A DNA stretch of 44,064 nucleotides, taken from positions 1-44,064 of IMG/VR virus record IMGVR_UViG_3300025070_000067; one strand, given 5' to 3'. Of this stretch, positions 1-44,064 are shown piece by piece. Origin of the DNA: a virus. The position numbers were made by a program, and so were the translations under genes. Below the pieces are notes generated by a model that worked only from the letters and a program-made list of their open reading frames with translations, made no database searches and was not told the origin of the DNA. The stretch's first letter is position 1. Each line of letters opens with the position of its first letter.

Positions 1-29
1 CTCATCAATAACCAGAAAATTCTAAACAA

Positions 30-44
30 GGGGGCAATGCCCCC
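30..44 (+). repeat. G/C-only stem-loop upstream of the first gene
   Basis: GGGGGC and GCCCCC form a perfect 6-bp stem with loop AAT. It lies in the leader of the gene at 63 and is part of a 26-base direct repeat (25-50) that returns at 407-432. No U-tract follows, so a classical terminator is unlikely. An RNA-stability, processing or translation-related element is possible. Confidence 0.6.
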
Positions 45-62
45 ACAAATTCAATATCAATC

Positions 63-404
63 ATGAAAGAACAATTAACATTCATTCCAAGTTCGGGTAC
101 TATGGCAGGTGGGACATATTGGTTAAACTATGAAAAGTACCAATTAACCAATCCTGTCGAAAACGTAATTATTGGTGGGGACTATGTCACAACACTACCC
201 AAGGGTACTATCCTATACAATCTACGTGGTGGGCTACTTGCTTCACACGAATCATTAAGAAAATTCGAAACTCGGTCTAACCAATATTTTGATAAAGACG
301 ATTATAGCGGAATCCCAATCAGAAAAGATAAAGAGGTTCTCAATAGTATCATTGACAACTCCATAGTGCTAGATAGAACCCCATTACGAAGGTTATACGC
401 TTAA
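63..404 (+). CDS. Unidentified 113-residue early protein
   Basis: I do not recognise this protein. It reads as an intact soluble protein without signal peptide or membrane segment; the middle has short glycine-rich turns (IIGGDYVTTLPKGT), and the C-terminal part is charged and ends in LRRLYA. The ATG at 63 is preceded by A/T-rich sequence, as usual for Bacteroidota genes. It is flanked on both sides by the same 26-base hairpin repeat (25-50 and 407-432), so it may be expressed as a separate cistron. Its position at the left of the early block suggests an accessory or host-interaction role, but that is inference only. Confidence 0.7.
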   Translation: MKEQLTFIPSSGTMAGGTYWLNYEKYQLTNPVENVIIGGDYVTTLPKGTILYNLRGGLLASHESLRKFETRSNQYFDKDDYSGIPIRKDKEVLNSIIDNSIVLDRTPLRRLYA

Positions 405-406
405 TT

Positions 407-432
407 AACAAGGGGGCAATGCCCCCACAAAT
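407..432 (+). repeat. Second copy of the 26-base hairpin repeat
   Basis: The sequence from AACAAG through the GGGGGC-AAT-GCCCCC hairpin (412-426) to ACAAAT is identical to 25-50. Both copies sit just before a start codon (63 and 442). Perfect identity over 26 bases between two intergenic spacers indicates a functional RNA element or a recent duplication of a gene-leader cassette. Confidence 0.8.
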
Positions 433-441
433 CCTACTACA

Positions 442-651
442 ATGAATACAATCACTTTCCCAACCACGCTAGACAAATTCCTGGCAAATGAATGGCACGT
501 TTGTGAGGTCTATGACTTCATAGATGACCTCCCATACCCTAAGTGCAACGAAGTTATGTTGCGAACATATATGCTAGGGAGCGACTACAGCGATGGCATA
601 AAAGATGGCTTGACATTCAAAGCCCTAGAACACAGTTACTTTAACCTCTAA
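442..651 (+). CDS. Unidentified 69-residue early protein
   Basis: I do not recognise this small acidic protein (N-terminal MNTITFPTTLDKFL). It has no membrane segment. Support for coding comes from an intact frame, an A/T-rich upstream region, and the leader AAATCCTACTACAATGAATAC, which recurs with one mismatch at the next gene (650-670). It follows the second hairpin repeat and is separated by 11 bases from the next gene, so the two are probably co-transcribed. Confidence 0.65.
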   Translation: MNTITFPTTLDKFLANEWHVCEVYDFIDDLPYPKCNEVMLRTYMLGSDYSDGIKDGLTFKALEHSYFNL

Positions 652-662
652 ATCCTAATACA

Positions 663-1037
663 ATGAATACCTACGAATCCTATCTTAATTGGTCATCACA
701 CGACCACTCAATATCGAATCTCATATTCGACTTCATGAACAATGCCGATGGCAAAAAGGACGAAGACAACGTCCTAGTCTTGACCCACCATTGGGGACAC
801 AAGAAAGATCAAAACGCGTACCACCAAATCTGCATCGATGACAAGCCTTGGCTTTGTATCGAGAACGAGTTGTACGAGTTCCCCACGATGGGGGACGCCA
901 TTGCTTTCTGCATTGGTATGATGGAGGTCGCCGCACCTCGCGAATACTCTGAGTTCACCACCCTTGGCAGTAACTACATAGAGTCCTACGAGAAAGGCGT
1001 AGAAGCCATCAAAGACCATTTCCCTAATTCACTTTAA
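663..1037 (+). CDS. Unidentified 124-residue early protein
   Basis: I do not recognise this protein. It is rich in His, Asp and Trp in its N-terminal half (SHDHS, HHWGHKK) and acidic overall, without signal peptide or membrane helix. The N-terminal MNTYESYL is reached by a leader nearly identical to that of the preceding gene, and the first codons (ATG AAT AC) are also shared. Two sizeable reverse-strand open frames inside it (733-936 and 774-1019) look like G+C-driven shadows. The gene belongs to the left-end accessory cluster, whose base composition is more G+C-rich than the virion genes. Confidence 0.65.
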   Translation: MNTYESYLNWSSHDHSISNLIFDFMNNADGKKDEDNVLVLTHHWGHKKDQNAYHQICIDDKPWLCIENELYEFPTMGDAIAFCIGMMEVAAPREYSEFTTLGSNYIESYEKGVEAIKDHFPNSL

Positions 1038-1062
1038 TTCTTAAATCTTAAAACCCAGAAAT

Positions 1063-2049
1063 ATGAAATTTTCAATCGATTACTTAATAAACAAGTGCGA
1101 CAAGCACCTTAGTAACGAGTCATACAATATGACTCCATATGCAAACCACTTCAGCGAAACGGTCATTGAGGACATCAATGAGTACATAGCCGAGTTCTGC
1201 AACTACCCACACCCTCGACTCAGATACGATGCCGAGCCAATGTGGATGTCCAACGCACTCCATACCTTCCACGATAAAGGCGATGCCCTCTATAAAGAGA
1301 TGGGTGACGACGAGTACAACGAGTTGCTACACCTCGCCCACGATTGTTGTTTCCCTCCAGAAATTGGCAATGGGTGCGTAGTTCGCCCCAACATACGAGA
1401 CCTCAATCAATCCATCCTAGTGGTTCTCAGAGCCATCAAGCACATCAAGTGGAAGGACTCCTTCAGAGAGACTCGTATGGGTGACTACACCATACACCGA
1501 TGGGTAGGCGATAATAACTTCCTCTCCCACCACGAGGATGCCGAGGCATCTATGAAATGGGACAACATTATGATGTACCATTCGGATAGGGAACTCCTAT
1601 TCCAATGGAGTGGTATGGAGGAAGCCATCGAGCGCATCGGAGAGATCAAACTCCGAAAGGGCATTGACGACAAGTGGCTTAACAAAGCTAGCGAGTTGCA
1701 CCACGAGTTGGTTATGGCTTGGGATTACTTCAACAACGATGATGACAACGAGTCCCTACTGGAGATTCATAAGCACCTAGTGGATGCCTTATTTATAATC
1801 GACATGGTGGATGGCACTAGCGTTCGCACAGAGCCTAGAGTATCTAGTGAGGACGAGGCAAGTGACTTGGCAATGACCATAGCCAACGCCATACGAGAGC
1901 GTGGTTGCAAAGTGATACCACACTACAGATACACCTCAGACGAGGAACTCGGCTACGAGGGCGAGGAGGTTCAAATCGAGACCCAACGCCTCCGTGAAGT
2001 CATTGCGGCGGTCTTAGAGAAGGAATTCGCTAATGCCCTCGAGAACTAA
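1063..2049 (+). CDS. Unidentified 328-residue early protein
   Basis: I do not recognise a known domain. The protein is soluble, His/Asp/Glu-rich, and predicted mainly helical by eye, with segments such as EELLHLAHDCCFPPE near residues 84-101 and a strongly acidic stretch (FNNDDDNESLLE) near 226-237. The C-terminal third (SSEDEASDLAMTIANAIRE onward) could be a separate small alpha/beta domain. The coding strand is unusually G+C-rich for this phage; for example bases 1921-1980 hold 33 G or C out of 60. The gene is followed by a UUCG-loop hairpin and a 139-base gap, so it ends the left-end cluster. Function cannot be assigned. Confidence 0.75.
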   Translation: MKFSIDYLINKCDKHLSNESYNMTPYANHFSETVIEDINEYIAEFCNYPHPRLRYDAEPMWMSNALHTFHDKGDALYKEMGDDEYNELLHLAHDCCFPPEIGNGCVVRPNIRDLNQSILVVLRAIKHIKWKDSFRETRMGDYTIHRWVGDNNFLSHHEDAEASMKWDNIMMYHSDRELLFQWSGMEEAIERIGEIKLRKGIDDKWLNKASELHHELVMAWDYFNNDDDNESLLEIHKHLVDALFIIDMVDGTSVRTEPRVSSEDEASDLAMTIANAIRERGCKVIPHYRYTSDEELGYEGEEVQIETQRLREVIAAVLEKEFANALEN

Positions 2050-2068
2050 TCCAATATTCTAAAACCAC

Positions 2069-2084
2069 GCCCCCTTCGGGGGGC
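2069..2084 (+). terminator. GCCCCC-UUCG-GGGGGC hairpin after the left-end cluster
   Basis: GCCCCC (2069-2074) and GGGGGC (2079-2084) close on a TTCG loop, giving the very stable C(UUCG)G tetraloop. It lies 20 bases after the stop codon at 2049. Only CATAAATTC follows, with no run of T. It may terminate weakly, or protect the 3' end of the upstream message. Confidence 0.5.
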
Positions 2085-2113
2085 ATAAATTCACAATCAC
2101 ACTCACGAAAAAA

Positions 2114-2152
2114 CGGACTTACGAAAATGGCTGTCCAAAATTTGGTAGTCCG
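2114..2152. promoter_or_regulatory. Inverted repeat in the 2050-2188 gap, possible operator
   Basis: CGGACT (2114-2119) and AGTCCG (2147-2152) form an inverted repeat that encloses a second one, CCAAA-A-TTTGG (2135-2145). The nested symmetry lies 36 bases before the start codon at 2189 in a gap without an open frame. This fits a regulator site or an RNA fold controlling the next operon. No TAnnTTTG promoter element is visible here. Confidence 0.35.
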
Positions 2153-2188
2153 ATTTCTAAACATTATATTCACATTAAATTAAATCCT

Positions 2189-2551
2189 ATGACATACAAT
2201 ACTAAACTTTTTATCCAGCTCACCGACAAGATTGATGAGTTGTACATTCTCTGTAAGGACACGGAGGATGGGTTCTATCGAGAGATTGACCAATACTTTG
2301 ATCACGGTAACAAGGAGGCTATGTCCCCTCAAGTATTTTGCCAAGCCTTTGGCGAGTACCTCCACGAAATGTTCATTGAACACGAGGTGGACGTAATCTC
2401 TGGCGGTTGCATATATATGAACGAGTTGCTCGTTATCATAGCCAACGAGGGCGTTCACTGGAGAAAGATAGCCTCCAAGTTTCTGCCTTACGCCGCAGAA
2501 AAAGAATACGTTTTTGATTACAAACCTCACGCCAACTACGTAGCGTGGTAA
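2189..2551 (+). CDS. Unidentified 120-residue protein, first gene of the recombination operon
   Basis: I do not recognise this protein. It is an intact, probably helical soluble protein (MTYNTKLFIQLTDKIDEL) with a central VFCQAFGEYLHEMF segment and no membrane helix. The ATG is directly preceded by AAATCCT, the same leader element found before the genes at 442 and 663. It opens a run of tightly packed genes that ends with the annealing protein and exonuclease, so it is probably expressed with them. A reverse-strand frame at 2180-2596 is a shadow. Confidence 0.65.
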   Translation: MTYNTKLFIQLTDKIDELYILCKDTEDGFYREIDQYFDHGNKEAMSPQVFCQAFGEYLHEMFIEHEVDVISGGCIYMNELLVIIANEGVHWRKIASKFLPYAAEKEYVFDYKPHANYVAW

Positions 2552-2564
2552 ACCCTTAGAACAC

Positions 2565-2786
2565 ATGAAAGAAAATAAACTAATCGCAGAATTCATGAAT
2601 GAAGAATACGGAGATTACATTACTCCACATTACCATTGTAATTGGAATGTGATGGATGTAGTGGAGAAATGCTTTCAAGAAGAAGGTAAACACTACGTCA
2701 TTAACGATGCACTACTAACCATCAATGAAGAGGAAATCTACAAAGCAGTCGTAGAATTTATTAAACAACACAATAAGGAATCATGA
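2565..2786 (+). CDS. Small NKLIAEFM-type phage protein
   Basis: This 73-residue acidic protein begins KENKLIAEFMNEEYGDY and has a tryptophan-containing helix (NWNVMDVVEKCFQEEG) followed by a C-terminal helix ending in FIKQHN. From memory, small proteins with NKLIAEFM at the N-terminus, a W..LM.VVEKI-like centre and a short C-terminal helix are common and uncharacterised in Bacteroidota phages. No catalytic motif is visible. Its last four bases overlap the next start (ATGA), which indicates translational coupling. Confidence 0.7.
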   Translation: MKENKLIAEFMNEEYGDYITPHYHCNWNVMDVVEKCFQEEGKHYVINDALLTINEEEIYKAVVEFIKQHNKES

Positions 2787-2995
2787 AATTAAATGCAGAT
2801 CAAAAAAAGGAAAGAATGAGGTCAGTATCTCGGCACATTAACATCGCAAAGGCTAACCTATTGGATATGTACCAATTGCTGGATGTTATGGACAACGATA
2901 CAAGGATGGAGGTAAGGGATAATATAAGTAAGGTCAAAGATGAACTCAATGTTATTCTATTGGCTTGTAAATGGCAATTTGAAATAAAGGAATAA
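2783..2995 (+). CDS. Unidentified 70-residue helical protein
   Basis: The protein is predicted almost entirely helical and charged (DQKKERMRSVSRHINIAK; MEVRDNISKVKDELNVI), which suggests a small coiled-coil or helical-bundle protein. It overlaps the preceding gene by four bases and the following one by one base (TAATG), so it lies within a translationally coupled operon. No family is recognised. Confidence 0.65.
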   Translation: MKLNADQKKERMRSVSRHINIAKANLLDMYQLLDVMDNDTRMEVRDNISKVKDELNVILLACKWQFEIKE

Positions 2996-3141
2996 TGAAT
3001 AAGCATAAAATGGAACAGACCGTAGAATTCTATACAAGGTATTTGGAATTCATAAAGACAGTTGATGATAACATGCACCACGCAGCCGTTATGTACGCAA
3101 CTGTCCATTCTGACAAGAAAAAACAAGAGCAATGTCAGTAG
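2995..3141 (+). CDS. Unidentified 48-residue protein
   Basis: This short frame starts with the ATG of a TAATG junction and encodes MNKHKMEQTVEFYTRYL through to KKKQEQCQ. It is one helix-rich, His- and Lys-containing chain without membrane segment. Coding is supported by its exact coupling to the upstream gene and by a 10-base overlap with the next start, in an operon where every junction overlaps. An alternative start at the sixth codon (3010) is possible. Confidence 0.55.
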   Translation: MNKHKMEQTVEFYTRYLEFIKTVDDNMHHAAVMYATVHSDKKKQEQCQ

Positions 3142-3227
3142 CAGAAAAGTTAGGTGAGTTCTTTATGATTCTATCATTCGTATTCACATTTTTATCATTC
3201 GTAAAATTAATATTATGGGGAGAGTAA
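3132..3227 (+). CDS. 31-residue predicted single-span membrane peptide
   Basis: The frame encodes a short N-terminal charged part (MSVAEKLGEF) followed by about 19 mostly hydrophobic residues (FMILSFVFTFLSFVKLILW), then GE. This is a clear candidate transmembrane helix with the N-terminus probably cytoplasmic. It overlaps its upstream neighbour by 10 bases and the downstream gene by 13 bases, filling the only gap in the operon. Possible roles include a membrane anchor or a superinfection-exclusion-type peptide. These roles are inference, and chance occurrence cannot be excluded. Confidence 0.45.
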   Translation: MSVAEKLGEFFMILSFVFTFLSFVKLILWGE

Positions 3228-3553
3228 TCCTGGACGTATACCAAGAGGCGATCAAAGTCAAAGAGGGTATACACATTGATGATTCGGCAATCTTTATGGG
3301 ATATAAGATATCCAAGAGGGAGGATGAGTCAATAACAATAGCAGAAACGGGAAGAAGGTATCACGGTTCTGGATATAAACTAGCACCCGAAGAATACATA
3401 AAAGTTTTCTTAGAAAAAGGGTGGATTAATGGTGCAAAACACCTATATTTGTCAAAGTATCAATCTATGTCAGAGCATACTGACGAGAGGATATCTAATT
3501 TCGCTAAATCTAAATTAAATAAGTATTATGAACGTTTTTCAAAAGTTAAGTAG
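3215..3553 (+). CDS. Unidentified 112-residue protein
   Basis: I do not recognise this protein. It has a mixed alpha/beta look: an N-terminal helix (LDVYQEAIKVKEGI), a strand-rich centre (AIFMGYKISKREDESITIAE), then RRYHGSGYKLAPEEY and a basic C-terminus (KSKLNKYYERFSKVK). The gene overlaps its upstream neighbour by 13 bases and the annealing-protein gene downstream by 26. Its place directly before the single-strand annealing gene suggests a role in DNA metabolism, by context only. Confidence 0.65.
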   Translation: MGRVILDVYQEAIKVKEGIHIDDSAIFMGYKISKREDESITIAETGRRYHGSGYKLAPEEYIKVFLEKGWINGAKHLYLSKYQSMSEHTDERISNFAKSKLNKYYERFSKVK

Positions 3554-4115
3554 CATTCCATTTTCTGATCGCATTAAGCGTAAAGGTCAGCTGGATTATG
3601 TATCGTGGGCAGATGCTTGGTCATTGGTCAAGAAAAGTTACCCATCAGCACAACGCACTATATATGAGCACGACCACACGGGTCTCAACTTCTTCTCCGA
3701 TGGGAGGACTGCATACGTGAAGGTGGGAATGACTATCGATGGTCTAGAGCATATTGATATGCTACCCGTTATGGATCATCGCAACCGAGCCATCAGCGTG
3801 GAAAATATGACGGCATTCGATGTTAACAAGACAATCCAAAGGTCAACGGCTAAGGCTATTGCCATGCACGGTCTAGGGTTGCAGTTATGGACGGGTGAGG
3901 ACTTGCCATCATCTGAGTCAACACCGAAGGCAGCACCAGCAAAGTCCAATAAAAAGCCAACACTAAAAGTTGGTGATGCTAATTGGAGTAAGGTTGTTCA
4001 GTACGTTGAGGCAAACAAAGGCAAGGATACATTAGAGGACTTACTTGTCAAGCTGGAGACAAAGTACGCCAAGATATCGCAGTCTGTAATCAAAGAACTC
4101 AAGAAGAATGTCTAG
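3528..4115 (+). CDS. Single-strand annealing protein, Sak3/DUF1071 type
   Basis: This 195-residue protein has the layout I associate with the DUF1071/Sak3 family of phage recombinases: LDYVSWADAWSLVKKSYP (residues 22-39), FFSDGRTAYVKVGMTIDG (55-72), then DVNKTIQRSTAKAIAMHG (98-115) followed by LGLQLWTGEDLP. A lysine-rich linker and a small C-terminal domain follow. Known members bind single-stranded DNA and anneal complementary strands during phage recombination and concatemer formation. It overlaps the downstream exonuclease gene by eight bases, the usual partner pairing of a two-component recombination system. The start gives a full-length N-terminal domain. Family assignment is from motif memory. 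Confidence 0.8.
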   Translation: MNVFQKLSSIPFSDRIKRKGQLDYVSWADAWSLVKKSYPSAQRTIYEHDHTGLNFFSDGRTAYVKVGMTIDGLEHIDMLPVMDHRNRAISVENMTAFDVNKTIQRSTAKAIAMHGLGLQLWTGEDLPSSESTPKAAPAKSNKKPTLKVGDANWSKVVQYVEANKGKDTLEDLLVKLETKYAKISQSVIKELKKNV

Positions 4116-4845
4116 GGGTCATATGAGTGCAGTAGCCAAACTCAAAGATGACGAGATGTACTACGGAGAGTTTGGTCGGAAATGGCTGTCCAACTCCGAC
4201 ATCTCTATGCTAATGAATAACCCTACAATGTTTCGCAAGGGTAAGTCAGATAGCAAGGCTATGGTTATGGGTAGGTACTTCCATTGGGCGGTTCTAGAAC
4301 CCCATAAGGCTGAGTCTATTATTTGTATTGACTCCACAACCAGATCAACAAAGATTTATAAGGAGGCTACGAGGGATGGCAATATGGCTTTATTGTGCCA
4401 CGAGAAAGACCAAGTAGATAAGATGGTGGATGCTATCAAGGGTAACTTCGACTTCTTTGAGGGCATATACGAGGACGGTAACTCATTTGAGATGCCCGAG
4501 GTTGGTAGTTTGTTTGGATTGCCTTGGAAAGGGAAGGCGGATATCGTAAACGATAACCGAATTATAGACCTCAAGACTACATCCAGCATTGGTAGCTTTA
4601 GGCACTCAGCTTATAAGTACAACTACGATAGCCAAGCGTACATATACCAAAACCTATTCGGAGTTCCGATGGAGTTTTGGGTTATCGATAAGAACTCGAT
4701 GGCGATGGGAATGTTCCATTGCTCTGATGAGTTCCTGCGATCTGGAGAGCAGAAGGTGAAGGCGGCTTCAGAAATTTATAATCGATTTTTCGGGGAATCC
4801 TCCACCGAATCTATCGATAATCATTATATTGTGGAGGAACTTTAA
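4108..4845 (+). CDS. PD-(D/E)XK exonuclease, partner of the annealing protein
   Basis: The 245-residue protein resembles the RecE-like/Cas4-like PDDEXK exonuclease group (DUF3799 type). Visible motifs are GRYFHWAVLEP with H59, GKADIV with D145, IIDLKTT with D154 and K156, and QAYIYQ at 176-181. These supply the metal-binding acidic residues, catalytic lysine and the conserved Q-x-x-x-Y helix. It would resect double-stranded DNA ends to make 3' overhangs for the annealing protein encoded just upstream. The eight-base overlap supports coupled synthesis. Met6 at 4123 is an alternative start; neither choice affects the nuclease core. Confidence 0.85.
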   Translation: MSRGHMSAVAKLKDDEMYYGEFGRKWLSNSDISMLMNNPTMFRKGKSDSKAMVMGRYFHWAVLEPHKAESIICIDSTTRSTKIYKEATRDGNMALLCHEKDQVDKMVDAIKGNFDFFEGIYEDGNSFEMPEVGSLFGLPWKGKADIVNDNRIIDLKTTSSIGSFRHSAYKYNYDSQAYIYQNLFGVPMEFWVIDKNSMAMGMFHCSDEFLRSGEQKVKAASEIYNRFFGESSTESIDNHYIVEEL

Positions 4846-4856
4846 ATTAATTTAAT

Positions 4857-5087
4857 ATGAGTAAGGATAAAATTTTTGCAGATGGATTCTCGTTCAAGCG
4901 TAACGAGAACGCACCCGACTTTGTTGTTGGACGGTTAAGTTTAAAAGCAGAAGATGCTATGACATTTATTAAAGACCGCACAAAGAATGGGTGGGTAAAC
5001 CTCAACATCAACCAATCAAAGGGTGGCAGCTACTATGTGGAGCTGGATACTTACGAGCCAAAAGCAAAACAAGAACAACCGTTCTAA
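4857..5087 (+). CDS. Small protein downstream of the recombinase pair, possible DNA-binding accessory
   Basis: This 76-residue protein begins MSKDKIFADGFSFKRNENAP and has strand-like segments (DFVVGRLSLK, GWVNLNINQSKGG, SYYVELDTYEPK). It ends in QEQPF, an aromatic tip reminiscent of bacterial single-strand-binding proteins (DDIPF), although less acidic. Similar small proteins occur beside recombination and replication genes in Bacteroidota phages, from memory, without assigned function. It is the last gene before the terminator at 5112. An SSB-like role is a hypothesis based on position and tail only. Confidence 0.65.
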   Translation: MSKDKIFADGFSFKRNENAPDFVVGRLSLKAEDAMTFIKDRTKNGWVNLNINQSKGGSYYVELDTYEPKAKQEQPF

Positions 5088-5111
5088 ATACTAGTGTTTT
5101 TGTAGTAGGAT

Positions 5112-5134
5112 GGGGGGCATCGCCCCCCTTTTTT
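5112..5134 (+). terminator. Rho-independent terminator ending the recombination operon
   Basis: GGGGGGC (5112-5118) pairs with GCCCCCC (5122-5128) around an ATC loop, followed by six T (5129-5134). The perfect 7-bp G/C stem plus U-tract is a textbook intrinsic terminator, 24 bases after the stop codon at 5087. Confidence 0.9.
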
Positions 5135-5146
5135 ACGACCATCATA

Positions 5147-5241
5147 TGACGACTTTTTGGTTACCAACACTAATAATATTTTTTATATCTGAATTTGTTT
5201 TCACAACGAATATTTTTGGATGTAAAGTCGTCAGGTCGTCA
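5147..5241. promoter_or_regulatory. GTCGTCA repeat cluster upstream of the primase gene
   Basis: The heptamer GTCGTCA occurs at 5227-5233 and 5235-5241 as near-adjacent direct repeats, and once inverted as TGACGAC at 5147-5153. Related words follow at 5266-5275 (ATCGTCATAA) and 5277-5286 (ATCATCATAA) just before the start codon. The cluster brackets a TAnnTTTG element (5211-5218). It may be an operator for the replication operon or an iteron-type replication site; the sequence does not decide between these. Confidence 0.45.
5211..5218 (+). promoter_or_regulatory. Candidate Bacteroidota -7 promoter element for the replication operon
   Basis: TATTTTTG matches the Bacteroidota consensus TAnnTTTG exactly and lies after the terminator at 5112-5134 and before the primase start at 5290. 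A TTTG at 5194-5197 could serve as the -33 element, but the spacer of 13 bases is shorter than usual. The predicted leader of roughly 65 bases would carry the GTCGTCA repeats. Confidence 0.4.
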
Positions 5242-5289
5242 TAACCCTTGATACACATAACTTTTATCGTCATAAAATCATCATAAGAA

Positions 5290-7686
5290 ATGACAATATC
5301 TATATTTAAGAATATAAAAGATACAACTCAACCCTTTGAAAGGGATGTGCTACACATCTTAGAAAGGATTAGGGAGGGGGCTTCTAGGGATGTTATAAAG
5401 GACATTCGTGGGGAGCGAGACAAGTCAAGGAGGAATCAATTGAAGCAGGACTTACCAGCTATATGTTTCTCCGGGACTTTTAAGAAGAGAGCAGATAACG
5501 CACTCATTAAGCATAGTGGCATTATGTGCCTTGACTTTGATGGATACGATAGACAGAAGGATTTACTGGAGGATAAAGAGAAGTTCAAGCAGAACAAGTT
5601 TGTATACTCAGTATTCCTGTCTCCATCGGGCAAGGGTCTTAAGGTATTGGTGAAAGTTCCAGCTGACGAAAGCAATCACAAGAACTACTTCAACAGCCTT
5701 GAGAAATACTTCAAGTCCGACAAGTTTGATAAGACTTGCAAGAACGTTAGTCGTGTATGCTACGAGTCCTATGACCCCTTGATCCATATCAATGAGACTA
5801 GTTCTGTTTGGGATAAGGTCGAGGAAGATAGTTACACGGAGCTGATGAAGAACCGGGACAAGCCCTCTATACCAATCACGGATGAAAACAAAATCATTGA
5901 CATACTGGTGAAGTGGTGGGAGAAGAAGTACCCAATGGTAGAAGGGCAAAGGAATCATAACGTCTACATATTAGCGGCGGCTTTTAATGATTTCGGAATA
6001 AATAGGAGTCTTGCCGAGTTCTATTTACGTCAATATGCAGCAGAAGGTTTCAACGACGAGGAAATCATGGGGACTATTGTTTCGGCATATAGCCATACTG
6101 CTAAGTTCGGTAGTAGATACTATGAAGACCAGGACAAGATGCAGTATGTCAGAGACAAGATGAGGTCGGGTGTATCAAAAAAAGATATACGATGCACTCT
6201 TGAGCCATTGGAGGAGAAGGGTGTAGACGTTGATGGCATCCTTAAGTCGGTTGAGGAGGAGCAAGAGGAGCAGATGTTTTGGACTAAATCGGATAAGGGT
6301 AAGGTTACTATCATACCCCTGTCGTTTAAACTGTTCTTGGAGGATAGCGGGTTCTATAAATACAATCCCGAGGGGAGTAAGAACTACGTCTTTGTGAAGG
6401 TGACCAATAACTTGATTGACCATACCTCGGAGAAGGAGATAAAGGACTTCGTGTTGAACTACGTTCTTGATCTGGAGGACCTGTCGGTTTACAACTACTT
6501 TGCTGAGAGCGTTAAGTACTTTCGGGAGGAGTTCCTTACCCTTCTTTCATCTATCGATGTGTACTTCATTGAGGACGAGAAGGACTCAAGTTATTTGTAC
6601 TATCGTAACTGTGCGGTCAAGATAACTCCAACCGATATAATACCTATCGACTATATGGACTTGGGTGGTTACGTATGGAAAGACCACGTTATCGACAGGA
6701 ACTTCCTAATGTGCAAGCCTAGGGACTGCGACTATAAGACCTTCATCCATAACATATGCGGCAAGGACGAGAATCGTATTCTATCTATGGAGTCCACCAT
6801 TGGCTTCCTAATGCACGGGTACAAGAATATGTCGTACTGCCCAGCAGTAATCCTTAATGACGAGGTGATAAGCGACAATCCCGAGGGTGGCACGGGTAAG
6901 GGTATCGTAATGAATGCCCTGTCTCAGATGAAAAAGCTGGTCACTATTGATGGTAAGTCATTTACGTTCGAGCGTTCGTTTGCCTATCAGCTGGTATCAG
7001 CAGATACTCAGATACTATGCTTCGATGATGTGCGAAAGGCGTTCAACTTTGAGCGATTGTTTTCGGTGGTTACTGAGGGGTTAACGCTAGAGAAGAAGAA
7101 CAAGGATGCAATCAAGATACCCTTCAAGAAGTCACCTAAGATTGCCATCACAACCAACTACGCCATCAAGGGTAAGGGTAATTCCTTTGAGCGACGTAAG
7201 TGGGAGTTAGAACTTCACCAGCATTATAGCAAGGACTTCACCCCATTGGATGAGTTCGGCAAGTTGATGTTTGGCGATTGGGATGATGATGAGTGGTGTG
7301 ACTTCGACAACTACATGATATCGTGCCTACAGATGTATATGAAGGATGGCCTTATCAAGAGTGAGTTCGTTAACCTAGCCATACGGAAGTTAAGTGCTGA
7401 GACATGCCACGAGTTTATTGAATGGTGTGGCTTGATAGATGGATCAAAGCCATCAGAACTTCTAAGGCCTAACATTAGGCTGCGTGCTAATGAGTTATAT
7501 ATGAGGTTCACCGATGACTACCCTGACTTCGCACCGAAGGCCAAGATGTCCGTGTCCAGGATTAAGTTCCATAGATGGCTCAGGGCTTACGGCACGTTCA
7601 AGTATTCCAATATAGAGGAGGGTAAGGATATGGAGGGTAAGTGGATTTTGTTTGGCAACAAAAGCAATGACGATGTTCCGTTTTAG
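5290..7686 (+). CDS. Primase-helicase (BT4734/VirE-N type primase plus SF3-like helicase)
   Basis: This 798-residue protein begins with a BT4734/VirE-N-like primase domain: IMCLDFDG at 78-85, SPSGKGLKVLVKV at 111-123 and NVSRVCYESYDP at 152-163. A PriCT-like helical segment follows around residues 200-280. The C-terminal half is a superfamily 3/D5-like helicase with Walker A GGTGKG at 533-538, Walker B ILCFDD ending at D580, and a sensor-like KIAITTNY. It probably primes and unwinds phage DNA. The last residues, NDDVPF, match the acidic-aromatic tip of bacterial SSB proteins. The gene opens the replication operon after a 202-base regulatory gap. Confidence 0.85.
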   Translation: MTISIFKNIKDTTQPFERDVLHILERIREGASRDVIKDIRGERDKSRRNQLKQDLPAICFSGTFKKRADNALIKHSGIMCLDFDGYDRQKDLLEDKEKFKQNKFVYSVFLSPSGKGLKVLVKVPADESNHKNYFNSLEKYFKSDKFDKTCKNVSRVCYESYDPLIHINETSSVWDKVEEDSYTELMKNRDKPSIPITDENKIIDILVKWWEKKYPMVEGQRNHNVYILAAAFNDFGINRSLAEFYLRQYAAEGFNDEEIMGTIVSAYSHTAKFGSRYYEDQDKMQYVRDKMRSGVSKKDIRCTLEPLEEKGVDVDGILKSVEEEQEEQMFWTKSDKGKVTIIPLSFKLFLEDSGFYKYNPEGSKNYVFVKVTNNLIDHTSEKEIKDFVLNYVLDLEDLSVYNYFAESVKYFREEFLTLLSSIDVYFIEDEKDSSYLYYRNCAVKITPTDIIPIDYMDLGGYVWKDHVIDRNFLMCKPRDCDYKTFIHNICGKDENRILSMESTIGFLMHGYKNMSYCPAVILNDEVISDNPEGGTGKGIVMNALSQMKKLVTIDGKSFTFERSFAYQLVSADTQILCFDDVRKAFNFERLFSVVTEGLTLEKKNKDAIKIPFKKSPKIAITTNYAIKGKGNSFERRKWELELHQHYSKDFTPLDEFGKLMFGDWDDDEWCDFDNYMISCLQMYMKDGLIKSEFVNLAIRKLSAETCHEFIEWCGLIDGSKPSELLRPNIRLRANELYMRFTDDYPDFAPKAKMSVSRIKFHRWLRAYGTFKYSNIEEGKDMEGKWILFGNKSNDDVPF

Positions 7687-8899
7687 ATACTACCAAGAGG
7701 ACATAATCAGCAAGGCAACTGACACGATCAATCGTTATGGATTCGTTTACTTGGCGATGGAGGTTAGGACGGGTAAGACACTTACCAGCCTAGGCATATG
7801 CAAGGAGGTTGGAGCAAAGAGTGTTCTGTTCTTGACCAAGAAGAAAGCCATCAGTTCAATACAAAGCGATTACGACATGTACGCACCTGGTTACGATATC
7901 ACGGTGATTAACTACGAGTCGATGCACAAAGCCCCTCAAACTAAATGGGATGTTATTGTGCTGGATGAGGCTCACGGACTTGGTGCATTCCCTAAGCCAT
8001 CAAAGAGAGCAAAGGGCGTATTCACACTCATCAAAAAGACGGGCGCAAAGGTGATCCTGCTTTCGGGTACACCAACTCCTGAATCCTATTCACAGATGTT
8101 TCATCAAGTGTATGGGATGCCTAGGAATCCTTATTCCGAGTTTAAGAACTTTTACCGGTTTGCAGACAGGTACGTTATAATCAAGGAGCGAAACCTAGGA
8201 CATCACAGGGTGAAGGACTATAGCGGCGCTACGAAGGGGGCTATGGACCTAATGAAGCCATACATGATATCGTTCTCTCAGAAGCAAGCTGGCTTCGAAG
8301 TGGACACCCAAGAAAACGTGCTTAGGGTTAAGATGTGCGACAGCACATACGACCTAATACACAGACTAAAGCGTGACTTGGTCATTGAGGGCTCGGAGGA
8401 GGTTATACTTGCCGACACGGCTGTCAAGTTGATGAGCAAGGTTCATCAGATGTGTAGCGGAACCGTTAAGTTCGAAAGTGGCAAGAGTATGGTCCTGGAC
8501 TATAGCAAGGCTGAATTCATCAAGGATAGGTTCAAGGGAAAGAAAATTGGAATATTTTATAAGTTTAAGGAGGAACTTAACGCCCTAAAGCATATATTTG
8601 ATGATAAGTTGTGTACAGAACTCGATGAGTTCAATGGAAGCAACAAGAACATTGCATTGCAAATTGTAAGCGGGCGGGAGGGGATAAGCCTACGAGAAGC
8701 GGATGCATTGGTTTACTATAATATAGACTTCAGTGCGACATCGTATTGGCAATCTAGGGACAGGATGACAACAAAGGACAGGCTAAAGAACGACATCTAT
8801 TGGGTGTTTGCTGAGAAAGGAATCGAGACCAAGATTTACAAGACAGTTAGTGGCAAGAAGGACTACACATTATCTCACTTTAAAAAGGATTTTTTATGA
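7667..8899 (+). CDS. SNF2-like superfamily 2 helicase
   Basis: The protein has helicase motifs in order: EVRTGKT (motif I, lysine near residue 37), DEAH at 100-103, SGTPT at 133-137 and YWQSRDR near 360-367 (motif VI), using the ATG at 7667. The frame also opens with an in-frame TTG at 7652, but the ATG at 7667 or 7673 is more plausible; either overlaps the primase tail by 14-20 bases. At about 410 residues it is a compact form, typical of phage SNF2-like helicases that act in replication or recombination. Its stop overlaps the methyltransferase start by four bases. Substrate is unknown. Confidence 0.85.
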   Translation: MTMFRFRYYQEDIISKATDTINRYGFVYLAMEVRTGKTLTSLGICKEVGAKSVLFLTKKKAISSIQSDYDMYAPGYDITVINYESMHKAPQTKWDVIVLDEAHGLGAFPKPSKRAKGVFTLIKKTGAKVILLSGTPTPESYSQMFHQVYGMPRNPYSEFKNFYRFADRYVIIKERNLGHHRVKDYSGATKGAMDLMKPYMISFSQKQAGFEVDTQENVLRVKMCDSTYDLIHRLKRDLVIEGSEEVILADTAVKLMSKVHQMCSGTVKFESGKSMVLDYSKAEFIKDRFKGKKIGIFYKFKEELNALKHIFDDKLCTELDEFNGSNKNIALQIVSGREGISLREADALVYYNIDFSATSYWQSRDRMTTKDRLKNDIYWVFAEKGIETKIYKTVSGKKDYTLSHFKKDFL

Positions 8900-10077
8900 G
8901 ACACGGCAGTTTATTTTCAGGCATAGGTGGGTTTGATCTTGCATCCGAATGGATGGGTTGGACAAACGTATTCCATTGCGAGTGGGAGGAGTTCCCACGC
9001 AAAGTATTAAATCATCATTTCCCAAAATCAATATCATATGGAGACATCAAAGAAACAGACTTTACTATTCACAGAGGGCAAATCGACATCCTCACAGGGG
9101 GATTCCCTTGCCAACCTTACTCCGTCGCAGGCAAGAGAGAAGGTAAAAACGACGATAGACATCTCTGGCCAGAAATGCTACGAGCAATACGAGAAATTAA
9201 ACCAAGGTACGTCGTGGGCGAAAACGTTCGTGGCCTGCTTAGTTGGAATGGAGGATTGGTTTTCGATGAGGTGCAAGCTGACTTGGAAGATGAAGGCTTC
9301 GAAGTCATCCCGTTTATACTTCCAGCTGCAAGCGTCAACGCCCCGCACAAAAGGGACAGGGTATGGTTTGTTGCTCACGCCAACGACCAGGGAGGACGTG
9401 GTAAACTTGGAGACATTTCAAAAGCGAATGGAGAAATATCCCAACGGAACGAAGATGCCAAACCTAGCAACGCAGGTGAACGGGATGCTACCCACACCGA
9501 CAGCATTCGATTGGAACTCAGCAAGGAAACCCGAGACATTCGAGAAGGCAAAGCAGAGGCACAAGGAGAAGGGAGTGAACCTTCAAATGCCACTGAAGCA
9601 GATGGCAAGAAACGGAATGCTACCAACACCACGGACGACGGACGTGGAGGGAGGCAAGGCCAGCGGGGTAAAGAACGACGGCAACGGATGGTATCGGGAG
9701 AACAAGAAGGGCGAACGATGGGGAGTGAAGCTCAGGGACGTAGCGGAGAACGGGATGATTCCCACGCCAACATCGAGGGATTGGAAGGGGAAACAAGCCA
9801 ACGAGTACAAGAGGGACAGAGGGGAGGATTCTCACTACAAAATGCAGAGTCTCCCGGGCGTAGCAGAGAAGATTGCGGAAACGGGTGGGAAGTCTTCCCA
9901 ACTCAACCCCCTGTTCTGTGCGGAGATGATGGGATTCCCCGCAAGTTGGACGGTATTACCTTTCCTAAATGGAGAAAAGAATCAATCAAAGCCTACGGAA
10001 ATGCAATAGTTCCTCAGGTAGTTTTTCCTATCTTTAAGTCTATACAGCTTCATGAGAGAGCAGCAAATACAATCTAA
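8896..10077 (+). CDS. dcm: DNA cytosine-C5 methyltransferase
   Basis: This 393-residue enzyme shows the C5-methyltransferase motifs: LFSGIGGFD (motif I, residues 6-14), GGFPCQPYS with catalytic C72 (IV), GENVRG (VI, 108-113), RDRVWFVA (VIII, 153-160) and AYGNAIVPQ (IX-X region, 366-374). Residues 161-350 form the target-recognition region and are unusually hydrophilic, with repeated H/N-A/T-N/D-x-x-G units. It transfers a methyl group from S-adenosylmethionine to cytosine in phage DNA, probably against host restriction. No cognate endonuclease is adjacent. Much of the gene (9038-10009) also encodes another protein in the +1 frame, which explains the odd composition of the recognition region. 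Confidence 0.9.
   Translation: MRHGSLFSGIGGFDLASEWMGWTNVFHCEWEEFPRKVLNHHFPKSISYGDIKETDFTIHRGQIDILTGGFPCQPYSVAGKREGKNDDRHLWPEMLRAIREIKPRYVVGENVRGLLSWNGGLVFDEVQADLEDEGFEVIPFILPAASVNAPHKRDRVWFVAHANDQGGRGKLGDISKANGEISQRNEDAKPSNAGERDATHTDSIRLELSKETRDIREGKAEAQGEGSEPSNATEADGKKRNATNTTDDGRGGRQGQRGKERRQRMVSGEQEGRTMGSEAQGRSGERDDSHANIEGLEGETSQRVQEGQRGGFSLQNAESPGRSREDCGNGWEVFPTQPPVLCGDDGIPRKLDGITFPKWRKESIKAYGNAIVPQVVFPIFKSIQLHERAANTI
9038..10009 (+). CDS. Overprinted 323-residue protein with LPTPTA..DW repeats, inside the methyltransferase gene
   Basis: This frame is +1 relative to the methyltransferase and is entirely nested in it. Its protein is not random: it has an N-terminal TLLFTEGKSTSSQ segment, a TSWAKTFVACLVGMEDWF and RCKLTWKMKASKS core, four repeats of the type G(M/L)(L/I)xTPxxxxD (near 9370, 9479, 9611 and 9749), and a C-terminal SSQLNPLFCAEMMGFPASW then PTEMQ. 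I recall proteins with this exact order from many Bacteroidota phages and prophages, often annotated as hypothetical or as methylase pieces. Its last codons lie in the DNA for the AYGNAIVPQ motif of the enzyme. The start at 9038 is preceded by A/T-rich sequence. Function is unknown. Confidence 0.7.
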   Translation: METSKKQTLLFTEGKSTSSQGDSLANLTPSQAREKVKTTIDISGQKCYEQYEKLNQGTSWAKTFVACLVGMEDWFSMRCKLTWKMKASKSSRLYFQLQASTPRTKGTGYGLLLTPTTREDVVNLETFQKRMEKYPNGTKMPNLATQVNGMLPTPTAFDWNSARKPETFEKAKQRHKEKGVNLQMPLKQMARNGMLPTPRTTDVEGGKASGVKNDGNGWYRENKKGERWGVKLRDVAENGMIPTPTSRDWKGKQANEYKRDRGEDSHYKMQSLPGVAEKIAETGGKSSQLNPLFCAEMMGFPASWTVLPFLNGEKNQSKPTEMQ

Positions 10078-10297
10078 AAGAATTAAGGAACTCGAGGCTG
10101 ATGGTTATTACGTGATAAAACTTATAAAGACTAACAAGAATGGTATTCCTGACCTCATTGCTATCCCCCCTGATTCGGGTGTTTTGTTTTCTGAAATCAA
10201 AACTAAAAATGGGAAACTATCAAAATTACAGGAGTACAGACTCGGAGAACTCGAAAGACACGGATGCAGAACAGAAGTATATGGTACAGATAGATGA
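10052..10297 (+). CDS. VRR-NUC nuclease
   Basis: This 81-residue protein is a minimal VRR-NUC (PD-(D/E)XK) domain. Visible catalytic residues are D34 in NGIPDLIAI and E48-x-K50 in SEIKTKNGKLSKLQ, after an N-terminal helix SKRIKELEADGYYVIKL. Stand-alone VRR-NUC proteins of this size are frequent in phages and act on branched or structured DNA; the exact substrate here is unknown. It overlaps the methyltransferase end by 26 bases and the next gene by 17, so it is a coupled member of the replication operon. Confidence 0.88.
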   Translation: MREQQIQSKRIKELEADGYYVIKLIKTNKNGIPDLIAIPPDSGVLFSEIKTKNGKLSKLQEYRLGELERHGCRTEVYGTDR

Positions 10298-10586
10298 TTT
10301 TTTAATTGAAAAACTTATTTCATTACCCAAGACGGTCAGGTACTCTGCTATGAGCATAGTGGCGGCTAATGCCGAAACACTTGATGCTACAGGTGATGAG
10401 CCTGAAAGCGTAGGGTTCATTGTTACCGATGAAAATGGGGTGGATGTTTTTCTAGAACTAGAATATTTTAATAATGGCGAAGAGCCATTTTTCATAATGA
10501 ATATCGACGAAATAAGTTCGGACGAATATTTAGATTACTTAAATTCAAATAAAACTATAAATGAAATTACAGACGAAGAGAACTGA
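10281..10586 (+). CDS. Unidentified acidic 101-residue protein
   Basis: The long open frame runs from 10140, but its first 47 residues only shadow the VRR-NUC gene, so the ATG at 10281 (MVQIDDFLIEKLISLP) is the likely start. The protein is very acidic, with ETLDATGDEPESVGF, NNGEEPFF and a C-terminal run of Asp, Glu and Asn. It has no membrane segment and no recognised fold. Strong acidity and small size are compatible with a DNA-mimic or inhibitor, but nothing specific supports this. It overlaps both neighbours by 17 and 26 bases. Confidence 0.65.
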   Translation: MVQIDDFLIEKLISLPKTVRYSAMSIVAANAETLDATGDEPESVGFIVTDENGVDVFLELEYFNNGEEPFFIMNIDEISSDEYLDYLNSNKTINEITDEEN

Positions 10587-11022
10587 AGCGTTCAAGATAA
10601 TTGCTGATAAGGTTGCGAATGTTCATGACTTAGAATTAAGCGACTTAAAAAGCCATTCAAGAAAACACGAACTAGTAAGGGTACGTGCAATCGCCTTTAA
10701 CATTCTATATACCAGGCACGGTGCAAAGCTGGCCGAAATAGGTAGATTGTTTAAAAGACACCACTCGACTATAATACATGGCCTTAAAACGCACGAGAGC
10801 TTTATGTATTCAGACAATTCATATGTTTCTGATTACATGGAAACCATTGCAATGATTGAGTCAGAGGAAGAAAGAACAATCCGTGATCGTGCTCTCGAAA
10901 TCCTAAATGAGATAGAATCGCTCAAAACAATAGGCAAAAAGATTATATATGTTGAAAAACTTATAGAAAGGTATGAACATAAATCCATAAATTGTGACAA
11001 TGAACCACAGCGTAGAGTCTAA
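10561..11022 (+). CDS. DnaA domain-IV-like DNA-binding protein
   Basis: Residues 23-80 resemble the C-terminal DNA-binding domain of the replication initiator DnaA: VRVRAIAFNILYTRHGAKLAEIGRLF followed by KRHHSTIIHGL, the counterpart of the DHSTV signature. The 153-residue protein lacks the AAA+ ATPase domain. A second helical region (about 95-150) follows and may dimerise or recruit a partner. It could bind phage origin sites or compete with host DnaA for DnaA boxes. The context of primase, helicase and nuclease fits a replication or regulatory role. The gene overlaps both neighbours. Confidence 0.75.
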   Translation: MKLQTKRTEAFKIIADKVANVHDLELSDLKSHSRKHELVRVRAIAFNILYTRHGAKLAEIGRLFKRHHSTIIHGLKTHESFMYSDNSYVSDYMETIAMIESEEERTIRDRALEILNEIESLKTIGKKIIYVEKLIERYEHKSINCDNEPQRRV

Positions 11023-11236
11023 AATTGACAAGATAGTCGGGTATAAGACTTGGTCTAATCGCAAGAAAATAGACACGTTGCTGGAAATGGATTGTGTTAT
11101 GTACACAAACCTTGGAATTGAATCTACTTTAGAAGAAAAAAGAAACGTCAAGATGACATCTAAGCGCATATACAGGGGTATAAGTAAAATAGATAAGACG
11201 CTTGGCGATACTATGATGAGAGCAATGGATAGGTAA
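11000..11236 (+). CDS. Unidentified 78-residue protein
   Basis: The frame opens with a GTG at 10994, but the ATG at 11000 (MNHSVESKIDKIVGYKTW) is the more likely start. The protein is basic and helical, with SNRKKIDTLLEMDCVMYTNLG and RNVKMTSKRIYRGISKID as recognisable stretches. From memory, similar short proteins recur in Bacteroidota phage genomes without assigned function. It overlaps the DnaA-like gene by 23 bases and the next small gene by one (TAATG). Confidence 0.65.
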   Translation: MNHSVESKIDKIVGYKTWSNRKKIDTLLEMDCVMYTNLGIESTLEEKRNVKMTSKRIYRGISKIDKTLGDTMMRAMDR

Positions 11237-11400
11237 TGATACGACACGCACACAGGTTTCTACACATATTGACGACAATGGAAGAACTCCACAACCTTGT
11301 TAATGAATTGTACGAATCTTGGGCCGATGAAGATTATGAGGAGGTTGAGGTGCTCTGTGATAAAATCAACGAGATACTAAAATCCATTGAAAATGACTGA
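11236..11400 (+). CDS. Unidentified 54-residue protein
   Basis: This short frame starts in the TAATG junction after the previous gene and runs to a stop at 11398-11400, overlapping the phosphoesterase start by eight bases. The C-terminal 40 residues (MEELHNLVNELYESWADE onward) are acidic and helical; an ATG at 11278 would produce only this part, and the first 14 residues (MIRHAHRFLHIL) look less protein-like. It fills an otherwise empty gap in a fully packed operon. Function is unknown. Confidence 0.5.
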   Translation: MIRHAHRFLHILTTMEELHNLVNELYESWADEDYEEVEVLCDKINEILKSIEND

Positions 11401-12103
11401 AGTTAGGCCAAGACTAAGCGGACAACGATTAGCTGCTTACAACAACATTACAAGCAATGAAAAGCGTTTGCTAATAGTCGGTGATATTCACGAGCCCTTC
11501 TGTCTACCAGGATACCTTGATTTCTGTGTAGAGACTTATCAAAAATTTAATTGTAATGCCGTGCACTTCTGTGGGGACATCATCGATAATCACTATGCCT
11601 CATATCATGAGACAGACCCCAATGGACTCTCAGGAGGGATGGAGCTTGACTTTGCGATAGAGAAGGTTCAGGAGTGGAGTAAGGCATTTAAGACCGCCAC
11701 GGTTTGTATTGGCAATCATGATCGGCTTATAGCCCGCAAAGCGTTCTCATCTAACATACCCAAGGCTTGGATTAAATCCTACAATGAGGTGCTTGGCACT
11801 AGCTGGGATTGGCAGCCTCGCTTTGTTATTGATGGCGTACAATACGTGCATGGTGAGGGAGGGACAGCTCGCACTAAATCAAAGAATGATATGATGTCCA
11901 CAGTGCAGGGGCACATCCATACACAAGCCTACGTAGAGCACCTATGTGGACAGGATAAAAAAATATTCGCTATGCAGGTCGGCTGTGGCATAGATAGGGA
12001 AAGTTATTCCCAGGCCTATGCTCGCAACTATAAGAAGCAGGCTATTGCCTGTGGCGTTGTCATAGGGGGGCATACTGCCATCAATGTGATGATGACTAAT
12101 TAG
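11393..12103 (+). CDS. Calcineurin-like metallophosphoesterase
   Basis: With the ATG at 11393 the protein has 236 residues. An in-frame TTG at 11387 is less likely to be used. The metal-binding motifs appear in order: GDIHEPF near 30-36, GDIIDNH at 61-67, GNHDR at 107-111, VHGEGG near 152-157 and GHIH at 173-176. This is the complete two-metal active site of the calcineurin-like family. Phage members hydrolyse phosphodiesters or phosphomonoesters, with poorly known substrates; processing of nucleotides or nucleic acid is plausible. It is the last plus-strand gene, and its stop shares the palindrome CTAATTAG with the giant gene on the other strand. Confidence 0.9.
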   Translation: MTEVRPRLSGQRLAAYNNITSNEKRLLIVGDIHEPFCLPGYLDFCVETYQKFNCNAVHFCGDIIDNHYASYHETDPNGLSGGMELDFAIEKVQEWSKAFKTATVCIGNHDRLIARKAFSSNIPKAWIKSYNEVLGTSWDWQPRFVIDGVQYVHGEGGTARTKSKNDMMSTVQGHIHTQAYVEHLCGQDKKIFAMQVGCGIDRESYSQAYARNYKKQAIACGVVIGGHTAINVMMTN

Positions 12104-15100
12104 CCTCCTCGGCAAGTACTAACTTTTGCATCTCCTCAGTCACTTGAGTTTTAGTGATACCATACTTGCTTTTTATCTCTTTGAACTTCTCCTCGTCGTT
12201 CATCATTATAGTGTAGAGCTGGCGAGTAGTATAATCATTTAATGCTTTGTACATTGTTTTCATAAACTTGTACTCCTTTTCTGCTTCCTCTATCGCCGCT
12301 TGTATATCTTGGTATACCTGATACTCCTTAGGGTTGTTTCTTTTGAGATTAGCCAAGGCGTTTTCAGTTAGCTCATACTCTGGATTCAAGCCATCTTTTC
12401 TGTTGCCAAACTTGTCAAACTCGTATGTAACGTATTGTTTGATTTGATCCACAGTTAGGTTGTGTTTTTCCATAACATAGCCATACGTTTGCTCAAAGAA
12501 TGCATCAGTATAGAAATTATCCTCTCCCATCCTTTTGGTGTGTGTCACAAGGTTGTTGATGTACCTTCTGACTTCCCTAACCGGTGAGAAGTAGTTAAAC
12601 ACCATATACTCTTGTAATACGGCTTGACTCTCAGGAGATATTTTCTTTACGGTCTTATTGCCGAACTCATCTTCATAAATGTACTCCCCCGTGTTTGCAA
12701 GTCTTTGGTATTCTAGCATGCCTTCTATATCTTCAAAAACAACCCCAGCAATACCAAGCATTTGGTTATATCCCCCAGTGTCAAATGTTCTAAATAAATC
12801 CTCTTGATCCACTTCGTCTTTTTCAGAAAGAAGATTTAATGCTTTGTTGTACAATACTATTGCTTGCTCATCCCCAGGTGGGAATGGGTTTAATAAATCG
12901 TTTAAAAATCTACCGCCATACATTCCAATGATATAATCCAAGTCCTTTTTACACATTACAAATCCAAGTGCACCAACCTTTTCATCGCACTTGTTTGGAT
13001 CCTCAAACCCTAATTTATCACCAGCCTTGGCAAATAAATATCTACCCATCATATAGCCTATAGCTACATAACTAACCATCTCGTTAAATGTACCAACAAG
13101 GTTTGCCGCTGCATCTCTTCTGTCTTCTATCGTAGTGGCTGGACTTGCTAATATCTTAACACTAGTATTAACTCTAACTCTTGCATTAAGTCTGAATCCT
13201 GACAAGGGTATAAATATTTTAATAAGCCCTCTAGCTACACTGTTTTTGTTAGTAAAAAATGCGCCCTTCATATCCTCATCGGATACGTTTTGAGTATCTG
13301 CAACTTTGATGTCTGCGAATGAAGCAGCCTCCTCATTTAATTCGTGGCTCGCCCAATCAATGTTCTTATGAGGAAGCCCCATCTGCTTTAGCTTCTTCTT
13401 GTAAAACCCAAGGAACGCTGTTCTTGCAGCCATCTTATCAAAAAACCCAACAGACAATTGAAGTGCACTTGTTGAAATTGAATCTATCACATCTAGCCCA
13501 GAGAACGCTAAATTTTGAGATGCAGATAATGACCTTGATAGCTTCTCTTCCATTCCTACCTCTACCCTTGACCCATAGCCTCTATTTATAATTGAAAGGC
13601 TTGTTCTGTCTATAAATTTATTTGCTTCACTATAAGGATTAAAAACAGAAATGATGTCTTTTGTTATAATGTTCGAAACTCCAACTTGACTCGTGGCACT
13701 AATCATTGCGGTCAAATACTGCTTCATAGATTGACTCACTTGAACCATAACCTTCGCCATACCTACGGTGGTAAGAGTTCTGAACACCTTTTTAACCGCC
13801 TTATTTGATTCTACATCAGTATCTAGGGGTTGCCCCAGCTCATTTCTTTTGAGCCTCCTATAGATGTCAATCCTACTCCTAACTCTTTCTACTTGTTCCT
13901 TTGTGTTTACAATTTCAATAAACTCAGGTGAGTTCACGTATCCATCTATTTGCTTCAGCGACTCCACGGTTCTAGCATCAATGAGACCCTCTCTCAGCCT
14001 AGTGTAGGCCACCCTATCAAAATCTAAATTAAGAATCTTGCCCTTTGGAAGTGATTTAATTTTCTGAGTGTCTAATGTTATCCTAGCCTGTCTTTGAGCG
14101 CCATAACTTTGTGCGGCCTCCTCCGCAAACTCTGTGGGGTCAATCGTTATGAAAGACCTTGGGAAATAGTTTTGATCGTTAGGTAGTCGTTTGTTGTAGT
14201 ACTGCTCAGTAACTCTTTTTAGCTCTGGAAAGTGCTTTGAGTATAAGTCCCTCCAATAACTAACCAACCCTAAGGAATCAGGATTCATTTTAGTCACAAC
14301 ATCCTCTATTGTTTCAGAACCCTTTACTATTCTATCGTATACTTTTTGTTGAGCCTCACCTTTTTTAGAATCTATTTTGGTTAGCACCTCTACAGACTCT
14401 TTAAGCATTCTTTTATTATTCGCAAAAGCCTCTTCCTTGCTAGAGCCCTCCTCTATTCTATCTAAGTGAGCGTACATAGCTCTTTCTACGTGCTGGTCAT
14501 ATGTGTTGTTTTTTCTTTTTTTCAGTGAAGGCAACTTGCTTAGTTTAAGAGAGAACACGGCTTTTCTTATACTGCCATCCCTTAAATCAGCAAAACCATT
14601 CAAGTATTCATTCACTGTCTTCTCTCCAGAGTTTGACCCCTTAACGAGATCCGCTGAACCAGAGTTATTGAAAAATGTGTTAGACTTGTTTGTGCCCCCC
14701 ATAACAGAAATCAGGGTACTATAAAAAGTTCTTGCCGTTCTGTCGTCAAATTTTCCAATAATGTTATACTTTGACCTTTTCGCCCCTTTAAGGCCATCCT
14801 CAATATCTTGAAGTAAATTTTTTCTACCAGTATGATAACTAACGGATTCAGACATTCCATATAAGCTACCATTCTCCAAGAAGTTAGTCAATACATTGGC
14901 GGCTTTTATAACCATAGCTCTATCCTTGAGTAGGTTTAAATCCATAGCCACAAAGTCCTTGACCAACTTAGCATCTTGCTTACCAAGACCCCTGTTTTTT
15001 ATTTCTGCTTCTACGTCTGGCGTAAGCCTTTCAAATAAAGCATTGAAATTATTTATAAGTTCTTTGGTTGTTTCCTTTTTTGTCGTTTGGTCTCCCCTCA

Positions 15101-18100
15101 GGGCTGCTTTCATTTGAGACATTGTAAGACCTTTTGGATCTAACCCCTCGTCTACTAGTTTTTGCTTTAGCTCTTCGGCTTGCTTATCTCTTTGCCTTGC
15201 CAGCTCCTTGGATACATATGCGTTTACTTCAGACTTGTTAAATGTCTTTGGCATGCGAGGCTCACCCTTTATCATCTTGGAGTTCTCCATTCCAGCTGAA
15301 ATAATAGCACCCAATTGAGTATACTCATCTATGTTAGGAACGCTCTCTATGTTTAGACTTATAAAATCATTCGCAATTGCCTTGATGTCTCCAGGTACAG
15401 CGTCTCTTTTTCTTTTGCCTTTTATTTTTTTTCTGATACCATCCGCATTCTTAAACTTCTCAGCGTATGCCGCATCCTTAACTATGTTGTTTAGATAAGC
15501 CTCAAACCTAGCTATTGTGTTAGGGTTCTTCTTGCCTATAACATACTTCAGCCTTCTGAGTATCTGAGCGTTTACTTTATTCTCCTTGCTTATCTTGTTT
15601 TCTTTCAAGAAGGCTTCAATGTCTCTAAGCATTGCAACGCTACGCTTTTTCACACTCATCTCGGCACGCCTAGTTGCAAGGTCAATTTCTTTAATTCTCT
15701 TTATCAACTCCTTAGCCTCGTTGACAACAATCATTCTTCCAGGAACTTTCGCTTGCTTTTCAGCAACCTTTATAAAGTCATTTATGGCGTTGGTCATAGA
15801 CATCTCAGACCTAGCCTTCCCAAGCCTATCTACAAATCGACCCTCTTTGCCCACCAAGTTTAGACCCTTGGCCTGTCTGTTCACCATTGTCTTCAGGGCG
15901 CTCTTCTTTGCCGTAAGAGTTTTGTCACTAGCCAAGACCTTTTTAACTTCAGCCTTGAAACTGTCTAATTTTTCTGTAGACACGGGGGCCTCAGCTACTT
16001 CAACCGTTGGCTCTGCTTTCTTAGCCTCAGCCACTTCAACCGTTGGCTCTGCTTTCTTAGCTTTTGTGGGGGCAGGTTTCTTTTCAGAAACAACTTCACC
16101 GCCTAACATAGTGGCGTATATGGCACGCATCCCATCATTCAACTCGATGTCTATTGCTGAACCTGTTATGCCATTATATATATCAGTAAGCCAAGTCTTG
16201 AAACTTTCAAATATTTTTTTGAGATTGGTAGAAGGGGCCTTACCCTCAGCAAGATACTTTTCAAACCCTCTAGCGAACTTCTCACTTACAGACCTGTTCC
16301 ATTGCTTCTCGCCCGCAAAATCCATAACAACCTTCTTATCTGCATTGGTCAGGTAATTTTCATATACGTGAGCCATCTCGTGAAGAGGTGTTGAAATATC
16401 AGGATTCTCTAATGCAAATATTATATGCCTCCCGTGCTTAGAAAAAACAGCCCCCTTGTTCTCTTGGAACTTAACAAACGACTCGGGAACATCCTTTAGC
16501 TGGTGGTTGTTGTAATTTTCTTGCGTAGGCAGTATTGCCGAGTTTGATCTGGACTGAGCTCTTTCTATGAGCCTATCTATAGTTGCCTTGTCGTTAGGGT
16601 CAAATACCGTTACTGTGGAGTATACGGGGTTCGTAATGTTGTTCCTAGTTATCTCACCAATGATAGGCCCTAGGTGAACAGAACCCCTTGTTGTTGGTTT
16701 TAATCTAGGCTCTGAAGGCTCCTTAGGGTAGCTCTTTAGTGTTACAGGCACAGCCCCGTCGAAGTTGAGGGTGTATATGTGCTTGCTTCCAACCTTCACG
16801 GAAACTATCTTATCTAAATTCTCATAGGTGTTCCCGTCGAAGTTTGCCGTCCACTTCCATCCAGCTGACTTCTTGAATAGGTTGACTCTAATAATTTTGC
16901 CCTTACCCTTAGTAACATCTGTTTCAGAAACATTATCGGATACACTAAGGGATGGTTTGCCCGTTTCAGGATCAACACTAATTCTAGCTGAAGTTCCCGT
17001 GAAGTTATTTACAGCCTTGAATTGCTTCATGTCAACAAACACCCCACCAGGCTGATACTTAAACTTACGCCCCAGCTTATACAAAAACGACTGCTTGTCT
17101 TTTTCAGATACGCTCTTGCCTGTTGCTTCTTCGTATCCCAATAGGAATCTTTCAGGTAATGGCAGAACAGACATTTCCTTGGCCTCATCAAGAACCGTAG
17201 AGGTCTGCTCCCTACTCATAATTGGTAGTTGCTTATCGAACAAGGCATAGCTAATCACAGCACTTTCATCAATAACACCTTCGGGTCTTTCGGCAAACAA
17301 TGCTCCTTGAAATCCTGCGTTCTCCATTTGGTCAATAAACTGACTGCCAGTAGCCCAATCATTTATGCCATTTCCACCCTCTGATGCCTCTCTCATGCTT
17401 CTAATAGCATTATTGTAATCTCGTAAAGCATCTTCTTTTGAATCGTATTCTACTTCAAGCTCCTCATTGTTTTTTAAAAACCCTTGTTTTAGTTTCTCAA
17501 TGTGCTTAGGGTTTCTTAAATCGAATAGATTCTGTTTCTTTTGTTTGGAAATTATTGTTTGAGTTACTTCACCCCCTCTATCAGTAGAATATATTTCTGC
17601 ATACCTTCTGTTTGGAGTCAAGAATATTGCTCCCGATGGCCCTCGTTTTATGGTTTTCCCCTCAAGTGGTGTTGGTGAGCCGTGAAACACAACCTCTGAA
17701 TCCTCATCAAGAACCGTAGAGGTTGCTCCATCTTGGGACTCCATTCTGTTGGTGGACTCCTCGATGTCTGATTTTACTATTTGGCTCTCTGTCTCTTGAG
17801 CGACAGGACTCTCGGTCATCATTTTAAGAATGCTTGAAGAGACACCCGCTTGCCCAGGGAACACTTTGCCGTGAGCACTTTTACGTGGCCTTCCTTGCTC
17901 TAAATCAGAAAGAGCATCAGAGAACCTTTCCCCTTGCTTGTTGGGATTCTCTACTATGTTTTCTCTAGGAGACGTTTTATCAAAGAACTTGACGCTAACC
18001 TTAGACTGAGGGTTAATGGTTTTTATTGCAAATGGATAACTTCCGTGAGCATCATCTGCAACTGCCTCCACTAATGGAGCATCAAGAGCAACCCCTTCAG

Positions 18101-21100
18101 GTCTTGTAACTTCAATCACAGCATAAGCCTGACCCGATCCATTACTAGTTAAATCCCTTACAATAGGCTCTCCTAAAACGTAAGCAAATCCATTCACCAA
18201 TCCGCCTTTATCTCCCTTTTTAATCGCTAAGTTTCTTCTACTAGACACAGACAGTTTGTACCCCGTGTCAGCAAAGAATGACTTCATAGATTTAACAAAC
18301 TTGCTATTTGCGTTATTATTACTTCTGCTTAATATCTCAGTAATCAATTGTTCATTAAAGTCCTTTCTTTTTTGAAAGTTTGTGTTCTGTGGTCTTGACA
18401 CAACCTGTATAGTGGTCATTATTTCGTCTAAAGAACTCTTTGTGGTTAGGTTGTTTTCTATACCAGCTTTTTTCATTGCTGCTACCACAGACTTCTTATA
18501 TGTGTTTTCGGTTATACCAAAGTCAGGGTTGTTTGAAAAAGCGCTAAAGATGCTTGCAACGCCCTCCATTGAGTTTGAGTTGCTAAGGTTTTTAGTTCTT
18601 GATCCCGTAGTAAGGACCATTCTAGCCACGCCATCCTCATTGCTTACTCCCGACTCATTTATAAGGTTAACAAGTCCACTTGCAGCGGCCTCTCCTGTGC
18701 TAGCCCAAACTGGTTGCTGTACGTCTCCATCTTGCTTAAACACTATGGGGTAAAGAGCACCGCCCTGACCCTTTAAAATAGTCTCTCCTTTGTATGTAAA
18801 GTTGGACACAGAAGCGTCATCTGGTTGGTGGAACACTGCCGTTTTGCCATCCAATGATTCAATCGATACATCTTTCTCAATTAATCCAGCTTTAACAGCA
18901 TCGTCAAACTCCTTGGAGTTCTTGAAAAAGGTAAAGGTTATTTTGCTGTCTCTTGAGCTATAGTCCGATTGGAACAATAGGCTTGCAGGGTTCATAGTCT
19001 TAGGGATTCCTCCAGGGCTTCTTCTGAAAGAGATTTTCTTGTACATCTCCTCCTTGGAAATGCCATCTCTCTTTGCCATAGCCTCGACCATTCTGTCGCT
19101 GATAACTGCCGCCGCTTTAGCCTTCTTATTACTTAGCCCAAATATGTCTTTATTTATGGCAGTTAAGGAGTTCACGTCAGTAGCCCTTCTTCCAGCAAAT
19201 CCCTCTTCTAGCTGAACCTCTACTCTTTTTCCATCAATAATAATGGTGGCAAATCGCTGTCCGAAGTTTGGAGACTTTTCAAACTTATTTTCCCTTACTT
19301 CTACTAGTTGTATCTCTTTGTTTTTTGCGTCTGCATATTGCTCAACAGCCGGTTTGTTTGCTTCAGCATCCATGTCGGCATCTAAGTTCTCAGCAAGTTG
19401 CTCTAAAGAGTTATATGTCTTGTAGTTTTGTGTCTTTGGTCGACCTTTCTCATCTAATATAGTCTGAACAAATGTCGTTGTCTCTACGCCTCTAGTTCTG
19501 TTTAAGTCAGTATCTGTTTTAATCGTAACCTCTGCGCCTTCAGCAAATGGTTGTTCTAGTTTTTCTTTAAACTCATCTACCCTTGGCTTATCCTCTATTT
19601 TCCTTGCAACAACCTTTTTTGGCGGTTGCTTTTGATCCTCTGATACAGGAGCTGGGGTCACAGCCTCTTCGGTTACGCCCTTTTTTGATGGAACAATCAT
19701 AGTTATAGTACCATCCTCAGATTTTTCTGTTCTTTTGGCTAATGTCTCTTCTAAAGATAAATTTTCATCTCCTTTAGCCCTCATCCCTAATTTATAATTC
19801 AATGATACAGAAGCATCGTTAGTTGCAACTCCTGAAATTTGGCCGTCAGTATATGATATAGCTGCTTTTAACAAGGCCCCCGCCTTGCCCTTTCTCCTTT
19901 GACTTTCATCTACCTGCAAGCGCAATATTGAAAATACCTTATTCCCTTTTACTCTACCTATCTCCAAAACACCACCATCAACGCTAAAAGTTTGCATACT
20001 CCCTTCTTCAAAAGATGGATTACTGCTATCAGTTGGTTGAATATTTACTTTTTCAGCAGGTGCTTCTTGTGCTACTTCTTCAGTTGCTGGAGCAGCCTCC
20101 TCCTGTTCGGTTGCCGCATCCGCTCTTCCTAAAATATTTCTACGAGCATCCGAAAAGTTATTGAGGGCTTCAAACGTATTCTTGTTTTCAGTAAATTGAC
20201 TATTATATTTATCAAAATCCTCAAAAACATACAATTCTTTTGTCTGATTAAGAGAAAAACCGCCCTTAAATGTTATGTCAGTTGGCCGGCTCATAAAAGG
20301 AATTTTTACCGTGGCATATGTATAGCCCAGCTCTTGAGGTGGTTTTACATTTGAAACCCCTATCCCATCTTTATTAGCAAACTCTGACTTGGCTCCTTTA
20401 AGAGCCTTTCTAGCATTAGGTCCAGGTATGTATATTTTTTTATGGTATGCAATAGCACTATAACGTACCCTCTCAGCCTCTCTAACCTCTTTTATTTTTT
20501 CCGTTAACTCAGCTGGGGCCTTTTTTGATTCTAAGGTTACTTTAAGAACTCCAGTATTAACAATTTCTTCTTCAAACTCTTGGTTTATACTAGACTCACT
20601 AAACGCATTGTAATCCCCTGCGGTTAAAACATAATCTGAATATACTTCTAGCGCTCGTTGTTTTTTACCTGCATTAATTAAAGCGCCAACCTGACTATAT
20701 GCTAGGTTACTTCTGCTGTCAAACTCCTGAGAGGAATCGCTGATTGCCAATTCAGATCCCTTAGAAAAATATTCAATATTTCTCTTCCTGTTTTCAACTG
20801 CCTCTTCAAAATCAGACTCAGACATTGTATAACCCGTAGTGTAATTAAATATGTTTCTACTTGGAGTGACTCTGCCAATTTTAGGTCTTTTTTTGAAAAA
20901 ATAACTGCCGTCTTTTTGTTTTTTGCCCGATTGTAACTCTGACAATTCAGCGTTAAGGCTTGCAAGAATATTATCATACCCCTCTTTTATTTCAGACAGG
21001 TCCTCTTTGGTTAACTTAGTTTTGGCCATTAGTGAATTAGCCGTTATTTGCCTTGCCTTGCTCTCTTCTATTTCAGCAGATGCCTCTGCGCCCTTTTCTA

Positions 21101-24100
21101 CTTTGAATTGGTTTAGCTTAGTTATAAATTCATCTCCAGCCTCTTTAGTAACCTTATAGGTTTCTCCAGCTTCTGTTTTTACAACCTCACTTTCTAATCC
21201 TTCAGGAGGCTTTACAGAAAACAGGTAGCTTCCGTCTTTTTGCCTAGCATTCTGCATTGACCTTGATACGCCATCAGCGTCATCTATCTCTGATTTTATG
21301 TCATCAATTTTTTGCTGAGATTTAGACTTTCCCTTTTTAATCCTGGACGTATCGTATTCAGACTTTAAAGAAGACATGATGTCAGACTGAGCCAAAGGAG
21401 ACCCTAAAGATTCTGAGGTTATATCTTGTATTTCAGACGCTACGTTAGGATCATTTATAACTTGATACTGAGTTCTTTTAAAAGTCTTTGGATTGTTGTT
21501 GTCGAAAAAAGATAATATTTCATCCTTGCTCACCAGCTCCCCATTTAACACATACGCTGAATCACCTGTGTCATAAACCTCTTGAAGGCCAGTTATTGTG
21601 GAGTTTATGGTTTGTAGTTTTTCAACCTTATTCTCTATTCTTTTCTTTCTTTTTGGATTTCTCTCCCTAGCGGCTTGTGCTTCTAGTCTTTGAGAAGCCA
21701 TTTCATTGCTGTAAATTAAGTTTATACTCTCTTTGTCCTTAACCCTTGGAGACATATTTTCATATGCCCTGTGTGCGTACTCAAGATTCTTATTAAGGTC
21801 AATTCCTACTTTGCTAGTAATAACTCCATCAGCAACTAGTCTTTCTACCGCCTTCTTGGATGCATTTATGTTTTTGGCTGCAGGAAACAATAACTCGTCA
21901 AGTTCAAATTGTTGAGCATTCTTTAAGTTTGAAATCTCTCCAGTAACAGAGCGTCCTCCGCCCGCAAATCCAGTGATGAAAGACACGAGAACAGTTTCAT
22001 ATATTTCATCAGCAGTTCTAGTATGCTCCTCAATCTTATTATCAGACCGTGCCGCGGCATACCCGTGATACCCTGACTGAACTAGGTTTTCAAGAACAAC
22101 TTCCTCAAACGTCTCTTTTGCGCCTTCAATAACACCTGATTTTAGAAACCTAGCAGTTTGCCCTTTAACAACGTTTTTCATTACTTGCTCAGGGGCAAGT
22201 TTGGAGGCCGCCGCAGTCACCGTAGGAGTCATAGATCTATACCCTCCACCGACTAATCCTTTCTCAAGTCCACCAAACGCCATGTTAGTAAAACCAATAG
22301 CAAGACCCACTCTGCCCGCATAGTTGTTGGCTTCGTCTTCAGAAAATCCAGCTTGTAAAGCATATTCCCTTAGGTCGTTATATTGTTGACCAGCAATAAT
22401 AGACGTACCAATAACTTTTGGCATTGCCGCATTTATCAATTGAGTAGAGTACTGAGCAGCCTTTGGCAGGGCCTTCAATGCTCCTCTAGTAAGTCCAGAT
22501 CCAATACCACCTCCCGCAGCCAAAACAGCCAAATCAGAGGATACCCTCGTTAAAGACCCAACTGTTCCTGCAAGTGAAGGGTTATACCACTCCCTTGATT
22601 TAACCTCTCTTTCTTCAAATGATTCGTCTTTGCTTATTTGGTCTAATACCTTCCTTTTTTCTGCCTCCGAAACGTGACCAAGTTCACTAGTGTAAACATT
22701 TGTAGGCCTCCCCGTTTCATCAACATATACTTTGTAGCCCTCGTACTCTAAACTGCTTCCATAAACAGGAGAAGAAAAGTAATCAGATGTTAGGTTGTCA
22801 GTTCTAAGATTCCCCGCTTTGTGCATTTTACCTGACCACTCTATTATGTCGTCGGCAAATTTGTTTTCGTCAGACCAATTCATTGCGTATCCAGCCAAGC
22901 CTATAGTGCCCACCACGGCCTTGTATGCTGAACCACCCAAGGTGTTTTTAATATTTCCTATAGCCTGAAGCGTTAAGGGCTTAGACTCGAAGTCATCCTC
23001 TTTCCAATCTTGAACGTACTCGAGCTCTTTAAAAAACTCCATGGTCTCAGAGTCTACGATTCCAACAGAGTTTCTTTCGATGTTTTTAAGTGTTCTGTAA
23101 AAGTCTCTAGCCAAGTCAACTTCGCCTGATAAATATGCCGCAGAAAAAGCATCTTGATAATAATCATAGTATTTCTTTAGCTCACCCTGAACATCGTCCA
23201 TTCTTTCCTGCTCCTCAACTAAAGCCCTTTCATCCTTAAGAGTCACATTGTCTCTGAACCTTTCCCATATGTTTCTGTCATAAAGATTATAAGATTCAAC
23301 CCCCTCGAATATACCTCTAGCTTCCCCCACCGGTTTGTTAGCTAGGGCAATATTGTACTCGCCACTCTTACTAGTGTGTTTTAACACTTCGGCTATGGTA
23401 TAGTCTGAGTTGTTAAGTTTAAATGTATATCCATGCATATAGGGATTCCCCTCACCTGCATTGAAAACATTATCCCTAAGTGTAGATAATTCGCTTGTTT
23501 GGCCATACCTAGGATTTGCCTCTTGAAGGTATCTGTTAACTAGGTAGGTAAAATATTCATCTCTACTGCTAAATTGCTTCTTAATTGTCTTACCTAAGCT
23601 AGCGTCGTAAACATCTCCAACAAAACTTTTAGTTGATGCGCTTAGTGGTATATTTTTTAATATGTTGTTGGCGTATTCTGTTGCTTGAGAAACCAATTCT
23701 TCGTCACCCATGTCATTTAAAGACATTAATGCGTCAACCTTTACTTTAAAATCGTTAAAAACATATTCAGGATCATTTGACTTGAAAGCGTCAAGGTTCC
23801 CTACAGAGCCCTCTCCATACAAACGGTCAGGATCATCCATAATAGTTTGTTCTAGACTTGGGTCGAAATCGTCTCTTATTTTAGATATGTCATATAAATT
23901 GCCAAGAGCAATCTTTTCTATCCCCTCCTCTTGAAAAACCTTATCACTTCCACCCTTTTCATATTCCAAAACTATTTCCATAGCTCCAGATTCGGCTTCT
24001 TGTTTTTTAGCAGACTTAACCACTTGCTCCCTGCCTTCGCTGTCAATTATCTTTTTGCCCTCATATTCACTCAAGGCATTGTCTAGGCTATAATTACCCG

Positions 24101-24995
24101 AATTATACAATCCGTTCGCATAGACGTATCCAACTTGATTCTGTCCAAAAACAGAGGCCTTTGCCGTTGCGTCTCTAGGAAGCGTACCTTTCATCCCCTC
24201 TTCAGGGTCTTGAGTAGTTAGATTGGCGGGGTCTAAGTCGGGTCTCATTCTACCCTCAATAGTCTGCCCCTCACCTAATGTCATATTTGTTAACTCGCCC
24301 TGTCGAGTCGGAAAACTATATTGAGCTTGAAGCGCCAAGACCTGCGCTGACCTTTGCTTTGTCTGCTCTGTAATCGTGCCGTAAAGTTTTTGGTAGTCTA
24401 ATCCAGGACCTTGTGGTTCAATATCTGACGGCCCCTTTGATTGAGCCCAAGTGAGCAAATCACCCATTGCTGATTGAAGAGCGTTTTGTCTTTCGCCATA
24501 GCTAGTTAAGCTATAATCAAACTTTGATATAACCTCCCCATTATTTCTATCATACAACTCAAAGCCTTTAAACTTTGAAGGGTCTGAAGGGGTGGCTGCC
24601 CTAACGCCTGCTCCTTGCACTCTCTGTCTAGACTTATCGTCAAACTGAGGGCTATTTGACAGCTCCCTTATGTATGAATTTAGCTTTGCGCCCGGATCCA
24701 TACTCTCGGCAAAATTTCCTACTTGGGATGTGACGGTTGATTTTTTGCCGTCCTTTTCCGTGAATATTTCGTTTGCACTCAGGCTCTCTAAGTCCGACCT
24801 AGAAATAGTAGAAAATTCATCCAAAAACTGACCCTTGCTCCCCGCATAAAACCCGCCACTTTTTAGCTCATTAAATATTTGGTCTTGATACCCAATGGTA
24901 TCAAACAACTTGCTAAACTCGGATTCGGTAGCAGCAACAAGTTTCCTGTCTTTTAAGAACTTATATAATTCTTGTTTTTTTGAGCTATATACCAT
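12096..24995 (-). CDS. Giant 4299-residue polyvalent protein, probable ejected virion protein
   Basis: Several enzyme-like segments are visible in one chain. A GNAT acetyltransferase-like segment (about 1660-1760) has QRRKGKAG at 1699-1706. An ADP-ribosyltransferase-like segment (about 2435-2585) has FHGSP at 2437, GAIFLT and YAEIYS. A zinc metallopeptidase-like segment has HEMAH at 2872-2876 followed by a likely third-ligand Glu in SEKFARGFEKYL. A C-terminal helical region (about 3740-4000) resembles the large polyvalent-protein-associated domains. Glycine/alanine-rich hydrophobic stretches occur near 690-710 and 800-900. It follows two smaller probable ejection genes, as T7 gp16 follows gp14 and gp15. 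It probably enters the host with DNA to act against host defences, by inference. Confidence 0.85.
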   Translation of the reverse strand: MVYSSKKQELYKFLKDRKLVAATESEFSKLFDTIGYQDQIFNELKSGGFYAGSKGQFLDEFSTISRSDLESLSANEIFTEKDGKKSTVTSQVGNFAESMDPGAKLNSYIRELSNSPQFDDKSRQRVQGAGVRAATPSDPSKFKGFELYDRNNGEVISKFDYSLTSYGERQNALQSAMGDLLTWAQSKGPSDIEPQGPGLDYQKLYGTITEQTKQRSAQVLALQAQYSFPTRQGELTNMTLGEGQTIEGRMRPDLDPANLTTQDPEEGMKGTLPRDATAKASVFGQNQVGYVYANGLYNSGNYSLDNALSEYEGKKIIDSEGREQVVKSAKKQEAESGAMEIVLEYEKGGSDKVFQEEGIEKIALGNLYDISKIRDDFDPSLEQTIMDDPDRLYGEGSVGNLDAFKSNDPEYVFNDFKVKVDALMSLNDMGDEELVSQATEYANNILKNIPLSASTKSFVGDVYDASLGKTIKKQFSSRDEYFTYLVNRYLQEANPRYGQTSELSTLRDNVFNAGEGNPYMHGYTFKLNNSDYTIAEVLKHTSKSGEYNIALANKPVGEARGIFEGVESYNLYDRNIWERFRDNVTLKDERALVEEQERMDDVQGELKKYYDYYQDAFSAAYLSGEVDLARDFYRTLKNIERNSVGIVDSETMEFFKELEYVQDWKEDDFESKPLTLQAIGNIKNTLGGSAYKAVVGTIGLAGYAMNWSDENKFADDIIEWSGKMHKAGNLRTDNLTSDYFSSPVYGSSLEYEGYKVYVDETGRPTNVYTSELGHVSEAEKRKVLDQISKDESFEEREVKSREWYNPSLAGTVGSLTRVSSDLAVLAAGGGIGSGLTRGALKALPKAAQYSTQLINAAMPKVIGTSIIAGQQYNDLREYALQAGFSEDEANNYAGRVGLAIGFTNMAFGGLEKGLVGGGYRSMTPTVTAAASKLAPEQVMKNVVKGQTARFLKSGVIEGAKETFEEVVLENLVQSGYHGYAAARSDNKIEEHTRTADEIYETVLVSFITGFAGGGRSVTGEISNLKNAQQFELDELLFPAAKNINASKKAVERLVADGVITSKVGIDLNKNLEYAHRAYENMSPRVKDKESINLIYSNEMASQRLEAQAARERNPKRKKRIENKVEKLQTINSTITGLQEVYDTGDSAYVLNGELVSKDEILSFFDNNNPKTFKRTQYQVINDPNVASEIQDITSESLGSPLAQSDIMSSLKSEYDTSRIKKGKSKSQQKIDDIKSEIDDADGVSRSMQNARQKDGSYLFSVKPPEGLESEVVKTEAGETYKVTKEAGDEFITKLNQFKVEKGAEASAEIEESKARQITANSLMAKTKLTKEDLSEIKEGYDNILASLNAELSELQSGKKQKDGSYFFKKRPKIGRVTPSRNIFNYTTGYTMSESDFEEAVENRKRNIEYFSKGSELAISDSSQEFDSRSNLAYSQVGALINAGKKQRALEVYSDYVLTAGDYNAFSESSINQEFEEEIVNTGVLKVTLESKKAPAELTEKIKEVREAERVRYSAIAYHKKIYIPGPNARKALKGAKSEFANKDGIGVSNVKPPQELGYTYATVKIPFMSRPTDITFKGGFSLNQTKELYVFEDFDKYNSQFTENKNTFEALNNFSDARRNILGRADAATEQEEAAPATEEVAQEAPAEKVNIQPTDSSNPSFEEGSMQTFSVDGGVLEIGRVKGNKVFSILRLQVDESQRRKGKAGALLKAAISYTDGQISGVATNDASVSLNYKLGMRAKGDENLSLEETLAKRTEKSEDGTITMIVPSKKGVTEEAVTPAPVSEDQKQPPKKVVARKIEDKPRVDEFKEKLEQPFAEGAEVTIKTDTDLNRTRGVETTTFVQTILDEKGRPKTQNYKTYNSLEQLAENLDADMDAEANKPAVEQYADAKNKEIQLVEVRENKFEKSPNFGQRFATIIIDGKRVEVQLEEGFAGRRATDVNSLTAINKDIFGLSNKKAKAAAVISDRMVEAMAKRDGISKEEMYKKISFRRSPGGIPKTMNPASLLFQSDYSSRDSKITFTFFKNSKEFDDAVKAGLIEKDVSIESLDGKTAVFHQPDDASVSNFTYKGETILKGQGGALYPIVFKQDGDVQQPVWASTGEAAASGLVNLINESGVSNEDGVARMVLTTGSRTKNLSNSNSMEGVASIFSAFSNNPDFGITENTYKKSVVAAMKKAGIENNLTTKSSLDEIMTTIQVVSRPQNTNFQKRKDFNEQLITEILSRSNNNANSKFVKSMKSFFADTGYKLSVSSRRNLAIKKGDKGGLVNGFAYVLGEPIVRDLTSNGSGQAYAVIEVTRPEGVALDAPLVEAVADDAHGSYPFAIKTINPQSKVSVKFFDKTSPRENIVENPNKQGERFSDALSDLEQGRPRKSAHGKVFPGQAGVSSSILKMMTESPVAQETESQIVKSDIEESTNRMESQDGATSTVLDEDSEVVFHGSPTPLEGKTIKRGPSGAIFLTPNRRYAEIYSTDRGGEVTQTIISKQKKQNLFDLRNPKHIEKLKQGFLKNNEELEVEYDSKEDALRDYNNAIRSMREASEGGNGINDWATGSQFIDQMENAGFQGALFAERPEGVIDESAVISYALFDKQLPIMSREQTSTVLDEAKEMSVLPLPERFLLGYEEATGKSVSEKDKQSFLYKLGRKFKYQPGGVFVDMKQFKAVNNFTGTSARISVDPETGKPSLSVSDNVSETDVTKGKGKIIRVNLFKKSAGWKWTANFDGNTYENLDKIVSVKVGSKHIYTLNFDGAVPVTLKSYPKEPSEPRLKPTTRGSVHLGPIIGEITRNNITNPVYSTVTVFDPNDKATIDRLIERAQSRSNSAILPTQENYNNHQLKDVPESFVKFQENKGAVFSKHGRHIIFALENPDISTPLHEMAHVYENYLTNADKKVVMDFAGEKQWNRSVSEKFARGFEKYLAEGKAPSTNLKKIFESFKTWLTDIYNGITGSAIDIELNDGMRAIYATMLGGEVVSEKKPAPTKAKKAEPTVEVAEAKKAEPTVEVAEAPVSTEKLDSFKAEVKKVLASDKTLTAKKSALKTMVNRQAKGLNLVGKEGRFVDRLGKARSEMSMTNAINDFIKVAEKQAKVPGRMIVVNEAKELIKRIKEIDLATRRAEMSVKKRSVAMLRDIEAFLKENKISKENKVNAQILRRLKYVIGKKNPNTIARFEAYLNNIVKDAAYAEKFKNADGIRKKIKGKRKRDAVPGDIKAIANDFISLNIESVPNIDEYTQLGAIISAGMENSKMIKGEPRMPKTFNKSEVNAYVSKELARQRDKQAEELKQKLVDEGLDPKGLTMSQMKAALRGDQTTKKETTKELINNFNALFERLTPDVEAEIKNRGLGKQDAKLVKDFVAMDLNLLKDRAMVIKAANVLTNFLENGSLYGMSESVSYHTGRKNLLQDIEDGLKGAKRSKYNIIGKFDDRTARTFYSTLISVMGGTNKSNTFFNNSGSADLVKGSNSGEKTVNEYLNGFADLRDGSIRKAVFSLKLSKLPSLKKRKNNTYDQHVERAMYAHLDRIEEGSSKEEAFANNKRMLKESVEVLTKIDSKKGEAQQKVYDRIVKGSETIEDVVTKMNPDSLGLVSYWRDLYSKHFPELKRVTEQYYNKRLPNDQNYFPRSFITIDPTEFAEEAAQSYGAQRQARITLDTQKIKSLPKGKILNLDFDRVAYTRLREGLIDARTVESLKQIDGYVNSPEFIEIVNTKEQVERVRSRIDIYRRLKRNELGQPLDTDVESNKAVKKVFRTLTTVGMAKVMVQVSQSMKQYLTAMISATSQVGVSNIITKDIISVFNPYSEANKFIDRTSLSIINRGYGSRVEVGMEEKLSRSLSASQNLAFSGLDVIDSISTSALQLSVGFFDKMAARTAFLGFYKKKLKQMGLPHKNIDWASHELNEEAASFADIKVADTQNVSDEDMKGAFFTNKNSVARGLIKIFIPLSGFRLNARVRVNTSVKILASPATTIEDRRDAAANLVGTFNEMVSYVAIGYMMGRYLFAKAGDKLGFEDPNKCDEKVGALGFVMCKKDLDYIIGMYGGRFLNDLLNPFPPGDEQAIVLYNKALNLLSEKDEVDQEDLFRTFDTGGYNQMLGIAGVVFEDIEGMLEYQRLANTGEYIYEDEFGNKTVKKISPESQAVLQEYMVFNYFSPVREVRRYINNLVTHTKRMGEDNFYTDAFFEQTYGYVMEKHNLTVDQIKQYVTYEFDKFGNRKDGLNPEYELTENALANLKRNNPKEYQVYQDIQAAIEEAEKEYKFMKTMYKALNDYTTRQLYTIMMNDEEKFKEIKSKYGITKTQVTEEMQKLVLAEEAN
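15988..16059. repeat. 36-base tandem duplication in the giant gene
   Basis: Two adjacent 36-base units (15988-16023 and 16024-16059) differ at one base. They encode AKKAEPTVEVAE twice, just after the metallopeptidase-like part. In-frame duplication of a Lys/Glu/Pro/Val linker suggests a flexible spacer that can change length by slippage. Confidence 0.9.
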
Positions 24996-25006
24996 TGTTT
25001 TTTTAA

Positions 25007-26563
25007 TTATTTACCTGGACCGATGGGTGTACCGGGGAGTATGTCGCCCCTAAAATCAGGGTCAGCACCTACAACAGGATCAAATGAATATTCGTATTCG
25101 TTAGCGGTTCTTCGGTAGCTATGTGCGCCTCCAAGGTCAATAAGCCCCTTTGCAAGGTCATTCGCCTCACTTTCGTTCGCTATATCAAAAGCATGAACCG
25201 TTCCATTAAGTAGAACAGATACTTTTAACGTCCCATCACCTAAAGGAAGAGGGGAATATTCATCTACACTAAAAGCAAGAGATTCAAGCCCAGAAATTTG
25301 ACCCGTCATAGATGATTTTAATCGACCTATGGCTTGCGCTAATTCTGCGTTCGTTGATGCGCTTGCTAATGACTGCACACCTTGAGATATAGAGTGAGCG
25401 TATCCTGCATACTTCTTCTCCTCTGCTGTTCTTCCTTGTGACACGAGTTTGGCCTGCGTGGTTGACCCTATTCTTGCATAGTAATCTGTAGTCATAAGCT
25501 CGCTCATCATAGTTCTATGAGCTTGTGAAACTTCATAATCTATTACGGCTCCATTTTTGCCCTCCTCAATGAACATAAATAATTTATGTTTATCTAGCTG
25601 ATTTTGAAGACTCCCTATTCTATTTTCCATATTTGCCTTTTCTTCATCACTCAAGTCAGAGCCATCTAATTTTTCTCCCGTTTTTATTTGAGATGAAAGT
25701 TCAAATATTTCTTTAGTTAAATTGTTGTATTGCATTATAGATTCTTCAGCCTCTTGCTTAGTTCCATAATCGAATTTTGTGTCACCACCGTATTGGTCTA
25801 AATAGTCGCTAACCTGCTTAGGGCTCATTGCATCGATATCGTCCTCTATATCTACGTGAACTTGGCTAACAACTTGGCTCACTGCGCTTGGATTGTTATT
25901 TATATTAAGAGCATAGGTGTTTACTCTGTTTACAATTTCAGTTTCAAAATCTTCTTTTTTACCAACCTCCCTGTCGTAAGCAACCATTTCAGCAGGAGCC
26001 ATAGCATCTTTTATTTCACCATTTTCGTCATATACAATATTCCCCTCTTCGTCAGTTCCAACGAATAAAATGCCAGCTACACCCGGTGCTTGATATAATT
26101 TGTTTTCTTTAAAAAACCCACCTGACCCTAGCTTGTCATCTAAAAGATGTGCCTCTGCCCCAAGCGATGTTTCGTCGGTTAGTACTAACTCGGCTCTTGT
26201 TTGAAGAGCAGCCATCATTGTTTGAACACTTGCTAACCCAGCTTTAGTGTCTTGAGAGTATTTGTTGTAAGTAGACCAATTTACTTGCCCTGCCTTGGCC
26301 TGCTCGTACATATATAGTTTGTTAAACTTTATTTGGTCTGCTATGTCGTGTAACCCTCTATTTAACTCATCATGTGCCCCGAACCCTGACCTATCTTCTA
26401 GCTGAGTAGCCAAGTCATTCGTGGCTTTTCTTATCTCCTCTCTTTTCTCCTCCTTCTCTTTCGTTATATTGTTTAACTGGGCGTCAATATCCGACCTAAT
26501 AGTCTTAAAGTCTATAACCCTGTTGTACCCCTCATTTGGTTTGAATCCAAAATATTTAGACAT
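25007..26563 (-). CDS. Probable internal virion (ejection) protein, 518 residues
   Basis: I do not recognise a specific family. The protein is hydrophilic and mostly helical, with long coiled-coil-like segments at the N-terminus (NNITKEKEEKREEIRKATND, about 32-51) and in the centre (MENRIGSLQNQLDKHKLF). The C-terminus is more beta-like and ends in GDILPGTPIGPGK. It lies between the Gly/Ala-rich 269-residue protein and the giant protein with gaps of about ten bases. Its position and size parallel T7 gp15 in the ejection-protein trio. That role rests on order and composition only. It ends 11 bases before the giant gene starts. Confidence 0.65.
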   Translation of the reverse strand: MSKYFGFKPNEGYNRVIDFKTIRSDIDAQLNNITKEKEEKREEIRKATNDLATQLEDRSGFGAHDELNRGLHDIADQIKFNKLYMYEQAKAGQVNWSTYNKYSQDTKAGLASVQTMMAALQTRAELVLTDETSLGAEAHLLDDKLGSGGFFKENKLYQAPGVAGILFVGTDEEGNIVYDENGEIKDAMAPAEMVAYDREVGKKEDFETEIVNRVNTYALNINNNPSAVSQVVSQVHVDIEDDIDAMSPKQVSDYLDQYGGDTKFDYGTKQEAEESIMQYNNLTKEIFELSSQIKTGEKLDGSDLSDEEKANMENRIGSLQNQLDKHKLFMFIEEGKNGAVIDYEVSQAHRTMMSELMTTDYYARIGSTTQAKLVSQGRTAEEKKYAGYAHSISQGVQSLASASTNAELAQAIGRLKSSMTGQISGLESLAFSVDEYSPLPLGDGTLKVSVLLNGTVHAFDIANESEANDLAKGLIDLGGAHSYRRTANEYEYSFDPVVGADPDFRGDILPGTPIGPGK

Positions 26564-26572
26564 GCCTATGTT

Positions 26573-27382
26573 TTAATCGTTAGCGTTAGTTCCGTAAAGT
26601 TTCAAAGCGTCAAAATCTAGTGCACCAATACCACCATACTCTCTACCTTCCATTATACTTGTTAAATCTGAAGCAGGTAGTGATTGGAAGAATCCCATTG
26701 CCCCTGCTCCAGTAAGACCTGCAGCACCTCCAAATTCTTTTGAAACTAAATCTATTGCGTCTTGATTCCCTCCTATTGCCTGAAATAATTCAAACCCTTT
26801 TGTTTCGCTTTTTGTTGTTGGGACTAGGGGTTCAAGTTTTGCTGCACTAGCGGCTGCGCTTCCAATTGCTGATACCATTTGGTTCAAGGCTCCTGCTCTA
26901 TCTTGCCCAGCTTGTTGGGCCGCCGCTGCACTACCTTGAGCTTCTGCCTCCATAATTCTTCCCATCTCATCTAAGTTCTTCTGCTCTTGAGCTAACTCTC
27001 TTGTTTGTTGGTTTTGAAGCGCCTCATCCAACCTCATTAATATATTTTGATCTGAATCAGTAAATTTTTGAACAACAGACCCCACTCCTGCTAATGCACC
27101 TCTTTGACCCATCTCCTGAACGGATTGGACACCTAAGGCTTTACCTGCCTCTCCTCTAGCAAGTAACATATCGAAAGCACGAGACCTAACTCTTTGCTCC
27201 TCCATGACATTTCTAGTTAAAAGATTTTTTCTGGTTGCTATGGTTCTTGCCGTGGCTTTTCTGTTTGCGGCTTCTTTATTCCGAAACTTCTTTGCCTGAA
27301 CACCCGCACCTGCTGCTGATCCTACTGAGGCGGCTGCGCTTACTCCAGCTGCTATAGCGCCTATGGTTGCTAATATGGGCAT
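26573..27382 (-). CDS. Probable internal virion protein, T7 gp14-like
   Basis: The 269-residue protein starts with about 27 Ala/Gly/Ile-rich hydrophobic residues (ATIGAIAAGVSAAASVGSAA), then a basic helix (KKFRNKEAANRKATARTIAT) and long Gln/Ala-rich helices (NQQTRELAQEQKNLDEMG). This is the pattern of small ejection proteins such as T7 gp14, which form a channel in the outer membrane during DNA injection. The following two genes would then be the larger ejection proteins. The hydrophobic start is not a classical signal peptide because a basic n-region is missing. The start codon is preceded by a 44-base gap. Confidence 0.65.
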   Translation of the reverse strand: MPILATIGAIAAGVSAAASVGSAAGAGVQAKKFRNKEAANRKATARTIATRKNLLTRNVMEEQRVRSRAFDMLLARGEAGKALGVQSVQEMGQRGALAGVGSVVQKFTDSDQNILMRLDEALQNQQTRELAQEQKNLDEMGRIMEAEAQGSAAAAQQAGQDRAGALNQMVSAIGSAAASAAKLEPLVPTTKSETKGFELFQAIGGNQDAIDLVSKEFGGAAGLTGAGAMGFFQSLPASDLTSIMEGREYGGIGALDFDALKLYGTNAND

Positions 27383-27400
27383 ATATGTTATATTTTGTGA

Positions 27401-27417
27401 ATTGCAATCATTGCAAT
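27401..27417. repeat. Paired ATTGCAAT palindromes before the ejection-protein genes
   Basis: Two copies of the palindrome ATTGCAAT (27401-27408 and 27410-27417) are separated by one base. They lie in the 44-base gap upstream of the gene starting at 27382, with an outer inverted repeat GGGCAT (27377-27382)/ATGCCC (27416-27421). An operator or RNA fold is possible; no clear promoter element is seen. Confidence 0.4.
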
Positions 27418-27426
27418 GCCCCTAAG

Positions 27427-28233
27427 TTACGGATAACTTTTCATTTTGTCTGCATCTACAGCGTACAACTCGACAAGGCTTGAAGAATTCATATTTATCT
27501 TAGTAATCATATAGTGCCCTGTTAGGCCGTGAGACTCGTCACTAGTTAAAGGATTTGGCACTGCGTATACAAAGTCATTGGTGCTTGCGGTTGATCCACC
27601 TGTGGTTGTTATTGTTGTTGTTGTGTCCGTGCTAGTGATGGCTGTGATAGTTCCCAAAAAGACTGGGGGTGTATTAGCAATGTTGTTGTTAAGAGGCCCT
27701 GCACTTAATACTCTATCTCCAATAGAAATCATAGTATTTATACTTGGCAGGTCAAATTGTATACTATTTGCTGCAGTATTAGAATTGCAAACACCTATAC
27801 CTTGAGAAAAACGCATGTCGGTTTCGGTATCTGTAATTGGCATATTTATAAAAGAATAGTATGAGTCCTCCTTCTTCTCAAAAGAACTTATATTCCCGCT
27901 ATGCATATCAGTGCTCATTGTGGATGATATAGAGGAGCTGTTCCCACTAACTTTAAGCGCTTTGTATACTTTTGCCTCGACTGGGTTTTCATTAAAAACG
28001 GTTTCAATAAAAGGAGTCGTAAAGACAACTATAGATGTATCTCCATCAGTAGATTCTTCTGAATAAAACCTAGCCCTACCATTGTCGTTTGAGTTGTGTA
28101 TGTTAATGTTGCCATTCTTGAAAGAAAAGAAATCACTATTCATTCCAACCATCATCTCAGGATGGTATCCGTAAAATGAAGGCCACCCTCCCCCTTTGGG
28201 TAAATTAGGGCTATATGTTATTGTGTACGCCAT
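27427..28233 (-). CDS. Structural (tail) protein with WPSFYGYxPE motif
   Basis: The 268-residue protein begins with PKGGGWPSFYGYHPEMMVG and FFSFKNGNINIHN, a combination I recall from uncharacterised virion proteins of crAss-like and other Bacteroidota phages. The central part is Ser/Asn-rich and beta-like. Around residues 165-225 there is a GDRVLSAG...GTITAITS...FVYAV segment that resembles a small module also found in other virion proteins of this phage. It is coupled to the endolysin gene through TAATG. Function is probably a tail or tail-tip component; the evidence is context and motif memory. Confidence 0.65.
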   Translation of the reverse strand: MAYTITYSPNLPKGGGWPSFYGYHPEMMVGMNSDFFSFKNGNINIHNSNDNGRARFYSEESTDGDTSIVVFTTPFIETVFNENPVEAKVYKALKVSGNSSSISSTMSTDMHSGNISSFEKKEDSYYSFINMPITDTETDMRFSQGIGVCNSNTAANSIQFDLPSINTMISIGDRVLSAGPLNNNIANTPPVFLGTITAITSTDTTTTITTTGGSTASTNDFVYAVPNPLTSDESHGLTGHYMITKINMNSSSLVELYAVDADKMKSYP

Positions 28234-29111
28234 TATAGTTCTGTTAACATAGTTAATAATTCTTCCTGTGGGAACATATCGCTCTTGCCCTTGTTAGTGT
28301 TGGAATGCGATAGAAGGCCCCTAACGTGCCCATAGTAAGCCTCTCTGTTCCATTCGAAGGCATTGGCTCCCTTTTCCTTTATAAGGGCAGGAAGACCCTC
28401 CCTGACGTTTATATTATCCCTGTCTGCAATAAACAATATTAGCTTACGCAAAGACTCAATCTGAGCGTCAGAGTATCTATGCCAATTCTTATACCCCTTG
28501 AACTCTTTTGCTAGCTCAACGGAATGATCTGGATGCACAGTGTGCCCAGCATAAGTTTTCCCATCCTTTAGGTATCCGAAGTTACACACCTCTATGCCCA
28601 CACTATTTGTATGCATCTCTTGGAATCCGTTACTTCCTAAATGCCAAGCATATCCTCCATCAGGTATACACTTGACAATCTCACCGTCGTACTTGAACTC
28701 ATCGTTAAATATAGATGGCCCACCCAAAACAAACTCAGTTGCAATTCTGCCCCTGCTATCTCTACCCCAATGGTCAACGGTGCGATACGGGTTATGCCAT
28801 CCTGCCGTGTGGTGTAAGAACAGCCATTCCTTTTTAGTTGGACCTCTAAGGTATTGACGCTTAGGTAGCATATGATGGTTAATAACAATTCCGTGTTGAC
28901 TGTCTAGTGACTCTTGAATGTCTGTGGTCAAGCCAAACATTACAGCCCAAGTCTTAGGACCTACTATGCCATCTACCTCTAGATGCGATTCAACCTGAAA
29001 CCTCATCACAGCAGACTCAGTTACAGGACCAAAAACACCATCAGCCTCAATATCGAGTTCTTGCTGAATCTGTCTTACTTCTTCTCCCTTATCTCCTTTT
29101 CTTATTAGCAT
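28233..29111 (-). CDS. Endolysin: peptidoglycan-binding domain plus N-acetylmuramoyl-L-alanine amidase
   Basis: Residues 1-60 form a PG_binding_1 domain (DGVFGPVTESAVMRFQ and DGIVGPKTW). Residues about 93-280 form an Amidase_2/PGRP-type domain with zinc-ligand candidates in FLHHTAGW (H100/H101) and RGLLSHS (H269), plus the downstream K-x-K-x-D segment (K274-D278). It cleaves the bond between muramic acid and the peptide stem. No signal peptide is present, and no holin or spanin is seen beside it. It lies inside the tail gene cluster, overlapping the large tail gene by seven bases and the next gene by one, so it could also be virion-associated. Confidence 0.9.
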   Translation of the reverse strand: MLIRKGDKGEEVRQIQQELDIEADGVFGPVTESAVMRFQVESHLEVDGIVGPKTWAVMFGLTTDIQESLDSQHGIVINHHMLPKRQYLRGPTKKEWLFLHHTAGWHNPYRTVDHWGRDSRGRIATEFVLGGPSIFNDEFKYDGEIVKCIPDGGYAWHLGSNGFQEMHTNSVGIEVCNFGYLKDGKTYAGHTVHPDHSVELAKEFKGYKNWHRYSDAQIESLRKLILFIADRDNINVREGLPALIKEKGANAFEWNREAYYGHVRGLLSHSNTNKGKSDMFPQEELLTMLTEL

Positions 29112-32100
29112 GATGCTTTATTTGTTACGACTCCATTAGAATCAACAGTCAATACATCAGTACCCACCTTGTAAAACCCTGCTGATGCTCTTGTTGAGCC
29201 ATTAGAATTAGTAAATATAATATCGTGTAGAACAGGTGTACCTCCAGACCCACCGCTAAATGTTGAGTGGTAAAATGTTGTCGCAGGTGTTCCTGCACAC
29301 GCTGTAACAGAACTTGACGCATTGAAGAACCCAGTGAATGACGGCAGTGCGGTAGCACAGCTTGCGGTTATTTGGAACAGATTTGCCTTAACACAGAAGA
29401 AGTTTAGCAACAGCCTGGATGGAGATGCTGATGTCTTTGGAACAATCATTACATACTCGGCCACATTTGTAGCGGCAGTAACCTCAGAGGTGTCTACCAA
29501 TACACTTTGAACCCCATCGTTCGTGTAAGAAGAACCATTAAAATCTCTAACCGTAAACGGAACTGAAGCAGAACCCGAAGAAGGTAGTGGCGCAATCTTG
29601 CCATTGTGAGACCAAAACTTTTGAACAAACCCAAGCACAGACGAAGTGTATGAGTTAAACGTATTTGCTCCCAAGCTAGCTATCATCATTCCTGCGTGAT
29701 CTGTAGCCGACAAAGCTCCAGACAAGTCAACATTAGGCTTTATCCTGATAGTAACAGCACCCGTTGCGCTTCCAAGCTCCACAGGCAACCTATATAACTC
29801 TTGGTTTGAAACAACCTGAGCTGGCACAAATGGAGTTGACGCTGACGTAGCACAAGCCGTAGCGCACGTAGGGCAGTCAACTATTTCAGACAATTGACCT
29901 CCATTTATATGATAAGCCACTCCATTGCCCCTACTGTACAGACCATCGTTTGCGATGTTGGCCAAGTCTCTATCCGTAAATACTCCATTTACTTTCAATG
30001 GGTCATCCGCATCAATATATAATTGTGTGCTTCCTGTGGTGCAACAGACAGTATTTAGGTTGTCATCAAATGAACTTGCAGGAGAAACCACACTAAAATC
30101 AGCTGGTCTGTTTACATTCCTTAAATCCCATATTAGATACAAGTAGTTTTCCCCACTCTCCCTTACATAATTAAAGTTAGCAAAGTACCCGTCGCCTGCA
30201 CTGTTAGCAGAAATAGATGTCGGGGGCTTTAATTCAGAGTTAGCTAGTATTGTTTGAATCTGAGATGCCGTATACTGCGTAGAGGTCTCAAGTATTCTAA
30301 ACCTATGGACAGGGTCAGCAGCAGTCATATCATCTAAAACAAACGACCCATTATTAAACGCAGCCATTCTTATTGTATCACCACTGACGGGTATAACACC
30401 CTCTCCAGGCAATCCTGCCTTCTGAATAAAACTACTCACGACAGTAGCGTCTGTTCCTGTTCCTAAAACAAACTGCCCCCCTTCTAAGTCTGAGTAACCT
30501 CCGCTTTCTATTCTTGAGAATGCATATCCAACTTGTTGGTCATCACTTTCGTTGCTATTAAGGACAACATAAACAACATTTAACCTAGTAGGTTCAGGGC
30601 AAGGTGCTTTCACAACAAAATTACCCATAACCTTTGCGGGGAACAATATAGACAAGTCCATAGTGCTCGGCTTGGAGGCACTCTTAGTAAAGGCAAACGA
30701 AGACGTTGATGATTTCGCACTTCCACTACCTCCCTGAGTTGACCCATTCCAAGTTATGGTTGGCGTAATAGAGCCCGTAGAACTTTTTTTAATTAAATAT
30801 TCGTCTCCTAATTTAAGGACACCCCCTGCATTTTGAATTAGTTCTGTCTCAGACGTAACAGACTTAACACTGCCAACCGCCCCTGTTGTTTTATTTACAA
30901 TAACATCATTAAGAGCAACTCCATCCGTAGCGAACGTGGCATTTGTATCTATAAGTTTTCTTCCTTCAGCAAAAGCATAAACCTCATATCGTCTACCTGA
31001 CAATGATATGTCGGAGCTTAATGTGAGTTGTGTATCCGAGTCAATACTAGATATGGTAGCAAGACCAGCACCATCAGTCATTCTAACTTGGTCGTTAACC
31101 GTAACTGTTGCTACAAACTTAGCGTTACTGTCTATTAACTTGTTTGCTGAAGACGATGTAGTCGTGCCCGATGTTTTTTGATTAGGGTTTGCTGTACTAG
31201 AACCCTCAGATACAAACTGAGCCAAATCAGATATGTTGACTTCAACAGTAACTGGGCCTACCGCATCCCCTAAATCTACCGTTGTGTTTATTGTGTCCCC
31301 TGCCCTACTTGTTGTTATTTCCCTCTGTATTATAATATCACAAGGCTCTATGACATTTACAGCTGGGAGTGATGTGTCGGTAGATGTTAAAACGTATTCG
31401 TCTGAGTCTTCATCGAAAGCTCCTATATGCTGTTTGTTTATATTTTCTTTTAGGTTGTCTCTAAAGAATGACCTCAATCCAATCTTAGAAACCTCAAGCA
31501 TTTCCATATCCCTTACCGATGACCCTGCTAACCTTATAACCGCACCTCTTTTTGTATCTGCAAAGAAATAATCCATTCCGTGCCTAGCAAAACTTTCAGG
31601 ATTTCTGCTTATCCCAAACTCCTCCAATCTAGCAACCTGAGTTCCTAAAAAAATATCTGACTCAGCATTTAATGCAACATTGCCCGAAGATGTTGTTACC
31701 AAAGTTTTATCAATAAGACAATAAGAAACCCGATCCTCTTGTAGTATTAAAAGGTCGTTACCTATATCTTGTATCACCATAACTTCGCCCAAAGACTTGT
31801 CTAGGTCTTGAAAATTAGCAACGCCTAAGTTAAACTCGTTTAATTTGTTTAATCCAGTTTCCTCTATAAAAACGCCACTATAAGTTAGGGATGCGAATCT
31901 GTCTATCTCTTTAAACTCTTTCTCTGCAACAGTCATAACCCTTTCACCTAGCGTTATTTTGTTGTCTGTTATCCTGTCCCTTATGCGCATAGACTCAGCA
32001 CCATTAGAGAACATTATGCAGTTAAAGAAGTTAAGGTCACATATGGCATCAGCACTTGTCGCTGTATTTTGATCTTGTGTGTTACCCTTGTGAATTCTCT

Positions 32101-34981
32101 TGCTAGCCCCGTCAACGCCTACGTCAAATGTTTGATTGCCCTCAAAGTATATATCGTTATTTAATTCAAGAGCCTTAGTTTCAAATATAAAAGTACCATT
32201 AGACTGTTGAATTTTTATTATTCCGTTGCTTTTTGCTTTCTTGCGTCCAGCACAACCCCTTCTACCAGCACGAGTGTGTAGCTCTAACCCGCCATTAGAT
32301 TGCCTTACAAATTGAAATTCATGCTTGCCGTTAGGGTCGCTTCCAAATATATTGTTAGACCCTCCATCATTTATTGAGTCCCCTATCGAGGGGTCGTAGT
32401 GACTATCTAAAGAAATATCGCCACTATCAATTTTGAATCTATCAAAATCCAAACCTCCCAAGTGATTATCAAAAAAGTCTTTAAAGTTTGCATAATCAGA
32501 CTGAGCAACAAAGTCATCCATTATGTACTCATCAAAAAATCCATCACAATTCCCTTTTGTACCATCTCTATGATGTTTTATTTTCATAGATATAATACTT
32601 CCTGCGGTAATTGCTATATCTGCTCCTCCAGTATCAAATAGCTCAAATGCCAATACTGGTTGCTTATTCCTTTTTGTTTTTACAGCATCAGGGTCAATTA
32701 TCTTTAAGGTAGAAACTCCACTACTTACATCAAAATCACCGTCAGGCTTAATAGACATATAAAGACCCGATGGGCTGCTTGCAGGTACAGGAAGTCCGTC
32801 TTCTTCAAAAGATTCAACGCCTAGCACAGTGCATTCTATCAAATTATCGACAGCTCCAGCAGAATCTGATTTTACAATCAACCTGTCCCCCTCCTTCATT
32901 TTCTGCTTGTTGTCACCCTCTAGTCTAAAGTAAGCCGTTCCATTAGCATCGTCTATAAATACGATGTCACTATATATGGTGTCGTAGTCCCCGCCCGAAC
33001 TCTTCATAAAGAACTTATACTTGCTAGCCCAAGTCGGCGGCTTTTGGGTCACAGGTATTCTTACCCTAGTTCCATTTATTTCGTTATTATTCCCTGCCGA
33101 AATGAAAAAATTGTTGTTTTGAGATGTAAGAACAGTAGACGATCTATTGTATTCATCCATATAAACTATTCCTACCTCGTAATCCCTATTACTATGAAGC
33201 GACTTTTGTCCTGCGTCAGGAGGTAAAGCCACATAATCCATACTAGCAATACTAAAGTATTCGTAAAAATCGGTGCTAGAGTGGTTCAACTTAAACGCTG
33301 GAAACTTGAACGTTACACTATTGTTACCTAGCGTAGGGGTAACCTGTATCTGTCTTGTTTCAACGAGACTACTTATACTTGTCCCAATGGCCTCAATCCC
33401 GTTTGCAATTATAGACATGCTTGGCCTACTCCTAGTACCTTCGTAAGCACACATATATTGCTCTGTAAATTTTCCAGTTGCATTGCAAGAATTGTTATCT
33501 GTTACAGACTTGGAGGTGTCTATATTGGCTATGTTAGTATAGCCCTGAGAAGTTATATCAAAACCCAATGCGTTTTTAAACTCAGGACTATTAAATAAGT
33601 CATATACTGAGCTGTAATCTTTGGGCAGTTTAAAAAACATTTCATAAGAAAATGTACTTAACTCAGAAGATGTTGGCACATAGGTCGAAGAAGCCTCTCT
33701 AGAAAAATTAAATAGTAACCTAAAAGAAGCACCTTGGTTTAAATTTTGATTTGAAAAATCAATACTTGCTTGAGCATTGTCTACGGTCACTGCCCCTCCA
33801 CTAATGTTGTAGTCTAGATTTGAAAAAGAAATTTCTGAATCCGCTTGAGTTTTGGTTACTCCTAAATCCAGCTCTCTTCGTTCAGCAGTGTAGGTCATTT
33901 TTATTTTAGCTCCATCACTATCAACTAAGTCAAAGCCATCCACATAGTTACCATACACTAACCTTCCCCCAATAACGGTTTGAGCCTTTGCGAGCCTAGG
34001 GACATTGTCAAACATCCGTAGAAGCTGGCTGTCTGGAATTGCCGTGTATATCTTGCTGTTGTCAAAAACTATGGTGTGGTCAATATTGTCCGCAAGTCCA
34101 AATTCAACCTTGTCATAGTTTTGAACTACATGAATAGTGTTAGTGCCGCTTATCTTAAAGCATAATTGTATGTCGCTAACATTTTCAGTGCCCGTGTTAA
34201 AGGTTACATCTACTGCATTGTGCTTGTTCGTACACCCATCGTTGTCATACGTTCCCCTGTCAAAGCTAAACTTATTGCTCTCAAATGCCACTTCACTAAA
34301 CTGAGACAATGCACTATACTCCCCATCCTTGTATCTAAATCTGTAAGCGAAACATATAAACTTGTCTTCAATAAAATTCTCTTCGCTACCCGTGCTCATC
34401 GTGCTCACTACTGGAGCGCTTGATGGTGGTTTTTGTATCACACTAAAATCATCTTCGTCAACGTTGTCAGCGAAAGGTGACCCTGATGGGAAAGGATAGT
34501 TCCTTGTTACATTAATTCTTCTTGGTGGGTTAAAGTCGTCTGTGAAAAACAATAAGTCTCCAACCTTATTTATGCCATTTATTAAGTGAGAGGCACTAAA
34601 ATTTAAAACACTTACAGATATGGCGTGATACAGCAATTGATCCGTACTCATGTTATATGAGATAATCATATCCACAGCAGTCGTCGTTGCCCCTGTTGTG
34701 TTTGTACCCCCCGGATCGTGAACAAACCAATATATAGTTTCATTGGCATCATCTGCAAAAGCACCCAAGCACACGGTATCAAAAGAAAGTCTTATTCCTG
34801 CAAACTCCAGCGCTGAGAGTCTTTTACTCCCTTGAACATTCTGTACAGCACCTATTTCACCAGAGTCACCCGCACTGTTAACTCTAATATTCATTGCATC
34901 GATATACTGACTTTCAGGGACGATTCTTTCATCCGACCCTTTGTTCATTCTACCTGCGGTAAATTCCCTACGTTCTCTCAT
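29105..34981 (-). CDS. 1958-residue tail protein (nozzle/muzzle or receptor-binding type)
   Basis: The N-terminus (FTAGRMNKGSDERIVPESQY, then DAMNIRV and EIGAVQNVQG) matches a conserved start I associate with large tail proteins of crAss-like and other Bacteroidota phages. The first ~700 residues are beta-rich and could form the nozzle propeller. Two tandem copies of a small GD-type module lie near residues 1278-1400. The C-terminus is Cys-containing, with CCTTG, CPTCATAC and a last segment AGFYKVGTDVLTVDSNGVV ending in Cys, resembling a repeated adhesin module of Bacteroidota proteins. It follows the adaptor gene through an ATGA overlap. It probably combines a tail-tip structure with host recognition. 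Confidence 0.75.
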   Translation of the reverse strand: MRERREFTAGRMNKGSDERIVPESQYIDAMNIRVNSAGDSGEIGAVQNVQGSKRLSALEFAGIRLSFDTVCLGAFADDANETIYWFVHDPGGTNTTGATTTAVDMIISYNMSTDQLLYHAISVSVLNFSASHLINGINKVGDLLFFTDDFNPPRRINVTRNYPFPSGSPFADNVDEDDFSVIQKPPSSAPVVSTMSTGSEENFIEDKFICFAYRFRYKDGEYSALSQFSEVAFESNKFSFDRGTYDNDGCTNKHNAVDVTFNTGTENVSDIQLCFKISGTNTIHVVQNYDKVEFGLADNIDHTIVFDNSKIYTAIPDSQLLRMFDNVPRLAKAQTVIGGRLVYGNYVDGFDLVDSDGAKIKMTYTAERRELDLGVTKTQADSEISFSNLDYNISGGAVTVDNAQASIDFSNQNLNQGASFRLLFNFSREASSTYVPTSSELSTFSYEMFFKLPKDYSSVYDLFNSPEFKNALGFDITSQGYTNIANIDTSKSVTDNNSCNATGKFTEQYMCAYEGTRSRPSMSIIANGIEAIGTSISSLVETRQIQVTPTLGNNSVTFKFPAFKLNHSSTDFYEYFSIASMDYVALPPDAGQKSLHSNRDYEVGIVYMDEYNRSSTVLTSQNNNFFISAGNNNEINGTRVRIPVTQKPPTWASKYKFFMKSSGGDYDTIYSDIVFIDDANGTAYFRLEGDNKQKMKEGDRLIVKSDSAGAVDNLIECTVLGVESFEEDGLPVPASSPSGLYMSIKPDGDFDVSSGVSTLKIIDPDAVKTKRNKQPVLAFELFDTGGADIAITAGSIISMKIKHHRDGTKGNCDGFFDEYIMDDFVAQSDYANFKDFFDNHLGGLDFDRFKIDSGDISLDSHYDPSIGDSINDGGSNNIFGSDPNGKHEFQFVRQSNGGLELHTRAGRRGCAGRKKAKSNGIIKIQQSNGTFIFETKALELNNDIYFEGNQTFDVGVDGASKRIHKGNTQDQNTATSADAICDLNFFNCIMFSNGAESMRIRDRITDNKITLGERVMTVAEKEFKEIDRFASLTYSGVFIEETGLNKLNEFNLGVANFQDLDKSLGEVMVIQDIGNDLLILQEDRVSYCLIDKTLVTTSSGNVALNAESDIFLGTQVARLEEFGISRNPESFARHGMDYFFADTKRGAVIRLAGSSVRDMEMLEVSKIGLRSFFRDNLKENINKQHIGAFDEDSDEYVLTSTDTSLPAVNVIEPCDIIIQREITTSRAGDTINTTVDLGDAVGPVTVEVNISDLAQFVSEGSSTANPNQKTSGTTTSSSANKLIDSNAKFVATVTVNDQVRMTDGAGLATISSIDSDTQLTLSSDISLSGRRYEVYAFAEGRKLIDTNATFATDGVALNDVIVNKTTGAVGSVKSVTSETELIQNAGGVLKLGDEYLIKKSSTGSITPTITWNGSTQGGSGSAKSSTSSFAFTKSASKPSTMDLSILFPAKVMGNFVVKAPCPEPTRLNVVYVVLNSNESDDQQVGYAFSRIESGGYSDLEGGQFVLGTGTDATVVSSFIQKAGLPGEGVIPVSGDTIRMAAFNNGSFVLDDMTAADPVHRFRILETSTQYTASQIQTILANSELKPPTSISANSAGDGYFANFNYVRESGENYLYLIWDLRNVNRPADFSVVSPASSFDDNLNTVCCTTGSTQLYIDADDPLKVNGVFTDRDLANIANDGLYSRGNGVAYHINGGQLSEIVDCPTCATACATSASTPFVPAQVVSNQELYRLPVELGSATGAVTIRIKPNVDLSGALSATDHAGMMIASLGANTFNSYTSSVLGFVQKFWSHNGKIAPLPSSGSASVPFTVRDFNGSSYTNDGVQSVLVDTSEVTAATNVAEYVMIVPKTSASPSRLLLNFFCVKANLFQITASCATALPSFTGFFNASSSVTACAGTPATTFYHSTFSGGSGGTPVLHDIIFTNSNGSTRASAGFYKVGTDVLTVDSNGVVTNKASC

Positions 34982-35901
34982 TTAATTATGTTACCCTGAG
35001 ACCTTAAATTCATTAGTAGTCTTCCTGGGTGAATATTGCTCAATCGTATTTTAGCGTTTCTAAGCAAGGCTGTCTTATCTTTTTGAGACCTCCTGACAAC
35101 ATACTCTTGAACACCCACCCTAGAGTTGACTATCATATATTTTATGTAAGCATATACATACTCCTCAAATAGCTTGTTCACACTCACTAACGAGTCATCT
35201 CCACCCTCCATGCCATCAGAAATATATTCCAATAAGCAAGTTTCATGAGCCATGTGAGACGAGAAGTTTATAACCCCAGCCCTTCTATCAATTCTAAAAG
35301 TGGGGTTAGCGTTTGCCGTTTCTGAATTAAGTCCAAATCTAGATCCAATGTCATAGTCAAAATAAAATTTCCCATCAACAAAGAACCCCTCCCTGCCGTG
35401 GAATCTACTTCCCTCGTTAAAGTATAAAGTTCTTGCTGCTCCGTTTATTCTATCTAAATCTAACTCAGATTGTTCGGGCTGTATTATCTCTCCCGTCTCG
35501 TCAAACAAAATTCTACAATCATTGTCTTGAAGGTAAGATATAGCACTATTGGCTTGAATGTTTTCTGTTAAAGGGAATAACGCACCGTCTTTGTATAGAG
35601 ATATTCTTATCCAATTAACAAAGTCAGGAGGCAAAACAAACCTCAGATTATCACAAACCTCAAGTTCCAATGCTTTTATTTCCTTAAATGCATCGTAGTT
35701 TAATTCTTGAATACCACGCTTTGCATAAAATATAACTTGGGCTCTAGATACATTGGCTAGCATCTCGTTGTTGCCCGTGTACATCATCATAAAATTATTG
35801 ACAATGTCCTTTAGCGGAACATACTGATATGAGCCCCAATTAGCATTCTCAGGAACTGCACCTGCATTTTCATAATATTGATATCCTGTTAAATATGGCA
35901 T
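34978..35901 (-). CDS. Tail adaptor/tubular-like protein
   Basis: The 307-residue protein contains VPLKDIVNNFMMMYTG, RAQVIFYAKRGIQELNYDAF and LPPDFVNWIRISLY in its first 120 residues, then a tail with KYMIVNSRVGVQEY and RRSQKDKTALLRNAKIRLSN. This resembles the tail tubular/adaptor proteins (T7 gp11, P22 gp4 group) annotated in crAss-like genomes. Such proteins form a ring below the portal and connect to the nozzle. It is coupled to both neighbours (TAATG upstream, ATGA downstream), in the usual order adaptor-nozzle. Assignment is by motif memory and gene order. Confidence 0.7.
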   Translation of the reverse strand: MPYLTGYQYYENAGAVPENANWGSYQYVPLKDIVNNFMMMYTGNNEMLANVSRAQVIFYAKRGIQELNYDAFKEIKALELEVCDNLRFVLPPDFVNWIRISLYKDGALFPLTENIQANSAISYLQDNDCRILFDETGEIIQPEQSELDLDRINGAARTLYFNEGSRFHGREGFFVDGKFYFDYDIGSRFGLNSETANANPTFRIDRRAGVINFSSHMAHETCLLEYISDGMEGGDDSLVSVNKLFEEYVYAYIKYMIVNSRVGVQEYVVRRSQKDKTALLRNAKIRLSNIHPGRLLMNLRSQGNIIK

Positions 35902-36881
35902 TATCTATCTTCGTTTGAATTTAAACCTACTAACCCTGCCGCTGCTTGAGTTACCTCCGTTTCCCTTATTGACATGCCTGCCGAAAGTAGAATTTTAGAT
36001 ATTAAATATGGTATCTCAGACTTTGGCAACTCAAAATCCTGAAAATCAGAAGCGGTGGCATCAAATATTTCTTGACCTTGAGCAGCACCAACAGTCACCC
36101 CTGTCCATTTTGGGTCTTTTGGGTTTCTTACGTATTGAGTTATTACGCTACCAGGGTTTGTTATAGTGTTAGGATACATTATAATGTTATCAGCCTGCAT
36201 CAAGCAAGACGGAAACATAGTAGATGGATTAACCAACGTAGATGCCGCTAGGTTAAATATTTTCGAGGGGTCCTGTATCTCAATCTCACTATACTTACTA
36301 GGATTGAATATTTTGTATTTAAGCGCCCCCGCCCCAAAAATATTGTCGGTAATCTTCAGCGAAGTACCACTCTCCACCTCCACCACAAAGGCCAAGGTGT
36401 TATCATCAGTGTTTACAACCAAGTCACCTGCGGACGCTGTATTCCCAAATGCAGACACCCCCGTAAGTGAAGGATCTACTAGCTTATTGGGACTAACCGC
36501 ACTCTCCTTTGTGCCCGATACCCTTTCAGTATCATAAAAAAAGAGTTTATTAAGAAGATACAGGTCGCTAGGCTTATCATACACATGCCCATCAGTGGCG
36601 TTGCCTAATGGTGCTAAGGTTGAGAATATCTCTATAACTTGTCTTTTACGCTCCGCAAGGTCAGCATACCCATCGTTAGATGCCACAGGACTGGTTGTAG
36701 ATTGGTTTACTGAAACCCTTTTATTTTGCTTGTTAACGTGAGTATTGTAATCATACATATACTCTTTAAATATTTCTAATTGAGCCTGTCTTGCAAAATG
36801 ATTGAAATCAAGCCTAGAAATATATCCGTAATTATTTTTATTCGCTATAGCGAGTACAGTTTGGCGAACCTCATTAATCAT
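35901..36881 (-). CDS. Virion structural protein with INEVRQTVLAIANKNNYGY N-terminus
   Basis: The 326-residue protein starts INEVRQTVLAIANKNNYGY, then DFNHFARQAQLEIFKEYMYD and YNTHVNKQNKRVS, a helical N-terminal pattern I recall from uncharacterised structural proteins of Bacteroidota and marine phages. Residues about 130-195 hold a GDLVVNTDDNTLAFVVEV...YKIF module shared with other virion proteins here. The C-terminal third is beta-rich and ends with helices. It is the first gene after the terminator at 36901-36924 and is coupled to the adaptor gene. A connector, stopper or tail role is likely; which one cannot be decided. Confidence 0.65.
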   Translation of the reverse strand: MINEVRQTVLAIANKNNYGYISRLDFNHFARQAQLEIFKEYMYDYNTHVNKQNKRVSVNQSTTSPVASNDGYADLAERKRQVIEIFSTLAPLGNATDGHVYDKPSDLYLLNKLFFYDTERVSGTKESAVSPNKLVDPSLTGVSAFGNTASAGDLVVNTDDNTLAFVVEVESGTSLKITDNIFGAGALKYKIFNPSKYSEIEIQDPSKIFNLAASTLVNPSTMFPSCLMQADNIIMYPNTITNPGSVITQYVRNPKDPKWTGVTVGAAQGQEIFDATASDFQDFELPKSEIPYLISKILLSAGMSIRETEVTQAAAGLVGLNSNEDR

Positions 36882-36886
36882 AACGC

Positions 36887-36894
36887 TAAAGATA
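36887..36894 (-). promoter_or_regulatory. Candidate -7 element directly before the tail operon
   Basis: On the minus strand TATCTTTA lies five bases upstream of the start codon at 36881, just after a terminator. It matches TAnnTTTG at all but the last base. The spacing to ATG is nearly the same as at the TATATTTG element before the gene at 37915, so a leaderless or near-leaderless transcript is possible. Confidence 0.4.
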
Positions 36895-36900
36895 CAAAAT

Positions 36901-36924
36901 AAAAAAGGGGTCGAAAACGACCCC
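36901..36924 (-). terminator. Rho-independent terminator after the 102-residue head gene
   Basis: On the minus strand GGGGTCG and CGACCCC form a perfect 7-bp stem with loop TTTT, followed by six T. It lies 26 bases after the stop codon at 36950 and before the tail operon. Confidence 0.9.
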
Positions 36925-36949
36925 TAGTTAAAACTAAAAATATAGTTTA

Positions 36950-37258
36950 TTAAGCAATATCAATAGATGTTACTTCAGGTACAGCACCTCCAGCGTCAGT
37001 AATGCCTGCTAAAGAAAGAGGATGAACAATGTCCCTCCACTTTGTTTGCAACGCATCAACAATTGCTGACTCAATTCTATCTCTAACCTCCTCGTTGTTA
37101 GCAGCCATAGCGTCGTGATTAATAGTCACTTTCTTGCCACCAACATAGGTGATTTCAACTTTAGCAGTGCCTGCCTGCTCTACAATAATAATGTCACTGA
37201 TACGAACCAACTGAGTTTGCTCGTTCTTGACAGTTACTTCTAAATACTTTGTATCCAT
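36950..37258 (-). CDS. Small head or decoration-type protein, 102 residues
   Basis: No named family is recognised. The protein is related to its upstream neighbour: both start M(D/E)..KYL, share a strand (QLVRISDIIIVEQ here, NIIRCNDIVSIVQ there), and then share a VEITYVGGKKVTI / IEIQYTGGAMLTI strand and a C-terminal helix (RDRIESAIVDALQ / LFLDALINQIETH). It lacks the roughly 85-residue insert of the neighbour. Its own promoter (37293-37300) and terminator (36901-36924) suggest strong separate expression, as for an abundant capsid accessory protein. An IHF-like role, as proposed for small genes at this place in crAss-like phages, is not supported by visible motifs. Confidence 0.65.
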   Translation of the reverse strand: MDTKYLEVTVKNEQTQLVRISDIIIVEQAGTAKVEITYVGGKKVTINHDAMAANNEEVRDRIESAIVDALQTKWRDIVHPLSLAGITDAGGAVPEVTSIDIA

Positions 37259-37286
37259 GGTAAAAAAAATTTATGGTAAAAAAAAT
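37257..37286. repeat. Direct repeat in the leader of the 102-residue head gene
   Basis: ATGGTAAAAAAAAT occurs at 37257-37270 and 37273-37286. Read on the coding strand, the leader has two A(T8)ACCAT units, the second running into the start codon. The predicted transcription start of the promoter at 37293-37300 falls at the outer edge of the first unit. Confidence 0.75.
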
Positions 37287-37292
37287 ACTCTG

Positions 37293-37300
37293 CAAATATA
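37293..37300 (-). promoter_or_regulatory. Bacteroidota-type promoter TATATTTG before the 102-residue gene
   Basis: On the minus strand TATATTTG matches TAnnTTTG exactly and lies directly after the stop codon of the upstream gene. It is part of the 13-base word TTAGTATATTTGC that also occurs at the promoter before the gene at 37915. No good -33 TTTG is visible, so a phage-specific or factor-assisted late promoter is possible. Confidence 0.6.
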
Positions 37301-37915
37301 CTAAGAAACTGCAACTGCTGCTGAACCTCTCTGTATGGCCACAAAATCTTCTGAGCCTGGAGGAATAACAAAGTCTGCCATTACCTTGGTGGCACTAGAC
37401 TGCAAGTGTGTTTCTATCTGATTGATAAGAGCATCTAGGAAAAGCCCTGCCTTGGTTTCGTTTGGGTCATTACCTTCAAACACAATCGTTAACATAGCCC
37501 CGCCCGTATACTGAATCTCAATGCCAGTATATATCAGGCCAACAATTGGAGAGCCCGCAGCGACGTCTCTAGCCCCTCCTATTTGAACTATAGATACAAT
37601 ATCATTACATCTAATAATGTTATCTCTTCGAGTGTCCTTGTCGTATATTTGAAACTGCTTGCCTGTTGGTATCCCGAATGTAGACGTTGTGTTTAGTATT
37701 AATTCGTCAGCATCAGTTACGCTTACTACTTTATCAAGCGCATACGCAGGGCCATTGCTACCACCTGTTGAAATTAAGACAAAGTCTCCTGCTTCAGCTA
37801 CTGCTGTGAAATCAATAGCTCCACTTCCTTTTAATTCATTGTTTGTGTTAGGAGCAACACTTGTATCTGCGGCCTTGGCTACAGCTAATGAGTTTATACG
37901 TAAATATTTTTCCAT
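37301..37915 (-). CDS. Head or decoration-type protein, 204 residues
   Basis: The N-terminus (MEKYLRINSL) and residues about 105-175 correspond to the 102-residue protein encoded next. In between (about 24-88) is a GDFVLISTGG...VVSVTDADELILN...FQIYD segment that resembles a module found in the 326-residue, 1958-residue and capsid proteins. The chain therefore looks like a shared fold with an inserted beta module. The gene has its own TATATTTG promoter four bases upstream of the ATG and follows a terminator. A surface or decoration role in the head fits the position after the capsid gene, by inference. Confidence 0.65.
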   Translation of the reverse strand: MEKYLRINSLAVAKAADTSVAPNTNNELKGSGAIDFTAVAEAGDFVLISTGGSNGPAYALDKVVSVTDADELILNTTSTFGIPTGKQFQIYDKDTRRDNIIRCNDIVSIVQIGGARDVAAGSPIVGLIYTGIEIQYTGGAMLTIVFEGNDPNETKAGLFLDALINQIETHLQSSATKVMADFVIPPGSEDFVAIQRGSAAVAVS

Positions 37916-37919
37916 GACG

Positions 37920-37927
37920 CAAATATA
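37920..37927 (-). promoter_or_regulatory. TATATTTG promoter, nearly leaderless, for the 204-residue gene
   Basis: TATATTTG (minus strand) is an exact TAnnTTTG element only four bases upstream of the start codon at 37915. In Bacteroidota the start of transcription is a few bases after this element, so the mRNA would begin at or next to the ATG. The flanking word TTAGTATATTTGC is identical to that at 37293. Confidence 0.6.
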
Positions 37928-37933
37928 CTAAAT

Positions 37934-37960
37934 AAAAAAGGACCCCCGAGAGGGCCCTCT
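37934..37960 (-). terminator. Rho-independent terminator after the 243-residue head gene
   Basis: On the minus strand GGGCCC pairs with GGGTCC (one G-U pair) around the loop TCTCGG, with A-U and G-U extension and six T following. It lies between the TATATTTG at 37989-37996 and the promoter at 37920-37927. Confidence 0.8.
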
Positions 37961-37988
37961 AAACAATAATTATGAACATTTAGCGATT

Positions 37989-37996
37989 CAAATATA
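37989..37996 (-). promoter_or_regulatory. Third TATATTTG element, upstream of a terminator
   Basis: TATATTTG on the minus strand lies 15 bases after the stop codon of the 243-residue gene. Transcription from it would start near 37983 and meet the terminator at 37960-37934 after only about 50 bases. A six-codon frame (37959-37979, ATG to TAG) lies between. This could be a decoy, a tiny RNA or an attenuated leader. Confidence 0.4.
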
Positions 37997-38010
37997 TAGA
38001 TAAATATTTA

Positions 38011-38742
38011 TTATTCACCCTTTTTCTTAGATAATTGTTTTTCGAACATATTTAGAATATCCCCATCCTGCTGAAGCAATGATACCACAATGTGCTGTGG
38101 GTCTTCTCCATAAGGGACGCTAGTAAGTTTCTTTTTGTTCCCAGGAAGGTTGAAGTAAATGTCCTTGTTCTTGTTACGCATAGACAATAATCCCTCCTCA
38201 AAAATCTTAGCTACTATGTCTTGAATCTCAAGCATAGGGTCTTCTAATGCCTCCAAGAACTCAATAGGATTGTTTTTAGCAAACAGAATGACATCTCGCT
38301 TTAATTCAGCAGATGACATCTTCTCTGTGTTAAGTCCTAAGAATACTCGACCCAATGTCTCCATTGTTTGAATATCAAGACTTTTAGCAGCTATTAAGGC
38401 ATCTACCTCGGCACTAATAATATCTAACTCCTCCTGAGCGTTCCTCTCAGTATCAAGCTCCATGAATATACCTCCATTCCCAGGGTGGAGATCCATAAAC
38501 TGCTGAAGAACAGGATTGGTGGCATGAACGTGAAGAAAGCCATCCTTGAAAATGATTGGTTCTAAAATGGCGTTGCCATCTTGCTCATCTTCGAATGGTG
38601 TTTTTTGGTTGCGAGCATATCTAAGGGCTCGATTTGTTTTTCCGTCAAAATGTAACAGAGGGCTTCGGTGCGTGTGCCTTGAAGCCAACAAGAAGTTTAG
38701 TGGTGCTCTATCTTGCGTCAGCACGTATATTTTATCTTTCAT
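38011..38742 (-). CDS. Capsid-associated protein of unknown function, 243 residues
   Basis: The open frame can be extended to 38781, but that part encodes the terminator hairpin, so the ATG at 38742 (MKDKIYVLTQDRAPLNFLLA) is chosen. The N-terminal half is beta-rich (LLHFDGKTNRALRYA, IIFKDGFLHVHATN), and the second half is helical and acidic (NAQEELDIISAEVDALIAAK). It ends in a basic tail QLSKKKGE. I recall similar proteins next to capsid genes in marine phages, without a known role. Its place right after the capsid gene but behind a terminator suggests a separately controlled head component. Confidence 0.65.
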   Translation of the reverse strand: MKDKIYVLTQDRAPLNFLLASRHTHRSPLLHFDGKTNRALRYARNQKTPFEDEQDGNAILEPIIFKDGFLHVHATNPVLQQFMDLHPGNGGIFMELDTERNAQEELDIISAEVDALIAAKSLDIQTMETLGRVFLGLNTEKMSSAELKRDVILFAKNNPIEFLEALEDPMLEIQDIVAKIFEEGLLSMRNKNKDIYFNLPGNKKKLTSVPYGEDPQHIVVSLLQQDGDILNMFEKQLSKKKGE

Positions 38743-38755
38743 TTGATTAAAATTT

Positions 38756-38779
38756 AAAAAAGGGGGAGTTGCCTCCCCC
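38756..38779 (-). terminator. Rho-independent terminator after the major capsid gene
   Basis: On the minus strand GGGGGAG and CTCCCCC form a perfect 7-bp stem closed by a GCAA tetraloop and followed by six T. It lies 16 bases after the capsid stop codon. It shows that the long 5' extension of the next open frame (to 38781) is not coding. Confidence 0.93.
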
Positions 38780-38794
38780 ATTAATTAAGAAATA

Positions 38795-40243
38795 TTAGTT
38801 CTTAAACATAACGAAGTTATTCGCTCCCATAACACAAAGCGCACGCTCTGATAAGAAGTGAACCTCCATTGCATCAAGATCAGAAGTTCTTACATCACCG
38901 GCAGAACCAGTCATCCAAGTTTTATATCTTCTGTCCTCAGACTCAGACGCACGATATCTTACGTGTAAGAACGGACGTTGAGCGTTTTTGCCAAGAATTT
39001 GGTCGTAAACAGTTGTAGAACCAGCAGGTACAAGAATACCGTTGATGTTTCCAGCTTTTACGCCTCCTCTCATAGTGGCATCGTTGAGGTATTTCCAGTC
39101 AGACTTGTAGAAGTCATATCCTCTGCGGAATCCTGTGAATCCGAGGTTCAATGCCATCTCTTCGTCGTTGTCGAAAAGACCGTAAGAAGTACCACCTACA
39201 CCATAAGAGTTCTGAGCAGCAAGCATATCATCGATGTCGAAAGAGAACTGTCTGTTTAAGAACAATACGTTTTCTTCGATAGCACCTTGCTTGTCAAGAA
39301 CCTGAATGATAGAGTCAAAGTCAGAAAGAGTAGTTGGGTTACCACCACTCCAAACATTTCCTCTATTCTCTACTGCGTGGAATAATCCTTCAGAACCACC
39401 TGTTTGTGCCAATGAAGACCCAGCAGGTAGTGAACCGTATGCACTAGTCGCTAATGCTCCAGCAGCACCTGAGTTCGTTTCAACAGGAACAGCCTCAACC
39501 ATAGAAGTTTCGAGGTAGTCCTCAAAACGAAGCCTAGTCTCGTGCTCTGATTTTAGATACCATAGGTAACCTGTAGCACCATTTTCAGTTGTAACTTCTA
39601 CCCATCCGATTTGAGCCATGTCAGAACCAGCAACAGTATATCTGTCCTTTAGAATGATTGGCTTGTTCTCGAAGATATTGTCTTCAGCCTCGATAGAGCC
39701 TTCCATTCCAGTATCTCCTTTACGGAACTCAGAACCATAAATAAATGCAGTTACTGTTAATCCATCAACAATGCTTGGAGTAGCAGCGTATGGAGCAACA
39801 GTGATACCACTACCACCTCCAGCTACAGCTGTTACAATAACCTTGTCAGTCTTAGTAGACCCAGCGGCCTCATCAGAAACAACAAGAGTTTGACCAACTC
39901 TCACTGGAATTGCTGAAGCAGCAGGTGAACCAGCAGGTACAATGTTAAATCTTTGAGCTGTAGTAGACCCAGTAGTTCCTGAAATCGTAGCACCCTCAAA
40001 TTTAACGTGGAGACGACCTTGCTCTGCCCATTTGATGAGGTCAGAGTTAGTGGGCATCTCAGCACCTACCATTCTCATAAAAGAAGCAATGCTTCTGTTT
40101 CCATATCGCTCAAATTCCTTTTCATAAGTATCGGGTAGATACTGATCCAAGAATTTAAAGTCGCTTATATAGTTAGAAGGCAATGTTGCCTTACTACCGT
40201 GGGGGGTTAATGCGACAGACCCCGCTTGTAATGATCCAGCCAT
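38795..40243 (-). CDS. Major capsid protein
   Basis: The 482-residue protein has the N-terminal pattern DFKFLDQYLPDTYEKEFERY, GNRSIASFMRMVGAEMP and WAEQGRLHVKFEG that I associate with HK97-fold capsid proteins of crAss-like and related Bacteroidota phages. A beta module (IPVRVGQTLVVSDEAAG onward, about residues 105-175) is inserted after this region. The C-terminus has the typical YKTWMTGSAGDVRTSDLDAM and ends in VMGANNFVMFKN. It follows the scaffold gene by 11 bases and is closed by a strong terminator, as expected for the most expressed virion gene. Assembly is in the cytoplasm on the scaffold. Confidence 0.85.
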   Translation of the reverse strand: MAGSLQAGSVALTPHGSKATLPSNYISDFKFLDQYLPDTYEKEFERYGNRSIASFMRMVGAEMPTNSDLIKWAEQGRLHVKFEGATISGTTGSTTAQRFNIVPAGSPAASAIPVRVGQTLVVSDEAAGSTKTDKVIVTAVAGGGSGITVAPYAATPSIVDGLTVTAFIYGSEFRKGDTGMEGSIEAEDNIFENKPIILKDRYTVAGSDMAQIGWVEVTTENGATGYLWYLKSEHETRLRFEDYLETSMVEAVPVETNSGAAGALATSAYGSLPAGSSLAQTGGSEGLFHAVENRGNVWSGGNPTTLSDFDSIIQVLDKQGAIEENVLFLNRQFSFDIDDMLAAQNSYGVGGTSYGLFDNDEEMALNLGFTGFRRGYDFYKSDWKYLNDATMRGGVKAGNINGILVPAGSTTVYDQILGKNAQRPFLHVRYRASESEDRRYKTWMTGSAGDVRTSDLDAMEVHFLSERALCVMGANNFVMFKN

Positions 40244-40254
40244 GTTTTAGTTTT

Positions 40255-41367
40255 TTAGCTTTTTTTGTTAATACTTTTTATCCTTAAGCCCATGCTTCGA
40301 CCTGAGTCTACAGCACGAACCTTGAACCCTCCGTCAGAAGATCCCTTTGGCGTTTGACGAACATCCATTTTGATGTTTTTCGCACGCTTTGCGTCACCTT
40401 CTATGGCCTCGGCCCGCCCTTGTTCATAAAAGAACTTGGCGAATTTATCAGGGTTCATAGCCACTGATAGTGCTCGGTGATAACCCTTTGAATCTTTAAT
40501 CAAGCCATCTTCACCAACGTAATTACTTATAAAGTTTACTATGTCGGATTGAGACTTTTTTAAATCCCTAGCATTACCTGGAGAGAACGTGTATGATTTG
40601 TCATCAATGCTGAAATCAAAACCTTTGAAATCATTATTGAATACTTTTGAAGTTTCTTGATTGAACCACTCGACTCTTCTTTCCGCTTCCTGCCTCTCAC
40701 TTTCGGCACTATTAAGGTACTCTCTATACTGCTGTAAAGCATTTTTATCATCCTCCGAGATGGCGGCACTTGACTCAAGCGGGGCCTTATACTTTTCTCG
40801 TTGGTTATTAAAGTGCTTCTTAGCTTTAGCGAGCTCCTTTTTCCTTTCTATTCTTTTAGCCTTGATTTCTCTATCCTCCATTAAATCTTCATCCATATGA
40901 AACTTGTCATACATCATGTCTTCAATGTCAGATTTATCAAGGCCATCCTCTGTTTCTAAATAATAATTTAGCAATAAGTCATCTTCATTAAAGTCATCAG
41001 AGGATTTGTTTAGTCTTATGAAGTCATCCATGCCCCTACCAGTTTCTTTTTTATACTTGTAGTAGGCTGCAACGTCTTCAGGTAAATCTTCTGATTGAGA
41101 CCTTTCAGCAAGTAACTCATCAACAGAGTCTATAGTTTTACCATATCTGTCAGATATATATGAAAGAACATCTTCGTCACTAAATGACTTTTCTTCCTTT
41201 GGTTGCTCTTCCTGCTGAACTTCTTGCCCCTCCTTCTCAATTTCAACAGTATTTACAACCGGTTTTTCTTCATTCAAAGATTGCTCATGCTTGTCTAATA
41301 GCTCTTGCTCAATCTGTTGACTTGACTTTGACTCCTCAGAGCCAAGGTCTCTTACTTTAATTTCCAT
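40255..41367 (-). CDS. Scaffolding protein
   Basis: The 370-residue protein is highly charged and helical: an acidic Glu/Gln-rich N-terminus (EKEGQEVQQEEQPKEEKSF), a central basic coiled coil (KRIERKKELAKAKKHFNN, about 166-185), and a basic C-terminus ending in GLRIKSINKKS. Composition and location between portal and capsid genes are those of a capsid scaffold, whose basic C-terminus binds the capsid protein. No protease gene is seen in the window, so processing cannot be judged. Spacing to both neighbours is 10-11 bases. Confidence 0.75.
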   Translation of the reverse strand: MEIKVRDLGSEESKSSQQIEQELLDKHEQSLNEEKPVVNTVEIEKEGQEVQQEEQPKEEKSFSDEDVLSYISDRYGKTIDSVDELLAERSQSEDLPEDVAAYYKYKKETGRGMDDFIRLNKSSDDFNEDDLLLNYYLETEDGLDKSDIEDMMYDKFHMDEDLMEDREIKAKRIERKKELAKAKKHFNNQREKYKAPLESSAAISEDDKNALQQYREYLNSAESERQEAERRVEWFNQETSKVFNNDFKGFDFSIDDKSYTFSPGNARDLKKSQSDIVNFISNYVGEDGLIKDSKGYHRALSVAMNPDKFAKFFYEQGRAEAIEGDAKRAKNIKMDVRQTPKGSSDGGFKVRAVDSGRSMGLRIKSINKKS

Positions 41368-41377
41368 AGATTAAATT

Positions 41378-43840
41378 TTACTCAAAGTTAGTATTTTCTT
41401 CCATATTAAAATTTTGTAGCATATTAGGGAATTGTAAGTTTACTCCAGGCCCTTTGTCTTCAAAACTCATCGGAGGAAGATTATTTTTTCTTTGGTTTAT
41501 AAGTTTGGATTGTTGAGTGTTTTGACGGTCTATTCTTGTCTTTTTACCGTCTTCTTTGGCGATATCTCTTTCTTCTAACTTGGATTCTTTAAGTTCAGCC
41601 AATTGATAATCAAACTCAAATTGCTTTTGCATTAATAAGGCTTTCATTTCGGTTTCCCTCATCATTTTTTCCATTTCAAACTTAGCCCTAATTGCCATCT
41701 CTTTGACATTTGATTCGGACTCTATTTGAGATTTCATTGCCTGCATTTGTATTTCGGCTTGTTTGTTTTGGTTGTCCATTTCCGCCTTAAACTGCATTTG
41801 CGCCATAGCATCGGCTTGGACTTGGTCTGCTCTTTTTGATTTCTTTACTTTAAGTAATTGATTGGCAGTTTTCGTGTTTTTTATTTCTCTGATGTCAATA
41901 GCATCCTCTAGCCCAATATCACCCTTTTGAATGGCTAATTGAATGTTTTGCTCAAGTCTTCCTTTTTCTTCTTCATCAGGAGATACATCTATGAATATGC
42001 CGTAGTCGTACAAGTAGTATTCACTAATGTCTTTTATTATTTCAGACTTGTGTCGACCTATTTGCATCGCTATTTCCTCGGCATGATCTATGTACTCCAT
42101 AGCATCTGAAATACGCATAGATATAGCTTGAGCAAGCTCTCTAGTTACAAAATGAGATGCATCAAGAATGTGTCGTGTTGCAGTATTAGAATTTGCCGCC
42201 GCTAGTTTTTGAACCCCCACTAATGCATTTGAATCAGGCATTGAGCCATCTCTAGCTTCATTTAGCCCCGTCACATCTCTAATCATTCTTAAGTAGTGAT
42301 TATAGTTGTTTATTAGCGCAGACATTTTTTGACCACCCGAATGCCCAGTTATGGGCTGAATAGGAACTCTAGCATTATTAAAGTCTCCGTCTTGGGTAAA
42401 TGAACGCCCAACAACAGACCCTGTTTGAAAGTACAACCTTAATGCATCTTCGGGATTGTATGCCGCACCTGTGCCCAAATCAACCTCATTAAGACCATCC
42501 GCATCAATGAAAACTCCATCTGGAGTCATTCGATTCATTACTTGCTGTAACTTAAGGTGGGTAATTTGAATAAGGTCAGCGAATGGAACCATTCTTCTTA
42601 CAAGAGATTCAACATTGCCTTTGTACATCCTAGGGGCTACAGCAACATAGTTTGGTATTGCGTGCTGAGAAGCAGATTTGGGCCTAACCATATTCTCCAT
42701 AAGATTCCATTTGAGAATAATGCTCGTACCCATCACCATCACACCCTCATACCAAACGTCAATAGTTTTTTCCACCATCTCAAACTTCCCATCCTCCATC
42801 ATTTCTTTTGGGGGGTTAAAGTCCGATGGCTTGTCAATTATTTTTACAGAGCCATTTTCTGACACCTTTTTCTTGTACTTAAATGTGTTTGTGGTTTTGT
42901 AGTTAAAGTAAAGAAGGGTTGCGGTGTCTTTTCTAAAGGTGTCATCCCCATAGGTGCTAGGCTCGTTGTTGTAATCATAAAAGCCATAGCTATACTCTGA
43001 AATTTCTTTTAAATCTTCTGTGGTTAATGAGGGGTCTATTTTAATCAACTCCCCCACAGGCACGGTTTTAACTTCGCCCCAATAAAAGCAATCTTTAAAA
43101 TAAGGATCCTCTGTGTAACTATGTATTACGTCAGATGGATCAACATATTTTAATTCTACCCCAGAGCCTAAATTAAACTCATGCTTGGCAACACCCATGC
43201 CCAAAACAGCGATGTCATAGTTTACTCTTTTTTTCAAGTCCTCGTAAAAATTATCTTCTAAGACAGTAGATATTGCTGTTTCTGCAGCTATTTCTATCGA
43301 GGGCTTATACTTAAGTTGCATAATCAAATCCAACTCGTCGTCGTTTGTTGGAGTGTCAACCCTATCCATAGTAAATGCATCAACCCCGAAAGCATCCATA
43401 ATTTGATCTAGCTCTGCCGAAGCAACCATTTCTGCTTTTAGGTTTTGCTGATACGTGGTTCTTTTATGAACAGATATAGGGTCTTGAGCCACAACCTTAA
43501 CATCAAATATTCTATCTGACATGCCATTGACAACAATGTCAACAAACTTAGGTATAATAGGCACAGGTGTCCAATCAAGGTTTAGATAAGACAAATCCCC
43601 ATCTACAGCAATTTCTTTTTTATACTTTGCTATTGACTGCTCTCCACGAGCATACAATCTCATTTTATGAAACTTTCGATACCTATTATAGTACCTACCT
43701 CGACTACCATCCTTCCTAAACCATTCGTATTGGATTGCTTGTCCAATTCTTAATCCGAACTCAGGAGTTGCTTTCTTTTCATCAGAAACAAACTGGTCGG
43801 GGAAATAAGCCGATGGTATATCTACGCTAATTTTCTGCAT
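41378..43840 (-). CDS. Portal protein
   Basis: The 820-residue protein resembles the long portals of crAss-like phages. Landmarks are YYNRYRKFHKMRLYARGEQS near 50-69, LNLDWTPVPIIPKFVDIVVN near 86-105, PNYVAVAPRMYKG in the middle, and RMIRDVTGLNEARDGSMPD followed by SNALVGVQKLA near 540. The last 150 residues are a Gln/Met/Lys/Glu-rich coiled coil (AEIQMQAMKSQIESES). The portal forms the dodecameric ring at the special vertex, through which DNA enters and leaves. It lies between the probable terminase end and the scaffold, the expected order. Confidence 0.85.
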   Translation of the reverse strand: MQKISVDIPSAYFPDQFVSDEKKATPEFGLRIGQAIQYEWFRKDGSRGRYYNRYRKFHKMRLYARGEQSIAKYKKEIAVDGDLSYLNLDWTPVPIIPKFVDIVVNGMSDRIFDVKVVAQDPISVHKRTTYQQNLKAEMVASAELDQIMDAFGVDAFTMDRVDTPTNDDELDLIMQLKYKPSIEIAAETAISTVLEDNFYEDLKKRVNYDIAVLGMGVAKHEFNLGSGVELKYVDPSDVIHSYTEDPYFKDCFYWGEVKTVPVGELIKIDPSLTTEDLKEISEYSYGFYDYNNEPSTYGDDTFRKDTATLLYFNYKTTNTFKYKKKVSENGSVKIIDKPSDFNPPKEMMEDGKFEMVEKTIDVWYEGVMVMGTSIILKWNLMENMVRPKSASQHAIPNYVAVAPRMYKGNVESLVRRMVPFADLIQITHLKLQQVMNRMTPDGVFIDADGLNEVDLGTGAAYNPEDALRLYFQTGSVVGRSFTQDGDFNNARVPIQPITGHSGGQKMSALINNYNHYLRMIRDVTGLNEARDGSMPDSNALVGVQKLAAANSNTATRHILDASHFVTRELAQAISMRISDAMEYIDHAEEIAMQIGRHKSEIIKDISEYYLYDYGIFIDVSPDEEEKGRLEQNIQLAIQKGDIGLEDAIDIREIKNTKTANQLLKVKKSKRADQVQADAMAQMQFKAEMDNQNKQAEIQMQAMKSQIESESNVKEMAIRAKFEMEKMMRETEMKALLMQKQFEFDYQLAELKESKLEERDIAKEDGKKTRIDRQNTQQSKLINQRKNNLPPMSFEDKGPGVNLQFPNMLQNFNMEENTNFE

Positions 43841-44064
43841 CTATCTTAATAATTGGCTATTACTACCCTTGTTATTATACCTTGCAAAGTTAATCTTTAT
43901 TTTTGATTGTCTAACTTCGGGTTTATATAGGTGTTTTTGGTTGGCCATAATGGCTAGTCCTGAACTAATTGACGCATCATACTTTGTTCTGTTGTTTACA
44001 TCAAACTTAGCCCAATCCTCTAAAGTTTTTACAAAGGGCATTGACCCTATGTCTCCAGCTTCTC
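43841..44064 (-). CDS. C-terminal end of probable large terminase subunit (partial)
   Basis: The frame is open to the window edge, so the ATG at 44041 need not be the start. The visible end contains FVKTLEDWAKFDVNNRTKYD and SISSGLAIMANQKH and finishes with a basic tail. I recall similar endings in terminase large subunits of crAss-like phages, and position directly before the portal agrees. The catalytic ATPase and nuclease motifs lie outside the window and cannot be checked. Confidence 0.55.
   Translation of the reverse strand, partial: EAGDIGSMPFVKTLEDWAKFDVNNRTKYDASISSGLAIMANQKHLYKPEVRQSKIKINFARYNNKGSNSQLLR

Follow-up and report, generated by a model that had tools for sequence, protein, structure and literature searches.

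A nested pair of reading frames in a Bacteroidota phage very probably encodes two subunits of one C5-cytosine DNA methyltransferase

C5-cytosine DNA methyltransferases are known in which the conserved motifs are divided between two chains. In M.EcoHK31I, a two-polypeptide enzyme (YGGCCR), motifs I-VIII and X are carried by the larger chain and motif IX by the smaller one, and two-piece C5 methylases, natural as well as artificial (M.EcoHK31I, M.AquI, M.SssI and M.HhaI fragments), are functional (PMC3404938). Nested layouts have already been annotated in Escherichia phage K1ind2, in Paenibacillus phage Shelly and other Paenibacillus phages, and in Streptococcus phage pST. The small chain of M.EcoHK31I is also encoded inside its large-chain gene, in another reading frame. 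Because the K1ind2, Shelly and pST pairs are annotated and M.EcoHK31I has been characterised, the nested two-subunit layout described below is already known in kind. Our search for literature on overlapping cytosine methyltransferase genes in phages returned nothing useful.

The DNA analysed here is a 44-kb virus record (IMGVR_UViG_3300025070_000067), the whole of which we call the window. It encodes a BT4734-like primase, a Sak annealing protein, and phage portal and virion proteins, a gene content that points to a tailed Bacteroidota phage as its source. On its minus strand, positions 12096-24995 are taken up by one open reading frame of 4299 amino acids, almost one third of the phage genome. 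The region of interest lies on the plus strand between a helicase and a nuclease gene, where two frames, here called A and B, share the same DNA. The neighbouring genes and the parts of frame A are as follows.

7652-8899, plus strand: SNF2/ResIII-type helicase (Pfam); its stop overlaps the start of A (ATGA)
8896-10077, plus strand: frame A, 393 amino acids, catalytic (alpha) subunit of a C5-cytosine methyltransferase (PF00145, phrog_363, Foldseek)
8896-9390, plus strand: residues 1-165 of A, SAM-binding and catalytic core with motifs I-VIII (profile alignment to M.HhaI 8-181)
9097-9114, plus strand: motif IV of A, GGFPCQ, with the catalytic Cys72 (sequence; no interruption in the window)
9391-9894, plus strand: residues 166-333 of A, unconserved, predicted-disordered linker where the TRD would be expected (pLDDT, pNN/pSN, conservation)
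9991-10017, plus strand: motif X of A, AYGNAIVPQ (G368 and N369 invariant)
10052-10297, plus strand: VRR-NUC nuclease (PF08774, E 5.8e-10); its start overlaps the end of A

Frame A matched PF00145 (E 1.3e-45) and phrog_363 (E 3.5e-75), and a Foldseek search with its AlphaFold model returned the HhaI and HaeIII methylases (E about 1e-12). Motif I (SAM-binding), the PCQ of motif IV (catalytic), the ENV of motif VI and the RxR of motif VIII are all present, and G69, P71, C72 and Q73 of motif IV are invariant (alignment A2). The model is folded over residues 1-165 and about 350-393 and disordered between. The core has a mostly confident fold with short weak segments and is conserved over 48 loci; in the linker, pLDDT is about 30-40 and conservation is near zero. 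When A was compared with M.HhaI, only residues 8-181 aligned, plus a weak match at motif X. We found no recognisable TRD in A, where residues 166-333 are unconserved and predicted to be disordered, and no motif IX; the motif IX-like pattern GFPxxW occurred after residue 150 in none of 197 A sequences.

Frame B is in the +1 phase relative to A and wholly nested in it, with these parts.

9038-10009, plus strand: frame B, 323 amino acids, +1 frame, putative nested target-recognition (beta) subunit (phrog_1008; recurrence of the nesting; selection test)
9038-9391, plus strand: residues 1-118 of B, N-terminal half overprinted on motifs IV-VIII of A (alignment A1)
9368-9769, plus strand: four LPTP-type repeats of B, candidate target-recognition modules (LLLTP 9368, MLPTP 9485, MLPTP 9617, MIPTP 9755)
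9899-9949, plus strand: motif IX of B, QLNPLFCAEMMGFPASW (alignment with single-chain methylases)

Over residues 17-305, B matched phrog_1008, which is described as 'DNA methyltransferase' (E 8.1e-25); all 44 aligned B proteins matched this family as well, and one viral scan with B yielded 63 relatives. Conserved positions of its N-terminal half are C47, G70, W74, W83 and QL96-97 (alignment A1). This half is common to the nested protein of Escherichia phage K1ind2 (hhalign E 6.7e-14) and would form the interface with A. The LPTP-type repeats begin at residues 111, 150, 194 and 240; their number varies from 0 to 5 in relatives, so B may, as a guess, hold several recognition modules. The C-terminal motif IX (SQLNPLFCAEMMGFPASW) was found in 184 of 197 unique nested B proteins. 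It aligned with LTPRECFRLQGFPDSF of the single-chain methylase of phage HK6 (hhalign E 0.12, one short motif and weak alone) and with LTAAFPEWMMGWPAGW of gp66 of Mycobacterium phage Batiatus; judged from sequence, the Batiatus single chain is a stronger link between B and motif IX than the match to HK6. The gene ends in AAG CCT ACG GAA ATG CAA TAG (KPTEMQ-stop), the same bases that encode KAYGNAI in A. Pfam gave no match to B of the window and scattered weak matches only to the 44 B proteins, and the B profile matched no PDB sequence even at E 10. The predicted structure of B is poor (pLDDT 58, no PDB match), which counts against the two-subunit reading, and Foldseek matches to so poor a model were meaningless. 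An earlier note on this DNA had described two same-direction frames of 393 and 323 codons, the second wholly nested, with four LPTP repeats and a terminal PTEMQ-stop written in the bases of AYGNAI; its coordinates and the shared bases were confirmed, and the four repeats are LPTP-like.

To follow the overlap through relatives, we assembled 224 loci. Of these, 219 were selected by B, in two scans of viral sequences, a genome scan and a search of phages, and the other 5 by A. B lies inside A in the same +1 phase in 208 of the 219 B-selected loci; it extends past a stop or a contig end in A in 9, and A and B form one open reading frame in 2. Within the reach of the B profile, and in a set biased to relatives of B, B apart from A was found in 0 of the 219. 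The overlap is conserved among phages of several bacterial phyla.

When the synonymous codons of A were permuted, with the A protein and its codon usage kept, the overlap in the window acquired a mean of 6 stops in frame B, and none of 500 permutations was stop-free. Over 48 non-redundant loci, 0 stops were seen in frame B against 241 expected. Substitution classes were then counted in 20 independent pairs with a bootstrap over codons, which is a counting method and not a full likelihood model. Differences that are synonymous in A and change B stood at 0.56 (0.50-0.63) before B, fell to 0.32, 0.34 and 0.21 inside the overlap, and were back to 0.60 (0.50-0.72) after the B stop. Among A-changing sites, the ratio of B-changing to B-silent differences (pNN/pNS) was 0.59, 0.59 and 0.36 inside the overlap and 0.83-0.87 outside it, with values above 1 in the control frame. 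For A, pNN/pSN was 0.24 and 0.42 at the two ends, which are constrained, and 0.96 (0.85-1.09), near neutral, in the middle third, where the linker lies; the middle (TRD) region aligns poorly across loci, and its selection figures are the least certain.

Both frames are thus under selection at the 5' and 3' ends of the overlap, and mainly B in the middle. The doubly constrained parts are motifs IV-VIII of A at the 5' end and, at the 3' end, motif IX of B against motif X of A. Because residues 166-333 of A are near-neutral and predicted to be disordered, the DNA there is kept for B and not for A. B is a genuine, selected protein, whose translation we infer from selection. The earlier note had held that the second frame is not noise, and the missing stops, the phrog_1008 match and the constraint on B bear this out. 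The frame-specific rates that it had proposed to compute show B constrained in the overlap and A-synonymous divergence reduced there, and the LPTP protein, whose occurrence without an overlapping methyltransferase it had proposed to check, was found in that state at none of the B-selected loci. Its suggestion that the target-recognition region of A is constrained by another protein did not hold, the corresponding stretch of A being the near-neutral linker.

We consider it very probable that the two proteins sharing these 972 bases are subunits of a single heteromeric C5-cytosine DNA methyltransferase. In Batiatus gp66, the core of A is followed, in the same open reading frame, by a part that matches B profile 184-305 and contains LPTP repeats and motif IX; motif X comes last. 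Since this single chain holds the C-terminal half of B at the TRD/IX position, B corresponds to the missing part of A. Of the roles that the earlier note had offered for the second product, a partner or specificity part agrees with this arrangement and an inhibitor does not, the C-terminal half being methylase TRD/IX in Batiatus. By analogy with two-piece methylases, the mechanism is most likely trans-complementation. A would contribute SAM binding and the catalytic Cys72 (motifs I-VIII and X), and B would supply the TRD and motif IX in trans. B would initiate at its own ATG (9038), behind an A-rich leader of the type usual for Bacteroidota. The two chains, neither active alone, would assemble into a working enzyme that methylates phage DNA, probably against host restriction. 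The linker of A would then be a non-functional bridge, holding motif X in frame while the DNA encodes B.

Several relatives vary this layout. In loci L048 (504-1334) and L049 (2841-3671), an indel fuses A(1-119) to B(73-) in one open reading frame; this could be a route by which single-chain and nested forms interconvert, or an error common to related contigs. In the +1 frame of the Batiatus locus (L220, 1841-2236), a short stretch matches B profile 125-201 (E 3e-4) and may be left over from a nested frame. L027 and L028 (2760-4436) have about 140 additional codons in A, placed after B ends and before motif X.

Other readings of the overlap were weighed against the two-subunit enzyme. B could be a separate overlapping protein, such as a regulator, inhibitor or anti-restriction factor, that is no part of the enzyme. 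The missing Pfam match would fit such a protein, as would an N-terminal half to which nothing in single-chain Batiatus gp66 corresponds. However, A lacks both a TRD and a motif IX, a single-chain methylase has the C-terminal half of B at its TRD/IX position, and B never stood without A at the 219 B-selected loci, so that we regard a separate role as unlikely. The fused frame of L048 and L049 could instead speak for a single polypeptide made by programmed frameshifting from A to B and back to A, with B not separately initiated. Two shifts would be required, because motif X is back in frame A; moreover, B has its own start (26 of 48 loci have ATG at the corresponding site), and its conserved N-terminal segment lies upstream of any useful shift point. 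Frameshifting is therefore very improbable.

Codon bias can yield long open frames in general, and frame B might be a chance or compositional product of a well-conserved gene. This idea is contradicted by the count of 0 stops against 241, by the constraint on the B protein and by homologues annotated as methyltransferases; the frame that lacks constraint in the central part of the overlap is A and not B. We rejected it as having almost no probability. A normal one-chain methylase split by sequencing or assembly frameshifts would accord with the existence of a one-chain relative, Batiatus gp66, but the same double frame recurs in about 200 contigs, in cultured phages and in finished genomes, and this explanation was rejected as extremely improbable.

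A group of six loci from Bacteroides and Parabacteroides genomes (L106, L108, L114, L121, L122 and L140) carries TGA in frame A at conserved Trp positions. The site LAAE-stop-MGW is found in 6 of 6, DFRG-stop-RGR or SR-stop-RQASIK in some, and a TGA in the linker in 5 of 6. Their frame B has TGG only, where counted, and the standard code applies in the surrounding DNA. A search near the TGA-bearing copy in the genome of L114 turned up no suppressor tRNA. These A copies reflect either readthrough or early decay.

A different interruption was seen in about 40 related A genes, which have a stop codon within motif IV (GGFP-stop-CQP). The insert is absent from the window, and we claim no hairpin of the kind described below for it. 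It was first seen as TAA in frame A of L020 (GGFP-stop-LCQP) and L045 (GGFH-stop-PCQP), and in further members of the lineage. Hits were pooled from a pattern search (any 6 nt between GGFP and CQP), a TAA-specific scan and the known loci; the pattern reaches only genes with GGFP and CQP. There were 45 hits in the methylase frame. The stop came first in all 45 (TAA 30, TGA 9, TAG 6; the TAA-specific scan and loci from a single lineage inflate the TAA figure), and a sense codon at that position in none of the 45. The second inserted codon was CTA, CCA, CTG, TCA, CCT, CTT, CCG or TCG in all 45, and every one of these could re-pair with tRNA-Pro if one G.U is allowed. One further case has 9 nt (CCA TAA GGA CCG TGC). 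At position 2994 of L045, the sequence is CAT TAA CCA, with the stop after a His codon and outside the Pro re-pairing rule. A pattern match in a Bacteroidota genome was not a methylase and was discarded.

A stricter set of 41 insert genes was used for comparison with standard genes. Nested B is present in 41 of 41; frame A remains open beyond the stop for a median of 258 codons, with motif X in 34 of 38, and A downstream of the stop is constrained like standard genes (0.28 vs 0.26). The take-off codon is CCG, CCT or CCA and never CCC, whereas standard genes have CCC in 58 of 198 and CCG in 10 of 198. On a FastTree tree, 15 changes of the trait are needed, and well-supported branches make at least 6 of these unavoidable; trees of such divergent methylases are poorly supported in places. 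The 50-60 nt directly upstream fold into a hairpin that ends at the take-off codon (median z -5.4; z below -2 in 38 of 41), with a mean of -22.0 kcal/mol against -7.7 in standard genes. In 31 of 37 insert genes, compared with 2 of 187 standard genes, every position of the hairpin's outer 7-nt arm is paired, and compensatory changes are seen at two pairs (CG 14 / GC 10; AU 11 / GC 8 / UA 3). Insert-bearing loci include L159, L225-L229, L234-L237, L240-L243, L246, L248, L253 and L261, as well as L266, L269, L280, L283, L287-L290 and others.

From these sequence patterns, it is likely that these relatives use a programmed in-frame stop hop to produce the catalytic subunit. The peptidyl-tRNA-Pro would leave its CCN codon, skip the stop and re-pair with CCN, CTN or TCN 6 nt on (9 nt once), and translation would resume at the catalytic Cys codon, restoring GGFPCQ. 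The hairpin directly 5' of the take-off codon would aid the hop, as in T4 gene 60. Readthrough is disfavoured, because all three stop types are used and the second codon can pair with tRNA-Pro throughout. Reinitiation at an NTG after the stop was rejected, that frame being open for a median of only 15 codons, and so was pseudogene decay, since downstream constraint on A equals that of standard genes.

A 2016 review noted that in-frame hopping had been shown with synthetic constructs and that no natural in-frame stop hops were known (PMC5009743). No natural in-frame stop hop turned up in the later papers that our searches covered. To our knowledge there is no earlier natural stop hop, and the methylase case would be the first. 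If true, the hop may control how much A is made relative to B, or shield a conserved DNA target from nuclease. All parts of this candidate signal can be read from sequence, in about 40 natural variants.

This nested layout of a C5 methylase in two subunits is widespread in phages, among them those of Bacteroidota, Paenibacillus, Streptococcus and Escherichia, and its B is often unannotated or labelled hypothetical. B is unannotated in Bacteroides phage BKO1-TP3. In Porphyromonas phage phage018a_AFR5B1 (L067, 1343-2371), the annotation covers B (1602-2216, called hypothetical) but not the A frame that overlaps it. The layout offers a clear natural case in which the recognition part of an enzyme would be written in the other frame of its own gene, the first protein being left with a near-neutral linker.

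Among the systems already described, M.EcoHK31I resembles the present locus in that its small chain is read from a second frame within the gene for the large one. Compared by description, the two also agree in the division of motifs, with I-VIII and X on the large chain (A) and IX on the small one (B), although the small chain of M.EcoHK31I is shorter than B (323 amino acids). The predicted TRD of M.EcoHK31I is on the large chain (PMC3404938), whereas here A has an unconserved linker in the TRD region and it is B that carries the TRD-like repeats. M.AquI is likewise a C5 methylase in two chains but carries motifs IX and X on its small subunit (PMC3404938), while here motif X is in A. ORF29 and ORF28 of K1ind2 are a nested +1 pair, both annotated as DNA methyltransferase, and ORF28 is homologous to B (hhalign E 6.7e-14); its sequence has diverged, the motif IX region more so. 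Shelly gp55 and gp56, with many relatives, are also a nested +1 pair, in which gp56 is noted as 'g55 internal gene' and matches the B profile at E 9e-45, but B is shorter there (705-nt CDS) and the host belongs to another phylum. Batiatus gp66 has the same A core, LPTP repeats with motif IX, and motif X, yet in one reading frame and with most of the N-terminal half of B absent. The putative stop hop of the relatives shares with T4 gene 60 a take-off codon followed by a stop, a 5' stem-loop and re-pairing of the peptidyl-tRNA (PMC5009743); T4 gene 60 has a 50-nt gap between matched GGA codons, whereas the methylase genes have a 6-nt in-frame gap and wobble-matched Pro codons.
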